53,526 bases of DNA from Pleomorphomonas sp. (GCA_030603685.1 JAUVXG010000009.1:1-53526); one strand, 5' to 3'; shown: positions 1-53,526, counted from the first letter of the stretch. Notes: generated by a model not told the origin, from the sequence alone. Numbers and translations are program-made.

Positions 1-1
1 A

Positions 2-1240
2 CCCGCCATCCTGCTGGCCATTCTCGGCCTCGCCATAGCCTGGACCGTCAATGCCGATCGTTGGCGGCGCGGTCTGATGCTGTTTGCCGGCGCTTTGATC
101 GCCGGCACGCTGCTGGTCGCCGCCGCGACCATACCTCCCTCGAGCTGGTTGGTGCCGGCCTGCGATGCGCTGTCCTTTGCCTATCTATTGCCGGTGGTCA
201 TCGGCGGTGGCGCCGTCATGGCGCTGGTGGCCTCGCTGCGTGGTCATGACGACGGCGTTCCCGGTCTCCTGATGCGCGGCGGTGCGCTGGTCGCCGTTGC
301 CTCGCTCCTGGTGGCTGTGGCCGCCGTTCTGTTTCCGGCCTGTCTTGCCGGCCCCTACGGCGGCATCGACCCCGCCATTCGACCGATCTGGCTTGATCAC
401 ATTGCCGAGGCGCAAGGCTTTCTGTCGACGGTCGAGAACCGGCCCGGGCTGGTGATGCCGGCCTACTTCGCCCCGCTCGCCGCCCTCGTCCTGGGGGGAA
501 GGGCGCTCCGTCGCATGCCGCCTGCCGACCGGCCGGCTTTCGTCATCGTGCTGTCCATTCTCGGCGGTTCGATCCTGCTCGGCGCGATGCAGCTGCGCGC
601 ACTCGTTGGAGCTCAGGTGGTCGCTTCGGCAGCCGTCGGCGTCGTTGTCGCTCTGGCTGTCAAGGCAACGGCCGGGCGTGACGACGCCCGCGCGATAGCC
701 CGACGCTGGAGCTGGCTGGCCGCCGTCCCGGCGTTGTGGACGCTTGCCGTCACGGCGGTCGATCGATTGTCCGGCCATCCGGACGCCGAGGCCGCCAACA
801 CCGCAACCATGACCGATTGCCGCGCCTTCCTTGAGGACGTACTCGGCTCGCGCGCGCCAGGGCTCGTCGTGGCCACATCGAATTTCGGGGCTTTCCTCCT
901 CAAGGCAACCCCGCATGCCGTGCTGGCCGCTCCCTACCACCGGGGCGCCCATGGCATTCTGGCCGTCGACGCCGTTTTCACCGGCGCCGATCCGGAAGGC
1001 GCCTTCCGAGCCACCGGCGCGACCTATCTGGCGGCCTGCACGGGAGATCCGGAGCTGGGCTATATGGCCGAACGCGCGCCGGATGGGCTCGCCGCCCGCC
1101 TGGTCGACGGCATACGGCCGCCTTGGCTCGCCGAGGTCGCCTCGGGGTCGGCTGGCATGATCTTCTCGGCCAAGCCCTCCGGTCTCGACGTGACCGGCTC
1201 GCTGCCGATGCTGCGGCTTCGTCCGTCCATTCGCGATTGA
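2..1240 (+). CDS. polytopic membrane protein, 5' end missing
   Basis: The reading frame is open from base 2, so the true start lies upstream; 412 residues are visible and the first ATG inside is at 77. The first two thirds are a series of hydrophobic segments (Leu/Ala/Val-rich) separated by short Arg-rich loops, so this is an integral inner-membrane protein. A conserved-looking loop reads CLAGPYGGIDP followed by IWLDHIAEAQG. The last ~130 residues, from about DCRAFLEDVLG onward, are hydrophilic and probably form a soluble domain outside the membrane. The architecture (many membrane spans, then a soluble tail) resembles GT-C type glycosyltransferases of the family-39 kind, but the catalytic N-terminal part is not in the window, so the activity is unproven. 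Another kind of conserved membrane protein is possible. Confidence 0.75.
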   Translation, partial: PAILLAILGLAIAWTVNADRWRRGLMLFAGALIAGTLLVAAATIPPSSWLVPACDALSFAYLLPVVIGGGAVMALVASLRGHDDGVPGLLMRGGALVAVASLLVAVAAVLFPACLAGPYGGIDPAIRPIWLDHIAEAQGFLSTVENRPGLVMPAYFAPLAALVLGGRALRRMPPADRPAFVIVLSILGGSILLGAMQLRALVGAQVVASAAVGVVVALAVKATAGRDDARAIARRWSWLAAVPALWTLAVTAVDRLSGHPDAEAANTATMTDCRAFLEDVLGSRAPGLVVATSNFGAFLLKATPHAVLAAPYHRGAHGILAVDAVFTGADPEGAFRATGATYLAACTGDPELGYMAERAPDGLAARLVDGIRPPWLAEVASGSAGMIFSAKPSGLDVTGSLPMLRLRPSIRD

Positions 1241-1348
1241 CGCATGGCGTCGATTTGCACGGGGAGCCGCTCCGGTCTTGCCGCTGGTTAATCTCCGGTT
1301 AATCGGCCCGGGCGCAGCATGGTTCGTCACCGAAAGCCGGATTAGCCC

Positions 1349-2200
1349 ATGTTCTGTCGTCTCGTCGCACTCGCCCTCCTAGCCTGCGTCCTTCCGGCTG
1401 CCGCCGAGACGCCGGCCAAGCAGTTGTTCGGCGCCGCCGAGGATCCGGCTCCGCTTGCCGCCCGCTCCATAGGGTCCTATGCGCGAGGCTGCCTTGCCGG
1501 CGCGGCGCTTCTGCCCGTCAATGGCCCGACCTGGCAGGTGATGCGTCTGTCGCGCAATCGCAACTGGGGCAACCCGGTGCTGATCGACTTTCTCGAGCAC
1601 CTTGCGGCCAAGGCGCCATCGGTCGGCTGGAACGGTCTTCTGGTCGGTGACTTGTCGCAGCCGCGCGGCGGTCCGATGTCGTCGGGCCACGCCAGCCACC
1701 AGATCGGCCTCGATGCCGACATCTGGCTGACGCCGATGCCCAAGCGCGAGCTGTCCTATGACGAAAGAGAGCGGGTAAGCGCGGTGTCGATGCTGGCCCC
1801 GGACAAGCTGACCGTCGATCCGAAGAAGTTTTCTCAGCGCCAGTTCAATATCATTCGCCTGGCGGCGAAGCAGCCGGAGGTGGAGCGCATCTTCGTCAAC
1901 CGAGCGATCAAGAAGGCGCTCTGCGAGGGGGCGGGCGGCGATCGCGCTTGGCTGTCCAAGGTCCGGCCCTGGTGGGGCCACGACTTCCATTTTCACGTTC
2001 GAATCGGCTGCCCAGGCAACTCGCCGACGTGCAAGCCCCAAGCCGCCCCGTCGTCCGGGGATGGTTGTGGCGCCGAGCTACAGAGTTGGTACGCGCCGCC
2101 GCCCAAACCGACGAAGCCATCGAAACCCAAGCCGCCGCCGCCGGAGATCACCCTGAAGGATCTTCCGCCGGAGTGCTCCCAGGTCCTGATGGCCAAATGA
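1349..2200 (+). CDS. mepA: penicillin-insensitive murein endopeptidase (peptidase M74)
   Basis: The 283-residue periplasmic zinc peptidase begins with a signal peptide (residues 1 to about 19, ending LPAAAE). The M74 signature SGHASHQIGLDAD is at 113–124 and WWGHDFHFHVR at 208–218. By comparison with E. coli MepA the zinc ligands should be His117, Asp124 and His216. The enzyme cleaves the D-alanyl-meso-DAP cross-link between peptidoglycan strands. The C-terminal ~30 residues are rich in Pro and Lys (a PKPTKPSKPKPPPP stretch), which may act as a flexible wall-binding linker. Four cysteines in the last 75 residues could form disulfides. The gene stands alone and ends just before a bidirectional terminator shared with the convergent pheT gene. 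Confidence 0.93.
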   Translation: MFCRLVALALLACVLPAAAETPAKQLFGAAEDPAPLAARSIGSYARGCLAGAALLPVNGPTWQVMRLSRNRNWGNPVLIDFLEHLAAKAPSVGWNGLLVGDLSQPRGGPMSSGHASHQIGLDADIWLTPMPKRELSYDERERVSAVSMLAPDKLTVDPKKFSQRQFNIIRLAAKQPEVERIFVNRAIKKALCEGAGGDRAWLSKVRPWWGHDFHFHVRIGCPGNSPTCKPQAAPSSGDGCGAELQSWYAPPPKPTKPSKPKPPPPEITLKDLPPECSQVLMAK

Positions 2201-2202
2201 CA

Positions 2203-2233
2203 AAAGGGCCGCGTGCGTCTCGCGCGGCCCTTT
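2203..2233. terminator. bidirectional terminator between mepA and pheT
   Basis: A perfect 11-bp stem (AAAGGGCCGCG at 2203–2213 pairing with 2223–2233) encloses a 9-nt loop. The A/T-rich outer ends give a short U run on both strands: CCCTTTC on the plus strand and CCCTTTTG on the minus strand. It lies 3 bp after the mepA stop and 25 bp after the pheT stop, so it can end transcription of both convergent genes. Confidence 0.8.
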
Positions 2234-2257
2234 CGGTATTGTCCTTCAGTCCCGAGC

Positions 2258-4672
2258 TTATCCGCGCAGTGCTGCGCCGGTCGCCTTCTGAACGGCGGCG
2301 ACGATTGCCTTCGACACCTTCTCGATGTCTTCGTCGGTCAATGTGCGGTCGCTCGGGGTGAGCGTAACGGCGATCGCCACCGACTTCTGCCCGGCCGTCA
2401 CGTGCTCGCCCTTGTAGATGTCGAACACGTCAACGCCACCGATCAGCTTCTTGTCGGCGCCCTGCACGGCCTTGACGATCTTCGCCACCTCGACGCCGTC
2501 GTCGACGACGAAGGCGAAGTCGCGGCTGACCGGCATGAAGGCCGAGAGGGCAAGCGCCGGCTTGCCGCGTCCGGCCTTGGCCTTGGCCACGGGAATGCGG
2601 TCGAGGATCACCTCGGCGGCAACGATCGGTCCTTCCGCGTCGAGCGCCTCGACGACGGCCGGATGCAGCTCGCCGAAGTGGGCCAGCACGGTCTGCGGTC
2701 CGAGCTGGATGCTGCCCGAGCGTCCCGGATGGTACCAGTCCGGAGCGGATCGGACGACTTGGACGCGCGAAATGTCGACGCCGAGGGCATCGAGCAGCGC
2801 CAGCGCATCGGCCTTGGCGTCGAACACGCTCACGGCGGCAGCCGATCCGTTCCAGTGACGGCCTGCGCCGGCAAGGCCGGCACTACCTTCGCGCACGGCG
2901 GTTGCCGCGATGCTCTGATCCTGGGGGCGATCACCGGCGAACACCTGGCCGACCTCGAACAGGGCGAGGTCGGCAAGGCCTCGATCGACGTTCCGCTTGA
3001 CCGCCGCGACAAGACCGGGGATCAGGCTCGGCCGCATGTCGCTCATGTCGGCGGAGATCGGATTGGCGAGCTCGAGTTCGGACGCGCCGCCGCCGAACAG
3101 AACGGCGATCGGCTTGGCCAGGAACGACCAGGTCACGGCTTCGACGAGGCCGCGCGCCGCCAGCGTCCGCTTGGCGCGGCGGGTGCGGATCTGCAGGGGC
3201 GTCAGCACCTTCTGGGACACCGAGGCGATGCGCGGCAGCGCCGTCGCCTTTACCTGATCGAGACCGACGATGCGCACCACTTCCTCGACGAGGTCGGCCT
3301 TGCCATGCACGTCCGGCCGCCAGGACGGAACCGCAACCGAGCGGCTGTCGCCGCTGCCGGTCGTCGAGAAGCCGAGCTTCTCAAGCGTGCCGGTGATGGT
3401 GTCTGCCGAGAGTTCAAGTCCTGAGAGGCGCTTCACTTCGGAAAGCGGGAAGTCGACCACCTTGTTGGGAAGCGGCTCCTTGCCCGCCACCACGACCTCC
3501 GAAGCTTCGCCGCCACAGAGGTCGAGCACCATCCGTGTCGCAAGTTCGAGGCCGGCGACGACGAAGCCGGGATCGACACCGCGCTCGAAGCGGAAGCGGG
3601 CGTCGGAGTTGAGACCCAGCCGACGACCGGTGCGAGCCGTCCGTCCGGCATCGAAGAAGGCGCTTTCGATGAAAACGGACGTCGTGGCATCGGTCGAACC
3701 GGTGGTCTCGCCACCCATGACGCCGCCGAGACCAAGCACCGCGGCATCGTCGGCAATGACGCACATGCTCTCATCGACCGCATAGGTCTTGCCGTCGAGC
3801 GCCAGCAGGCTCTCGCCGGTCTTGCCGAGACGGGCGCGGATGGTGCCGGTCAGCTTGTCGGCATCATAGACGTGCAGCGGCCGGCCGCGATCGAAGGTGA
3901 TGTAGTTGGTGATGTCGACCAGCGCGGAAATCGGCCGAAGACCGATCGCCTTGAGGCGGTCCTGCAACCACTTTGGCGACGGGCCGTTCTTGAGGCCGCG
4001 CACCACCCGGCCGGCGAACACCGGGCAGGGCGTGTCGTCGCCATCGAATGTCAGCGCGATCGGTACGGGCGAGGGGAAGGCGCCGGGGACCGGTGCCAGC
4101 GGATCGGGCTTCAGCTTGCCGAGGCCACGCGCCGCGAGATCGCGCGCGATGCCGCGAACGCCCAGGCAGTCGGGCCGGTTGGGCGTGATGGAGATGTCGA
4201 TCACCGGATCGGCGCCGCCGCGATAGTCGGCGAACGACACGCCAACCGGGGCGTCTTCGGGCAGCTCGATGATGCCGTTGTGCTCGTCGGAAAGGCCGAG
4301 TTCGCGCTCCGAGCACATCATGCCACGGCTTTCGACGCCGCGAATGGTGCCGACCTCCAGAACGTCGCCGGTGGCTGGAATGACGACGCCGGGCAGGGCG
4401 AACACGCCCTTGAGGCCCGCTCGCGCGTTCGGCGCGCCGCACACCACCTGCACCGGCCCCTTGCCGGCATCGACCGACAGCAGCTTCAGCTTGTCGGCAT
4501 TGGGGTGCTTGTCGGCGGTGACGATCTTGGCGACGACGAACGGCTTGAGTGGCGCCGAAGGATCGGAAACCTCCTCCACCTCAAGGCCCACCATGGTGAG
4601 CGCCTCGACGACTTCGTCGAGCGAGGCTTCCGTTTCGAGATGGTCTTTCAGCCAGCTGAGGGTGAACTTCAT
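2258..4672 (-). CDS. pheT: phenylalanyl-tRNA synthetase beta subunit
   Basis: This 804-residue protein has the usual length and order of bacterial PheT. An EMAP-like tRNA-binding domain occupies about residues 40–150 (HPNADKLKLLSVD, VVCGAPNAR), followed by B3/B4 (editing region) and B5 domains, the catalytic-like core, and a C-terminal anticodon-binding FDX-ACB domain (~710–804, starting near FMPVSRDFAFVVDD). With PheS it forms the alpha2beta2 enzyme that charges tRNA-Phe in the cytoplasm. It starts with ATG behind an AAGGA sequence. It lies 63 bp downstream of a DUF559 gene that separates it from pheS, so the two subunit genes are probably co-transcribed through that insert. A terminator lies just past its stop. 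Confidence 0.97.
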   Translation of the reverse strand: MKFTLSWLKDHLETEASLDEVVEALTMVGLEVEEVSDPSAPLKPFVVAKIVTADKHPNADKLKLLSVDAGKGPVQVVCGAPNARAGLKGVFALPGVVIPATGDVLEVGTIRGVESRGMMCSERELGLSDEHNGIIELPEDAPVGVSFADYRGGADPVIDISITPNRPDCLGVRGIARDLAARGLGKLKPDPLAPVPGAFPSPVPIALTFDGDDTPCPVFAGRVVRGLKNGPSPKWLQDRLKAIGLRPISALVDITNYITFDRGRPLHVYDADKLTGTIRARLGKTGESLLALDGKTYAVDESMCVIADDAAVLGLGGVMGGETTGSTDATTSVFIESAFFDAGRTARTGRRLGLNSDARFRFERGVDPGFVVAGLELATRMVLDLCGGEASEVVVAGKEPLPNKVVDFPLSEVKRLSGLELSADTITGTLEKLGFSTTGSGDSRSVAVPSWRPDVHGKADLVEEVVRIVGLDQVKATALPRIASVSQKVLTPLQIRTRRAKRTLAARGLVEAVTWSFLAKPIAVLFGGGASELELANPISADMSDMRPSLIPGLVAAVKRNVDRGLADLALFEVGQVFAGDRPQDQSIAATAVREGSAGLAGAGRHWNGSAAAVSVFDAKADALALLDALGVDISRVQVVRSAPDWYHPGRSGSIQLGPQTVLAHFGELHPAVVEALDAEGPIVAAEVILDRIPVAKAKAGRGKPALALSAFMPVSRDFAFVVDDGVEVAKIVKAVQGADKKLIGGVDVFDIYKGEHVTAGQKSVAIAVTLTPSDRTLTDEDIEKVSKAIVAAVQKATGAALRG

Positions 4673-4735
4673 GATCGTGTCCTTATGCCGGGTCGGCTCA
4701 TATTCTTTTTGACGCGTGCCTCGAATGTCAGGTCT

Positions 4736-5278
4736 TCACCCCTCTCCCTGTCCCTCCCCCACAAGGGGGGAGGGGACGATGGGATCTCGGGGCTGCAAAC
4801 CATCCACCGATTGCGCTCCAGCCGGAGCAACTTGGCGAACTGTTCGTCGTTGGCGTCCCCTCCCCCCTTGTGGGGGAGGGACAGGGAGAGGGGTACCTTC
4901 CGGGGCGAGATCGGACTCATATCTTGGAAGGAACTGACCGATTGCGTGCAGGACTCCTTCGATCGCTTCCAGCACCTCGTCATTCCGGACTCTCAGCACC
5001 GAATAACCTTCCGATTGCAGGAACCGGTCCCGGATCGCATCGTGAGTATGGCCTTCCGACGCTGCGTGGCTTGGGCCGTCCACCTCGACGACAAGCTTAG
5101 CCTCATGGCAAGCGAAGTCTGCGATGAACCTGCCGAATGGTACCTGTCGGCGAAAGACATATCCAAAGAAGCGGTTGGCCCTCAGTTCCTCCCACAGGAT
5201 TTCTTCAGCGCGTGTTTGGTCCCGACGTAGTCGCCGAGCATTGCCGCGAGTGCCGGGCAGGACCATTCGATGCGCCAC
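4736..5278 (-). CDS. DUF559 family (Vsr-like endonuclease fold) protein with repeat-encoded tail
   Basis: The 180-residue protein has a DUF559 domain at about 10–115: RRDQTRAEEILWEELR, GYVFRRQVPFGRFIADFAC, then KLVVEVDGPSH and YSVLRVRNDEV. This family shares the Vsr/PD-(D/E)xK nuclease fold, and the Glu and Asp of the VVEVDG stretch are candidate metal ligands. Its biological role is not known to me. The GTG start at 5278 sits 3 bp after the pheS stop, with GGGGTGA as the ribosome site; an ATG at 5266 is the alternative. Residues from about 129 onward are encoded by two inverted copies of a 41-bp palindromic repeat plus the spacer between them (PLPVPPPQGGRG, then VPSPLVGEGQGEG), so the native protein probably once ended near residue 128. 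The gene sits between pheS and pheT. Confidence 0.8.
   Translation of the reverse strand: MAHRMVLPGTRGNARRLRRDQTRAEEILWEELRANRFFGYVFRRQVPFGRFIADFACHEAKLVVEVDGPSHAASEGHTHDAIRDRFLQSEGYSVLRVRNDEVLEAIEGVLHAIGQFLPRYESDLAPEGTPLPVPPPQGGRGRQRRTVRQVAPAGAQSVDGLQPRDPIVPSPLVGEGQGEG
4738..4778 (+). repeat. 41-bp inverted repeat, left arm
   Basis: This arm is the exact reverse complement of 4854–4894. It also contains its own internal palindrome (CCTCCCCC–ACA–AGGGGGGAGG). It forms the last codons of the DUF559 gene, and that gene's stop codon begins at its edge. Such C- and G-block palindromes are a familiar dispersed repeat in Rhizobiales genomes. The copy number in this genome cannot be judged from one window. 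Confidence 0.9.
4854..4894 (-). repeat. 41-bp inverted repeat, right arm
   Basis: This is the second, perfectly matching arm, in the opposite orientation and 75 bp from the first. Together the two arms could fold into a 41-bp stem in the pheS–DUF559–pheT transcript, just upstream of pheT. It encodes the PLPVPPPQGGRG portion of the DUF559 protein. Confidence 0.9.
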
Positions 5279-5281
5279 GGT

Positions 5282-6364
5282 TCACCCCGTCAGGCCGCCG
5301 TAGAGGCTCGGCAGGTCGAGCGGACGGAAGCCGTAGTGCTTCAGCCAGCGGGCATCGGCGTCGAAGAAGGCGCGCAGGTCGGGCATGCCGTATTTCAGCA
5401 TGGCGATGCGGTCGATGCCCATGCCGAAGGCAAAGCCCTGGTAGACGTCGGGGTCGAGGCCGGCGGAGCGGATGACGTTCGGATGCACCATGCCGCAGCC
5501 GAGGATCTCCAGCCAGTCGTCACCCTCGCCGATGCGGATCTCCGACCCCGAGCGACGGCAGCCGACATCGACTTCCATCGACGGCTCGGTGAACGGGAAG
5601 AACGACGGACGGAAGCGCGTCTTGACTTCGTCGACCTCGAAGAACGCCTTCAGGAACTCCTCCAGCACCCACTTGAGATGGCCGAAGTGCGTCGTCTCGT
5701 CGATGACGAGCCCCTCCACCTGGTGGAACATCGGCGTGTGGGTGGCGTCGCTGTCGCAGCGATAGGTGCGTCCGGGCGCGATGATGCGAATCGGCGGCTT
5801 CTGCGTCTCCATGGTGCGCACCTGCACCGGCGAGGTGTGGGTCCTGAGCAGCAGGCGCGAGCCGTTTTCCTTGGGCTTCAGGAAGAAGGTGTCGTGCATC
5901 TCGCGCGCCGGATGGTCCGGCGGGAAGTTGAGCGCGGTGAAGTTATAGTGGTCGGTCTCGATGTCCGGCCCTTCGGCCACGGCAAATCCCATATCGGTGA
6001 AGATGGCGGTGATCTCGTCGATCACCTGGCTCACCGGGTGAATGCGCCCCTCGGCGAGCGGACCTGGGCGGACGGGCAGCGAGATGTCCACGGTCTCGCG
6101 GGTGAGGCGGGCATCGAGCGCGGCGGCCTTCAGCACCGCCTTGCGATCGGCGATGGCGAGGGCGACGCGGTCCTTCAGGGCGTTGATCGCCGCACCGCGG
6201 GTGCGCCGCTCGTCCGGGCTCATGGCGCCGAGCGTCTTCAGCAACGCCGATACCGACCCCTGCTTGCCGAGGGTGGCGACCCGCACGCCCTCAAGGGCGG
6301 TTTCGTCGCCGGCGGCGTGGATGTCGTCGAGAATGGAGGCTTCGAGCTGTTCGATATCGGTCAT
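5282..6364 (-). CDS. pheS: phenylalanyl-tRNA synthetase alpha subunit
   Basis: The 360-residue class II synthetase subunit has the usual length. An N-terminal coiled-coil arm (~1–85) is followed by the catalytic domain. Motif 2 includes [10 protein letters not shown] and [21 protein letters not shown], and motif 3 includes [18 protein letters not shown] near the C-terminus. It binds Phe and ATP and pairs with PheT. The ATG at 6364 follows an AGGACA ribosome site. The next gene on the strand (DUF559) starts 3 bp after its stop. A terminator separates it from rplT upstream, so a promoter for pheS should lie within 6365–6430. Confidence 0.97.
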
Positions 6365-6430
6365 GACGCGTGTCCTGGCGGATCTGATGGCAGGCTTCTA
6401 ACCGGTCTCACCGGCGAAAGCATCCCGGAA

Positions 6431-6466
6431 ACGAAAAGAGCGGCGCACCAATCGGCGCGCCGCTCT
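6431..6466 (-). terminator. Rho-independent terminator after rplT
   Basis: On the minus strand a perfect 10-bp stem (AGAGCGGCGC at 6466–6457 pairing with 6446–6437) has a 10-nt loop and is followed by TTTTCGTTT. It lies about 50 bp past the rplT stop. Confidence 0.85.
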
Positions 6467-6514
6467 CGCAATGTCGGGGCGGCCGATCGGCGATCGGCCC
6501 CGCACTGTCGCCGA

Positions 6515-6877
6515 TTAGGCGGCAGCCTGGGCCTTCTCGACGATGGCCTTAAACGATGCCGGCTCGCTGATGGCGAGGTCGGACAGCACCTTGCGGTCGA
6601 TCGCAATCCCGGCCTTGGCCAGGAGATCGATGAAGCGAGCGTAGGTCAGCTCGCCACCCGTGACGTCGCGAACGGCGGCGTTGATGCGCTGGATCCAGAG
6701 GGCGCGGAAGTTGCGCTTTTTGGCCCGGCGGTCACGCGTCGCATACTGCATCGCGCGATCGACAGCCGCCTTGGCGGTCTTGATGGTATTCTTGCGACGG
6801 CCCCGGTAGCCCTTGGCGGCTTCCAGAACCTTCTTGTGCTTGGCATGGGACGTTACGCCCCGCTTGACGCGCGCCAT
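6515..6877 (-). CDS. rplT: 50S ribosomal protein L20
   Basis: The 120-residue basic protein has the L20 pattern throughout: [51 protein letters not shown]. It binds 23S rRNA early in 50S assembly. In several bacteria L20 also represses its own operon by binding the rpmI leader mRNA. The ATG follows GAGGAG at 8 nt spacing and lies 43 bp after the rpmI stop, so the two genes form an operon. A strong terminator follows. Confidence 0.98.
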
Positions 6878-6920
6878 AATTCAGTCTCCTCGATAGTGAG
6901 TGCCGTTTGATCGCGCGGGA

Positions 6921-7112
6921 TCAGGCGTAGGGCAGGAAGTTCTTCTTGATGATGATTTCATCCGGCTTCGACAGCACGGTGGTGCCGCGAGCCTTGCGGA
7001 TGAACTTGGTGGTCCGCTTGATCATGCCATGGCGCTTGCCGGCCTGAGCGGACTTGATGTGGCCACTGGCCGTCACCTTGAAGCGCTTCTTGGCGCCCGA
7101 CTTCGTCTTCAT
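6921..7112 (-). CDS. rpmI: 50S ribosomal protein L35
   Basis: The 63-residue protein [20 protein letters not shown]...[11 protein letters not shown] is L35. The ATG at 7112 was chosen because the family begins at or three residues before MKTKSGAKK; here the three upstream codons (RPK) contain no start codon, and AAAAGG is well placed as a ribosome site. The same frame stays open much further upstream, but that extension is the untranslated leader. It is the first gene of the rpmI–rplT pair, preceded by a 308-nt leader and the infC terminator. Confidence 0.96.
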
Positions 7113-7474
7113 CTTGGGCCTTTTGCTCGTTTCCGAGTGTTTGGAGATCCCTTGCAGGCTCTCGCTGACCTTGTCTTTCCGGAAGACCTGAAGCCAGCGC
7201 AGTAGATCCGCGGAGGCCGAGACGGTCTGTCCAGGGTTGAGCTTCCACGGTCGCCACGGCATGCCCTTGGACACGGCAGAGCCGTCTCCACGCCGGGCGA
7301 CCTGAAGTGGCTGGGCTTCTAGACCAAAAGGTCGGCCGATGCAAGGCGGATTCGCCTTTTCCGCAGGATAGGCGGCGCACCAAAACTCGCGCTGCAGCGC
7401 CCACATGCGGCCCTAAAAGAAAAAGCCCCGGCACGGATGAGCCGGCCGGGGCTTTCTCAAAAAGGATGTCGCTC
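7113..7474 (-). promoter_or_regulatory. infC–rpmI intergenic region: terminator plus long rpmI leader
   Basis: There are 362 bp without a credible gene. The part next to infC holds that gene's terminator. The remaining ~300 nt form a candidate structured leader for rpmI–rplT. Visible elements include a triloop hairpin at 7273–7285 (ACGGC–AGA–GCCGT) and a competing longer-range pairing of GAGACGG (7219–7225) with CCGTCTC (7282–7288), which uses some of the same bases. This is compatible with autoregulation by L20, but only base complementarity was checked. Confidence 0.4.
7421..7458 (-). terminator. Rho-independent terminator after infC
   Basis: On the minus strand GCCCCGGC pairs with GCCGGGGC and is followed by TTTTTCTTTT. 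It starts about 17 bp after the infC stop. It separates infC from rpmI–rplT, which many bacteria transcribe together, although read-through remains possible. Confidence 0.88.
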
Positions 7475-8011
7475 TCAGCGCGGGGCGAGAAGCATAACCA
7501 TCTGGCGGCCTTCGAGGCGCGGCTCGCTCTCGACCTTGGCAACGCCCACGGTTTCTTCCTTGACCTGCTGAAGCAGCTTGAAGCCGAGGTCCTGGTGGGC
7601 CATTTCGCGACCGCGGAAACGCAGCGTCACCTTGACCTTGTCGCCATCCTCGAAGAAGCGCAGCATGCTCTTCATCTTCACGGTGTAGTCGTTCGTGTCG
7701 ATGTTGGGCCTGAGCTTGACTTCCTTGATCTCGACGATCTTCTGGTTCTTGCGGGCTTCCGACGCCTTCTTCTGGGCTTCGAACTTGTACTTGCCGAAGT
7801 CCAGGATCTTGCAGACGGGAGGCGTCGAATTCGGGGAAATCTCGACAAGGTCGAGACCGGCCTCGGCGGCGGCAGCCAGGGCATCGGCGATCGCGACGAC
7901 GCCGAGGTTGTCACCTTCCTCGCCGATCAACTGGACCTGAGGGACCCGGATTTCGCGATTGATGCGCGGACCTTCCTTGACGGGGGCGGTAGCTCGGAAC
8001 GGGCGACGAAT
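7475..8011 (-). CDS. infC: translation initiation factor IF-3, AUU start
   Basis: The 178-residue IF-3 reads [23 protein letters not shown] at its start, then [14 protein letters not shown], the linker helix ([16 protein letters not shown]) and the C-terminal domain ([41 protein letters not shown], shown here only to mark the domain in pieces). IF-3 prevents subunit joining and rejects non-standard start codons. I place the start at ATT (8011–8009): AGAGGAG ends 9 nt upstream of it, whereas the in-frame TTG at 8020 directly abuts the AGGAG and is too close. Rhizobial IF-3 proteins usually begin at the corresponding (M)RRP. An AUU start is the classic device by which IF-3 represses its own synthesis. 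It ends in its own terminator. Confidence 0.93.
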
Positions 8012-8027
8012 GGCTGTCAACTCCTCT
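8009..8027 (-). promoter_or_regulatory. ribosome site and AUU start codon of infC
   Basis: On the minus strand AGAGGAG (8027–8021) is followed by nine bases and then ATT CGT CGC. The spacing fits initiation at ATT and not at the TTG that immediately follows the Shine-Dalgarno sequence. Confidence 0.75.
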
Positions 8028-8330
8028 GAAGTTCATGGAACCAGTCATTCCTCGGGATATGTCGACGCCCGACCATGTCAAGGACCTTGATCGTCGAACC
8101 GATCGCACCTTTGAAACAGGGGCGCCACCCACGGATGACCGGCTGTCCTCACGGCGAACCACGTCTTGCTGTGAAGCGCGGACTCGCAAACTGGACAACG
8201 GCCTGAAAATCGTTGGAGAGTGCGAAAAAGTCAAGGTCGCACACGCCAATCGGCGGGGAAATGGGCTAAAGAAGCGGCATATTGTCCTGAAGGACGGCAA
8301 GACGCGACAGTGAATGCGAGGAGCGGAGAG
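8012..8330. promoter_or_regulatory. divergent region between infC and the hydrolase gene
   Basis: These 319 bp separate two divergent genes and must hold a promoter for each. An unbroken 92-codon frame (8035–8313, plus strand) ends 17 bp before the hydrolase start. Its product is low-complexity basic/acidic sequence with no recognisable domain and no convincing ribosome site, so I do not call it a gene. No clear hairpin, operator or RNA gene is visible. Confidence 0.4.
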
Positions 8331-9086
8331 ATGGCGGACCGGCCGATCAGTGTCACCATGCCGGACGACGGCCGGATCATTCGCGGTCTCGTCAGCGATG
8401 GCGATGGCCCGACGATCGTCTGGCTCGGCGGCTTCCGCTCCGACATGACCGGCGCCAAGGCCGAGGCTGTTTCGGCCTGGGGGCGCAAACACGGCCGCAA
8501 GGTGGTGCGCTTCGACTATTCGGGCCACGGCGGTTCGGATGGCTCCTTCGAGGACGGTCGGATCGGCCGATGGTTCGGTGAAGCGAAGGCGATGGTCGCC
8601 GCTGAGGCCGGTCCTGAGTTCATTCTCGTCGGCTCGTCCATGGGCGGTTGGATGGCGTTGCTGCTCGCCCGAGAGCAACCCGTCGGTCTCAAGGGTGTGG
8701 TTCTCGTCGCCCCGGCTCCCGACTTCACCGAAAAACTGTTCTATCCGGCGTTGCCTCCAGAGGCGCGCGCCTGCATCGATGCCGGTGAGACCATCGAGCT
8801 TCCCGGCGAGTATGGCAGCCCGGCCTATCGCCTGACGGCGGATTTTTTCCGTGATGGCGCCAGGCACAACCTTCTTGATGCGCCGCTCCGCCTCGGCGTG
8901 CCGGTCATCATCATCCAGGGTATGGCCGACACCTCGGTGCCGCATGCTCATGCGAGGCGCATCGTCGACCGTCTCGTCGACGATGATGTGGTGCTGACGC
9001 TGGTGAAAGACGGCGATCATCGGCTGTCGCGACCGTCCGACATCGCTCTCATCCTCGACGCCGTCGGCCGCGTGACCGAGGAGTGA
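8331..9086 (+). CDS. alpha/beta hydrolase (ABHD10-like)
   Basis: The 251-residue cytoplasmic hydrolase has the nucleophile elbow GSSMG at 101–105 (Ser103), the oxyanion segment WLGGFRSDM near 31–39, FDYSGHGGSDG at 61–71, an acid in GMADTSVPHAHA and the catalytic His in DGDHRLS near the C-terminus. The fold and motif spacing match the alpha/beta hydrolases related to mammalian ABHD10 (thioesterase/esterase). The substrate is unknown. The ATG at 8331 follows GAGGAGCGGAGAG; the frame is open upstream but nothing there looks like this family. No signal peptide is visible. Confidence 0.88.
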   Translation: MADRPISVTMPDDGRIIRGLVSDGDGPTIVWLGGFRSDMTGAKAEAVSAWGRKHGRKVVRFDYSGHGGSDGSFEDGRIGRWFGEAKAMVAAEAGPEFILVGSSMGGWMALLLAREQPVGLKGVVLVAPAPDFTEKLFYPALPPEARACIDAGETIELPGEYGSPAYRLTADFFRDGARHNLLDAPLRLGVPVIIIQGMADTSVPHAHARRIVDRLVDDDVVLTLVKDGDHRLSRPSDIALILDAVGRVTEE

Positions 9087-9224
9087 CGCTGAAATCCGCG
9101 CCAATACGCGTTTTTTCCAGCATGATCCCGAGGGTTTTTTGCGACTAAAGGATTACCACGCGGCTCTCGCGTGATAGAAGGCCGCCATGGCAACGGTGTT
9201 CTCCCCTGAACCGCGAGGTCGGAC

Positions 9225-10037
9225 ATGTCGGACATGAAGCTCGTTGTGGTTGGCGCCGGCGGACGCATGGGGCGTACGCTGGTACGCATCATCTCCGAGA
9301 CAGCGGGTGTTGCGGTCCACGCGGCCATCGAGCGGGAAGGCAGTCCGCTGATCGGAGAGGATGCCGGCGCGTTGGCGGGCATCGGCGAGATCGGCGTTCC
9401 CTTGACGACGGACCCGCTGGCCGCGGTGGTCGGTGCCGAAGGCATTCTCGATTTCACGAGCCCGGCCTCCACGATCGAGTTCGCTGAACTGGCGGCCCAG
9501 GCGCGCATCGTCCACGTCATCGGCACCACCGGCTGCTCGACGGACGACGACGCGAAGATCGACGCCGCCGCCCGTCATGCGACCGTGGTCAAATCCGGCA
9601 ACATGAGCGTCGGCGTCAACCTGCTCGCCGTGCTGGTCGAGCGGGCCGCCCGGACTCTCGGTCCGGACTTCGACATCGAAATCCTGGAAATGCACCATCG
9701 CCACAAGGTAGACGCGCCGTCCGGCACGGCGCTTCTGCTCGGCGAAGCCGCCGCGCGCGGCCGCGACATCAAGCTCGACGACTATGCCGTTCGCTCTCGT
9801 GACGGCTACACCGGTCCGCGCCCGCAAGGCGCCATCGGCTTTGCCACGCTGCGCGGTGGCTCGGTCGTCGGAGAGCACACCGTCTACCTCGCCGGTGCCG
9901 GCGAGCGGCTGGAGCTGAGGCACGTGGCCGAAGATCGGGTGCAGTTTGCCAAGGGGGCGGTCCGTGCCGCGCTCTGGGCGCGCGGCCGAAAGCCGGGCCG
10001 CTACGACATGGCCGATGTTCTCGGCCTCAAGGATTGA
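9225..10037 (+). CDS. dapB: 4-hydroxy-tetrahydrodipicolinate reductase
   Basis: The 270-residue enzyme reduces (hydroxy)tetrahydrodipicolinate with NAD(P)H in the lysine and meso-DAP pathway, which also feeds peptidoglycan. The Rossmann motif [13 protein letters not shown] is at the N-terminus. The middle holds [12 protein letters not shown] and GTTGCS, and the substrate-binding and catalytic signature [19 protein letters not shown] follows with the catalytic His pair. The ATG at 9225 follows CGAGGTC; a second ATG four codons later is possible. gpmA follows on the same strand after 106 bp. Confidence 0.97.
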
Positions 10038-10143
10038 CCAATCCCGTCCCCGCTTCCTGGGGGAGGCGAGGCCGGCTGCAGAAAGATCCGGGACCGACGG
10101 TCGGTTCCGGCACGCAACGAAGCGATCAACTGGAGAAAAGCCC

Positions 10144-10764
10144 ATGAGCCGCATTCTGGTCCTCGTCCGCCACGGCCAGTCCGAGTGGAACCTGCTCAAC
10201 CTGTTCACCGGCTGGAAGGATCCCGACCTCACCGCCCAGGGCGTCAAGGAAGCCACCGCTGCCGGCACCCGCCTCAAGGCGCTCGGCTACAAGTACGACA
10301 TCGCCTACACGTCGGCTCTGACGCGCGCCCAGCACACGCTGCGCCTGATCCTCGGCGAAGTCGGCCAGCCCGACCTCGAGACCATTCGCGACCAGGCCCT
10401 CAACGAGCGCGACTACGGCGAACTGACCGGCCTCAACAAGGACGACGCCCGCGCCAAGTGGGGCGAGGAGCAGGTGCACATTTGGCGCCGTTCGTTCGAC
10501 GTTCCGCCTCCGGGCGGCGAGAGCCTGAAGAACACCGCCGAGCGCACGCTGCCCTATTTCAACGCCGAGATCCTGCCGCGCGTCCTGAAGGGCGAGAACG
10601 TTCTGGTCGCCGCCCACGGCAACTCGCTGCGCTCGATCATCATGGACCTTGAGAAGCTCTCCGGTGACGAGATCGTCGCTCGCGAGCTGAACACCGGCGA
10701 GCCGATCGTCTACGAGCTCAACGAAGACGGTTCGATCAAGTCGAAGAAGGTTCTGGCGGCCTGA
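10144..10764 (+). CDS. gpmA: 2,3-bisphosphoglycerate-dependent phosphoglycerate mutase
   Basis: The 206-residue glycolytic enzyme interconverts 3- and 2-phosphoglycerate. It begins [16 protein letters not shown], with the phosphohistidine in RHG at residues 9–11. [27 protein letters not shown] and the second catalytic His in [16 protein letters not shown] follow. The ATG at 10144 was chosen because the family starts at this point and GGAGAAAAG precedes it; the frame is open upstream without family similarity. Its length fits the short alphaproteobacterial form. A terminator follows. Confidence 0.97.
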
Positions 10765-10787
10765 TTCCCGCCCATCTGCAAAGGAAG

Positions 10788-10824
10788 GCGCCGCGGTGGT
10801 TCCCCATCGCGGCGCTTTCTTTTT
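10788..10824 (+). terminator. Rho-independent terminator after gpmA
   Basis: The stem GCGCCGCG (10788–10795) pairs with CGCGGCGC (10808–10815) across a 12-nt loop and is followed by TTTCTTTTT. It lies 24 bp past the gpmA stop. Confidence 0.88.
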
Positions 10825-10846
10825 ACTTGAGCCGTAAAGCGGACGA

Positions 10847-11812
10847 TCAGCCTCTTTCCACTTCGGCGCCGCCGAGCCGACGCGCCAGGCCGGTTTCCCA
10901 GCCGAGAATGGCCTTCTTGCGTGTGAGGCCCCAATGATAGCCGCAGAGGTCGCCTTCACGTCCGAGCACGCGGTGGCACGGCACGACGAAGGATAGGGGG
11001 TTTCGCCCAACGGCCGAGCCGACGGCCCGCGCCGCATTCGGATTGCCGATGTGGCGGGCGATGTCCGAGTAGGTCGTCGCCTTGCCGAGCGGAATTCGCA
11101 GCAGCGTCTCCCAGACCCTGACTTCGAAGTCGGAGCCGATGAACACCAGCCGGATCGGCCGGTCCTGCGACCACACCGTGGGATCGAACACCTGACGCGC
11201 ATAAGGCGCGGTGGTCACTTCATCCTGAACGTAGGTGGCGGCCGGCCAGCGAGCCGACATGTCGCGGAAGGCTTTCTGCTCCTCGCCGGGGTCGGCGAAG
11301 GCGATGCCGGCAAGTCCCCTGTCGGTGGCCATGACAAGAGCCGTTCCGAAGGGCGAAGAGTGGAAGCCGTAGGCGATGGTGACGCCGGCTCCCCGCGCCT
11401 TGTAGGCCCCCGGGCTCATCGCTTCGTGCGTGACGAAGAGATCGTGCAGGCGGCCCGGACCGGACAGGCCGACCTCGTAGGCGGTGTCGAGGATCGACGA
11501 CGACTGGTCGAGCATTCGTCGTGCCTCGTCGAGCGTCAGCGCCTGAACGAAGGCCTTCGGCGTCAGGCCGGCCCAGCGCGTGAACAGGCGATGCAGATGG
11601 CCGGCATCGGTGCCGACGGCGGCGGCGATCGTCTCAAGTTCCGGCTGGTCGCGCCAGCGCTCGGAAATGAATCGAATGGTATCCCGCACGAGAACATAAT
11701 CGCTGTGCTCGCGATCGAGGGATACCTCGCCCGCCATGCGCAGCCCTTCGTGCAGCCAGCTCGCCGACATCGGCGGGCAGGTGAGGTTGTCGGTCAGCGT
11801 AATGGCGTCCAT
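10847..11812 (-). CDS. AraC-type HTH / methylated-DNA–protein-cysteine methyltransferase fusion (Ada-like)
   Basis: The 321-residue protein carries an AraC HTH domain (~40–138; ERWRDQPELETIAAAVG, then AFVQALTLDEARRML and YEVGLSGPGRLHDLF) joined to an O6-alkylguanine methyltransferase (~145–310). The acceptor motif is VVPCHRVLG, with Cys279, preceded by GKATTYSDIARHIGNPNAARAVG. The zinc-cysteine phosphotriester domain that activates E. coli Ada is absent from the N-terminus, so it cannot sense DNA methylation in the classical Ada way. Direct repair of O6-methylguanine is the safe inference; a role as regulator is less certain. I prefer the ATG at 11812 because GGAGG lies 5 nt before it; the ATG at 11824 has no such site. 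Confidence 0.9.
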   Translation of the reverse strand: MDAITLTDNLTCPPMSASWLHEGLRMAGEVSLDREHSDYVLVRDTIRFISERWRDQPELETIAAAVGTDAGHLHRLFTRWAGLTPKAFVQALTLDEARRMLDQSSSILDTAYEVGLSGPGRLHDLFVTHEAMSPGAYKARGAGVTIAYGFHSSPFGTALVMATDRGLAGIAFADPGEEQKAFRDMSARWPAATYVQDEVTTAPYARQVFDPTVWSQDRPIRLVFIGSDFEVRVWETLLRIPLGKATTYSDIARHIGNPNAARAVGSAVGRNPLSFVVPCHRVLGREGDLCGYHWGLTRKKAILGWETGLARRLGGAEVERG

Positions 11813-12001
11813 CGCGTCCTCCATCAAAGGGTGCGATGCAAAGTTAGGGAGGGGTAGGCGACACAACCACCCGATTCTCGCACGTCGGAGGAAAAAGAGC
11901 AAAAAAACGATCCCGACGGCTGGAAAGCGACGCTGCTGACGCCGTCAGGCACCAAATCCGGCTATAGAAGGCGGCATAGCGCCTTGCCCGGAGTATTGCC
12001 C

Positions 12002-12706
12002 GTGCCGAGAAAGCCTGCCGCCGCGTCCGAAGACATCGACAAGCCCATTCCGCCGACCCGTCCCTTGAGTCCGTCGGAAATCGAAGAGCTCTTCGCCACC
12101 TTCCAGGCGGCCAACCCCGAACCGAAGGGCGAGCTCCACGCCGTCAACCCCTACACGCTCCTGGTCGCGGTGACGCTGTCCGCCCAGACCACCGACGCCG
12201 GCGTCAACAAGGCGACGCGGCCGCTGTTCGAGGCGGTCGATACGCCCGCAAAGATGCTGGAGTTCGGAGAAGACCGCCTTCGGGAGGCCATCAAGACCAT
12301 CGGCCTCTATCGCAACAAGGCGAAGAATGTCATCGCGCTGTCCGAGATCCTCGTCCGAGAGCACGGCGGCGAAGTTCCGCGCGACCGAGCCGCGCTGGAA
12401 GCCTTGCCGGGCGTGGGTCGGAAGACGGCCAATGTCGTCCTCAACATCGCCTTCGGCGAGCCGACCATCGCGGTAGATACGCATGTCTTCCGCGTTTCCA
12501 ACCGGCTCGGCCTCGCGCCGGGGCGCACCCCGATCGAGGTCGAGCTCGGCCTCGAACGGCGCGTGCCGAAGACCTATCTCCTGCACGCCCATCATTGGCT
12601 GATCCTGCATGGCCGCTACGTCTGCAAGGCCCGGCGGCCGGAATGCGAACGGTGCATCGTTGCCGACCTCTGCCGAAGCCCGGAAAAGCGCCTGCCGATG
12701 ATGTGA
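12002..12706 (+). CDS. nth: endonuclease III
   Basis: The 234-residue bifunctional DNA glycosylase/AP lyase removes oxidised pyrimidines. The helix-hairpin-helix LPGVGRKTANVVLN spans 135–148 and contains catalytic Lys141. Asp159 lies in VDTHVFRVSNRLG. The [4Fe-4S] loop has the exact C-x6-C-x2-C-x5-C spacing (Cys208, 215, 218, 224). A ~20-residue Pro/Ala-rich N-terminal extension precedes the core. The GTG at 12002 follows GGAG at 8 nt; a TTG at 11984 is a weaker alternative. It is divergent from the Ada-like repair gene, with 189 bp between them, so two DNA-repair genes share a promoter region. Confidence 0.96.
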   Translation: MPRKPAAASEDIDKPIPPTRPLSPSEIEELFATFQAANPEPKGELHAVNPYTLLVAVTLSAQTTDAGVNKATRPLFEAVDTPAKMLEFGEDRLREAIKTIGLYRNKAKNVIALSEILVREHGGEVPRDRAALEALPGVGRKTANVVLNIAFGEPTIAVDTHVFRVSNRLGLAPGRTPIEVELGLERRVPKTYLLHAHHWLILHGRYVCKARRPECERCIVADLCRSPEKRLPMM

Positions 12707-12729
12707 CTTTTCGGACGCTCGAAACGCAA

Positions 12730-12761
12730 AGCCCCGCCGTTGCCAGCGGGGCTCCGTTTTT
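12730..12761. terminator. terminator between nth and the nitroreductase gene
   Basis: AGCCCCGC (12730–12737) pairs with GCGGGGCT (12746–12753) across an 8-nt loop. On the plus strand it is followed by CCGTTTTT, so it terminates nth. It sits between convergent genes and may also act on the minus strand. Confidence 0.8.
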
Positions 12762-12777
12762 ACCGACTCGAAAGCGG

Positions 12778-13371
12778 TCAGGCGATGCGGGCGTATTCGT
12801 CGAAGGCAAGGCGCGGCAGGCGCGGGAACAGCGACGACTTGTCGCCGTAGCCGAGGTTGACGACCAGGAAGGTCTTGATGCGGCTGTTGGGGAAGAAGGC
12901 GGCGTCGATGGCGGCGGCGTCGAAGCCGGCCATCGGGCCGACGTCGAGACCCAGCGCCCGCGCGGCCGTCGTCAGGTAGCCGACCTGCAGCGAGGCCGAG
13001 CGCAGCGCCGAGAACTGCAGCCGCTCGTCCGGCGAACCGGCGTACCAGGACCGGGCGTCGGCGTGCGGAAAGGTCTTGGGCAGGTTCTCGTAAAAGTCGA
13101 GATCGTAGCCGGCAATGACGGACACCGGCGCGGTTTTCGTCTTGGCCTGGTTGCCGGGCGCCATGGCGGCCAGCAGCTTTTCCTTGGCCTCGGGCGATTT
13201 CACGAAGACGAAGCGGCCGGGCAGGGTGTTGGCCTCGGTGGGGCCGAGACTGGTGAGTTCGGCCAGCGTCTTCAGCGTTTCGTCGGCAACCGGCTTGTCG
13301 AGGAAGCCGTTGTAGGAGCGACCGTCGCGGAACAGGCGGTCAAGGGTATCGTCGGCAAGGAGAGCGGACAT
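12778..13371 (-). CDS. rutE: RutE/HadB-like NADH-flavin nitroreductase (probable malonic semialdehyde reductase)
   Basis: The 197-residue protein matches the E. coli RutE pattern along its length: LFRDGRSYNGFLDKPV, SLGPTEANTLPGRFVFV, DLDFYENLPKTFPHADARSW, RALGLDVGPMAGFD and LVVNLGYGD with a C-terminal LPRLAFDE. RutE reduces malonic semialdehyde to 3-hydroxypropionate in pyrimidine catabolism, and relatives reduce other nitro or quinone compounds. No other rut gene is adjacent, so the physiological substrate is uncertain. The ATG at 13371 follows AAAGG. Interestingly, a cytosine deaminase gene lies elsewhere in the window (49.5 kb), but the two are far apart. Confidence 0.85.
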   Translation of the reverse strand: MSALLADDTLDRLFRDGRSYNGFLDKPVADETLKTLAELTSLGPTEANTLPGRFVFVKSPEAKEKLLAAMAPGNQAKTKTAPVSVIAGYDLDFYENLPKTFPHADARSWYAGSPDERLQFSALRSASLQVGYLTTAARALGLDVGPMAGFDAAAIDAAFFPNSRIKTFLVVNLGYGDKSSLFPRLPRLAFDEYARIA

Positions 13372-13566
13372 TGGAAAGCCTTTCGGTAGAGAAGCGATTT
13401 CGCTCCCGACTTAGGCTCCACCGACTGGTCGGCATAGTCAGCGATCGACTGACAAATTGTTCGATAAAAGTGATCGATCGAGGAAATCTGCGGCAGATTG
13501 CCCTCTCATCACGAGCTTCTCACGGCATCTTGAAGGCGGTCTGGAGACGATACTCTGGAAATGGCA

Positions 13567-13591
13567 ACGCCGCCGGCGGGACCGGCGGCGT
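13567..13591 (-). terminator. GC-rich hairpin downstream of the Nfu gene
   Basis: A perfect 10-bp stem (ACGCCGCCGG at 13567–13576 with 13582–13591) encloses 5 nt. It lies 26 bp after the Nfu gene's stop on the minus strand. There is no U tract, so it may be a weak terminator or an mRNA-protecting hairpin. Confidence 0.45.
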
Positions 13592-13617
13592 CTGAAGGCT
13601 GCTTGATGGACGACCGA

Positions 13618-14172
13618 TCAGGCGACGGCGCGAACCTCGCGCACGTCCGGCAGGAAGTGACGCAGGAGGTTCTGGATGCCATTCCGGAGCGTCGCCGTCG
13701 ACGACGGGCAGCCGGCGCAGGCGCCGCGCATGTTGAGATAGACGATGCCGTCCTTGTAGGCGCGGAAGGTGATGTCTCCGCCGTCGGCTGCCACGGCCGG
13801 ACGCACGCGCGTGTCGAGAAGTTCCTTGATCGATGACACCGTCTCGGCGTCGGCCGGATCGAAGTCCTCGGCTCCGGCCATCGTCTCGGTGGTCGTCAGG
13901 ATCGGCGCCCCGGACATGACGTGTTCCATGATGACGCCGAGCACCGCCGGCTTCAGGTGCGCCCAATCCTCGTCCCGGCTGGTCACCGTAATGAAGTCCG
14001 CGCCGAAGAACACGCCGGTCACGCCGGCGATTTCGAACAGGGCGGCGGCGAGCGGTGAGACCGTCGCCTGTTCGGGGGTCAGGAACTCGCGCGGGCTGCC
14101 TTCGAGGACGACCCGTCCGGGCAGGAACTTGAGCGTTGCCGGATTGGGCGTGGACTCGGTCTGAATGAACAT
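13618..14172 (-). CDS. Nfu-type Fe–S cluster scaffold protein (NifU C-terminal domain)
   Basis: The 184-residue protein has an Nfu N-terminal domain (~1–88; MFIQTESTPNPATLKFLPG) and a NifU C-terminal domain (~108–180) with the cluster-ligand motif CAGC (Cys152, Cys155) after VAADGGDITF. It resembles mitochondrial NFU1 and alphaproteobacterial Nfu proteins, which deliver [4Fe-4S] clusters to client enzymes. The ATG at 14172 was chosen because the family begins MFIQTE and GAGGAG precedes it. It lies downstream of a universal stress protein gene on the same strand, an arrangement common in Rhizobiales. Confidence 0.94.
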   Translation of the reverse strand: MFIQTESTPNPATLKFLPGRVVLEGSPREFLTPEQATVSPLAAALFEIAGVTGVFFGADFITVTSRDEDWAHLKPAVLGVIMEHVMSGAPILTTTETMAGAEDFDPADAETVSSIKELLDTRVRPAVAADGGDITFRAYKDGIVYLNMRGACAGCPSSTATLRNGIQNLLRHFLPDVREVRAVA

Positions 14173-14291
14173 CGTATGGGGCTCCTCAGGCTCGCCTGAT
14201 TGGAACATGTCTAAACTTGATCTTTAGAGGATAGTTCCGACTTTGCAAATGAACAATCGGTGAACCTGCGGACATAAAACGATCAGGCAGG

Positions 14292-14789
14292 TCAGGCGAC
14301 GGCGGCGATGTCGTCGTCGCTCATGTCCCCGGGCACGATGGTTACCGGAATGGGAAACGGCGGCCCCGAGCGACCGGCGACCGAGGTCACCAGCGGTCCC
14401 GGCCCCTCGCTGCCGATACCGGCTGCAAGAACCAGGATGGCGATGTCGCGATCCTCCTCGATGAGGCGGTGGATCGCTTCGGCCGCCTGTCCCTCGCGAA
14501 TGACGAGCTCGGCCTCGATGTCGGCGGCGAAGGCATGCACGCGTTCGGCGGTGGCGGCAAGGCGCTGGCGGGCCTCGTCCATCGCCTCGGCCCGCATCAT
14601 TTCCTCGACACCCCGCCAGTGCTGAAAGTCGCCCGGCGGAATGACATAGAGCAGTACGAGACCTCCCGCCGTATGCCGGGCGCGCGTGGCCGCATAGACC
14701 AGCGCCCGGTCGCATTCGGGCGTGTCGTCGATAACGCAGAGGAACTTGCGGCGGTGGCCCTCTTCGCGGGCAAGGCGGCGTGAAACCAT
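14292..14789 (-). CDS. universal stress protein (UspA family)
   Basis: The 165-residue single-domain Usp protein reads KFLCVIDDTPECDRALVYAA at its start, then GLVLLYVIPPGDFQHW, and LVIREGQAAEAIHRLIEEDRD in the middle, which is the Usp alpha/beta pattern. A Gly-rich stretch (GIGSEGPGP) lies where ATP-binding Usp proteins have their G-x2-G-x9-G(S/T) loop, but the match is imperfect, so nucleotide binding is uncertain. It is cytoplasmic and its partner is unknown. It lies between trpS and the Nfu gene on the same strand. Confidence 0.88.
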   Translation of the reverse strand: MVSRRLAREEGHRRKFLCVIDDTPECDRALVYAATRARHTAGGLVLLYVIPPGDFQHWRGVEEMMRAEAMDEARQRLAATAERVHAFAADIEAELVIREGQAAEAIHRLIEEDRDIAILVLAAGIGSEGPGPLVTSVAGRSGPPFPIPVTIVPGDMSDDDIAAVA

Positions 14790-14804
14790 GATGACAAATT
14801 AGCA

Positions 14805-14838
14805 GAAGGCCGGCGGCGGACAAGCCGCGCCGGCCTTC
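14805..14838 (-). terminator. hairpin terminator after trpS
   Basis: A perfect 11-bp stem (GAAGGCCGGCG at 14805–14815 pairing with 14828–14838) has a 12-nt loop. It lies 22 bp past the trpS stop. The following minus-strand sequence is only moderately U-rich (TGCTAATTT), so termination may be partial. Confidence 0.6.
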
Positions 14839-14860
14839 AAGTTTTCGCGCGTCGAGCGCT

Positions 14861-15913
14861 TCAGCGCCGCTTGCGGCTCTGGATGAAGCCGACGATGTCG
14901 CGCACGTCGTCCATCACCTTGCCGGCGATGGCGCCGGCCCGCTCCGAGCCGTCGGCGAGAACGGCATCGATGTGGTCGGGCTCGGCCATCAAGGCCTTCA
15001 TCTTGTCGTTGATCGGCGACAGGACGGACACGGCGAGATCGGCCAGCGCCGGCTTGAAGGCGGAGAACTGCGAACCGCCATGGTCCTTCAGCACCGCTTC
15101 CCTCGTCGTGCCGGCCAGCGCGGCGTAGATGGTGACGAGATTGTCGGCGTCCGGCCGCTCCTTGAGGCCTTCGACCTCCGACGGCAACGGTTCCGGATCG
15201 GTGCGCGCCTTGCGGATCTTCTGGGCGATGGCGTCGCGGTCGTCGGTCAGGTTGATGCGCGAATAGTCCGACGGGTCGGACTTCGACATCTTCTTGGTGC
15301 CGTCACGAAGCGACATGACGCGCGGCGCCGGTCCCTGCGTCAGCGGTTCGGGCAGCGGGAAATAGCCATCCTCGGCGCTGTGGCCCTGGGCGACGATCGA
15401 GGTCGCGAAGTCGTTGTTGAACTTCGTCGCGATGTCGCGGGTGAGCTCCAGGTGCTGCTTCTGGTCTTCTCCGACCGGCACGTGCGTCGCCCGGTAGACG
15501 AGAATGTCGGCCGCCATCAGGCTCGGATAGGCGAACAGGCCCACCGACACGTTCTCGCGGTCCTTGCCGGCCTTCTCCTTGAACTGTGTCATGCGGTTGA
15601 GCCAGCCCATGCGGGCGACGCAGTTGAACACCCAGGCGAGTTCCGCATGCTCGGGCACCTGGCTCTGATTGAAGACGATATGAGTCTTCGGATCGATGCC
15701 GGCGGCGAGAAAGGCGGCGGTCACTTCGCGAATCTGGCGACGCAGCTCGAAGGGATCCTGCCACACGGTGATGGCATGCTCGTCGACGACGCAATAGATG
15801 CAGTCGTGCGTCGATTGCATTTCAACGAAGCGCTTGATGGCGCCGAGATAATTGCCGAGATGAAGATTGCCGGTCGGTTGAACGCCGGAAAAGACCAGAG
15901 GCTTGAAGGGCAT
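14861..15913 (-). CDS. trpS: tryptophanyl-tRNA synthetase
   Basis: The 350-residue class I synthetase has the HIGH-like motif as GNLHLGN near residue 15–21 after FSGVQPT, and the KMSKS loop intact ([14 protein letters not shown], near 210). The length and the [17 protein letters not shown] stretch are typical. It charges tRNA-Trp. It starts with ATG at 15913, 165 bp downstream of the murJ stop. It is the third gene of the glnD–murJ–trpS run. Confidence 0.97.
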
Positions 15914-16078
15914 CGGTTTGGACCCGAGGATAGAGTTTCACGCGCGCCGGTGGTGAAACCGGGCGACGGACTTATGGACCCGCCATGCGGTCACCGCAAG
16001 GCGCTACAACAGGGCCGACGAACAAATGCGGTGGGTCATGTCTGAATGCCGGGGAGGACGCCGTCAGCGGCGATGCGT

Positions 16079-17647
16079 TCAGCCGGTCTTGCCGCGGGCG
16101 GCAATCGCCTTGACATACCGGCGGACATCGACGGCACCGGTCAGCACGGTCGCCAACCCGTAGACGACCATCCCGAAGGCGCAGAGACCGAGAAGCCAGA
16201 GGATCTGGATCACTTCGCGCCCGCTGTGGAGATGCGCGTCCACGAGGCCTTCGCCCAGGAGCAGTGCGGCTCCCATCACGAGGCTGGCAACGGCGAGCAG
16301 TACGAGACGGCGGAAGAGCAGGGCGTCGGCCCGGAAGTGACCGCGCCGGTGGAGTTCGATGACCAGCATCAGCGCATTGACCCAGGCGGCGAGCGAGGTC
16401 GCCGCGGCAATCCCGACGTGGCCGATGAACGGGAACAGCGCCAGCGAGGCCGCTACGTTGACCGCCACCGATATGCCGCCCTGTATGGTGGGCGTGCGGG
16501 TGTCTTCGCGCGCATAGAAGGACGGCTGGAACACCTTGATGGCGACGAAGGCCGGCAGCCCCGCAGCGAAGGCGATGAGCGCGTCGGCGGTCGCCACAGT
16601 GTCGGCGGTGGTGAAGGCGCCGCGTTCGAACAGCACGCGCATGATGGAGTAGGGAATGGCACAAAGCGCGACGGTGGCCGGCAGCGTCAGCGCCATGGCG
16701 AACTCCAGCGCCCGATTCTGTGTGTGGAAGATGCTCTCGGCATTCTCCGTCCGGACGCGGCGGGTGAGGTCCGGCAGGAGCACGACGCCGATGGCGACGC
16801 CGATCACCCCGAGCGGAAGCTGGTAGATGCGATCGGCAAAATAGAGCCAGGACACGGCGCTCGCCTGCATCGAGGCGATGATTGTGCCGACCACGATATT
16901 GATCTGGGTGATGCCGCCGGAGATCACGCCGGGGATTCCGAGCTTCACGAAGCGGCGGACATTGTCGTTGTAGCGCGGCCGCTTGAGCGACATCGGAAAG
17001 CCGATCCACCACAGCGAGCCACCGACGGCGATCAGTTGCGCAAAGCCGGAGATGCAGACGGCCCAGGAGAGCGCGTACGCGGCGTCCGGCGTGCCGGCCC
17101 AGCCCTCCCACCAGATGAGGACAAGGGCGGCGACCAGGACGACGTTGAGCAGCGACGGCGCAAAGGCGGCGACCGCGAAACGCCCGAAGGATTGCAGCAT
17201 GCCGGCCGCCATGGCCGTCAGCGACATGCAGGCGAGATAAGGGAACATCACCCGCGTCATGAACTCGGCGGCTGAGAACTTCTGCGGGTCGTCGATGAAG
17301 CCCGGCGCCAGCACGCCGACGAGCCAGGGGGCGCCAACCTCGGCCAGCGCCGTGACGATGACCAGCGCCAGCAGGAAGACGGCCAGGATGTCCTCGGCCA
17401 GCGCCCGCGCCGACGTCTTGCCACCTTCGGTGAGCGCACGGGCGAACAGCGGCACGAAGGCGGAAGAGAAGGCGCCTTCGGCAAAGAGACGACGGAACAG
17501 GTTGGGCAGGCGGAATGCCACGAAGAAGGCGTCGGCGATCGGGCCGGAGCCCAGCATGTTGGCCATGAACACGTCGCGGATGAAGCCGAGCAACCGCGAG
17601 GACAGCGTGGCGCCGCCCACGGTCACGAAGTTTTTGACCAGACTCAT
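16079..17647 (-). CDS. murJ: lipid II flippase MurJ
   Basis: The 522-residue inner-membrane protein has about 14 hydrophobic segments, as expected for MurJ. The start is characteristic: MSLVKNFVTVGGATLSSRLLGFIRDVFMA in family terms, with the charged RDVFMA motif kept. GAFSSAFVPLFAR, FYAREDTRTPT and a long first half of Arg-containing membrane helices also fit. It moves undecaprenyl-linked peptidoglycan precursors across the inner membrane. The ATG follows GAGGAAGG. It starts 15 bp after the glnD stop, so the two are co-transcribed, a pairing typical of the Rhizobiales. Confidence 0.96.
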   Translation of the reverse strand: MSLVKNFVTVGGATLSSRLLGFIRDVFMANMLGSGPIADAFFVAFRLPNLFRRLFAEGAFSSAFVPLFARALTEGGKTSARALAEDILAVFLLALVIVTALAEVGAPWLVGVLAPGFIDDPQKFSAAEFMTRVMFPYLACMSLTAMAAGMLQSFGRFAVAAFAPSLLNVVLVAALVLIWWEGWAGTPDAAYALSWAVCISGFAQLIAVGGSLWWIGFPMSLKRPRYNDNVRRFVKLGIPGVISGGITQINIVVGTIIASMQASAVSWLYFADRIYQLPLGVIGVAIGVVLLPDLTRRVRTENAESIFHTQNRALEFAMALTLPATVALCAIPYSIMRVLFERGAFTTADTVATADALIAFAAGLPAFVAIKVFQPSFYAREDTRTPTIQGGISVAVNVAASLALFPFIGHVGIAAATSLAAWVNALMLVIELHRRGHFRADALLFRRLVLLAVASLVMGAALLLGEGLVDAHLHSGREVIQILWLLGLCAFGMVVYGLATVLTGAVDVRRYVKAIAARGKTG

Positions 17648-17662
17648 GACCGGTTGCCTTCC

Positions 17663-20434
17663 TCAGGCTGCCTTCTTGGGCGGATGCGGCTCTTCTCCAG
17701 TCACGGCCGCGAGGATGCGTCGGCGGATCGCCGCCTGCTTGGAGCCGGACTGGATCTTCAGCTTGGTGAGATCGGTGACGTAGAACACGTCGACCACCCG
17801 CTCGCCGAAGGTGGCGATGTGCGCCGAGGCGATGTTGAGGTTGAGATCGCTCATCGCCGTCGTCACGTCGTAGAGAAGACCCGGCCGGTCGAGGCAGGAC
17901 ACTTCGAGGACGGAAAGGGTCTCCGACAGCGCATTGTCGAACTTGATATCGGTCGGCACGCTGAATGCCTTGGTCGCCTTGCGTTGACCGACACGGCGGG
18001 CAACGATCTCGGGCAGTCTCTCGCGCCCCTCGAGTGCCGCCTCGATCATCTTCAGCACGCGGTCGGCGCGGCGGAACTCGTCGGCGTCGTCGGGAAACTC
18101 GCGATTGATCAGGATGGTGTCGAGGGCGAGGCCGTCGGTGGTGGTGTAGATCTGGGCGTCGGCGATGTTGACGCCAGCCGCCGCGCAGGCGCCGGTGATG
18201 GTCGACAGAAGGCGCGGATGGTCGGGCGCCACCACCACCAGTTCGGTGATCGCCTCGAACTTCTTGGTCGAATACGCGGTCGCAAGACGCCTGCCGGTGC
18301 CCTCCATCGATTTCAGAAGGCGGGCGTGCATCACCTTCTCGGGCAGGTCGACGCGCAGCCAGTAGGGCGCGAAATGGCGGCGGCCATAGTCGGAAAGCTC
18401 CGCCTCGCTCCAATCGGTCAGCTCGGCGGCAAGTTCCGCCTTGGCGGCGGCGACGCGCTGGTCGCGCGACAGCTTCGAGTGACCGCCGAGGAGATAGGGC
18501 TCGGTCTCGTAGTAGAGCGTCCTGAGGAGCTGCCCTTTCCAGCCGTTCCAGACGCCCGGACCCACTGCCTTGATGTCGGCGATGGTCAGCATGAGCAGCA
18601 TGCGAAGCCGTTCCACCGTCTGCACCACGGCCGCGAAGTCGCGAATGGTCTGGCGGTCGGACAGGTCGCGCGACTGGGCGATGATCGACATCACCAGATG
18701 GTTTTCCACCAGCCAGGCGAGCTGGTCGGTCTCTGCCGGCGAGAAGCCGAAGCGCGGTCCGAGGCGGCGGGCGATCTTGGCGCCGGCGATCGAGTGATCC
18801 TCGACGCGCCCCTTGGCGATGTCGTGCAGGAACAGGGCGAGATAGAGCACGTTACGGTTGGCGACGGACGGAAACAGCTCCGTGGCGAGCGGATGGTCGC
18901 CCTGTTCCTCGCCGCGCTCGATCTGGGCAAGTAGGCCGATGGCCCGGAGCGTATGCTCGTCGACGGTATAGTGATGATACATGTTGAACTGCATCATCGC
19001 CACGACGCGGCCGAACTCGTTGATGAAGCGGCCGAGTACGCCGGTCTCGTTCATCGCCCTCAGCACCGCCTCGGCATGCCTCTTCGAGGTCAGCACGTCG
19101 AGGAAGATGCGGTTGGCTTCCTCGTTGTCGCGCAGGCCGCCATCGATCAGGCGCAGCGAGCGGGTGATCAGCTTCAGCGCGTCGGGATGGAAGTCGAGGT
19201 CCTTTCGGGCGGCGACCGCGAAGATGCGCAGGAGGTTCACCGGGTCGCGCTCGAACACGCTGTCGTCGAGCACCGACAGGCGATCGTTGTCGATGATGAA
19301 CTGCGGGGTTCCGGGAAGCGACTTCTTGCGGCGCCGGAAGGTGTGGCGCAGCACCCGGTCGAGCATCGGCTTGGGCTTGGCGTGCGTCTCCTCAAGGGCG
19401 GCGCAGAAGATGCGCGTGAGGTCGCCGACATCCTTGGCCACCAGGAAATAGTGCTTCATGAAGCGTTCGACGGGCTCAAGGCCGGGATGAAGCTGATATC
19501 CCAGCAGCTCGGCGATCTCTCGCTGGTTCTCGAAGCCGAGCCGGTCGTCGGCCCGATTGGTGACGAAGTGGAGATTGCAGCGCACCGCCCAAAGGAATTC
19601 CTCGCACTTGTGAAAGCGATTGAGTTCCTTGCGCGAGAACACGCCATGCTTCACGAGTTCGTCGGCGGTCGATGCCCGGTAGAAGTATTTGGCGATCCAG
19701 AACAGCGTATGGAGGTCGCGAAGGCCGCCCTTGCCGTCCTTGACGTTGGGTTCGACGAGATAGCGCGAAGTCCCGGCCCGCCGGTGCCGTTCGTCACGCT
19801 CGGCCAGCTTGGCCTGGATGAACTCGGGCCCGCTTCCCTTGATCACCTCGTTGTCGAAGCGGGCGATCATCTCGGCATAGAGCTCCCTGTCGCCGAGAAT
19901 CCAGCGCGCCTCGAGCAGCGCCGTGCGGATGGTCATATCGGCGCGACCGAGCTTGATGCAGTCTTCGACGCGACGGGTCGAGTGGCCGACCTTGAAGCCG
20001 ATGTCCCAGAGATAATAGAGGATGTGTTCGAGGATCTTGTCGGCGAGCGGCTGCGCTTTCGGCGGCAGCAGAAACAGAAGGTCGACGTCCGACGACGGAG
20101 CCAGCGTGGCGCGGCCGTAGCCGCCAACGGCAACGATGGCGATCTTCTCGTCGCGCCCCCCCGGAAAGACGCGCGTCACCGTGTGCTCGTAGATCACGTT
20201 GATCAGCGAATCCACCAGCGCCGAGAGCCGACGGGCGCAGGCGACGCCATCCCGGTCGCGGCGGAGAATGTCCCGGGCCGTCGCACGTCCATCCTGATTG
20301 GCGCGCTTCAGCACGCTGAGCAACTCGGGACGCGGATCGGTGCCGGCGGCTGCCGCACGATCTGCGATTTTGGCCATTTCCGCGCCGAGCGCCGTCTCGT
20401 CGATCAAGATGGCGGTTTCCGGGAGCTTGGTCAT
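17663..20434 (-). CDS. glnD: [protein-PII] uridylyltransferase/uridylyl-removing enzyme
   Basis: The 923-residue nitrogen sensor has the expected domains in order. A nucleotidyltransferase domain holds GGYGRATLAPSSDVDLLF, with catalytic Asp116 and Asp118. A helical region follows, then an HD phosphohydrolase domain with LFLHDIAKG (His/Asp near 537–538), and two C-terminal ACT domains (~735–810 and ~850–920) that bind glutamine. It uridylylates PII (GlnB/GlnK) under nitrogen limitation and reverses this when glutamine is high. I chose the ATG at 20434; a TTG three codons upstream is possible. It is co-transcribed with murJ and lies 93 bp downstream of mutS. Confidence 0.97.
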   Translation of the reverse strand: MTKLPETAILIDETALGAEMAKIADRAAAAGTDPRPELLSVLKRANQDGRATARDILRRDRDGVACARRLSALVDSLINVIYEHTVTRVFPGGRDEKIAIVAVGGYGRATLAPSSDVDLLFLLPPKAQPLADKILEHILYYLWDIGFKVGHSTRRVEDCIKLGRADMTIRTALLEARWILGDRELYAEMIARFDNEVIKGSGPEFIQAKLAERDERHRRAGTSRYLVEPNVKDGKGGLRDLHTLFWIAKYFYRASTADELVKHGVFSRKELNRFHKCEEFLWAVRCNLHFVTNRADDRLGFENQREIAELLGYQLHPGLEPVERFMKHYFLVAKDVGDLTRIFCAALEETHAKPKPMLDRVLRHTFRRRKKSLPGTPQFIIDNDRLSVLDDSVFERDPVNLLRIFAVAARKDLDFHPDALKLITRSLRLIDGGLRDNEEANRIFLDVLTSKRHAEAVLRAMNETGVLGRFINEFGRVVAMMQFNMYHHYTVDEHTLRAIGLLAQIERGEEQGDHPLATELFPSVANRNVLYLALFLHDIAKGRVEDHSIAGAKIARRLGPRFGFSPAETDQLAWLVENHLVMSIIAQSRDLSDRQTIRDFAAVVQTVERLRMLLMLTIADIKAVGPGVWNGWKGQLLRTLYYETEPYLLGGHSKLSRDQRVAAAKAELAAELTDWSEAELSDYGRRHFAPYWLRVDLPEKVMHARLLKSMEGTGRRLATAYSTKKFEAITELVVVAPDHPRLLSTITGACAAAGVNIADAQIYTTTDGLALDTILINREFPDDADEFRRADRVLKMIEAALEGRERLPEIVARRVGQRKATKAFSVPTDIKFDNALSETLSVLEVSCLDRPGLLYDVTTAMSDLNLNIASAHIATFGERVVDVFYVTDLTKLKIQSGSKQAAIRRRILAAVTGEEPHPPKKAA

Positions 20435-20527
20435 CGACGGCAATCACCTTCGGACGAGGGAGGCGCGGCAGTTTGGTGCGAGTACGCAGCCGGCAACAAG
20501 ATCGAATAGTCGGCGGAAACCGAACAA

Positions 20528-23257
20528 TCAACCATGTGCGCGTCCGATTCCTATCCTGAGGGCCTTCAGCCGGTAGATGGCCTCGAGCGCCTCGCGCGGG
20601 CTGAGTTCGTCGGGCGCCAGCGCGTCGATCGCTGCGAGCAGTTCGGCTTCCGCCGGATCGGGCGCTGATTCCGCCGGCGCCGACGGGGTTGGATGACGGG
20701 CGAGCGAGAACAGCGGCAGGTCGTCGAGCATGGAGGCGGCGTTGTTTCCGCCGGATTTTTCCAGTTCGGCGAGGACGGATCGCGCCCGTTCGATCACCGG
20801 CCGGGGCAGGCCGGCGAGCTTGGCGACCTGGATGCCGTAGGACCGATCGGCCGAACCCGGCACGATCTCGTGTAGGAACACGACGTCGCCACGCCACTCC
20901 TTCACCTTGACGGTGGCGTTGACGACGCGCGGCAGGCGTTCTGAAAGCGCGGTCAGCTCGTGGTAGTGCGTCGCGAACAGCGTGCGGCAGCGATTGGCTT
21001 CGTGCAGATGCTCGATGGTGGCCCAGGCGATGGACAGGCCGTCATAGGTGGCCGTGCCGCGGCCGATCTCGTCGAGGATGACGAAGGAACGCGGCCCCGC
21101 CTGATTGAGAATGGCCGCCGTCTCGATCATCTCCACCATGAAGGTGGAGCGGCCACGCGCCAGATCGTCGGCGGCGCCAACGCGTGAGAACAGCCGGTCG
21201 ACCACGCCGATGTGCGCCGACTTGGCCGGCACGAAGGAGCCGATCTGGGCGAGCACGGCGATCAGCGCATTCTGCCTCAGGAAGGTCGATTTACCGGCCA
21301 TATTGGGGCCGGTGACCAGCCAGAGCTTGCCGGCGGCCTCGCCACCGACATCGCAGCCGTTGGCGACGAACGATCCTCCGTCCTCGCGCAGAACCTGCTC
21401 GACCACCGGATGGCGACCGCCATCGATGCGGAAGGTGAGGCTGTCGTCGACGCGCGGGCGGACATAACCCTCGGCGGCTGCGAGTTCGGCAAGCGCGGTG
21501 GCAACGTCGAGCGCGGCCAGCATGTCGGCCGCCCGCTTGATGGCGGTGCCAGCTTCCATCGTCTCGCGGGCGAGCTCGGCAAAAACCGAGAGTTCCACGG
21601 CCAAGGCCCTCTCCGCCGCGGAGGCGATGCGCCCCTCGAGTTCGGACAGCTCCGTGGTCGAGAAACGCATGGCGCCGGCCAGGGTCTGCCGGTGAATGAA
21701 CAGCCGGTTGAGCGGCTCGCTGGTCATCGCCTGGGCGTAGTTCGGCGCCACCTCGATGAAATAGCCGAGCACGCCGTTGTGCCGCACCTTCAACGACTTG
21801 ATGCCGGTCGTCTCGGCATAGGTCTGCTGCAGGGCGGCGATCACCTGCCGGCTTTCGTCGCGCAGGGCGCGTGCCTCGTCGAGATCGGCACGGAAGCCCG
21901 GGCGCACGAAACCGCCATCACGCTTCAGGAGGGGCAGTTCATCGTCGAGCGCGGCGGTCAGCCGTTCGGCGAGGTCGGCCGGCGCGGCTTGGAGGCCATG
22001 GGCAATACGCTCGATCTCCGGTCCCGCGCCGCCGGCTTCCCTGAGATCGCCGGCCAACTGGGCGGCGGCGGCGAGGCCACCGGCACTGGCGGCGAGATCG
22101 CGCGGGCCGCCCCGCTCGAGGCTGATGCGGGTGAGGGCGCGGGCCATGTCCGGCGCACCGGCCAGATCCCGGCGCAGCCGGGCTCGAAGCGTTGTCTCCG
22201 AGACGAAGAAGTCGACCGCATCGAGGCGGTCACGGATGCCGTCGGGGTCGGCGAGCGGCGCGGCGAGACGGTCGGCGAGAAGGCGAGCCCCGGCGCCCGA
22301 AACCGTACGGTCGATGGCGTGAAGCAGCGAACCGCGCCGTTCGCCGGACAGCGTTCGCGACAGTTCGAGATTGGCCCGGCTGGCGGCGTCGATGGCCACT
22401 GCGCCACCAAGGCTTTCGCGGGCCGGCGGGTCGAGCAGCGGCCGGTTGCCGACCTGTGTCTTGTCCACATAGGCGACGATGGCGGCGGCGGCGGTCAGCT
22501 CCAGCCGTGAGAAGCTGCCGAAAGCGTCGAGCGAGGCGACGGAGAAGAAGTCGGCGAGCCGGTGCTCGGCGGTAGCGGCGTCGAAAAACGCACGCGGCAG
22601 CGGCACCACGGCCTGGCTTGCCGCCTTGAACGTCCTGCGGAGTTCGTCGTCGTCGAACAGGCCGTCGGCGGCCAGGAGCTCACGCGGCTCGATGCGCGCA
22701 AGCAGCGCCGGCAGCGCGGCGGCGGTGGTTTCCGCCAGCCGGAAGATGCCGGTCGACATGTCGGCCCAGGCGACGGCGAAGCTGTCGGCGGCGCTCTCGG
22801 TTCCCTTCTGGCGGGCGACGGCCGCGAGATAGTTGGAACGGCGCGCGTCGAGAAGGTTATCCTCGGTCAGGGTGCCGGGCGTGACGAGCCGGACGACGTC
22901 GCGTCGCACCACCGATTTGGAACCGCGCTTCTTGGCTTCCGCCGGATCCTCCATCTGCTCGCAGACGGCGACGCGGTGACCGAGCGCGATGAGGCGCTGA
23001 AGGTAGTCGTCGGCGGCATGCACCGGCACGCCGCAAAGCGGAATATCCTCGCCGCGATATCTGCCGCGCTTGGTCAGCGTGATGCCGAGAGCCCGGGATG
23101 CGACCTCGGCATCCTCGAAGAACATCTCGTAGAAGTCGCCCATCCGATAGAACAGAAGGCAGTCGGGATTGGCCGCCTTGATCTCGATGAACTGCGCCAT
23201 GGCGGGCGTCGCCCCGTCGGCGGTCCGGTCGTCTGGAAGGGCTTGAACGTCGGTCAT
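20528..23257 (-). CDS. mutS: DNA mismatch repair protein MutS
   Basis: The 909-residue protein has the mismatch-reading motif [11 protein letters not shown] (Phe42, Glu44), a connector and lever/clamp region (~130–600), and the C-terminal ABC ATPase with Walker [11 protein letters not shown], Walker [17 protein letters not shown] and a final ~90-residue tail typical of MutS1. It recognises mispaired bases and recruits MutL. I chose the ATG of [10 protein letters not shown] at 23257; the upstream frame adds six residues with no support. The long N-terminal lead-in before [12 protein letters not shown] is usual for alphaproteobacteria. Confidence 0.97.
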
Positions 23258-23330
23258 GGGGGCGGAAGCTAACAAAGCCCGCGACGCTTTTCACGCGTCA
23301 AATGACCGACGGTTCAGGTTATCCAGCCCG

Positions 23331-24149
23331 TCATTCCGGCACGGGCGAGGGGCGCGTCAGCACGCCTTCGCCGTAGTTGGCCTTGTCGCGGGTTCGATGC
23401 GATCCGAGGTTCTCCGAGGCAAGGTATGTCCAGATATCCTCCGCCGTCTCGGCGAAGTGGACGAGGCCGATGTCCTCGCGATTGATCATGCCGTAGTCGG
23501 CCAGCGCGTCGAAATTGATGACCTTGTGCCAGTATTCGCCATCCACCAGCACCACGGGAATGCGGGTGCCCTTGTGGGTCTGGGTCAGCGTCAGAAGCTC
23601 GAACAGCTCGTCGAAGGTGCCGAAGCCGCCGGGGAAGACGATCAAGGCATTGGCGCGCATGGCCAAATGCATCTTGCGCATGGCGAAATAGTGGAACCGG
23701 AAGGTGAGCTGCGGCGTCGTATAGGCGTTGGGTTCCTGCTCGTGCGGCAGGGTGATGTTGAAACCGATGGTCGGCGCGCCGGCATCGCGGGCGCCACGGT
23801 TTGCTGCCTCCATGATGCCGGGGCCGCCTCCGGTGGCGATCACGTTGTCGAAGAAGCCGTCGGTACGGTTGACGGCGCCGCCGCGTTCGGAGGCGATACG
23901 GCCGAACTCGCGCGACGTGTTGTACCAGCGATTGTGCAGGGGGTTTCCGTTTTCATGGACACGGGCCGAGCCGAACACCACGAGCGTCGAGCGGATGCCC
24001 CAGGCCTTCAACGTCTGCTCGGCTTTCGAGTACTCGAGCATGAATCGGACGCCGCGCATCGAGTCCGAAAGAAGGAACTCGTCGTCGATGGCTGGCAGGA
24101 CGAAGGCCTTGGAGGTCTTCTGGGCGGTGTTGTCGGCAATGTCGGTCAT
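23331..24149 (-). CDS. LOG family protein (TIGR00730-like)
   Basis: The 272-residue protein has the Rossmann-like LOG fold with VVFGSARVHE near 55, the nucleotide motif ATGGGPGIMEAANRGA, and the catalytic signature MRKMHLAMRANALIVFPGGFGTFDELFE. PGGxGTxxE is the hallmark of phosphoribohydrolases of the LOG (cytokinin-activating) or PpnN type, which split nucleotide monophosphates to a base and ribose 5-phosphate. At ~270 residues it is longer than the ~190-residue LOG enzymes. The true substrate is unknown. I chose the ATG at 24149. It lies 73 bp upstream of mutS on the same strand. Confidence 0.88.
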   Translation of the reverse strand: MTDIADNTAQKTSKAFVLPAIDDEFLLSDSMRGVRFMLEYSKAEQTLKAWGIRSTLVVFGSARVHENGNPLHNRWYNTSREFGRIASERGGAVNRTDGFFDNVIATGGGPGIMEAANRGARDAGAPTIGFNITLPHEQEPNAYTTPQLTFRFHYFAMRKMHLAMRANALIVFPGGFGTFDELFELLTLTQTHKGTRIPVVLVDGEYWHKVINFDALADYGMINREDIGLVHFAETAEDIWTYLASENLGSHRTRDKANYGEGVLTRPSPVPE

Positions 24150-24324
24150 GCGGTCAGTCCAGGATTTCCGGCCAGAAGCGGCGATAGCGAGGATAGGGAT
24201 CGGCATCTTAAGGAACGCTGAAACACGGCCGCACTGTGGCAGGAAGGCGTCTAGGGGCGCCCTGCGTCCGCCTGAGGACCGGCAGCAACGGATATAATCG
24301 TTCCCGAATCAGACCGTTCGCTTC

Positions 24325-27300
24325 ATGGAAAGGCGCTTGAACCGACGGCGGCAGCTGGAGCTGAAACTGGACGAAGACCTGACGATCGACGAGGCCCGCC
24401 ATCCCCAGGCGTCGGATGCCGCCGCATCCTCCCGCCGCGATGCCGCACGCCTGCTGCTCGCTCGCGGGAACTGGGCGGAAGGGTTCGTCGATTTCGAGCA
24501 CCGGCCCTTTGCTGCGCCGTCAGACCGGCCACTTTGGAGCGGCGCGCGTTTGCCGGCGGCTCGTCTGGTCGTGCTCGCCGAGAGCGACGAATGCGACACG
24601 CTTGCCTTTGCGCGCTTCCTGCCCGACCTCGCCGCCCGTGTGCTGTCTCTGACGCTCGCTGTGCCAGCCGACGAGGTGGAACGCCTCATGTCCTTCGCCG
24701 GCGCCTTCGGCGGCGTACCGCTCGTCGACGCGACCTGCCTGCCGCCACACGATCTCGTCCTGCCGCTCGCGTCCGCCCCGATGGTGCTCGGCCTGTCGCC
24801 GGAGGAGGTGCCGCCGCCTCGCCTTGCGCAGCGCGCACGGCGAAATGGTGGGGCGATTGGCCTGGCTTTGGCATCTTCGCCATGGAGCTCCAGGGATGAG
24901 ACGGCGCCGGGGCGCGTCGTCGCTGCGCTTCGTCAGGCCTTTCCCGGCCAGAGATTGATGGCGCTCGATCAGGCAGCCGCCTCGCAGTTGGGCGACAAGG
25001 CTGGCGAAGCCGATCCTGCCGCGCTTGCCGAGCTAGACCTCGTCGTTGCCACCGATGGTCCGGTGGCTCATGCCGCAGGGGTCGTCGGCGCACCACTCTG
25101 GCTGCTGCTCGATGACGAGCCGCCTTGGATGTGGGGGCGCCAGGGGCTGTTCAGCCGCTGGTATCCCACCGCGCGCCTCTTTCGCGCTGATGGGCCGGGT
25201 TGGCTTGGCGTGGTCGAGGCGGTTGCGGCCGAGGCCAGGGCGCTTGCCGCTTCCGGACTCTCCGACATCGCTGCCCTTGATAGGCTTGCGGTGGCAGCGG
25301 AAGGTGTCGATGGCGAGTCCGCGGCCCGTGCCGCCCTGCCGTTTGCCGCCCGTCTGGTGGCGCTCGAGCCGACTGTTCCTGCTCGATGGGCGCGGCTTGC
25401 CGGGCTGCTGCTCCGCTTCGGCGACGTGGAAGATCTCGATCGGGTGTTGGGCATAGGCTTGTCCGTCGGGGCCCGTCACGCGCCGCTGCTGCTGTTTGCC
25501 GCCCACCGCGACCTTGAGCGGGGCAAGCCCGCCGCAGCCCTCCGATACGCCGATCTGGCGCTGGGCGCCGACCCTGCCGCGACGGATGCGTTGACGATCC
25601 GTGCCGATGCCTTCCTGGCGCTCGGTGATCTTTCCAAGGCGGAGTTCGCACTCCGCCAGGCGGTGCAGGCCGCCCCGCGCCGAGCCCGTCTTCTGGTCGC
25701 CTGGGGCGACATGCTGAGAAAGCTCGGTGACGTTCGCGGAGCCTCCAGGGCCTTCGAGCGGGCCGTCATCGCTGGCGATGACGCCGATGCTCGACTGGGA
25801 CTCGGACGCTTGGCCGAAGCGGCCGGGGAGACCGGCCTAGCCTTGCATTTCCTGGGATCCGCCCTGGCGCGCGATGGCGGTCACACCGAGGCGGCCATGG
25901 AGTTTGCGCGCATTCTTGCCGCGGCCGGCCGCAATCGCGAGGCCATCGGAGTTCTGCGCCGCCTCATCGTCCATCGTCCGTCTCCCCCGGCCCGCGCCTT
26001 CCTTGGGGAGTTGCTTCTGGCCTCCGGGGACTTTGCGGCCGGTCTTGCCGAGTTCGAATGGCGCAATGGCGAGGCCCGCGCGCTTCCGAGCGCGACCGAT
26101 CTCGTCGATAGGAACGTCGTTCTGGTTGCCGAGGGTGACGTCGGCGCCTTGATTCGCTTTCTGCGGTTTGTTCCCATGCTCAAGGCAGCCGGCGCGGCCG
26201 GCGTTCGCCTTGCCGGCGCCGACGAGTTGGCGCCGATCCTCGCCGCTGTCGACGGGCTCGACGGCGGTGGAGAGCCCGAAGAGGGCGATCTGGTGCTGCC
26301 GATGATGAGCGTGCCCGCGCTGCTCGGCCTCACCGTGGACGACCTGTCGGTTTCGCATGCCTATATGAGGGTCGATCCCGTGGCGGTGACCAACGCGGCG
26401 CGGGCGTTCGCCCACCTCGACGGCTTTCGTGTCGGTTTCGCGCTCGACGGCATGAGTGCCGCCGATGCCGCCGCCCTTGCCACCGTCTCCGGTGCTGCGT
26501 TCGTCGCCCTCGACGCTGGAGCGGCGGCACGCTTCCATACGGCCTGGCCGCTTGCCGTCGATCAGGCCGGTCTCGACAGGGTTGCCGCCGCGTTGCCGAA
26601 TCTCGACGCCGTGGTCGCCATGGCATCGAGCCCGATCGCCGCGCTGGCTGGCGCCATGGGGCGGGCCGTCTTCGTCATTGGGCCGGACCGCGATGATTGG
26701 CTCTGGCTGGAGAAGGACGGGCGCACGCCCTGGTTCCCGACCACCCGTCTCTTTCGTCGGCGGCTCGGCGACGAAAAGGGCGCTTCGCTTTCCCGACTGA
26801 CCGATGCGCTGGCGTCTTTCGCCTCCGGCGACCGAGCCATTCCGTTTCGTGTCGAACCGGCGCCGACGGCCATGGCGATTTCCGAAAGTGAGCCTTTCGC
26901 TTCTCCCAGCAGCATGCTCGCGCAAGCCGGCCTTGCGGCGTCCAGAAGCCGCGACGACTACCGTGCCGCGCTATTGCTCGGCGATGCCATTGCGGCGGGA
27001 GCCAGCGAGCCGGAGCTGCGGGAGACGCTTGCTGCCGCGCTTCTGCGGATCGGCGAACGTGACCGGGCCGGACGCCTGCTCGCCGCGCTGGTTGCCGAGG
27101 CGCCCACCGCCGAACGGCTCGTCGAACTGTCGGAGGTCGATCGTCTGGGCGGCCGGCTCGAAGAAGCGCTCGCTCATGCCGAGCGGGCGGTCGAACTTCG
27201 GCCCGACGCCGCAGGGCCTCATCGAGCCGTCGGCAAGGCCCTGGTGGCGCTTGGCCGTGCAAGAGAGGCGCTTGCCGCTTACAGTCGCGCCTTGGCGCAG

Positions 27301-28203
27301 GCCCCAGCCGATCCCGAACTGTTGATGGACGAAGCGGAAGCGCTGCTGATTGCCGGCGACTACAAGAACGGCTTTGCCCGCGCGGAGGTGCGCTGGCGGG
27401 CGCCCGAATTGCTGCCGCGTCGCTTCTCGGCTCCCCGCTGGGGCGGCGAGGACATCCGCGGTCGGACGCTGCTCGTTCATGGCGAGCGGGAACTGGGGCT
27501 CGACATCGCCTTTGCGCGTTTCCTGCCGCAGCTTGCCTTGCAAGGGCCCCGCCTGATCATTGAAGTCCGCCCCGCACTCACGGATCTGTTCCGACGGCTC
27601 GATCTCGGTGGAGACGTGACGGTGGTCGAGCAGGGTCGCCGCCTGCCGCCCCATGATCTGGAAGTCCCGCTTCGGAGCCTGCCGAACGTGTTCGGCATCG
27701 AGCGGGACGGTTTGCCGCCACCCGCCCGTTTCCAGCCTGACCCCTTGCGGGTTGAGGCTTGGCGGCGGCAGTTCGGCGGAGGTGACGGTCGGCCGGCCAT
27801 CGGCGTTTACTGGCGAAACGCAGAGGATGCCGCTCTTTTGGCATCGCTTGCCGACGTCCACGACATTCGCCTGTTTGCTCTCGATCGCCGCGCCGGCAGG
27901 GCCTCGCTCGCAATGCTGCCGAACGGCCTGGGCATGGAGCCGCTCGGCGATCGGCTTGGCGGCTTCGTCGAGATGGCCGCGGCCATGACGGCGCTGGACG
28001 CGGTGATTGCCCCGGTCTCGGCTACCGGCCATCTCGCCGCCTCGCTCGGTCGGCGGACGATCGTCGTCGCTCGGTCGGCCACCGATTGGCTTTGGATGGG
28101 AGAGGACCGCACGCCCTGGTATCCCGACGCTCACTTGTTGCGCCCGGATGGTGATCTCGCCGGGCTCCTGCGCGCCCTGGTTCTCGAAAGGGCGGCGACA
28201 TGA
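24325..28203 (+). CDS. giant TPR protein with three glycosyltransferase-like (GT41/GT9-type) modules
   Basis: The 1292-residue protein has no signal peptide or membrane segment. Three modules repeat the C-terminal domain of bacterial TPR glycosyltransferase-like proteins. Each has a GrtLLxxxExxxxDxxxFaRFLP-type start, an xHLAGALG-type helix and a final WYPTxRLFR. Module 1 (~45–300) has VAHAAGVVG (His249) and WYPTARLFR. Module 2 (~570–830) has IAALAGAMG (Ala773 in place of His) and WFPTTRLFR. Module 3 (~1010–1290) has TGHLAASLG (His1236) and WYPDAHLLR and best keeps the family opening (PRWGGEDIRGRTLLVHGE). TPR-like helices lie at ~390–560 and ~890–1005. The last codons overlap the next gene by 4 bp (ATGA). 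The GT-B donor-site motifs look weakened, so a sugar-transfer activity is inference; a scaffold or binding role is possible. Confidence 0.8.
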   Translation: MERRLNRRRQLELKLDEDLTIDEARHPQASDAAASSRRDAARLLLARGNWAEGFVDFEHRPFAAPSDRPLWSGARLPAARLVVLAESDECDTLAFARFLPDLAARVLSLTLAVPADEVERLMSFAGAFGGVPLVDATCLPPHDLVLPLASAPMVLGLSPEEVPPPRLAQRARRNGGAIGLALASSPWSSRDETAPGRVVAALRQAFPGQRLMALDQAAASQLGDKAGEADPAALAELDLVVATDGPVAHAAGVVGAPLWLLLDDEPPWMWGRQGLFSRWYPTARLFRADGPGWLGVVEAVAAEARALAASGLSDIAALDRLAVAAEGVDGESAARAALPFAARLVALEPTVPARWARLAGLLLRFGDVEDLDRVLGIGLSVGARHAPLLLFAAHRDLERGKPAAALRYADLALGADPAATDALTIRADAFLALGDLSKAEFALRQAVQAAPRRARLLVAWGDMLRKLGDVRGASRAFERAVIAGDDADARLGLGRLAEAAGETGLALHFLGSALARDGGHTEAAMEFARILAAAGRNREAIGVLRRLIVHRPSPPARAFLGELLLASGDFAAGLAEFEWRNGEARALPSATDLVDRNVVLVAEGDVGALIRFLRFVPMLKAAGAAGVRLAGADELAPILAAVDGLDGGGEPEEGDLVLPMMSVPALLGLTVDDLSVSHAYMRVDPVAVTNAARAFAHLDGFRVGFALDGMSAADAAALATVSGAAFVALDAGAAARFHTAWPLAVDQAGLDRVAAALPNLDAVVAMASSPIAALAGAMGRAVFVIGPDRDDWLWLEKDGRTPWFPTTRLFRRRLGDEKGASLSRLTDALASFASGDRAIPFRVEPAPTAMAISESEPFASPSSMLAQAGLAASRSRDDYRAALLLGDAIAAGASEPELRETLAAALLRIGERDRAGRLLAALVAEAPTAERLVELSEVDRLGGRLEEALAHAERAVELRPDAAGPHRAVGKALVALGRAREALAAYSRALAQAPADPELLMDEAEALLIAGDYKNGFARAEVRWRAPELLPRRFSAPRWGGEDIRGRTLLVHGERELGLDIAFARFLPQLALQGPRLIIEVRPALTDLFRRLDLGGDVTVVEQGRRLPPHDLEVPLRSLPNVFGIERDGLPPPARFQPDPLRVEAWRRQFGGGDGRPAIGVYWRNAEDAALLASLADVHDIRLFALDRRAGRASLAMLPNGLGMEPLGDRLGGFVEMAAAMTALDAVIAPVSATGHLAASLGRRTIVVARSATDWLWMGEDRTPWYPDAHLLRPDGDLAGLLRALVLERAAT

Positions 28204-29651
28204 CCGAAACGGTCGTCGATCAACTGCTGGCTCGCGCCGCAGCCGCCGAGGATGCCCACAAGTGGATCGAGGCGGTGGCTCTCTATGAGGTGGCGCTCGT
28301 TCGGTCACCGGACCATGTACCGGCAATGCTCGGCGCTGCAGCCGCCGCACGCGCCAATGGTGATCACGCCCGCGCCGTCGTGTTCCTGACGCGCGCCGAC
28401 CGCACCGCGCCCGGCCGCGCCGACATTGCCGTGGCACTCGGCGAAGCGCTCGCGGCGACTTCGCGCCTGTCGGAGGCCGCCGTGGCTTTCGAACGGGCTC
28501 GTGCCGCCAAGCCGCTCGATGCCGGCCTCGCCGCCCGCCTGGGAGCAGCCCGTCTCGCGGCGGGCGATGCTCCTGGGGCGGTCTCGGCGTTCGAGGCGGC
28601 GCTACGTCTCGATCCTGCCGAGCCCCGCGCCCTTGGCGGCCTCGGCCCGGCGCTGGCCTCCGCCGGTCGTCCTCTGGCTGCGCTCGAGGCATTTCGCCGG
28701 TCTGGAGACCCTCGCCCGCGCGCCGAGCGGGCGGCGGCGCTGCTGGCGCTGGGCGACATGGCCGGAGGTTTCGCCGACCTCGATGCCATCGCCGCTCGTC
28801 CGGTCTGGGCGACGAAGCTTCAGGCCTGGGACGGCTTTCCGCTCGACCGTCCGCTATTCGTCTGGGCCGGGGGCGATCCGCTTGATCTCGCCGCTTTTGC
28901 GCCGGCCTTGCCTCTCGCCCGGTCGTTGGTGGCCGACCTCGTTCTGGTGGTTCCCAAGCCTTTCATGCGTCTGGCATCGGCGCTGGCCGGGGTCGGCCGT
29001 GTCGTCGCCGACAATGACGATCTCGGCGGCTTGATCGAGACCGTCGGTGCAGCAGCGCCGCTTGTCGGGCTGCCGCATCGGCTTGGTCTGACGGCGGGTA
29101 GTTTTGCCGCGAACGCCCCGCTGCTGGCCGTCGAACCCATGCTCGCCGACCGTTGGAGCGCCCGGCTCGATCTCGGGCGAGGACGGCCCGCAGTCGGCCT
29201 TGTCTGGGGCGGAGGTTTCGGTCTTGCCGATCTCGAACCGCTCGCCGGCATCGCCGACCTGAGGTTCGTTGCCCTCGAACGATTGCCTTCGGCCACGCTT
29301 GCCCGTTCGTCGTCGCCATCGGGATGGGAGGTTGCCGGCGCGCCGATCCGCGTCGAACATCCCGGCCCCGATTTCGAAGCCGGCATCGACGCCCGCGTCG
29401 ACTGCGCCGCGCTCATCAGCCGGCTGGATGCCGTGATTGCCGTCGACGGCCTGCCGCTTCGCCTGGGAGGTCTGCTCGGGCGTCCCGGTGTCGCGCTCCT
29501 GCCCGTGGCCACCAGTTGGATATGGCGGATCGAAGGTGGCAAGACACCCGTCTATCCGTCGCTGTCGTTGTTGAGGCAGGCGTCGGAGGGACCGCTCGCT
29601 GCCTTGTTGCCAGAAGCGGTCCAACGCATCCGCAGCATGGTCCATGAATGA
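28200..29651 (+). CDS. TPR protein with a degenerate glycosyltransferase-like module
   Basis: The 483-residue protein starts with an ATG that overlaps the previous stop (ATGA), so translation is coupled. TPR helices fill ~1–190 (AVALYEVALVRSPDHVPAML, AAVAFERARAAKPLDAGLAA, GAVSAFEAALRLDPAEPRAL). A glycosyltransferase-like module follows (~210–480) with GLVWGGGFGLADLEPLAGI, a PLRLGGLLG helix in which Arg421 replaces the family's His, and a final PVYPSLSLLRQ in place of WYPTxRLFRQ. It is a shorter, more eroded relative of the upstream protein, probably a duplicate. Function is unknown; it may work in a complex with its partner. Confidence 0.78.
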   Translation: MTETVVDQLLARAAAAEDAHKWIEAVALYEVALVRSPDHVPAMLGAAAAARANGDHARAVVFLTRADRTAPGRADIAVALGEALAATSRLSEAAVAFERARAAKPLDAGLAARLGAARLAAGDAPGAVSAFEAALRLDPAEPRALGGLGPALASAGRPLAALEAFRRSGDPRPRAERAAALLALGDMAGGFADLDAIAARPVWATKLQAWDGFPLDRPLFVWAGGDPLDLAAFAPALPLARSLVADLVLVVPKPFMRLASALAGVGRVVADNDDLGGLIETVGAAAPLVGLPHRLGLTAGSFAANAPLLAVEPMLADRWSARLDLGRGRPAVGLVWGGGFGLADLEPLAGIADLRFVALERLPSATLARSSSPSGWEVAGAPIRVEHPGPDFEAGIDARVDCAALISRLDAVIAVDGLPLRLGGLLGRPGVALLPVATSWIWRIEGGKTPVYPSLSLLRQASEGPLAALLPEAVQRIRSMVHE

Positions 29652-29900
29652 CCGCGAGAGGAAAATCCCACCGGAAATCAGCTGGTTCCGGGAAGCATGT
29701 TGCCGCGGAATGCAAGTCGGACGACAATAGGGGAATGATATTTTACAAACAGGCCGTTCCCTAGGGAATGGTATCTCTTGCCAATTGCACTCGTCCTTTT
29801 AGGATTTCAACCTGTCGGGAGATGCCGAGGCGCCGAGAGGCGCCCGAGGCTTCCGGACAAATGCGATGCAGGGCGTCGCCAAGGGCTGGAGACTGGAAGC
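29652..29900 (+). promoter_or_regulatory. promoter region of the sulfate transporter operon
   Basis: The 249 bp upstream of the binding-protein gene contain an A/T-rich patch (ATGATATTTTACAAAC at 29735–29750) in otherwise GC-rich DNA, followed by the palindrome TTCCCTAGGGAA at 29757–29768. No gene is visible. The frame of the sulfate-binding protein is open back to 29778, but that stretch does not look like a signal peptide. Confidence 0.45.
29731..29776 (+). promoter_or_regulatory. candidate operator: palindrome and paired GGGAATG sites
   Basis: GGGAATGATAT (29731) recurs as GGGAATGGTAT (29764), 33 bp apart (about three helical turns). The second copy overlaps the perfect 12-bp palindrome TTCCCTAGGGAA. 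This arrangement suits a dimeric repressor or activator bound on one helix face. No known regulator site was recognised. Confidence 0.35.
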
Positions 29901-30920
29901 ATGAGAGGCTCGAAACGTCTGGGATTGTTCGCCGCGATCATCGCGGCACCCCTGGCCCTTGCCGGTCCCGTCGCCGCGGTGACGCTGACCAACGTCTCCT
30001 ACGATCCGACCCGCGAGTTCTACGAGGCCTACAATGCTGCCTTCGCTGCCCACTGGAAGGCGGAAACCGGTGAGGACATCGCCATCCGCGCTTCACATGG
30101 CGGCTCCGGCAAGCAGGCGCGCGCCGTCATCGACGGTTTGCCGGCCGATGTGGTGACCCTGGCTCTCGAAAGCGACATCAACGCCATCGCCGAGAGGACG
30201 GGCAAGATCCCGGCCGATTGGCGCGGCAAGCTGCCGCACAACTCCGCACCCTACACCTCGACCATCGTGTTCCTGGTACGCAAGGGCAACCCCAAGGGCA
30301 TCCTGGACTGGGGCGATCTCGTCAAGGACGGCATCGAGGTGATCACTCCCAATCCGAAGACGTCGGGTGGCGCTCGCTGGAACTATCTTGCCGCCTGGGC
30401 CTGGGCGGCTGGTCAGTACGGCGGCGACGAGGCAAAAATCCGCGACTTCGTCTCTACGCTCTACAAGCATGTGCCGGTGCTCGATACCGGCGCTCGCGGC
30501 TCAACCGTCACCTTCGCCCAACGCGAACTCGGCGACGTCCTGCTCGCCTGGGAGAACGAGGCCTTTCTGGCGCTCGATGAGTTCGGCGCCGACAAGTTCG
30601 ATATCGTGGTGCCGCCGCAGTCGATCCTCGCCGAGCCTCCGGTCGCCGTCGTCGAAGGCAATGCCAAGGCCAACGGCGCAGAGAAGGAAGCCCGCGCCTA
30701 TCTCGAATACCTCTATTCTGCCGAGGGGCAGACGCTCGCAGCCAAGTTCCATTATCGTCCGTCCGAGCCGAAGCTGGTCGACCCGGAGCTCTTGAAGGCC
30801 ATCCCCGAACTCAAGCTGATCAGCATCGACGATCCGCTGTTTGGCGGCTGGGCCAAGGCGCAGCCTTACCACTTCGGCGATGGCGGCGTGTTCGATCAGA
30901 TCTACAGGCCGGGACAGTGA
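29901..30920 (+). CDS. sbp: sulfate/thiosulfate-binding periplasmic protein
   Basis: The 339-residue periplasmic solute-binding protein has a signal peptide ([20 protein letters not shown], cleaved near GPVAA–VT). Family signatures are [38 protein letters not shown] and [19 protein letters not shown], the last lining the oxyanion site. It delivers sulfate (or thiosulfate) to the CysTWA transporter. The ATG at 29901 follows GGAGACTGGAAGC and starts a normal signal peptide. It could be named cysP; sbp and cysP paralogues are hard to tell apart. It is the first gene of the operon. Confidence 0.95.
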
Positions 30921-30928
30921 AGGAGCCC

Positions 30929-30949
30929 GCCGGCAGCCCACGTGCCGGC
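30929..30949 (+). other. intercistronic hairpin between sbp and cysT
   Basis: GCCGGCA (30929–30935) pairs perfectly with TGCCGGC (30943–30949) across 7 nt, 8 bp after the sbp stop, without a T tract. Hairpins here commonly protect the binding-protein mRNA from 3' exonucleases and so give more binding protein than permease. The effect is inferred, not shown. Confidence 0.5.
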
Positions 30950-31083
30950 AATGCCGAATGGAGGGAAAGCCAGGTGGATCGCGATGGCGCTGCTCGGCTT
31001 TCTCTGTCCCCCGATCGCACGAGACCTTGCCGCCGGCGGACCGGAACATTCCGATCTGCCGGCTTCCCCTGAAAGCGAGGCCG

Positions 31084-31926
31084 ATGACCCTCAACGCGCC
31101 CTTTGTCAAGCCGAGCATCCTGCCGGGCTTCCGCCTGACGATCGCTTTTACGCTCCTCTACCTGACGGCGATCGTGCTCCTGCCACTCGGCGCCCTTCTT
31201 TTCAGGGCGTCTTCGCTGGGGGTGCATGAGATCGTCGCCCTGGCGCTCGACAGCCGCACGCTGTCGGCGCTGAAGCTGTCCTTCCTCACCAGCTTCGCCG
31301 CCGCCGCTTTCAACGTCCCCTTCGGTCTGCTGATCGCCTGGGTGTTGGTCCGCTACGATTTCCCCGGTCGTCGCTTCTTCGACGCCATCATCGATCTGCC
31401 TTTTGCTCTGCCGACGGCGGTAGCCGGCATTGCGCTGACCGCGCTCTATGCGCCGAAAGGTTGGATCGGATCCGTGGCCGCAGTCTTCGGCCTCAAGATC
31501 GCCTTCACGCCGCTTGGCGTCTTCCTGGCGCTGGTGTTCGTCGGTCTGCCCTTCATCGTGCGTACGGTGCAGCCGGTGCTGGCCGAGGTCGACCGCGAAC
31601 TGGAGGAAGCCGCAGCCACTCTCGGCGCCGGACGGCTCAGAACCGTGGCATCCGTGGTTCTGCCGGTGCTCAGTCCGGCCATCCTGACGGGCTTCGCCCT
31701 GGCGTTTGCCCGAGCGGTCGGCGAATACGGCTCGGTCATCTTCATCGCCGGCAATATCCCCTACGTGTCGGAAATCGCGCCGTTGCTCATCGTCATCAAG
31801 CTGGAAGAATTCGACTATGCCGGCGCCACGGCCGTGGCCGCGATCATGCTGATGATCAGTTTCGGAACGCTGCTTCTCATCAATCTCATCCAGGCCCGGG
31901 CGCGCGCGAGGTATGGTCATGTCTGA
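31084..31926 (+). CDS. cysT: sulfate ABC transporter permease CysT
   Basis: The 280-residue membrane protein has about six hydrophobic segments and the ABC permease EAA loop (VDRELEEAAATLGAGRLRTVASVVLP in pattern, near 165–190). FARAVGEYGSVIFIAGNIP is typical of CysT/CysU. It forms the transmembrane channel with CysW. The ATG at 31084 follows GCGAGG and begins at the family start; the frame is open upstream to 30841 inside the sbp gene and is not used. Its stop overlaps the start of cysW. Confidence 0.95.
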   Translation: MTLNAPFVKPSILPGFRLTIAFTLLYLTAIVLLPLGALLFRASSLGVHEIVALALDSRTLSALKLSFLTSFAAAAFNVPFGLLIAWVLVRYDFPGRRFFDAIIDLPFALPTAVAGIALTALYAPKGWIGSVAAVFGLKIAFTPLGVFLALVFVGLPFIVRTVQPVLAEVDRELEEAAATLGAGRLRTVASVVLPVLSPAILTGFALAFARAVGEYGSVIFIAGNIPYVSEIAPLLIVIKLEEFDYAGATAVAAIMLMISFGTLLLINLIQARARARYGHV

Positions 31927-32839
31927 CGGTTCCATCGCGGCGGCCGTGTCGCTCGATGAGGCGACGTCCACCGGAGACGCCGCCGCGCGCCCGGCGCAGC
32001 GACGCCTGCCGACGGAGGAGGCTCCGTGGGTCAGGCGATTGTTGATCGGGCTGGCGGTTGGCTTTCTGGGACTGTTTCTGCTGCTGCCGCTGATCACTGT
32101 CTTCATGGAGGCGTTCCGCAAGGGAGGCGGAGCCTTCCTCGCCGCTTTCGCCGATCCGGCGGCCATCGACGCCATTCTGCTCACCTTGATGGTGGCGGCC
32201 ATTGCCGTGCCCGCCAACCTCGTCTTCGGCATTTCGGCGGCCTGGGCGATCGCCAAGTTCGATTTTCGCGGCAAGGCCTTCCTCGTCACGCTGATCGACC
32301 TGCCGTTCTCGGTATCGCCGGTGGGCGCCGGTCTCGTCTATGTCCTGCTCTACGCCAGTCACGGCCTCCTGGGGGGGCTGGTTCAGTCGGCCGGCATTCA
32401 GGTCATCTTCGCCCTGCCGGGGATCATCATGGCGACGATCTTCGTCACCTTCCCCTTCATCGCCCGTGAATTGATCCCGTTAATGGAAGAGCTCGGCGAT
32501 ACCGATGAAGAGGCGGCGTTGACGCTCGGTGCCTCCGGATGGCGGATGTTCTGGACGGTAACCTTGCCCAACGTCAAATGGGCGCTTCTCTATGGCGTGC
32601 TGCTCTGCAACGCCCGCGCCATGGGCGAGTTCGGCGCGGTCTCGGTCGTGTCGGGCCATATCCGCGGCTACACCAACACCATGCCGCTCCACATCGAGAT
32701 CCTTTACAACGAATACCAGTTCGTCGCCGCCTTCGCCGTCGCCTCGCTGCTCGCCGCCCTGGCGCTGGTGACGATCGGCGTCAAATCCTGGCTGGAACAT
32801 CGCTACGCCGGCGATCTCGCCGCCGGCCACCGCCACTGA
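31919..32839 (+). CDS. cysW: sulfate ABC transporter permease CysW
   Basis: The 306-residue membrane protein has a ~35-residue polar N-terminus, then about six membrane segments. The EAA loop is [22 protein letters not shown], and [19 protein letters not shown] is a CysW hallmark. It pairs with CysT. I chose the ATG at 31919, where GAGG lies 7 nt upstream; the ATG at 31913 is too close. It overlaps the cysT end by 8 bp, so translation is coupled. Confidence 0.95.
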
Positions 32840-32850
32840 CGGAGTCCTTG

Positions 32851-33894
32851 ATGGAACTCGACATTCGCAACCTTACGAAGACTTTCGGCAGCACGGCGGC
32901 ACTCCACGGCGTAGACCTCAAGGTCGCCTCGGGCGAGCTCCTGGCCCTGCTCGGGCCGTCCGGCTCGGGCAAGACGACGCTTCTGCGTTGCGTTGCCGGC
33001 CTCGAAATCCCCTCCGGCGGCCAGATCCTGTTCGGTGGCGAGGATGCCAGCTTCAAGAGCGTGCAGGAACGGCAGATCGGCTTCGTGTTCCAGCACTACG
33101 CGCTCTTCAAGCATCTCACCATTGCCGACAACATCTCCTATGGCCTGAGGGTGCGACCGCGCCGGACGCGACCGTCGGCGATCGCCATTCGCGACAAGGT
33201 CGAGGAACTGCTCGCCCTGATCCAGTTGCCCGGCTATGGCGGTCGTTATCCCAGCCAGTTGTCCGGCGGTCAGCGCCAGCGGGTGGCGCTCGCCCGCGCG
33301 CTTGCCGTCGAGCCGCGCGTGTTGCTGCTCGACGAACCCTTTGGAGCCCTCGACGCCAAGGTGCGCAAGGAGCTGCGCCTGTGGCTCAGGGAATTTCACG
33401 ACCGTACCGGCCACACCACGCTGTTCGTGACCCACGACCAGGAAGAAGCACTGGATCTCGCCGATCGCGTCGTCGTCATGAGCAATGGCAAGATCGAGCA
33501 GGAAGGAACACCCGAAGACGTCTATGACCGGCCAGCGACCCCCTTCGTGTTCGACTTCATCGGCGAGTCGGTCCGCCTCGACATCCGGGTCGACAAGGGG
33601 CGTCCCTTCGTTGGCCAGCAGGAGGTTTCGATCCCCCGGCTGCCGCCGCTTCTCGTCGACGGGCCGGCGAAACTCTACGTCCGGCCCGAGCACGTTGCCT
33701 TCCGCCGCGACGGCGAGGGGCTCTGGGCAACGGTGGTATCGCTGCATCGGTCGGGATCGTCGCGCCGGATCGGCTTTCGCGCCGACGGGACCGACACGGT
33801 GATCGAAGCGCTCACGCCGGCCGACCGCGAACCGCCCCGCATAGGTGACCGTGCCGCGCTGGAAATCCGAGCGGCCGGTCTGTTCGCGAACTGA
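32851..33894 (+). CDS. cysA: sulfate ABC transporter ATP-binding protein
   Basis: The 347-residue ATPase has Walker [10 protein letters not shown] (Lys41), the Q loop [12 protein letters not shown], signature [15 protein letters not shown], Walker [15 protein letters not shown] and the switch His in [17 protein letters not shown]-terminal TOBE-like regulatory domain (~240–347; [12 protein letters not shown]) follows. It energises sulfate uptake by CysTW. The ATG at 32851 follows GGAG with 6 nt spacing, 11 bp after cysW. It is the last gene of the operon; no terminator hairpin is obvious after it. Confidence 0.96.
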
Positions 33895-33996
33895 GACCGA
33901 CGCGGCGCAATTGCCGTTCTCCGCAACCGGTGATACCAATTACATTTGGAAACATCACCGATGCGCGTTGCGCGCATGAATTGCGTCGAGAACTCC

Positions 33997-34380
33997 ATGC
34001 GTTCATTTATTGTTGCTGCGGCGCTTCTGCCGCTTGTCACCGCCGTCCATGCCCAAGACCTCGTCTACAACCTCAGATCCGGCGAGACGGTGTCCGAAGG
34101 GTTGTACCTCTCTACCGATCACTGCGTTTCCGTCGGCCAGTACAGGACCAAGGTCCTTAAGGAGCCGTCCCACGGCAAGCTGGTCATCCGTCCCGAGACC
34201 TTTGTCATCAATGAGCCGCCCTGCAAGGGGCGGAAGTTCGTCGGCACCAGGTTGTCCTACACCTCGGCCAAGGGCTTCCGTGGCACCGACCATCTGTCGG
34301 TCAGCCTCGGCTATCCCATCGATACGTCCCAGATGCAGTACACATACAAGACCTACGACGTCACTCTGAACGTCCGCTGA
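33997..34380 (+). CDS. small exported protein with a cadherin/Ig-like pattern
   Basis: The 127-residue protein has a signal peptide (MRSFIVAAALLPLVTAVHA, then QD) and a mature part of ~108 residues. The mature sequence has KEPSHGKLVI followed by LSYTSAKGFRGTDHLSVSL and ends in a Val-rich strand. The pattern 'GxL... ytp..gF.GtDxfxv' is like bacterial cadherin/Ig-type beta domains. Two Cys (in DHCVSV and PPCKGRK) could form one disulfide. The function is not known; a periplasmic or surface binding role is possible. The ATG at 33997 was chosen because it begins a proper signal peptide; upstream ATGs at 33946 and 33961 would place charged residues first. It lies ~100 bp after cysA. Confidence 0.7.
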   Translation: MRSFIVAAALLPLVTAVHAQDLVYNLRSGETVSEGLYLSTDHCVSVGQYRTKVLKEPSHGKLVIRPETFVINEPPCKGRKFVGTRLSYTSAKGFRGTDHLSVSLGYPIDTSQMQYTYKTYDVTLNVR

Positions 34381-36861
34381 TCAGGCGCCGCGCGGCTTGG
34401 CGCGTCGGGTTGGCTCGGCGGCGAGCGGGTTCTCCGGCCAGGGATGCTTGGGGTATCGCCCCTTGAGATCCTTGGCTACGTCCTTCCACGAACCGCGCCA
34501 GAAGCCGGGCAGATCCCTGGTCGTCTGGATCGGTCGGTGGGCCGGCGACGTCAGCACGAGGGTCAGCGGCACACGGCCGCCGGCAATGGCCGGATGGCGA
34601 TCGAGGCCGAACAGCTCCTGCACCCGGATCTCCACGGCCGGTCCACCGTCGGCCCCGTAGTCGATGGGGACCCGGCTACCCGTTGGCGCCTCGAAGTGGC
34701 TTGGCATCAGCCGATCCATATCCTGCCTGAGGCCATAGGGAAGAAGCCGGTCGAGCGCGGCGCCAAGCAGAGCCGCATCGATGTCATCAAAGCGGGTCAC
34801 GCCGTCGACGAACGGACCGAGCCAGTCGTCGAGGCTATCGGCGAGCCCGTCATCGGAAAGATCCGGCCAGGGTTCGCCCACGGTTTGGTTGAGGAAACTG
34901 GAGCGCTCCTTCAGCCGTCGCTGATCCTTGGACCAGCCGAGACGGTCGACGCCGATGCGCCTGACGCCGGACAGAAGTGCGGCCACGGTCTCTGCTCCGG
35001 CCGGCGCGGCCACGGGCTCCTCGGCGAGCCTCACCGCTCCAAGCCGACGGATGCGGCGAGCGCGAACGGCGCGGGCCGTCGCGTCGAACAACACGGCTGT
35101 TTCCGCGACGATCCGGGACGCGAACAGCGTCTCGATCTCGTCGCGGGAAATGGCTGCGGCCAGCCGGATACGTGCGCGCTCGGCCTTGCCGGCGAGATCG
35201 GCAACGACAATGTAGCCTTCCCTGGCGAGCCGGTCGTGCTCTTCCAGCAGCCCTCCTCGGCCACTGGCCAGGCGAAAGGCTCCCGGCTGTCCGCGCGCCT
35301 CGGCGATACGGTCGGGATAGGCGAGGGCGAGGATGGCGCCCGGAGCAAGCGGCGCCGGCGACGGCGCGGGGGCATCGCCTCCGCCCGCCAGCTTCGCCCA
35401 CTTGGCCGCCATCGCTCGTGCGTCGGAAGCTCGCTGTCCTCGGTCGGCGCGGAAGCGCTGGAGACGATCGGCGAGGTCGGTTGCGTCGCCGCCGAGACCC
35501 TGCTCGGTCAGGATCGCGGCGATGTCGGCTGCCATTCGCCCCGCGCCGAACGCGGCGGCGCGATGGACCATGTGGGCGACGCGGGGCGGCAGAGGCAGGC
35601 GCGCCAGCGCCTTGCCTTCCGCGGTGATGCGACCGTCGTCATCGAGCGCCTCGAGACCGCGCAGCAGGTCCACCGCCTCGTTCCAGGCCGGCCTTGGTGG
35701 CGGGTCCAGAAAGGCGAGGGTGGTCGGGTCGCCGATGCCGATGGCGGCGAGGTCAAGCCCCAGTTGGCTGAGATCGGCCTCGAGAATCTCGGGTGTCGAG
35801 TACGGCTGCAGCGCCGCCGTCTGCCCCTCGTTCCAGAGCCGCCAGCAGACGCCCGGCTCGGTACGGCCGGCGCGGCCGCGCCTCTGGTCGGCCGAGGCGC
35901 GGGAGACGCGCACCGTCTCAAGCCGCGTCAGGCCGGTGTCCGGCTCGTACTTCGGTACGCGGGAGAGGCCGCCATCGATGACGAGGCGCACGCCGTCGAT
36001 GGTTAGCGACGTCTCGGCGATGGCTGTGGCGAGCACCACCTTGCGCTCCGGCGCCCGGCAAGGGCGAATGGCGAAATCCTGTTCGGCGGTGGTCAGCGCG
36101 CCATAGAGCGGCGCGAGGCGGACGCCGACCGGCAGACGACCCTCGAGCCGCTCGGCGACACGGCGTATCTCCGCCTGGCCCGGCAGGAAGACGAGGGCCG
36201 AACCACCTTCTTCCCTCAGCGCTCGCAACGTCACGTCAGCCACCTGATCCTCGAGCCGCAGAAGCGGGTCGCGGTCGACATGGCGGGTCTCGACCGGAAA
36301 GGCCCGTCCGGCACTTTCGACAACCGGTGCCCCGCCGAGAAGGGACGCCACGCGTCCGCCGTCGAGCGTGGCGCTCATCACCACGATCCTCAAGTCGTCC
36401 CTGAGCGTCGCCCCGTCGAGCGAAAGCGCGAGGCCGAGATCGCCGTCGAGTGAGCGTTCGTGAAACTCGTCGAACAGCACCGCCGACACGCGCTCAAGAA
36501 GCGGGTCCTCGACGATCATGCGCGTGAACACACCTTCGGTGATCACTTCGATCACCGTGGTCGCGGAGACCTTCGAGTCCATGCGGACTCGATAGCCGAC
36601 CGTTTGTCCGACGCTCTCGCCGAGGCTTTCGGCCATGCGCGCTGCCGCTGCACGGGCGGCGATCCGGCGTGGCTCGACGACGAGCAGCTTGCCCTGCCGC
36701 CAAGGCGCGTCGAGCAGCGCCAGCGGCACCCGCGTCGTCTTGCCGGCGCCGGGCGCGGCGACAAGAACGAGACGCGGGTTGGCTTCAAGCGAGGCTCGGA
36801 CGTCGTCCAGCACCGCATCGATGGGCAGCGGCGGCGAAAAGCGATCCGGAGTGGAGATCAC
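34381..36861 (-). CDS. hrpB: ATP-dependent helicase HrpB
   Basis: The 826-residue DEAH-type helicase has Walker A APGAGKTTRVPLALL near 45–55, the DEFH variant in LFDEFHERSLDGDL, motif III SATLDG, motif V ETSLTIDGV, motif VI QRRGRAGRTEPG, and a C-terminal HrpB-specific domain ending with basic residues. These are RNA-helicase-like proteins of unclear role in most bacteria. I placed the start at GTG 36861, giving MISTPDRFSPPLPIDAVLDD; this GTG overlaps the TGA of the upstream lytic transglycosylase gene (GTGA), so translation is coupled. The open frame continues upstream only as the other gene's shadow. Confidence 0.93.
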   Translation of the reverse strand: MISTPDRFSPPLPIDAVLDDVRASLEANPRLVLVAAPGAGKTTRVPLALLDAPWRQGKLLVVEPRRIAARAAAARMAESLGESVGQTVGYRVRMDSKVSATTVIEVITEGVFTRMIVEDPLLERVSAVLFDEFHERSLDGDLGLALSLDGATLRDDLRIVVMSATLDGGRVASLLGGAPVVESAGRAFPVETRHVDRDPLLRLEDQVADVTLRALREEGGSALVFLPGQAEIRRVAERLEGRLPVGVRLAPLYGALTTAEQDFAIRPCRAPERKVVLATAIAETSLTIDGVRLVIDGGLSRVPKYEPDTGLTRLETVRVSRASADQRRGRAGRTEPGVCWRLWNEGQTAALQPYSTPEILEADLSQLGLDLAAIGIGDPTTLAFLDPPPRPAWNEAVDLLRGLEALDDDGRITAEGKALARLPLPPRVAHMVHRAAAFGAGRMAADIAAILTEQGLGGDATDLADRLQRFRADRGQRASDARAMAAKWAKLAGGGDAPAPSPAPLAPGAILALAYPDRIAEARGQPGAFRLASGRGGLLEEHDRLAREGYIVVADLAGKAERARIRLAAAISRDEIETLFASRIVAETAVLFDATARAVRARRIRRLGAVRLAEEPVAAPAGAETVAALLSGVRRIGVDRLGWSKDQRRLKERSSFLNQTVGEPWPDLSDDGLADSLDDWLGPFVDGVTRFDDIDAALLGAALDRLLPYGLRQDMDRLMPSHFEAPTGSRVPIDYGADGGPAVEIRVQELFGLDRHPAIAGGRVPLTLVLTSPAHRPIQTTRDLPGFWRGSWKDVAKDLKGRYPKHPWPENPLAAEPTRRAKPRGA

Positions 36862-38054
36862 CTGAGGGCCCGGAGCAGTGCGGAGTCCGGCCAGCCGTCG
36901 GCCGGCAGGCCGGCCTTCAACTGGAAGCCACGTACCGCTTCGCGCGTCCGCTGGCCGAGCTTGCCGTCCTTGGGGCCGGCGTCGAAGCCCTGTGCCGTCA
37001 GGGCGCCCTGAATGAAGGCGATGTCGGAGGCACCCAATGCCTCGACCTTGCCGCTGCCGGGACCAACCGGCGGCGCGCCGGCGAGCCTTGTGGCGAAGTA
37101 GGCGGCGGTGGTCGAGTAGACCAGCGACTCGTTCCAACCGAGGTAGACGTCGAAATTGTGATAGGCGAGGAAGGCCGGCCCGAAGCGCCCCATGGGCAGG
37201 TAGAGCGCGGCAAGTCCGTCGGGAATCGATCCGTTCGCGGCGCGCACGCCCATCGCCTGCCATTCGGCGACCGGCTTCTTGATCGGCAGGTCGGCCTGGT
37301 CCCACGGCAACTGGTTGGGAATGTCCACTTCCACGAGCCAGGGCTGCCCCTTCGCCCAACCGAGCGACTGGAGGTAGTTGGCGGTGGAAGCCAGAACGTC
37401 GGGCGCGCTCTTGATAAGGTTGCGCCGGCCGTCACCGTCGAAGTCGACAGCGTAACGAAGATAGTTGGACGGCAGGAACTGCGTCTGGCCGAGTTCGCCG
37501 GCCCATGCGCCCTTCATCTCGGCCGGGCTGAGGTCGCCCCGCGCCACGATCTGGACGGCATCGAGCAACTCGTTCTGGAACATCACCGGCCGGCGGCAGT
37601 CGTAGGCCAGCGTCGCCAGCGACTGCAGGGTCGGGAAGTCGCCGGTGTTGGCGCCGAAATCGCTCTCGAGCCCCCAGACGGCGACGATCACCTGCGGCGG
37701 CACGCCATATTGAGCCTGAATGCGGCCGAAAAGACCGGCGTTCGCCTTGATCTTCTGGGCGCCGACCGTCAGGCGATTCTTGTTGACCATGCGACCGGCA
37801 AATTCGGCGAAGGTCTGCGAGAAGACCCCCTGTCCCCGGTCTTTCCTGATCACTGCCGGATCGAAAGAAACGCCGGAAAGGGACGACCGTACGGCATCGG
37901 CCGGAAGACCGGCCTCGACCAGTGTCTTCGAGCAGCCCGCGAGCCACGTGCCGAAACCGTCACCCTTGGCGCTGCAGGTCGCGGCGAGGCCGGGCGTGGC
38001 GAGTGTCGGCAGTCCGAGAACCAATGCCGCAAGGACGGGAACCGAAGACCGCAT
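36858..38054 (-). CDS. lytic murein transglycosylase (MltB family) with PG-binding domain
   Basis: The 398-residue exported enzyme has a signal peptide (MRSSVPVLAALVLGLPTLAT, ending near LAA–T). An SLT_2/MltB catalytic domain (~30–325) has IVAVWGLESDFG with catalytic Glu130, DFPTLQSLATLAYDCRR and GELGQTQFLPSNYLRYAVD. A C-terminal peptidoglycan-binding domain (~335–398; IQGALTAQGFDAGPKDGKLG) follows. It cleaves glycan strands with formation of 1,6-anhydro-MurNAc. No lipobox Cys lies at the signal end, so it is probably soluble and periplasmic rather than a lipoprotein. Its stop overlaps the hrpB start by 4 bp. Confidence 0.93.
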   Translation of the reverse strand: MRSSVPVLAALVLGLPTLATPGLAATCSAKGDGFGTWLAGCSKTLVEAGLPADAVRSSLSGVSFDPAVIRKDRGQGVFSQTFAEFAGRMVNKNRLTVGAQKIKANAGLFGRIQAQYGVPPQVIVAVWGLESDFGANTGDFPTLQSLATLAYDCRRPVMFQNELLDAVQIVARGDLSPAEMKGAWAGELGQTQFLPSNYLRYAVDFDGDGRRNLIKSAPDVLASTANYLQSLGWAKGQPWLVEVDIPNQLPWDQADLPIKKPVAEWQAMGVRAANGSIPDGLAALYLPMGRFGPAFLAYHNFDVYLGWNESLVYSTTAAYFATRLAGAPPVGPGSGKVEALGASDIAFIQGALTAQGFDAGPKDGKLGQRTREAVRGFQLKAGLPADGWPDSALLRALR

Positions 38055-38127
38055 GAAGACAACCTCCTGAAGAGACTAGACCTGTTGAAACGGATCATAG
38101 CGGCATTCGCCGGCAACCGACAGGGTA

Positions 38128-39051
38128 TCAGTCGGCATCTGCCCTCGCGCCGTTGTTCCGGTTGCGCCCGCCCACCACCGTCAGCCCGGCGACGACGATG
38201 ACGGCGGCGCCCACCAGCATCGACGGGTGCGGCCGGTCTCCGAACACCAGCCAGCCGAACAGGATCGCCCACACCAAGAGCGTATACTGGATCGGCGCCA
38301 CCACGGCGGCCGGCGCCAGCTTGAGCGAGCGGGCTATGCAGAGGTGGGCCGTCATCGCAATGACGCCGAGGGCCGCGAGCATCGCGAGGTCGACAGGGCT
38401 TGGGGTCACCCATCCGAAGGGAGCAAGGACGGCGCCGACGACGAGAGCGCCCACCGTCTGCCAGAACACGAGCACCCGATCGGGCGTGGCTCGGAGCTGG
38501 CGGCTTTGCACCACCATCATGGCGTAGCAGAGCGAGCCTCCGATGGAGACCAGCGCCGGCCAGGAGAGACTGCCCGAGCCGGGACGCAGCACGAGAACGA
38601 CACCGACGAAGCCGACCGCGATCGCCAGCCATTGACGGACGCTCACCCGCTCGCCGAGCAGCAAGGGCGACATGGCGGCAATGTAGATCGGCCCGGCCAG
38701 ATAGAACGTCATGACGTCGGCGAGAGGCAGGAAGCGGACGGCCACGTAGAAGAACACGAGTTCCCCGGTTGCCAACACGACGCGGGACAACTGCAGTCTC
38801 GGCTTCTCGACTTTGAAGAGATTCGGCGCGCCACCCTTCAGGAGCAAGGGAGCGAGTATGGCGAGCGCGACAAGCGACCGAACCAGCACGATCTGGCCGG
38901 CCGAATAGGTGTCCGCCAGCCATTTGCCCATGACGTCGTTGACGGCGAACATGAAGTCGCCGAAGAACATCATGAAAATGCCGAGACCGACGGTGGAGCC
39001 GACGGTACGGCGAGTCAGAAGCGCGACGGACAATGGGATCTCCGCAGACAT
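38128..39051 (-). CDS. EamA/DMT-type inner-membrane transporter
   Basis: The 307-residue protein has about ten hydrophobic segments in two repeats, each with a DMT-type start (MFFGDFMFAVNDVMGKWLAD and SIGGSLCYAMMVVQSRQL), and ends in a short basic tail. The family exports or imports small metabolites such as amino acids and nucleotides; the substrate cannot be told. The ATG at 39051 has no clear ribosome site; a TTG at 39033 lies 6 nt after a GGAG and could be the real start. It is divergent from a glycosyltransferase gene. Confidence 0.87.
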   Translation of the reverse strand: MSAEIPLSVALLTRRTVGSTVGLGIFMMFFGDFMFAVNDVMGKWLADTYSAGQIVLVRSLVALAILAPLLLKGGAPNLFKVEKPRLQLSRVVLATGELVFFYVAVRFLPLADVMTFYLAGPIYIAAMSPLLLGERVSVRQWLAIAVGFVGVVLVLRPGSGSLSWPALVSIGGSLCYAMMVVQSRQLRATPDRVLVFWQTVGALVVGAVLAPFGWVTPSPVDLAMLAALGVIAMTAHLCIARSLKLAPAAVVAPIQYTLLVWAILFGWLVFGDRPHPSMLVGAAVIVVAGLTVVGGRNRNNGARADAD

Positions 39052-39196
39052 CTACGAATGCCGGGATTCGATAGCCGATCCCCATGCCCTTGGCGAGAAT
39101 GGCCGGGCAATTTCCCGGCGCCGTCTCTTATTTGCCCGCTTGGCCAAGCGAGCGTGGCAAGGCTAACCTCGTTTCGATCGTTCCCGTTCTGGAGAC

Positions 39197-40261
39197 ATGA
39201 TGCGGAAGCTCGATATCCTTCTCTACACCCGCGCCTCCGGTGGCGGCGGTGCCGAACGCGTCTGGGCCATTCTTGCCAACGGTCTCGCGGCGCGCGGCCA
39301 CCGCGTCACCTTCGCTTTCGATGAAACCACGGCCAACGATGGCGTCGATCCGGCCGTCGAGACGATCGAGGTCGGCAAGCGTCACCCCGTTGCGGTGCTA
39401 CGGCTTGCCCGCTTGCTTCGCACTCACCGGTTCGACGTGATCGCCGGCGCCGTATCGGTGTCCTGCGTCAAGCTCGCCCTTGCCAAGGTTCTTGCCCTGT
39501 CTCGGACGCCACTTGTCTTTTCCTATCACGGGTTTGAGGAGTACAAGACGGGCCGCCTGTCGGCTGCCGGTTTTTACGCCTTGCCGGCGCTCGCACCGTT
39601 GGTTCGTCGCTTCGTCGGCGTCTCCGATGGCATCGTTCGGGCGCTGGTCGAACGTTGGCACGCGCCGGAGGGGCGGACGGAACGCATCTACAATCCGGTG
39701 CCATTGCTCGCCGCCGCCGCCGTCGAGGAGATCGCTGCCCGGCCTCCGATCGTCGGCGCCGTCGGCCGCCTGTCGAGAGAAAAGGGGATGGACGTGCTGG
39801 TCGATGCCTTCGCCCGTCTGACCACCCCTGGCGCAACCCTCGTCATCGGTGGCGACGGTCCGGAGAGAGAGAGGCTGGCCGAGCAGGTGGCAGCGCTCGG
39901 CATCAGCGGCCGGGTCCGCTTTCTCGGCCGGGTTTCGTCGGCAGCAGAGGTTTATGGCCAGTCGCGCGTCGCGGCCGTGCCGTCACGCACCGAAGCCTTC
40001 GGCATGACCACCGTCGAGGCGCTGTCGGCAGGTCTCGCGGTGGTCGCATCCGATTGCGAAGGGTCGCGGGAGATTCTGGCCGGACGCTACGGCACGCTCG
40101 TTCCGGTCGGCGCCGCTGCCGCCATGGCGACGGCGCTCGACCGGGCGTTGGCGGCGGCGCCCAATCCCGACCCGGGTGTCTCCCGGGCTCGAGAGTTCTC
40201 GGTCGAGGCCGGCCTCGATCAGTGGGAGCGACTGTTCGCCGGTCTGGCGGCGACGGACTGA
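39197..40261 (+). CDS. GT4-family glycosyltransferase
   Basis: The 354-residue GT-B enzyme begins LDILLYTRASGGGGAERVWA (Gly-rich donor loop), then has IVGAVGRLSREKGMDVLVDA and GDGPERERLAEQVAALGISGRVRFLG, and the catalytic EX7E motif in EAFGMTTVEALSAGLAVVAS (~265–273). It should transfer a sugar from a nucleotide donor to a polysaccharide precursor. Two adjacent ATGs (39197 and 39200) follow GGAG; the second has better spacing. The last 43 bp overlap the 3' end of the convergent minus-strand glycosyltransferase gene. No membrane segment is seen. Confidence 0.92.
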   Translation: MMRKLDILLYTRASGGGGAERVWAILANGLAARGHRVTFAFDETTANDGVDPAVETIEVGKRHPVAVLRLARLLRTHRFDVIAGAVSVSCVKLALAKVLALSRTPLVFSYHGFEEYKTGRLSAAGFYALPALAPLVRRFVGVSDGIVRALVERWHAPEGRTERIYNPVPLLAAAAVEEIAARPPIVGAVGRLSREKGMDVLVDAFARLTTPGATLVIGGDGPERERLAEQVAALGISGRVRFLGRVSSAAEVYGQSRVAAVPSRTEAFGMTTVEALSAGLAVVASDCEGSREILAGRYGTLVPVGAAAAMATALDRALAAAPNPDPGVSRAREFSVEAGLDQWERLFAGLAATD

Positions 40262-41463
40262 CGGGACGGCATGCCGGCACGTCCAAGAGCGATATGCCGC
40301 TCGAACAGCTTCGGCATCTGCACGGCGACCGAGTAAGGCGTCACCTTGGCGCGGATCGTCGCGGGGTGGAGCCGACCGGCCGCGATGTCCGCCGCCAGCC
40401 GCGCAAAGCTGCTGGCCATGGCCTCTGCGGCGGCCTCGCGGTCTTCGGGCCGTTCAACGAGGAAGCCCGACACGCCCGTCTCGATCAGCGGATCGTACTG
40501 CGGCAGCCGGATCGCACCCATCGGACGACCGCTCGAAAGCGTCTCAAGAAGATAGCAAGGCATGCCTTCGAAGTAGGAGGTGAGGATGCCGCTGTGGCAG
40601 TTGCGCATGATGGCCGATACGCCATCGCCCGTCTGGAAGCCGTGGCGAATGGTGAAGGGCTCGATGGCCGCGAACTCCTTGTCGCGGTGCGGGTCGGATG
40701 TGCCGACGTAATGGAACTCCAGCTTGCCGTCGAGCTTGGCATGGAGCCGCCGCAACGTCTCGAACATCAGCGGCGGATCCTTGAAGGCGTCGAGCCGGCC
40801 GGCGAACACCACGCGAAACACGTCGCTTGAGGGGAAGGGGGCGACCGGGAAGCGCTCGGTGTCGACCGAGACGGTCATGAATTCCGCCTTGCGGGCGACC
40901 CTCGGCATTTCGCGCTCGTAGCGGGCGATGATGTTGGGGTTCACGCCGACGACGCGCGTGGCAAGCGCCAGGCCGATCTTCTCGCTGAGGCGGTGAAGCC
41001 AGAAGTGACGGCCGAGAAGGCTGTCCATCTTGTCGCCCTTGGTCTCCTCGTTGTGCACGAGCTGCACCACCGGGTGACCGAGCAGACGGGCCGGGATCGC
41101 CTGTTCGAAGCGTTCGATCTCGGTCGAGGCGGTCTCGCCGGCCGCGAGGCGCCGAATGGTCAGGAGATGACGCATGATGCCGAGGGTAAAGCGCAGCGTC
41201 ACCGAGTCGGTGATCTTCTTTGCCGCCGCGTGCATCGTCTCGCCGGGGATGTGCACCACCGGAAGGAAGTCGATACGGCGCCCCTCAAAGTCGATCTGCA
41301 CCGGCTTGCCGATTTCAAGGTCACCGCGTTCGTCGATGCCGACGAGGAGAACCGATACGTTGTCGGGGTGACGCGACAGCATCAGCCGAACGTGAGTTTC
41401 GACGCCGCCGACCTTGCCGCCGCGCGGATCGATCGAGTGGAAGAGCGTTATGCGATGCGTCAT
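40219..41463 (-). CDS. GT4-type glycosyltransferase
   Basis: The 414-residue protein begins MTHRITLFHSIDPRGGKVGGVETHV-type sequence, with a Gly-rich loop. VFRVVFAGRLDAFKDPPLMFETLRRL and the EX7E motif in SYFEGMPCYLLETLSSGRPMGAI mark the GT-B C-terminal half. Charged insertions (~110–150) could be membrane-associated helices. It is likely to extend a surface glycan. I chose ATG 41463 at the start of family-like sequence; the frame is open upstream inside the GT26 gene's shadow. It starts 7 bp after the GT26 stop on the same strand. Its own 3' end overlaps the plus-strand glycosyltransferase gene by 43 bp. Confidence 0.9.
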   Translation of the reverse strand: MTHRITLFHSIDPRGGKVGGVETHVRLMLSRHPDNVSVLLVGIDERGDLEIGKPVQIDFEGRRIDFLPVVHIPGETMHAAAKKITDSVTLRFTLGIMRHLLTIRRLAAGETASTEIERFEQAIPARLLGHPVVQLVHNEETKGDKMDSLLGRHFWLHRLSEKIGLALATRVVGVNPNIIARYEREMPRVARKAEFMTVSVDTERFPVAPFPSSDVFRVVFAGRLDAFKDPPLMFETLRRLHAKLDGKLEFHYVGTSDPHRDKEFAAIEPFTIRHGFQTGDGVSAIMRNCHSGILTSYFEGMPCYLLETLSSGRPMGAIRLPQYDPLIETGVSGFLVERPEDREAAAEAMASSFARLAADIAAGRLHPATIRAKVTPYSVAVQMPKLFERHIALGRAGMPSRQSVAARPANSRSH

Positions 41464-41470
41464 CGTACGG

Positions 41471-42337
41471 TCACCCCTCTCCGATCGTCTTGTCGGGAAC
41501 CGGCGTCGAGCGCCGCCACGACAGCCGGGCTGCCATCTCGCGGGCGTTGTACCGCATGAGATAGAGCGCCGAGAGCGCATAGCGTTTGCCGAGGCGGCGT
41601 GGATCGTGAACGAGCCGCCACAACCATTCGAGACCGACTGTCTGGAGCACTTCCGGTGCTCGGCTCTGGCGGCCACCGATGAAATCGAGCGCCGCGCCGA
41701 TGCAGACGAAGGTGACGCCGGGCGCCCAGCGGCGGGCGAACTCGGCGAAAATCTCCTGCTTGGGGGCGCCAAGCGCCACGAAGCAGATCCGGGCGCCGCT
41801 CGCTGCGATGCGTTCGGCGGCGGCTCGGGCGTCCACACCGAAGGGACTGAAGCCGTAGGGAGGACTTTCGAAGTCGGCAACGATGAGACGCGGGTACTCG
41901 CAACGGAGCACCGCCACGCTGGTGGCGAGCGTCTCCGGGCTCGTACCGAAGAAGTGCACGGGAACGCGGGCAAGCGCCGCCGCCCCGCAGAGTGGGCGCA
42001 CAAGATCTGCACCGGTGACGCGAACGAGGCTCGCACCCTGCCGGCGCGCCATGGCCACAACCGGGGCGCCATCGGCGGAGACATATGTCGCCTGATCATA
42101 TGCTGCGCGGAAGGCCGGATCGTGCTCCAGCTTGACGAGATGGTCGAGGTTCAGCGTGAAAACGGTGCCACCCCGGCCGGTCAATGCGTCAAAGGTGACG
42201 AGATGGACGAGGTCGGCTTGCTTTCCGATGTTGACGCGGATCGTGTCGATCGTGGCGATCGGATCGGGTGTGCGGCCGGACTCTGCAGACTTTGCGGCTT
42301 CGGTCGAAACCGGACGATCGATGAACAGACCTGACAT
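41471..42337 (-). CDS. WecG/TagA/CpsF-family glycosyltransferase (GT26)
   Basis: The 288-residue enzyme has the GT26 pattern: VFTLNLDHLVKLEHDPAFR, SADGAPVVAMAR (Asp of the catalytic loop), VHFFGTSPETLATSVA, and FVALGAPKQEIFAEFA with the family's GxPKQE, then GLEWLWRLVHDPRRLGKRY. Family members add ManNAc, ManNAcA or similar sugars to a lipid-linked intermediate. It lacks membrane segments but its Arg-rich C-terminus (RRLGKRYALSALYLMRYN) can bind the membrane surface. It starts at ATG 42337, with an A/T-rich promoter-like region upstream. It heads a two-gene operon with the GT4 gene. Confidence 0.93.
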   Translation of the reverse strand: MSGLFIDRPVSTEAAKSAESGRTPDPIATIDTIRVNIGKQADLVHLVTFDALTGRGGTVFTLNLDHLVKLEHDPAFRAAYDQATYVSADGAPVVAMARRQGASLVRVTGADLVRPLCGAAALARVPVHFFGTSPETLATSVAVLRCEYPRLIVADFESPPYGFSPFGVDARAAAERIAASGARICFVALGAPKQEIFAEFARRWAPGVTFVCIGAALDFIGGRQSRAPEVLQTVGLEWLWRLVHDPRRLGKRYALSALYLMRYNAREMAARLSWRRSTPVPDKTIGEG

Positions 42338-42645
42338 TGGCGACTCTCCGGCGCGTCACGCGCCATCCCGACGCCGGAGACGCGCGACGGACCATCAAGG
42401 CCCCATCCCCGCCTCCCAGCGAATTGCGTTTTCCGGCAAGGGCCAAGCTGTCGGCATGGCCTTCCCTTCGACGCAACCTAGACCGGTCGCGGTTCAATAC
42501 GGATTTATCCGATCCCTCAAATTGTAATGAAATGCCGTTTTGTTTCGAGCGGAAGGAGCTGCGCGGCGTATTTGCAGCCGATCCATCGTCGCCCGAGGCA
42601 GGCAATGTCGAAGCGGCGGGCCGGTCTGGCTGCTGCAGGGCGGGC
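42338..42645 (-). promoter_or_regulatory. intergenic region upstream of the GT26 gene
   Basis: These 308 bp separate the Wzc-like gene's stop from the GT26 start on the same strand. The central part (42490–42545) is unusually A/T-rich. It has CGGAT–TT–ATCCG at 42500–42511 and a possible minus-strand promoter (TTGAGG about 17 bp before TATTGA) reading toward the GT26 gene. No gene or terminator hairpin with a U tract is visible. Confidence 0.4.
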
Positions 42646-44850
42646 TCAGGCGCGCTCCGCCATGGCGAGGCTGTCCGCGCGTTCGTGAACCAGTACCACG
42701 CCGGCGAACGCAGGCAGGATGCCGGCCAGGTCGCGCACCATTTCCGCAGCCTCGTCGTCCTGTTCGATGATCGCGTCGGCGACGATCAGAACGGCATCAA
42801 CCCGGCCGAGAAGTGCCTGGAACAGCTCGGGCGAGTGGCGGTGCCCGCAATGCAGGATGATGCGGCCAAAATCCTGGGACAGCTTCTCGACGAAGTCGGC
42901 GACGCGGGTGACGTCGGCGGCGATGTCGGCCGCCAAGTCCGGGCCTCCGACGCCGATGAGGGTCAGATCCGGTCCTTCCTCGCAGAGCGCGATGCTGGTC
43001 GCGTCGGCTCTGCCGGCTATCACGTCGATGACGCCCGGGATCGCCTCGTCGACATAGGCGCGATGCAACGGAAGCTCATCCCAGGATGCATCGATGAGCA
43101 GAACGCCATCCCTGGTCGGCACATGGGCGAGGCCGAAGGCAATGGTCGCCGCCGCCGGGCCGTGGTCGGCGCCGAGCACGAGAACCAGACGCGATGCGCC
43201 GGCTGCCGCCGTGATCTTGCGAACAAGCGCTCCGAAAGCCTCGGAGGAAGCCGGGCTCGGCAGGCCGTCGCCATCGGTCAGGGCGCTGGTCAGGATGGAG
43301 TGCGGTGTCCGCTCGGTGGGCCGGCCGCGGTGGTCTGGCTCAAACGGGCGTGTGGCCACCGTGAACTCCGCGAGGACCGATGGCGCCGCCGGTTCTTCGG
43401 CCGTTGCGCTGCCTGGCAGACTGTCGCTCTCCTCCAGAACGGCCGGTGGCTGCGTGCCGGGAAGGTCCTCTTCCGGTGAGAACGCCGGGTCTTCCCGGGT
43501 GTGGAGCGAGCCGGTATCGATGGGCGCCGCGAATGCCTCTTCGTCGGCTTCCGCATATTCCGGCAAAAAGCGGCGGCCGCGATAGACTGCGATGGTCAGG
43601 GCAAGACCAAGACCGGCGATGCCGCAAAGAGCAAGGATGAGGGTCTGGCGTGGCGCATAGGGAGACAGCGGAATGTTGGCCGGCGCAATGACGCGCGCGT
43701 CCGACACCTGCGTGTTGGCCTGCAGGGTGATTTCCTCGGTGCGCGCGACATAGGTCTTGTACATGTCGGCACGGAGCGAGGCTTCGTTCTCGAGTTCGCG
43801 CAGCTCAATGGTTCGTTCGCTGGTGTCGGTGACCACGGCGCCGGCATCGTCGAGCGCCTTTCGTGCCGCTGCTTCGGCAGCCGCCGCTACCTGATACTCC
43901 GCGTCGGCGCTGACGGAGAGCGTCTTGAGTTCGCCTTCGATCTGGGATTCGGCACGGACGAGATCGGCGCGCGCCGCCACCATGCGGGGATGGTTCGGGC
44001 CGAGATCCTGGCCAAGCTCGCCGACGGTGCGAGCGGCGAGCGCCCGTTCGATCTTGAGACGGCTCAGAACCGTGGAATCTATGCCGGTCAGAGCGGCATC
44101 CGATCCGCCGGCTCGGGCTGCGGCGATCTTGTCGCGGCGGGCCTTGGCATCCTGGGTGCGAACGCGGGCGGCGACATAGGCGTCGTTGAGCTGGCGTAGC
44201 GTATCCTCGTCCACCGAACGGCCGTTTGCCGTCAGGATTCCATGATTGCGGCGGTAGGCTTCGAGCTTTTCCTGAGCGGTGCGTGCCTTGGCCCTGAGGT
44301 CGTCGAGCTGACGGTTGATGAGGTTGCTCGCCTCGCGGACCGCCGCCTGCTTCACCTCGACCTGATTGGCGACGAACGCCTCGGCCAGTTCCTGGGCAAT
44401 GCGGACGGCGCGGTCGGCCGATTTGCTGCGAACCGAAATGTCGAGCACGTAGGTCTGGTCGGCGCGCTCCACCTTGATGGCCTTGACGAGCGCCCTCAGG
44501 GTCTGGTCGCGGCTGCCGCCGAACTCGGGGTCACTCTGGAGCCCCAACGTATCGATGACCGTCGAGAGGATCGCGGCGGACGTGACGACGTTGGCCTGGG
44601 TGTCGATCCAGACGGCATCGACGCCCTGCAGCGGCTGGGACAGGCCGGGACCGGCGACCACCTGCTTGTCGCGCGGGTCGAGCAAGACTCTGGCCGTCGA
44701 CTGCCAAACCCGCGGGGCAAACGTCGCGTAGGCAAAGCCGGCGCCGACAAACAGCAGCGTCACGATCGCGATCAGTTTCCACTGACGGAGCAGGATGGAA
44801 AGCAACAGGCCGATGTCGACCTCGCCCGGGCGCCGTGCTTCCTCGGTCAT
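42646..44850 (-). CDS. Wzc/ExoP-like polysaccharide co-polymerase with degenerate ATPase motifs
   Basis: The 734-residue inner-membrane protein has a Wzz domain with a first membrane segment (~24–46; WKLIAIVTLLFVGAGFAYAT) and a long periplasmic coiled coil (~160–370; NLINRQLDDLRAKARTAQEK). A second segment (~398–420; QTLILALCGIAGLGLALTIA) and a cytoplasmic BY-kinase-like domain (~530–730) follow. The usual Walker A (GxxxxGK[ST]) is replaced by LGADHGPAAAT near 555 with no Lys. Walker A' reads LLIDASWDELPLH and Walker B reads IILHCGHRHS, both altered. There is no Tyr cluster at the C-terminus. So it probably controls chain length or export without kinase activity. A ~100-residue Pro/Glu-rich linker separates the membrane from the domain. 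ATG at 44850. Confidence 0.9.
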   Translation of the reverse strand: MTEEARRPGEVDIGLLLSILLRQWKLIAIVTLLFVGAGFAYATFAPRVWQSTARVLLDPRDKQVVAGPGLSQPLQGVDAVWIDTQANVVTSAAILSTVIDTLGLQSDPEFGGSRDQTLRALVKAIKVERADQTYVLDISVRSKSADRAVRIAQELAEAFVANQVEVKQAAVREASNLINRQLDDLRAKARTAQEKLEAYRRNHGILTANGRSVDEDTLRQLNDAYVAARVRTQDAKARRDKIAAARAGGSDAALTGIDSTVLSRLKIERALAARTVGELGQDLGPNHPRMVAARADLVRAESQIEGELKTLSVSADAEYQVAAAAEAAARKALDDAGAVVTDTSERTIELRELENEASLRADMYKTYVARTEEITLQANTQVSDARVIAPANIPLSPYAPRQTLILALCGIAGLGLALTIAVYRGRRFLPEYAEADEEAFAAPIDTGSLHTREDPAFSPEEDLPGTQPPAVLEESDSLPGSATAEEPAAPSVLAEFTVATRPFEPDHRGRPTERTPHSILTSALTDGDGLPSPASSEAFGALVRKITAAAGASRLVLVLGADHGPAAATIAFGLAHVPTRDGVLLIDASWDELPLHRAYVDEAIPGVIDVIAGRADATSIALCEEGPDLTLIGVGGPDLAADIAADVTRVADFVEKLSQDFGRIILHCGHRHSPELFQALLGRVDAVLIVADAIIEQDDEAAEMVRDLAGILPAFAGVVLVHERADSLAMAERA

Positions 44851-45075
44851 CGGCCTAACGATTCTCTGGTCGTCGGATATGATGAGGCTGTTCAACTTGC
44901 TTATCCGCCCGTGTTTGCAGCTTGTTAACCATAAGGCGGTGCGCTTAAGGAAACGTGAACGATGTCGGTCGAAATAGAGGCACCGGTCCTCCTCGCGAAG
45001 ACCGCGAGTTAACCATGCAGTCGTGACGATCCCATTCAGGTTTTCGAAGGTTTCAGTCTCGGGATCGATCTCGGC
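44851..45075. promoter_or_regulatory. divergent promoter region of the polysaccharide locus
   Basis: The 225 bp between the Wzc-like gene (minus) and the VpsF-like gene (plus) must hold promoters for both. They include a relatively A/T-rich central part around 44890–44960. No convincing operator was found. A 60-codon frame within (44795–44977) overlaps the Wzc-like gene and is not credible. Confidence 0.45.
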
Positions 45076-46383
45076 ATGGCATTGCGGGCATTTCAGCTTC
45101 CCGTTTCCTATCGCGCCGGCAGCGTCGGCTTTGCGATCGATGTCCGTCCGTTTGCGGCCGGCCTGACGGTCCTTTCCGTCCTCGCTCTCTTCCTTCTGTC
45201 CGGACCGATGCTCAACCTCATCGGCATCCCCTATGATGCGGCGGGCGGCAGTCCGCTCACCAAGATCCATCCGGCCAGCTACCTGTCCGTGCTGGCGCTG
45301 GCCGCCTGGATCGTCGCCGACGGTGGCCTCGGACCGTTTGTGGGCCGCAGTTGGCGCGACAGCCCTGGCTTGGTGGTCCTTTTCCTCGCCATCGGTCTTC
45401 TCGCCTTCCAGGTCATCGGCGTTCAGAAAACGCCGATTTCGCAGGTGACCGACAACTTCGTGATGACGGCCTGCCTGTTCGCGTCTCTCGTTCGTCTGGA
45501 CTCTCGCGAGATGCGGTTCGTCGCGCTGCTCGTTCAGGGCATCCTTGCCGTCAACAGCACCCTTGGCTACGTCGAGGGGCTTAGCGGCTTCCGTTTGACC
45601 CCTCTCTACGTCAATGGGGAGTTGCTCACTTGGGAGTGGCGGGCGACGGCGCTGCTTGGCCATCCCTTGATGAATGCCATGATCACGACGGTTTGCCTGG
45701 TGTCGCTGGCCTTGGGCGCCGGACCGTTCCGACAGGGACCTCGTCTCTTCCTGGTATTGTTCCACTTCGGAGCGCTGTTCTTCTTTGGCGGTCGTACCGC
45801 CATCGTCCTATCGGCCGCTGCCCTGTTCACCATCGCTGCCTTTTCAGGCGCTCGCCTGCTGCTGGGGCGTCGTTTTCCCCTCCCGGTGGCCGCCGCCGCC
45901 ATCTTCGCCGCAACGTTTTTGGTGATCGGCGCCGTACTGGCCGTGGACGGCGGCATGGCCGACCGTCTCATCGGTCGCTTCATCAATGACGACGGCAGCG
46001 CCATGGCCCGCGTCGCCATGTTGTCGGTCTTTCGAGACATGTCCTGGCCGGAGGTGGTCTTCGGGCCGGACGTCGCCTCGGTGAAAGCGATGTTGCCGAG
46101 GATCGGCACGCCAATCGCCATCGAAAGCGCCTATGTCGGCTTCGTCGCCTACTACGGCGGTTTCGTCACGCTGTTCTTCCTGATGGGGCTCGCCGCCTTT
46201 TTCGCCGAACTGATCCGCCGCTTCGGGGCGGCCGTCCTCATGCCGCTCGGCATCTACTTTTTGATATCGACGGCGGTATCATCCTTCTCCACCAAGTCGA
46301 TCGAACTTGGCCTGCTCACCACGCTCATCATCACGGCCTTTGCCAGTCGCCCGCGGACTTCGGAAAGGTCGCCGCCATGCTGA
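45076..46383 (+). CDS. VpsF-like polysaccharide polymerase/ligase-family membrane protein
   Basis: The 435-residue protein has about ten to twelve hydrophobic segments and a longer loop near WEWRATALLGHPLMNAMITT. A GGRTAIVLSAAALFTIAAF stretch follows, and the polar loop around 280–340 (GRFINDDGSAMARVAML, GPDVASVKAML) fits the O-antigen ligase/Wzy-type superfamily, in the group often called VpsF. It is likely to polymerise repeat units at the outer face of the inner membrane. Its last 7 bp overlap the flippase gene. Confidence 0.85.
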   Translation: MALRAFQLPVSYRAGSVGFAIDVRPFAAGLTVLSVLALFLLSGPMLNLIGIPYDAAGGSPLTKIHPASYLSVLALAAWIVADGGLGPFVGRSWRDSPGLVVLFLAIGLLAFQVIGVQKTPISQVTDNFVMTACLFASLVRLDSREMRFVALLVQGILAVNSTLGYVEGLSGFRLTPLYVNGELLTWEWRATALLGHPLMNAMITTVCLVSLALGAGPFRQGPRLFLVLFHFGALFFFGGRTAIVLSAAALFTIAAFSGARLLLGRRFPLPVAAAAIFAATFLVIGAVLAVDGGMADRLIGRFINDDGSAMARVAMLSVFRDMSWPEVVFGPDVASVKAMLPRIGTPIAIESAYVGFVAYYGGFVTLFFLMGLAAFFAELIRRFGAAVLMPLGIYFLISTAVSSFSTKSIELGLLTTLIITAFASRPRTSERSPPC

Positions 46384-47825
46384 TCCGCCAGACTCTTCTC
46401 TACCTGCCGGCGCAGTTCCTGTCGCCGGTTTCTCAGTTCCTGTCGGTAATGATCTGGACCTGGTGGCTGCCGCCGGCCGAGATGGCCACGTTCGTGCTCG
46501 TCACCTCGACGCAGGACCTGGCCTACATGTTGAGTCGGTCCTGGTTCTCCTTCTACACGCTGCGCTTCCTGCCCCCGCCGGAGGACGTTGCCGGTCGTCG
46601 TCGCTACCTTGAGACCGAGACATCGCTGCTGGTTCTGATGACGCTTCCCGAGCTCGCCGCCGCCGCTCTCTCCATGCATTTCTTTAGCGGGCACAGCGAC
46701 CCGCTTCTCGTCTTCCTGATTATCGCCGCCTATTACGTGACGCGCGGTCTCAACAACCATTTCGGCGAACGGGCCCGAGCGCAGGACAAGATTCTGGCCT
46801 ACACGCTCCTGCTGACGTCGGGCCCGGTGGGCGGCCTCGTGGCGGGAGTTGTCTCTACCGAGGTTTTCGGCGCTTCCGCTGGCCAGCTTCTGATCGTTTA
46901 CGCGGCCATGCAGGCGCTGGGCACCGCCGTGGCGCTCCCGATGATCGGAGTGAGCCTCCGGACGGCGCGCCTCGACCTTGCCATCTTCAAGGATGCCGTC
47001 CTGAACGGCGGACCGATGCTGGTGGTCAACGGCATCGGCTGGTTTGGCGAGAACGGCATTCGCTACGTCGTCGATCACATCGGCGGCTCGGCCGCCTTTG
47101 GGCTGATGGCGGTCGGCTGGGGGCTTGGCCGACGCTCGGCCTCCGTCGCCTCTATGCTGGTGTCCGTGGCCGCATTCCCGATCGCTGCCCGCATGATCAA
47201 CGCCGGCGACCGGAATGCGGCGCTTGAGCAGCTCAAGGTCAACGCGGCCCTGCTCACCGCCGTACTGCTTCCGTCGGTGGTCGGCCTTTGGCTCGTCACC
47301 GACATTCTGGTCGACCTGGCGGTTGCCGAAACCTACCGCGACGTGACCCGCTCCATTCTCGGGCTCGCTGCGTTCGGCGGCATGATTCGCGCCTACCACG
47401 CCCATGCCACCGGACAGATGCTGACGCTCGACAGCCGATATGGTCTGCTCGTCGTCATCGGCCTGTTCGAGATCGTGGCCACCGCCGGCCTTGCCGTTGT
47501 CGGCTTCTCCATGAACTATCTCGTCGGGGTGGTGATCGGCGCGCTGATCGCCTCGGGCCTGACGCTGGCCCTTTCGGCTACCATTGCCATCAGGCTCTGC
47601 GGCTTTCGCTTCCCCATCGTCGACACCGCTCGCATCGCGCTCGCGACAACCGTCATGGGACTTGTCGTCCATTCGATAGACTGGCCGCATACCGCCCTTG
47701 GTCTTGTGGGCGCCACGCTGATCGGCGGCCTTTCCTATGTCTTGGCGCTCGCCGCCGTCTATTATAGGCATCTGCCGCCGCTGGTCGGCCTCATCACGGC
47801 AAAAATCGCGGGGACGCGACCATGA
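46377..47825 (+). CDS. Wzx-like polysaccharide flippase
   Basis: The 482-residue membrane protein has about twelve to fourteen hydrophobic segments and the MATE/Wzx-like pattern, including MLIRQTLLYLPAQFLSPVSQ at the start, DAVLNGGPMLVVNGIGWFG in the middle and basic loops between segments. It would move lipid-linked sugar repeat units across the inner membrane. The ATG at 46377 follows GGAAAGG. It overlaps the VpsF-like gene by 7 bp and its own stop overlaps the UPF0303 start by 4 bp, so the three genes are translationally coupled. Confidence 0.88.
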   Translation: MLIRQTLLYLPAQFLSPVSQFLSVMIWTWWLPPAEMATFVLVTSTQDLAYMLSRSWFSFYTLRFLPPPEDVAGRRRYLETETSLLVLMTLPELAAAALSMHFFSGHSDPLLVFLIIAAYYVTRGLNNHFGERARAQDKILAYTLLLTSGPVGGLVAGVVSTEVFGASAGQLLIVYAAMQALGTAVALPMIGVSLRTARLDLAIFKDAVLNGGPMLVVNGIGWFGENGIRYVVDHIGGSAAFGLMAVGWGLGRRSASVASMLVSVAAFPIAARMINAGDRNAALEQLKVNAALLTAVLLPSVVGLWLVTDILVDLAVAETYRDVTRSILGLAAFGGMIRAYHAHATGQMLTLDSRYGLLVVIGLFEIVATAGLAVVGFSMNYLVGVVIGALIASGLTLALSATIAIRLCGFRFPIVDTARIALATTVMGLVVHSIDWPHTALGLVGATLIGGLSYVLALAAVYYRHLPPLVGLITAKIAGTRP

Positions 47826-48301
47826 CCTTCATTTCCCAGGAATTTCTCGACGATCTCTTGGCCCAGGAAGAGCGTCTGCAGTTTCCCTCCTTCGACAACG
47901 ACACCGCCATCGCGCTCGGCCTTCTTCTGGTGGAGCTCGGTCGGTCCCGCAGCCTGCCGATCACCGTCGACGTGAGGCGCGCCGGCCAGCAGCTTTTCCA
48001 TGCCGCGCTCCCCGGAACCAGCGCCGACAATGACGAATGGGTGATCCGCAAGAATGCCGTCGTCATGCGCTTCGGCCATTCCTCCTACTACATGGGACGG
48101 CGGGCAGCCCTGAAGGACGTGCCGTTCCATGAGGCGATGCTTGTCGATCCGCGCGAGTATGCCGCTCATGGCGGCGCCTTCCCGATACGCGTGATCGGCA
48201 CCGGTCTCATCGGCACCGTCACCGTGTCGGGGCTGCCGCAGCACGAAGATCACGCCCTCGTCGTCGAGGCCATCGAGGGCTTTCTCGCACGGCAGAGCTG
48301 A
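47822..48301 (+). CDS. UPF0303 / heme-degrading-domain-like protein
   Basis: The 159-residue cytoplasmic protein shows the UPF0303 (GlcG/HbpS-related) pattern: ITVDVRRAGQQLFHAALPGTSADN, RKNAVVMRFGHSSYYMGRR, and AHGGAFPIRVIGTGLIGTVTVSGLPQHEDHALVV. Several His residues (RFGHSS, LPQHEDH) could bind metal or heme, but no activity is proven. Its ATG overlaps the flippase stop (ATGA), a strange partner for a polysaccharide exporter. This may be simple gene placement or a genuine accessory role. Confidence 0.88.
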   Translation: MTFISQEFLDDLLAQEERLQFPSFDNDTAIALGLLLVELGRSRSLPITVDVRRAGQQLFHAALPGTSADNDEWVIRKNAVVMRFGHSSYYMGRRAALKDVPFHEAMLVDPREYAAHGGAFPIRVIGTGLIGTVTVSGLPQHEDHALVVEAIEGFLARQS

Positions 48302-48517
48302 GCCCCTCGCAATCGGTGGGCGACGGATCGGATTTGGCCCGTGGCATCAAGGCCAGCAGGCGCCTGCCGGCTCTGATCGACCGTCGGTGCATTCCGGCGA
48401 TTGCTCCGGCGACGGGGCTCGACTTTGCCTTCCGTCTGCGTACATAACGAGCGTGACCTTTTTTCGGGCGCGCCGTTGGGCGTCGAGGCTGAGAGCCTCG
48501 TATGGGAGTGCCAGTTC

Positions 48518-49447
48518 GTGGAGATCAAGTGGCTCGAGGATTTCGTGAGCCTCGCCAACACGCGCAGTTTTTCGCGCTCAGCGGTGGAACGCCGCGTAAC
48601 GCAATCCGCCTTCAGTCGTCGTATCCAGCAGTTGGAGCAATGGCTCGGCGTGCCGCTGGTCGATCGCTCTACCTACCCGACCACGCTCACCGCTGAAGGC
48701 CGCCGTTTCCGTGAGACCGCCGAGGAGGTCCTGCGCCTCATCCTGCTCGAACGCGCCGAACTGCGCTCGGGGCGGGCGCAGGGGCAGGGCATCCTCACCT
48801 TTTCGACGCTGCATTCCCTGTCGATTTCCTTTTTTCCCTGGTGGCTCAAGGATGTCGAAGCGGGCTTCGGACCGATCCATGCCAGGCTGATCACCGAGAA
48901 CTTCCACGACAGCATTCGGATGTTTGCCGAAGGCGACTGCGATTTTCTGCTCACCTACGAGCATCCGCGCGTGCCGGTGCTGCTCGACCCCGAGCGCTTT
49001 CCGTCCCTCGACCTTGGCGGCGACCGGGTGATCCCGGTTTCGGCGCCCGATGAGGCAGGGGCACCGCTGTTCCCGCTGCCCGGCGGGTCCGACAAGCCGG
49101 TTCCCTATCTCGCCTACGCGCCCGAGACGTTCCTCGGCCGGCTGGTGTCGGTGCTGCTCGCCGAGCGCGGCGAAGCGCTGAATCTCGCCAAGATCTACGA
49201 GAACCCGATGGCCGAGGCGATCAAGACCATGGCGCTCACCGGACGCGGCGTGGCCTGGCTTCCGGCCAACACCATTCGCGCCGAGATCGAGGCGGGAAAG
49301 CTGGTGGCCGTCGACCCCGAGGCGGTGATCGAGATGCGCATCCGCATCTACCGCAACATGGACAAGGTTCGCGCGCGCGTCGAGCGCCTCTGGACCTATC
49401 TCAAGGACCACACCGACGCGGCTCCGACGGCCAAAACGTCCTCCTGA
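48518..49447 (+). CDS. LysR-family transcriptional regulator
   Basis: The 309-residue regulator has an N-terminal winged HTH (~1–60; MEIKWLEDFVSLANTRSFSRSAV then RRIQQLEQWLGVPLVDR) and a C-terminal LysR substrate-binding domain (~90–295; ILTFSTLHSLSISFFPWWL, GRGVAWLPANTIRAEIEAG). I chose GTG 48518 because the family begins at this sequence and GGGAG precedes it; upstream open frame to 48401 is unrelated. It lies 18 bp upstream of the deaminase gene on the same strand, so it probably regulates and is co-transcribed with it. LysR genes are more often divergent from their targets. Confidence 0.92.
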   Translation: MEIKWLEDFVSLANTRSFSRSAVERRVTQSAFSRRIQQLEQWLGVPLVDRSTYPTTLTAEGRRFRETAEEVLRLILLERAELRSGRAQGQGILTFSTLHSLSISFFPWWLKDVEAGFGPIHARLITENFHDSIRMFAEGDCDFLLTYEHPRVPVLLDPERFPSLDLGGDRVIPVSAPDEAGAPLFPLPGGSDKPVPYLAYAPETFLGRLVSVLLAERGEALNLAKIYENPMAEAIKTMALTGRGVAWLPANTIRAEIEAGKLVAVDPEAVIEMRIRIYRNMDKVRARVERLWTYLKDHTDAAPTAKTSS

Positions 49448-49465
49448 ACTTCGACGAGGCCAGCC

Positions 49466-50758
49466 ATGCTTGATCTGCTCATTGAGAACGCCAATCTCGC
49501 CGACGGCCGCACCGGCGTCGACATCGCCGTCAAGGATGGTCGCATCGTCGACATCGGGCCGGCCATCGGTGGATCGGCCCAAGCGACCATCGACGCGTCC
49601 GGGCGGCTGGTCACGCCTCCCTTCGTCGATCCCCACTTCCACATGGACGCGACGCTGTCGCTCGGCCTGCCGCGGATGAACCGCTCGGGCACGCTGCTGG
49701 AAGGCATCGCGCTTTGGGGAGAGCTGAAGCCGCTTCTGACCCAGGATGCGGTGGTGGAGCGGGCGCTGCGTTATTGCGACCTCGCCGTCAGCCAGGGGCT
49801 TCTCGCCATCCGCAGCCACGTCGACGTCTGCGACGACCGGCTTCTGGCCGTCGAAGCGCTGCTGGAGGTGAAGAAACGGGTCGCTCCCTACATCGACCTT
49901 CAACTCGTCGCTTTCCCGCAGGACGGCTTCTATCGGTCGCCGACGGCCGAACGCAATCTTCTCAAGGCGCTCGACATGGGTGTCGACGTTGTGGGTGGCA
50001 TTCCGCATTTCGAGCGGACGATGGCCGATGGCGCCGCCTCGGTGCGTCGCCTGTGCGAGATCGCCGCCGAGCGCGGCCTGATGGTCGACCTCCACTGCGA
50101 CGAGAGCGACGATCCCTTGTCGCGCCACATCGAGACACTGGCCGCCGAGACGATCCGCACTGGCTTGCAGGGCAGGGTGGTCGGCAGCCACCTGACCTCC
50201 ATGCACTCCATGGACAATTACTACGTCTCCAAGCTGATCCCCCTGATGCGGGAGGCCGGTGTGCACGCCGTCGCCAATCCGCTGATCAACATCACGCTGC
50301 AAGGCCGCCACGACACCTATCCCAAGCGGCGCGGCATGACCCGGGTGCCCGAACTCCTGAAGGGCGGCGTCAACGTCGCCTTCGGCCATGACTGCGTGAT
50401 GGATCCCTGGTATTCCATGGGTTCGGGCGACATGCTGGAGGTGGCGTCGATGGCGGTGCACGTTGGCCAGATGACGGCGCTCGATGCGATCGACACCGCT
50501 TTCCACTGCGTCACCGACAGGGCAGCCAAGGCCATCGGGCTTGACGATTATGGCGTGGAGATCGGCAAGGCCGCCAACCTCGTGGTGCTGCAGGCCCGCG
50601 ACACGGTCGAGGCGATTCGCCTGAAGCCGACACGTCTCAGCGTGGTGCGGAATGGCAAGGTGATCGCCGAGACGGCGCCTCGGCTGGCCCGCCTCGGTCT
50701 CTCCGGCCGGCCCGAGACGGTCGATCCGGCCGCCTACGCGCCGCCGCGCGGCGAGTGA
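49466..50758 (+). CDS. codA: cytosine deaminase-like amidohydrolase
   Basis: The 430-residue metal-dependent amidohydrolase follows E. coli CodA closely. Metal ligands are the HxH of DPHFHMD (His57, His59), His210 in DLHCDES and Asp309 in FGHDCVMDPW. Glu213 and His242 (SHLTSMHSM) are the expected catalytic residues, and Gln152 (AFPQDG) the substrate-binding one. NPLINITLQGRHDTYPKRRG is a CodA hallmark. It should deaminate cytosine to uracil, though relatives act on other N-heterocycles. It lies 18 bp after the LysR gene and ends 9 bp before a convergent cupin gene. Confidence 0.9.
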   Translation: MLDLLIENANLADGRTGVDIAVKDGRIVDIGPAIGGSAQATIDASGRLVTPPFVDPHFHMDATLSLGLPRMNRSGTLLEGIALWGELKPLLTQDAVVERALRYCDLAVSQGLLAIRSHVDVCDDRLLAVEALLEVKKRVAPYIDLQLVAFPQDGFYRSPTAERNLLKALDMGVDVVGGIPHFERTMADGAASVRRLCEIAAERGLMVDLHCDESDDPLSRHIETLAAETIRTGLQGRVVGSHLTSMHSMDNYYVSKLIPLMREAGVHAVANPLINITLQGRHDTYPKRRGMTRVPELLKGGVNVAFGHDCVMDPWYSMGSGDMLEVASMAVHVGQMTALDAIDTAFHCVTDRAAKAIGLDDYGVEIGKAANLVVLQARDTVEAIRLKPTRLSVVRNGKVIAETAPRLARLGLSGRPETVDPAAYAPPRGE

Positions 50759-50767
50759 ACGTCCGGG

Positions 50768-51277
50768 TCAGCCCTCGCCGTCCCAGTAGTCGAGGTTCGT
50801 TTCCTGACGGCCCATGAAGCGGAAGCGTTCGGTACGTGTGCCGTCGCCGGCGGGCAGTTGGCCTTTCACGAGAAACTTGCCTGAGTCCGGATAGTCGATG
50901 ATGTCCGGCTCCGTCATGGTCGAGATCGCGAGGTAGCGGAGCGGCTTGTCGGAGGTATTCTCGATCTGGTGGGCGGTCTCCGGACCGCCGGGCGGAGAGG
51001 CGATGACGTCACCGGCCCGAACCGGATGTCGGTCGGAACCGACGCGAACCATGCCTTCCCCTTCCAGGATCAGGAACATTTCCTCGTTGCATCGGTGGTT
51101 GTGAAAGGGCGAGGCGCGGCATCCCGGGGCGGTCTCGACCAGCGAGCAGCCGATCATCCGAGCGCCAAGTCGGTCGCCGATGGCCGCGAAGCGTGCAGCA
51201 TAGCCCTTCGGGGCCTTTCGGTCGACGTCGTCTTCGGGGTCGAAAGAGACCTCGGCGAGATTGATGATCCTGGGCAG
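50768..51277 (-). CDS. cupin-domain protein, probable CTG start
   Basis: The 169-residue protein is a single cupin. The metal motif begins PFHNHRCNEEMFLILEGEG (His, His, Glu of motif 1), and motif 2 lies near ETAHQIENTSDKPLRYL. The C-terminus ends FMGRQETNLDYWDGEG. If started at the first ATG (51157) it would lack the conserved-looking opening IINLAEVSFDPEDD and the basic segment that follows. The frame is open 5' through these residues to a CTG at 51277, which has GGGGAGG at 5 nt spacing and gives MPRIINLAEV, so CTG is my choice. The substrate is unknown. It is convergent with codA and 13 bp after the TPR lipoprotein gene. Confidence 0.72.
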   Translation of the reverse strand: MPRIINLAEVSFDPEDDVDRKAPKGYAARFAAIGDRLGARMIGCSLVETAPGCRASPFHNHRCNEEMFLILEGEGMVRVGSDRHPVRAGDVIASPPGGPETAHQIENTSDKPLRYLAISTMTEPDIIDYPDSGKFLVKGQLPAGDGTRTERFRFMGRQETNLDYWDGEG

Positions 51278-51290
51278 CGCGGCCTCCCCG

Positions 51291-52076
51291 TCAGCCCTGC
51301 TTGCGGGCTTCCTTCCAAGTGTTCGTCTGGCTCAGCATCGACTTGAGATAGGCGACGTTGGTTTCCGCCTGAGCCGGGTCCAGCTCCTGTCGCGCGATCG
51401 CGTCGGCTTCCTTGAACTTGCCCTGAAGCCCCAGGACGAGCGCCAGGTTCTGGCGGATGCGGCTGGTCGCTCCAGGGAGAGCCGCCGCCTTGCGTAGCGT
51501 CTTTTCGGCGTTGGCGATGTCGCCGGCCAGCAGATACGACAATGCAAGATTGTTGTAGATCGAAGCCTCGCCCGGCGCGATCTGCAGCGCCTTCTGATAG
51601 GCGGCGCGCGCTTCGGCCGGGTTGCCTTGCTGATCGAGAATGGCGCCCTCGGCGGAATAGAGCTTCCAGTCGGGTCGGTCGGGCCGCTGGGTCTGGCGGA
51701 TGACCCTGAGCGCCTGGTCGAAGTTACCATTGGCGGCGAGTGCCTTGCCATAGGCGGCGCTCATTTCCGGATCGTTCTGCGAGGCGACCATGCCCTTTTC
51801 GAGGACGGCTACTGCCTGGTCGGTGCGTCCTCCGAGGCGGAGGGCTGCGGCGTAGTTGAGAATGTTGGCCCGGTTCTTCGGATCGGCGTCGTAGCGCTGC
51901 CCCCAGGCTGATGCGGCAGCGGTGATCTGCGCGTCGGTCATCCGATCCACGGAACCGGTCACCGAGACATCGCCGCGGGTGGTCAGCACCGGTCGGTTGT
52001 TGGCGCAACCGGCGGCGGCGAGAGCGAGCGGAAGCAGCAGGGCAAGAAGCGCGGAACGTCGGGCGAAAAGCGGCAT
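51291..52076 (-). CDS. TPR lipoprotein (TadD-like)
   Basis: The 261-residue protein has a lipoprotein signal peptide with lipobox LAAAGC (Cys24), so it is probably anchored in the outer membrane. A short Gly/Thr/Ser linker follows, then about four to five TPR repeats (~50–235; AAYQKALQIAPGEASIYNNL, EKTLRKAAALPGATSRIRQN). The layout resembles TadD of the Flp pilus machinery, but no other tad gene is near, so the assignment is only by resemblance. A general assembly-scaffold role is possible. ATG at 52076; the next gene downstream on the strand is the cupin. Confidence 0.82.
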   Translation of the reverse strand: MPLFARRSALLALLLPLALAAAGCANNRPVLTTRGDVSVTGSVDRMTDAQITAAASAWGQRYDADPKNRANILNYAAALRLGGRTDQAVAVLEKGMVASQNDPEMSAAYGKALAANGNFDQALRVIRQTQRPDRPDWKLYSAEGAILDQQGNPAEARAAYQKALQIAPGEASIYNNLALSYLLAGDIANAEKTLRKAAALPGATSRIRQNLALVLGLQGKFKEADAIARQELDPAQAETNVAYLKSMLSQTNTWKEARKQG

Positions 52077-52242
52077 CGATCATCACCGTGATGAGGGCGG
52101 CTCGGCCGCCTCGGGTTCCGTCTTTGATAGTCTGTTAACCTTACCGGCCAGTTAACCCGGTGCCTTGCGTGCCGCCGCGTTCGCCTTGCCGCCACCCGTC
52201 CATCTCTCTACATTCGGGAAAACATCAACCGGAGTCGCCACC

Positions 52243-53526
<1,284 letters not shown>

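Follow-up and report, generated by a model that had tools for sequence, protein, structure and literature searches.

The window analysed here is a 53,526-nucleotide stretch of Pleomorphomonas sp. DNA (GCA_030603685.1 JAUVXG010000009.1:1-53526), read 5' to 3' on one strand. A preliminary description, made from the sequence alone, had reported two overlapping genes holding four copies of one module, and the open reading frames, profile matches and fold models confirm this; P0001 and P0002 are both present as described (Table 1). The 12 genomes that carry the degenerate pair, the window's own and 11 of the 13 other genomes of the genus Pleomorphomonas, are referred to below as the crown.

Table 1. 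Features of the array locus, with coordinates counted from the first nucleotide of the window.
Feature	Coordinates	Strand	Evidence
mutS, leftward of LOG gene	20531-23275		
LOG/lysine-decarboxylase-like gene, left anchor of locus	23334..24206	-	Pfam; synteny
TATAAT upstream of P0001	24293..24298	+	alignment: 12/12 species
P0001, three-module TPR/pseudo-GT protein, 1292 aa	24325..28203	+	ORF; orthologs in all 12 crown genomes, 67-91% identity
Module M1 of P0001, aa 68-309, GT9-like domain	24526..25251	+	profile match
TPR superhelix between M1 and M2, aa 313-585	25261..26079	+	Pfam TPR; AF2 model
Module M2 of P0001, aa 586-835, GT9-like fold	26080..26829	+	profile match; Z 17.3 to 3tov
TPRs between M2 and M3, aa 866-1035	26920..27429	+	Pfam TPR
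Module M3 of P0001, aa 1036-1292, least diverged module	27430..28200	+	profile match
ATGA stop/start overlap, P0001/P0002	28200..28203	+	
P0002, one-module TPR/pseudo-GT protein, 483 aa	28200..29651	+	ORF; orthologs in 12 genomes, 73-94% identity; AF2
TPRs of P0002, aa 1-206			
Module M4 of P0002, aa 207-483, GT9-like fold	28818..29648	+	profile match; structure superposition
Sulfate-type ABC transporter genes (binding protein and two permeases)	29778..32836	+	Pfam; synteny

The ABC transporter genes are the right anchor of the array in genome G008 and in the crown; we take them to be of the sulfate type from gene order and general knowledge. The names murJ and glnD, used for minus-strand open reading frames near the locus, come from size and gene order rather than from Pfam. 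A GT4-type glycosyltransferase gene (40222-42099) and a gene for a large Wzz/GNVR chain-length-type protein (42649-45765) lie downstream of the array and are apparently a polysaccharide gene group.

The TATAAT upstream of P0001 is probably a -10 box, judging from its conservation in every one of the 12 species. The annotated start of P0001 (24325-24390) is doubtful: in G003, upstream indels leave the ATG in a different frame from the conserved LELKLDEDLTIDE stretch, the region is divergent in G002, and a TAG precedes the same conserved stretch in G010. Across 12 species the 36 bp at 24355-24390 show nucleotide-level conservation (pS 0.135), with a single occurrence in the genome, and this is possibly a regulatory or unusual start region.

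Searches of the two proteins against Pfam give confident matches to TPRs only; Glyco_transf_9 matches P0001 at E=0.19 and 11.5 bits, below the Pfam cut-off of 22, and has no match to P0002. The same family is matched by 14 of 16 intact modules from relatives (best 1.5e-6). When 12-species profiles of the modules were compared with a profile built from the intact modules of relatives, the matches were strong for all four (M1, E=2e-32; M2, 2.8e-35; M3, 1.3e-55; M4, 4.3e-42). AlphaFold2 models have a pLDDT of 91.9 for P0002 and 84.0 for residues 1-870 of P0001. The M4 model superposes on the GT9 structure 3tov with a Z of 17.8 over 250 residues (3.3 A) and on 1psw with a Z of 17.3; for M2 the values are Z 17.3 over 234 residues (3tov) and Z 16.5 (1psw). 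The GT9-like fold proposed earlier is thus borne out in these two models, as is the GT-B fold for which a structural check had been suggested. Because of the profile matches and superpositions we regard the four as homologous GT-B modules rather than a chance resemblance, with predicted structures superposed for M2 and M4, M1 lying within the P0001 model, and M3 assigned by homology. Although the best rows of a whole-chain Foldseek search with P0002 include the TPR-GT41 proteins SPINDLY and OGT, the models indicate that the GT domain proper is GT9-like.

A deep profile of intact modules reached GT9 chains in the PDB at E 0.24-0.53 only, and for this reason a residue-level mapping onto PDB donor sites was dropped and the role of the lost loop described below is drawn by analogy. 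In the crown genomes the deep-profile search finds only the four array modules, apart from a single additional module in G001 and another in G012. These two are single-module TPR-GT9 genes outside the array (L074 5390-7450 and L075 5349-6737; G012 and G001), and the G001 gene is a good match to the intact profile (E=2.6e-93).

The window pair belongs to a family of 3+1 TPR-GT9 arrays, in which a three-module chain is followed by a one-module gene, with orthology by position. A search for the same gene pair and module count in related genomes, advised in the preliminary description, finds both with intact motifs in sister genera and Agrobacterium vitis: the layout is present in G007, a basal Pleomorphomonas, in the sister-genus genomes G014, G018 and G019, in two A. 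vitis genomes, in a Rhizobium MAG and in another alphaproteobacterial MAG. Other tandem arrays of such modules occur in Bradyrhizobium, Magnetococcales, Oryzomonas, Burkholderia and others. Three tandem copies with a fourth next door, taken at first to be unusual, are therefore shared by several other genera, and the module count is not the novelty. On a LOG tree both G007 and G008 fall outside the crown, the node that joins G008 to the crown having support of only 88/74 and involving long branches. In a tree of 35 modules, built without A. vitis, M1, M2, M3 and M4 each lie on one side of a branch; this grouping by position across genera implies that the duplications predate the split of those genera.

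The intact arrays are surrounded by recurring genes that encode a giant repeat exoprotein, DUF6165, a GT4-type glycosyltransferase, a C39-like type I secretion ABC protein and HlyD. A. vitis and G007 have the full cassette around their 3+1 arrays; G014, G018, G019, the Rhizobium MAG and L087 have most of its genes or the whole set, some of them clipped by contig ends. The exoproteins have an RTX/M10_C-type C-terminus and, in the parts read, repeats of about 46 residues with 15-18% Thr, 8-9% Ser and no Cys. That of G007 is an open frame of 3805 residues with an RTX-like end (L196 from 11420 plus L064 to 4804; G007:C34:207410-218803). An additional minus-strand methyltransferase gene (L064 12093-12761) lies between the array and the GT4 gene in G007; A. 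vitis and G014 show no such gene there. DUF6165 is a separate gene ahead of most intact 3+1 arrays, and is in frame with TPR-GT9-like proteins in Bradyrhizobium, Azospirillum, Methylocella and Planctomycetes (L088, L097, L105, L106, L112, L113, L138, L147, L161); because of this shared frame, DUF6165 is probably part of the same process as the TPR-GT proteins. In the literature covered, and with the terms used, we found no paper that joins TPR glycosyltransferases to type I secretion and no description of the cassette.

In G007 the gene order is trpS-murJ-glnD-mutS-LOG, with the cassette directly after. In G008, as in those crown genomes that were read, the array pair follows mutS-LOG, with the sulfate ABC genes next; at the window locus the exoprotein, DUF6165, GT4, ABC and HlyD genes are absent and the array genes alone are left. 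The exoprotein has no matches in 13 of the 14 genomes of the genus (all but G007), including the single-contig G012, and the cognate ABC gene was not found in the genus genomes without the exoprotein, which give matches at the level of paralogs only (best 36% identity). DUF6165 persists away from the array site in G001, G003, G009 and G010. The site has lost the cargo and its exporter and retains the array.

We scored the state of the modules on 59 columns conserved at 85% or more among 142 outside modules, and positions such as Q20 and D24 follow the numbering of this profile. Outside modules keep 43-59 of these columns and those of G014, G018, G019 and G007 keep 49-57, while M1, M2, M3 and M4 of the window keep 35, 30, 34 and 29. 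The graded decay first described among the modules is not supported by these counts, and the same pocket positions are lost in all four. G008 is intermediate, with M1 gone, 42 columns kept in both M2 and M4, and 51 in M3; on this evidence the gradient runs from one species to another, with G007 intact, G008 half-way and the motifs lost in the crown, and not mainly from module to module.

The positions Q20, Q27, R138, Q160, T209 and R233 are lost in all four modules of the 12 crown genomes, six shared losses compared with 1.4 expected under independence (p=0.0012 by shuffling, which treats columns as exchangeable and makes our p values approximate). With T209 set aside, these positions are present in 87-99% of the 142 outside modules and in none of the 48 crown modules. 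Conserved polar columns are kept at 37% in crown modules versus 62% for the others (p=0.002), whereas in intact relatives they are kept at 96% versus 87-89%. No crown module has the set of active-module motifs (EQGxGD, GNPxxxxDRGRS, LQ, DTxxxHLAG and WRW..PWYP). The GNPxxxxDRGRS span is 19-20 residues in intact modules and only 8-9 in M2, M3 and M4 of the window; in M1 it is 17 residues and the motif is absent.

Each module shows its own combination of losses. M1 keeps the Asp of GLGD, D208 and H249, with D24, D208 and H213 (profile numbering) kept in 10 to 12 of the 12 crown species, and has lost Q20, W126, R138, Q160, R233 and about 40 residues. In M2, A773 replaces the His and both D24 and the GNP..RS loop are lost; M3 keeps H1236, although the Asp of GLGD is replaced (now LGLD) and the GNP..RS loop is deleted; and in M4, R421 replaces the His and the loop is deleted. 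H249, A773, H1236 and R421 had been numbered exactly in the preliminary description, and its statement that the His of 'xHLAGxxG' is kept in M1 and M3 and lost in M2 and M4 holds for all crown copies, although neither of the kept copies is a full HLAG (AHAAG in M1, GHLAA in M3). The His-bearing M1 and M3 have also lost other pocket positions, and we rejected the His alone as a gauge of decay, as it is one mark among many and misleads on these two modules. Many of the replacement residues do not vary among the crown genomes, such as LD-I-A-F in M3 and PDRDDWLWLE in M2. The near-invariance of the lost positions in outside modules, and the analogy to GT9 and TibC, suggest that these positions form the donor pocket; the R138 region would correspond by position to the donor-binding basic region of GT9/TibC, and the lost loop may contact the donor. 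Disarmament of the array, in the sense of a predicted loss of catalysis, is well supported by these motif losses, and we infer that the crown array lacks enzymatic activity.

The predicted loss of catalysis has not been accompanied by loss of selection. Between crown species, dN/dS (Nei-Gojobori) is 0.08-0.36 in all seven array segments, for pairs with dS up to about 1.2; the values are 0.06-0.23 for LOG and 0.09-0.11 for the intact A. vitis arrays. Protein distance relative to LOG is 1.2-2.2x in intact lineages versus 3-7x in the crown, where it is lowest for the P0002 TPRs. In 12 of 12 genomes both frames stay open along nearly their entire length, the start region excepted. The crown array is under weaker constraint, not neutrality, and purifying selection persists. 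We do not claim that a burst along the crown stem gave way to constraint, as the rate relative to LOG is still high within the crown. A non-functional relic in slow decay, with frames open only because the loss is recent, would account for the raised rate, for dN/dS above that of LOG, for the TAG before the conserved frame in the G010 assembly and for the poorly conserved start region, but we consider it unlikely given the low dN/dS in every segment over such divergent pairs, the full-length genes in all 12 genomes, the invariance of many of the new residues, and the loss of polar pocket positions with structural positions kept, which is unlike random decay.

Our preferred explanation, to which we give a probability of roughly 0.6, is that the window holds an orphaned, catalytically disarmed array retained as a TPR/GT-B binding scaffold. 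It draws on homology, synteny, the absence of the cassette genes, parallel residue loss, purifying selection and fold models. In the intact cassette, the array would glycosylate the giant Thr/Ser-rich repeat exoprotein in the cytoplasm ahead of type I secretion, the TPRs holding the client while several GT9-like domains add sugar. Such glycosylation is the most likely activity of the intact form given the gene linkage, the exoprotein's composition and the examples of FlmG and TibC, and linkage is what points to the exoprotein as the putative client. In the crown lineage the five cassette genes would have been lost from the site with the two array genes staying, and the cargo-less array would then have lost catalysis through the same polar pocket positions and GNPxxxxDRGRS in all four modules, retaining its GT-B fold and TPRs. 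The crown proteins, kept by selection, most likely serve now as non-catalytic scaffolds that bind another protein as client. This proposed role follows from the loss of the pocket with the TPRs and fold kept, and from two precedents: TibC K230A, which is deficient in sugar binding, is still in stable complex with its substrate TibA (PMC4358343), so that a disarmed glycosyltransferase can stay a client binder, and the TPRs of FlmG, without the GT domain, bind flagellins (PMC7591256). The cytoplasmic scaffold suggested at the outset, in non-catalytic form, is therefore plausible, and the sugar-binding array suggested beside it is unlikely, since what the modules have lost is the conserved polar positions of the pocket.

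Two observations count against the scaffold reading: M1 keeps D24, D208 and the His, such that some residual or altered chemistry in this module is conceivable, and a rate of 3-7x LOG fits both slow decay and a new role. Cargo loss could have come before or after the first catalytic losses, as either order fits; catalytic loss goes with loss of the neighbouring exoprotein and secretion genes. The earlier proposal of duplication followed by loss of catalytic motifs is right about both events but not about duplication as the lead-in, which the position-grouped tree indicates is far older than the catalytic loss. The wider proposition, that there has been wholesale conversion to a four-domain pseudoenzyme scaffold that organises or chaperones a different client across the whole crown, and that the intact relatives are an undescribed system in which giant type I exoproteins are glycosylated by tandem GT9-like modules linked by TPRs, we put forward only tentatively. 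The locus would be a same-site case of an enzyme array that is retained although every domain has given up catalysis once cargo and exporter had gone; it is a natural setting in which to ask whether glycosyltransferases, when disarmed, turn into binders, and the intact cassette suggests a route for bulk glycosylation of giant type I secreted repeat proteins.

Two further alternatives fare worse than the relic. Modules that are still active, with altered donor or chemistry, would be consistent with the retained GT-B fold and with the three M1 residues kept in most or all species, but this is improbable when positions so prevalent among the outside modules are found in no crown module, the GNP..RS motif is gone from all four, and one of the lost positions, R138, lies in what may be the donor-binding basic region. 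The least probable is that the pair has no relation to the exoprotein and acts on flagellin, either as a glycosyltransferase like FlmG or as a chaperone: FlmG shares the TPR and GT-B plan and has flagellin-binding TPRs (PMC7591256), and flagellins are encoded in 17 of 17 genomes tested, but no flagellar genes lie next to the locus, intact arrays adjoin the exoprotein and exporter, and flagellins, being present with intact or degenerate arrays alike, leave the decay unexplained and were rejected as a discriminating partner.

Returning to the proposed scaffold, several known systems share parts of its plan. The arrays of A. vitis and the Rhizobium MAG (L084-L087), for which we found no characterisation, have the same gene pair and 3+1 module count, and differ in having intact catalytic motifs and the exoprotein cassette. 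The GT9 ADP-heptose:LPS heptosyltransferases (WaaC, WaaF 1psw; 3tov) share the GT-B fold, the D-T-x-x-x-H region and a GD near the first strand, although they are without TPRs, act on an LPS acceptor and keep their catalytic residues. OGT and SPINDLY (GT41) have the overall plan of TPR superhelix and GT-B, but with one catalytic domain per chain, and the array GT domain fits OGT only at large rmsd, in contrast to its close superposition on GT9 (3.3 A over 250 residues). The TibC/AAH bacterial autotransporter heptosyltransferases (BAHT; PMC4358343), likened here as a functional analogy only, are heptosyltransferase-like cytoplasmic GT-B proteins that hyperglycosylate an exported adhesin, and their oligomer similarly brings together many active sites; they are, however, active, form a dodecamer rather than tandem TPR-linked modules, and serve type V and not type I secretion. 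FlmG of Caulobacter crescentus (PMC7591256), compared by description, is likewise cytoplasmic, with N-terminal TPRs that recognise the client followed by a GT-B domain, but it has one active module acting on flagellin, whereas the array described here has four disarmed modules on two chains.
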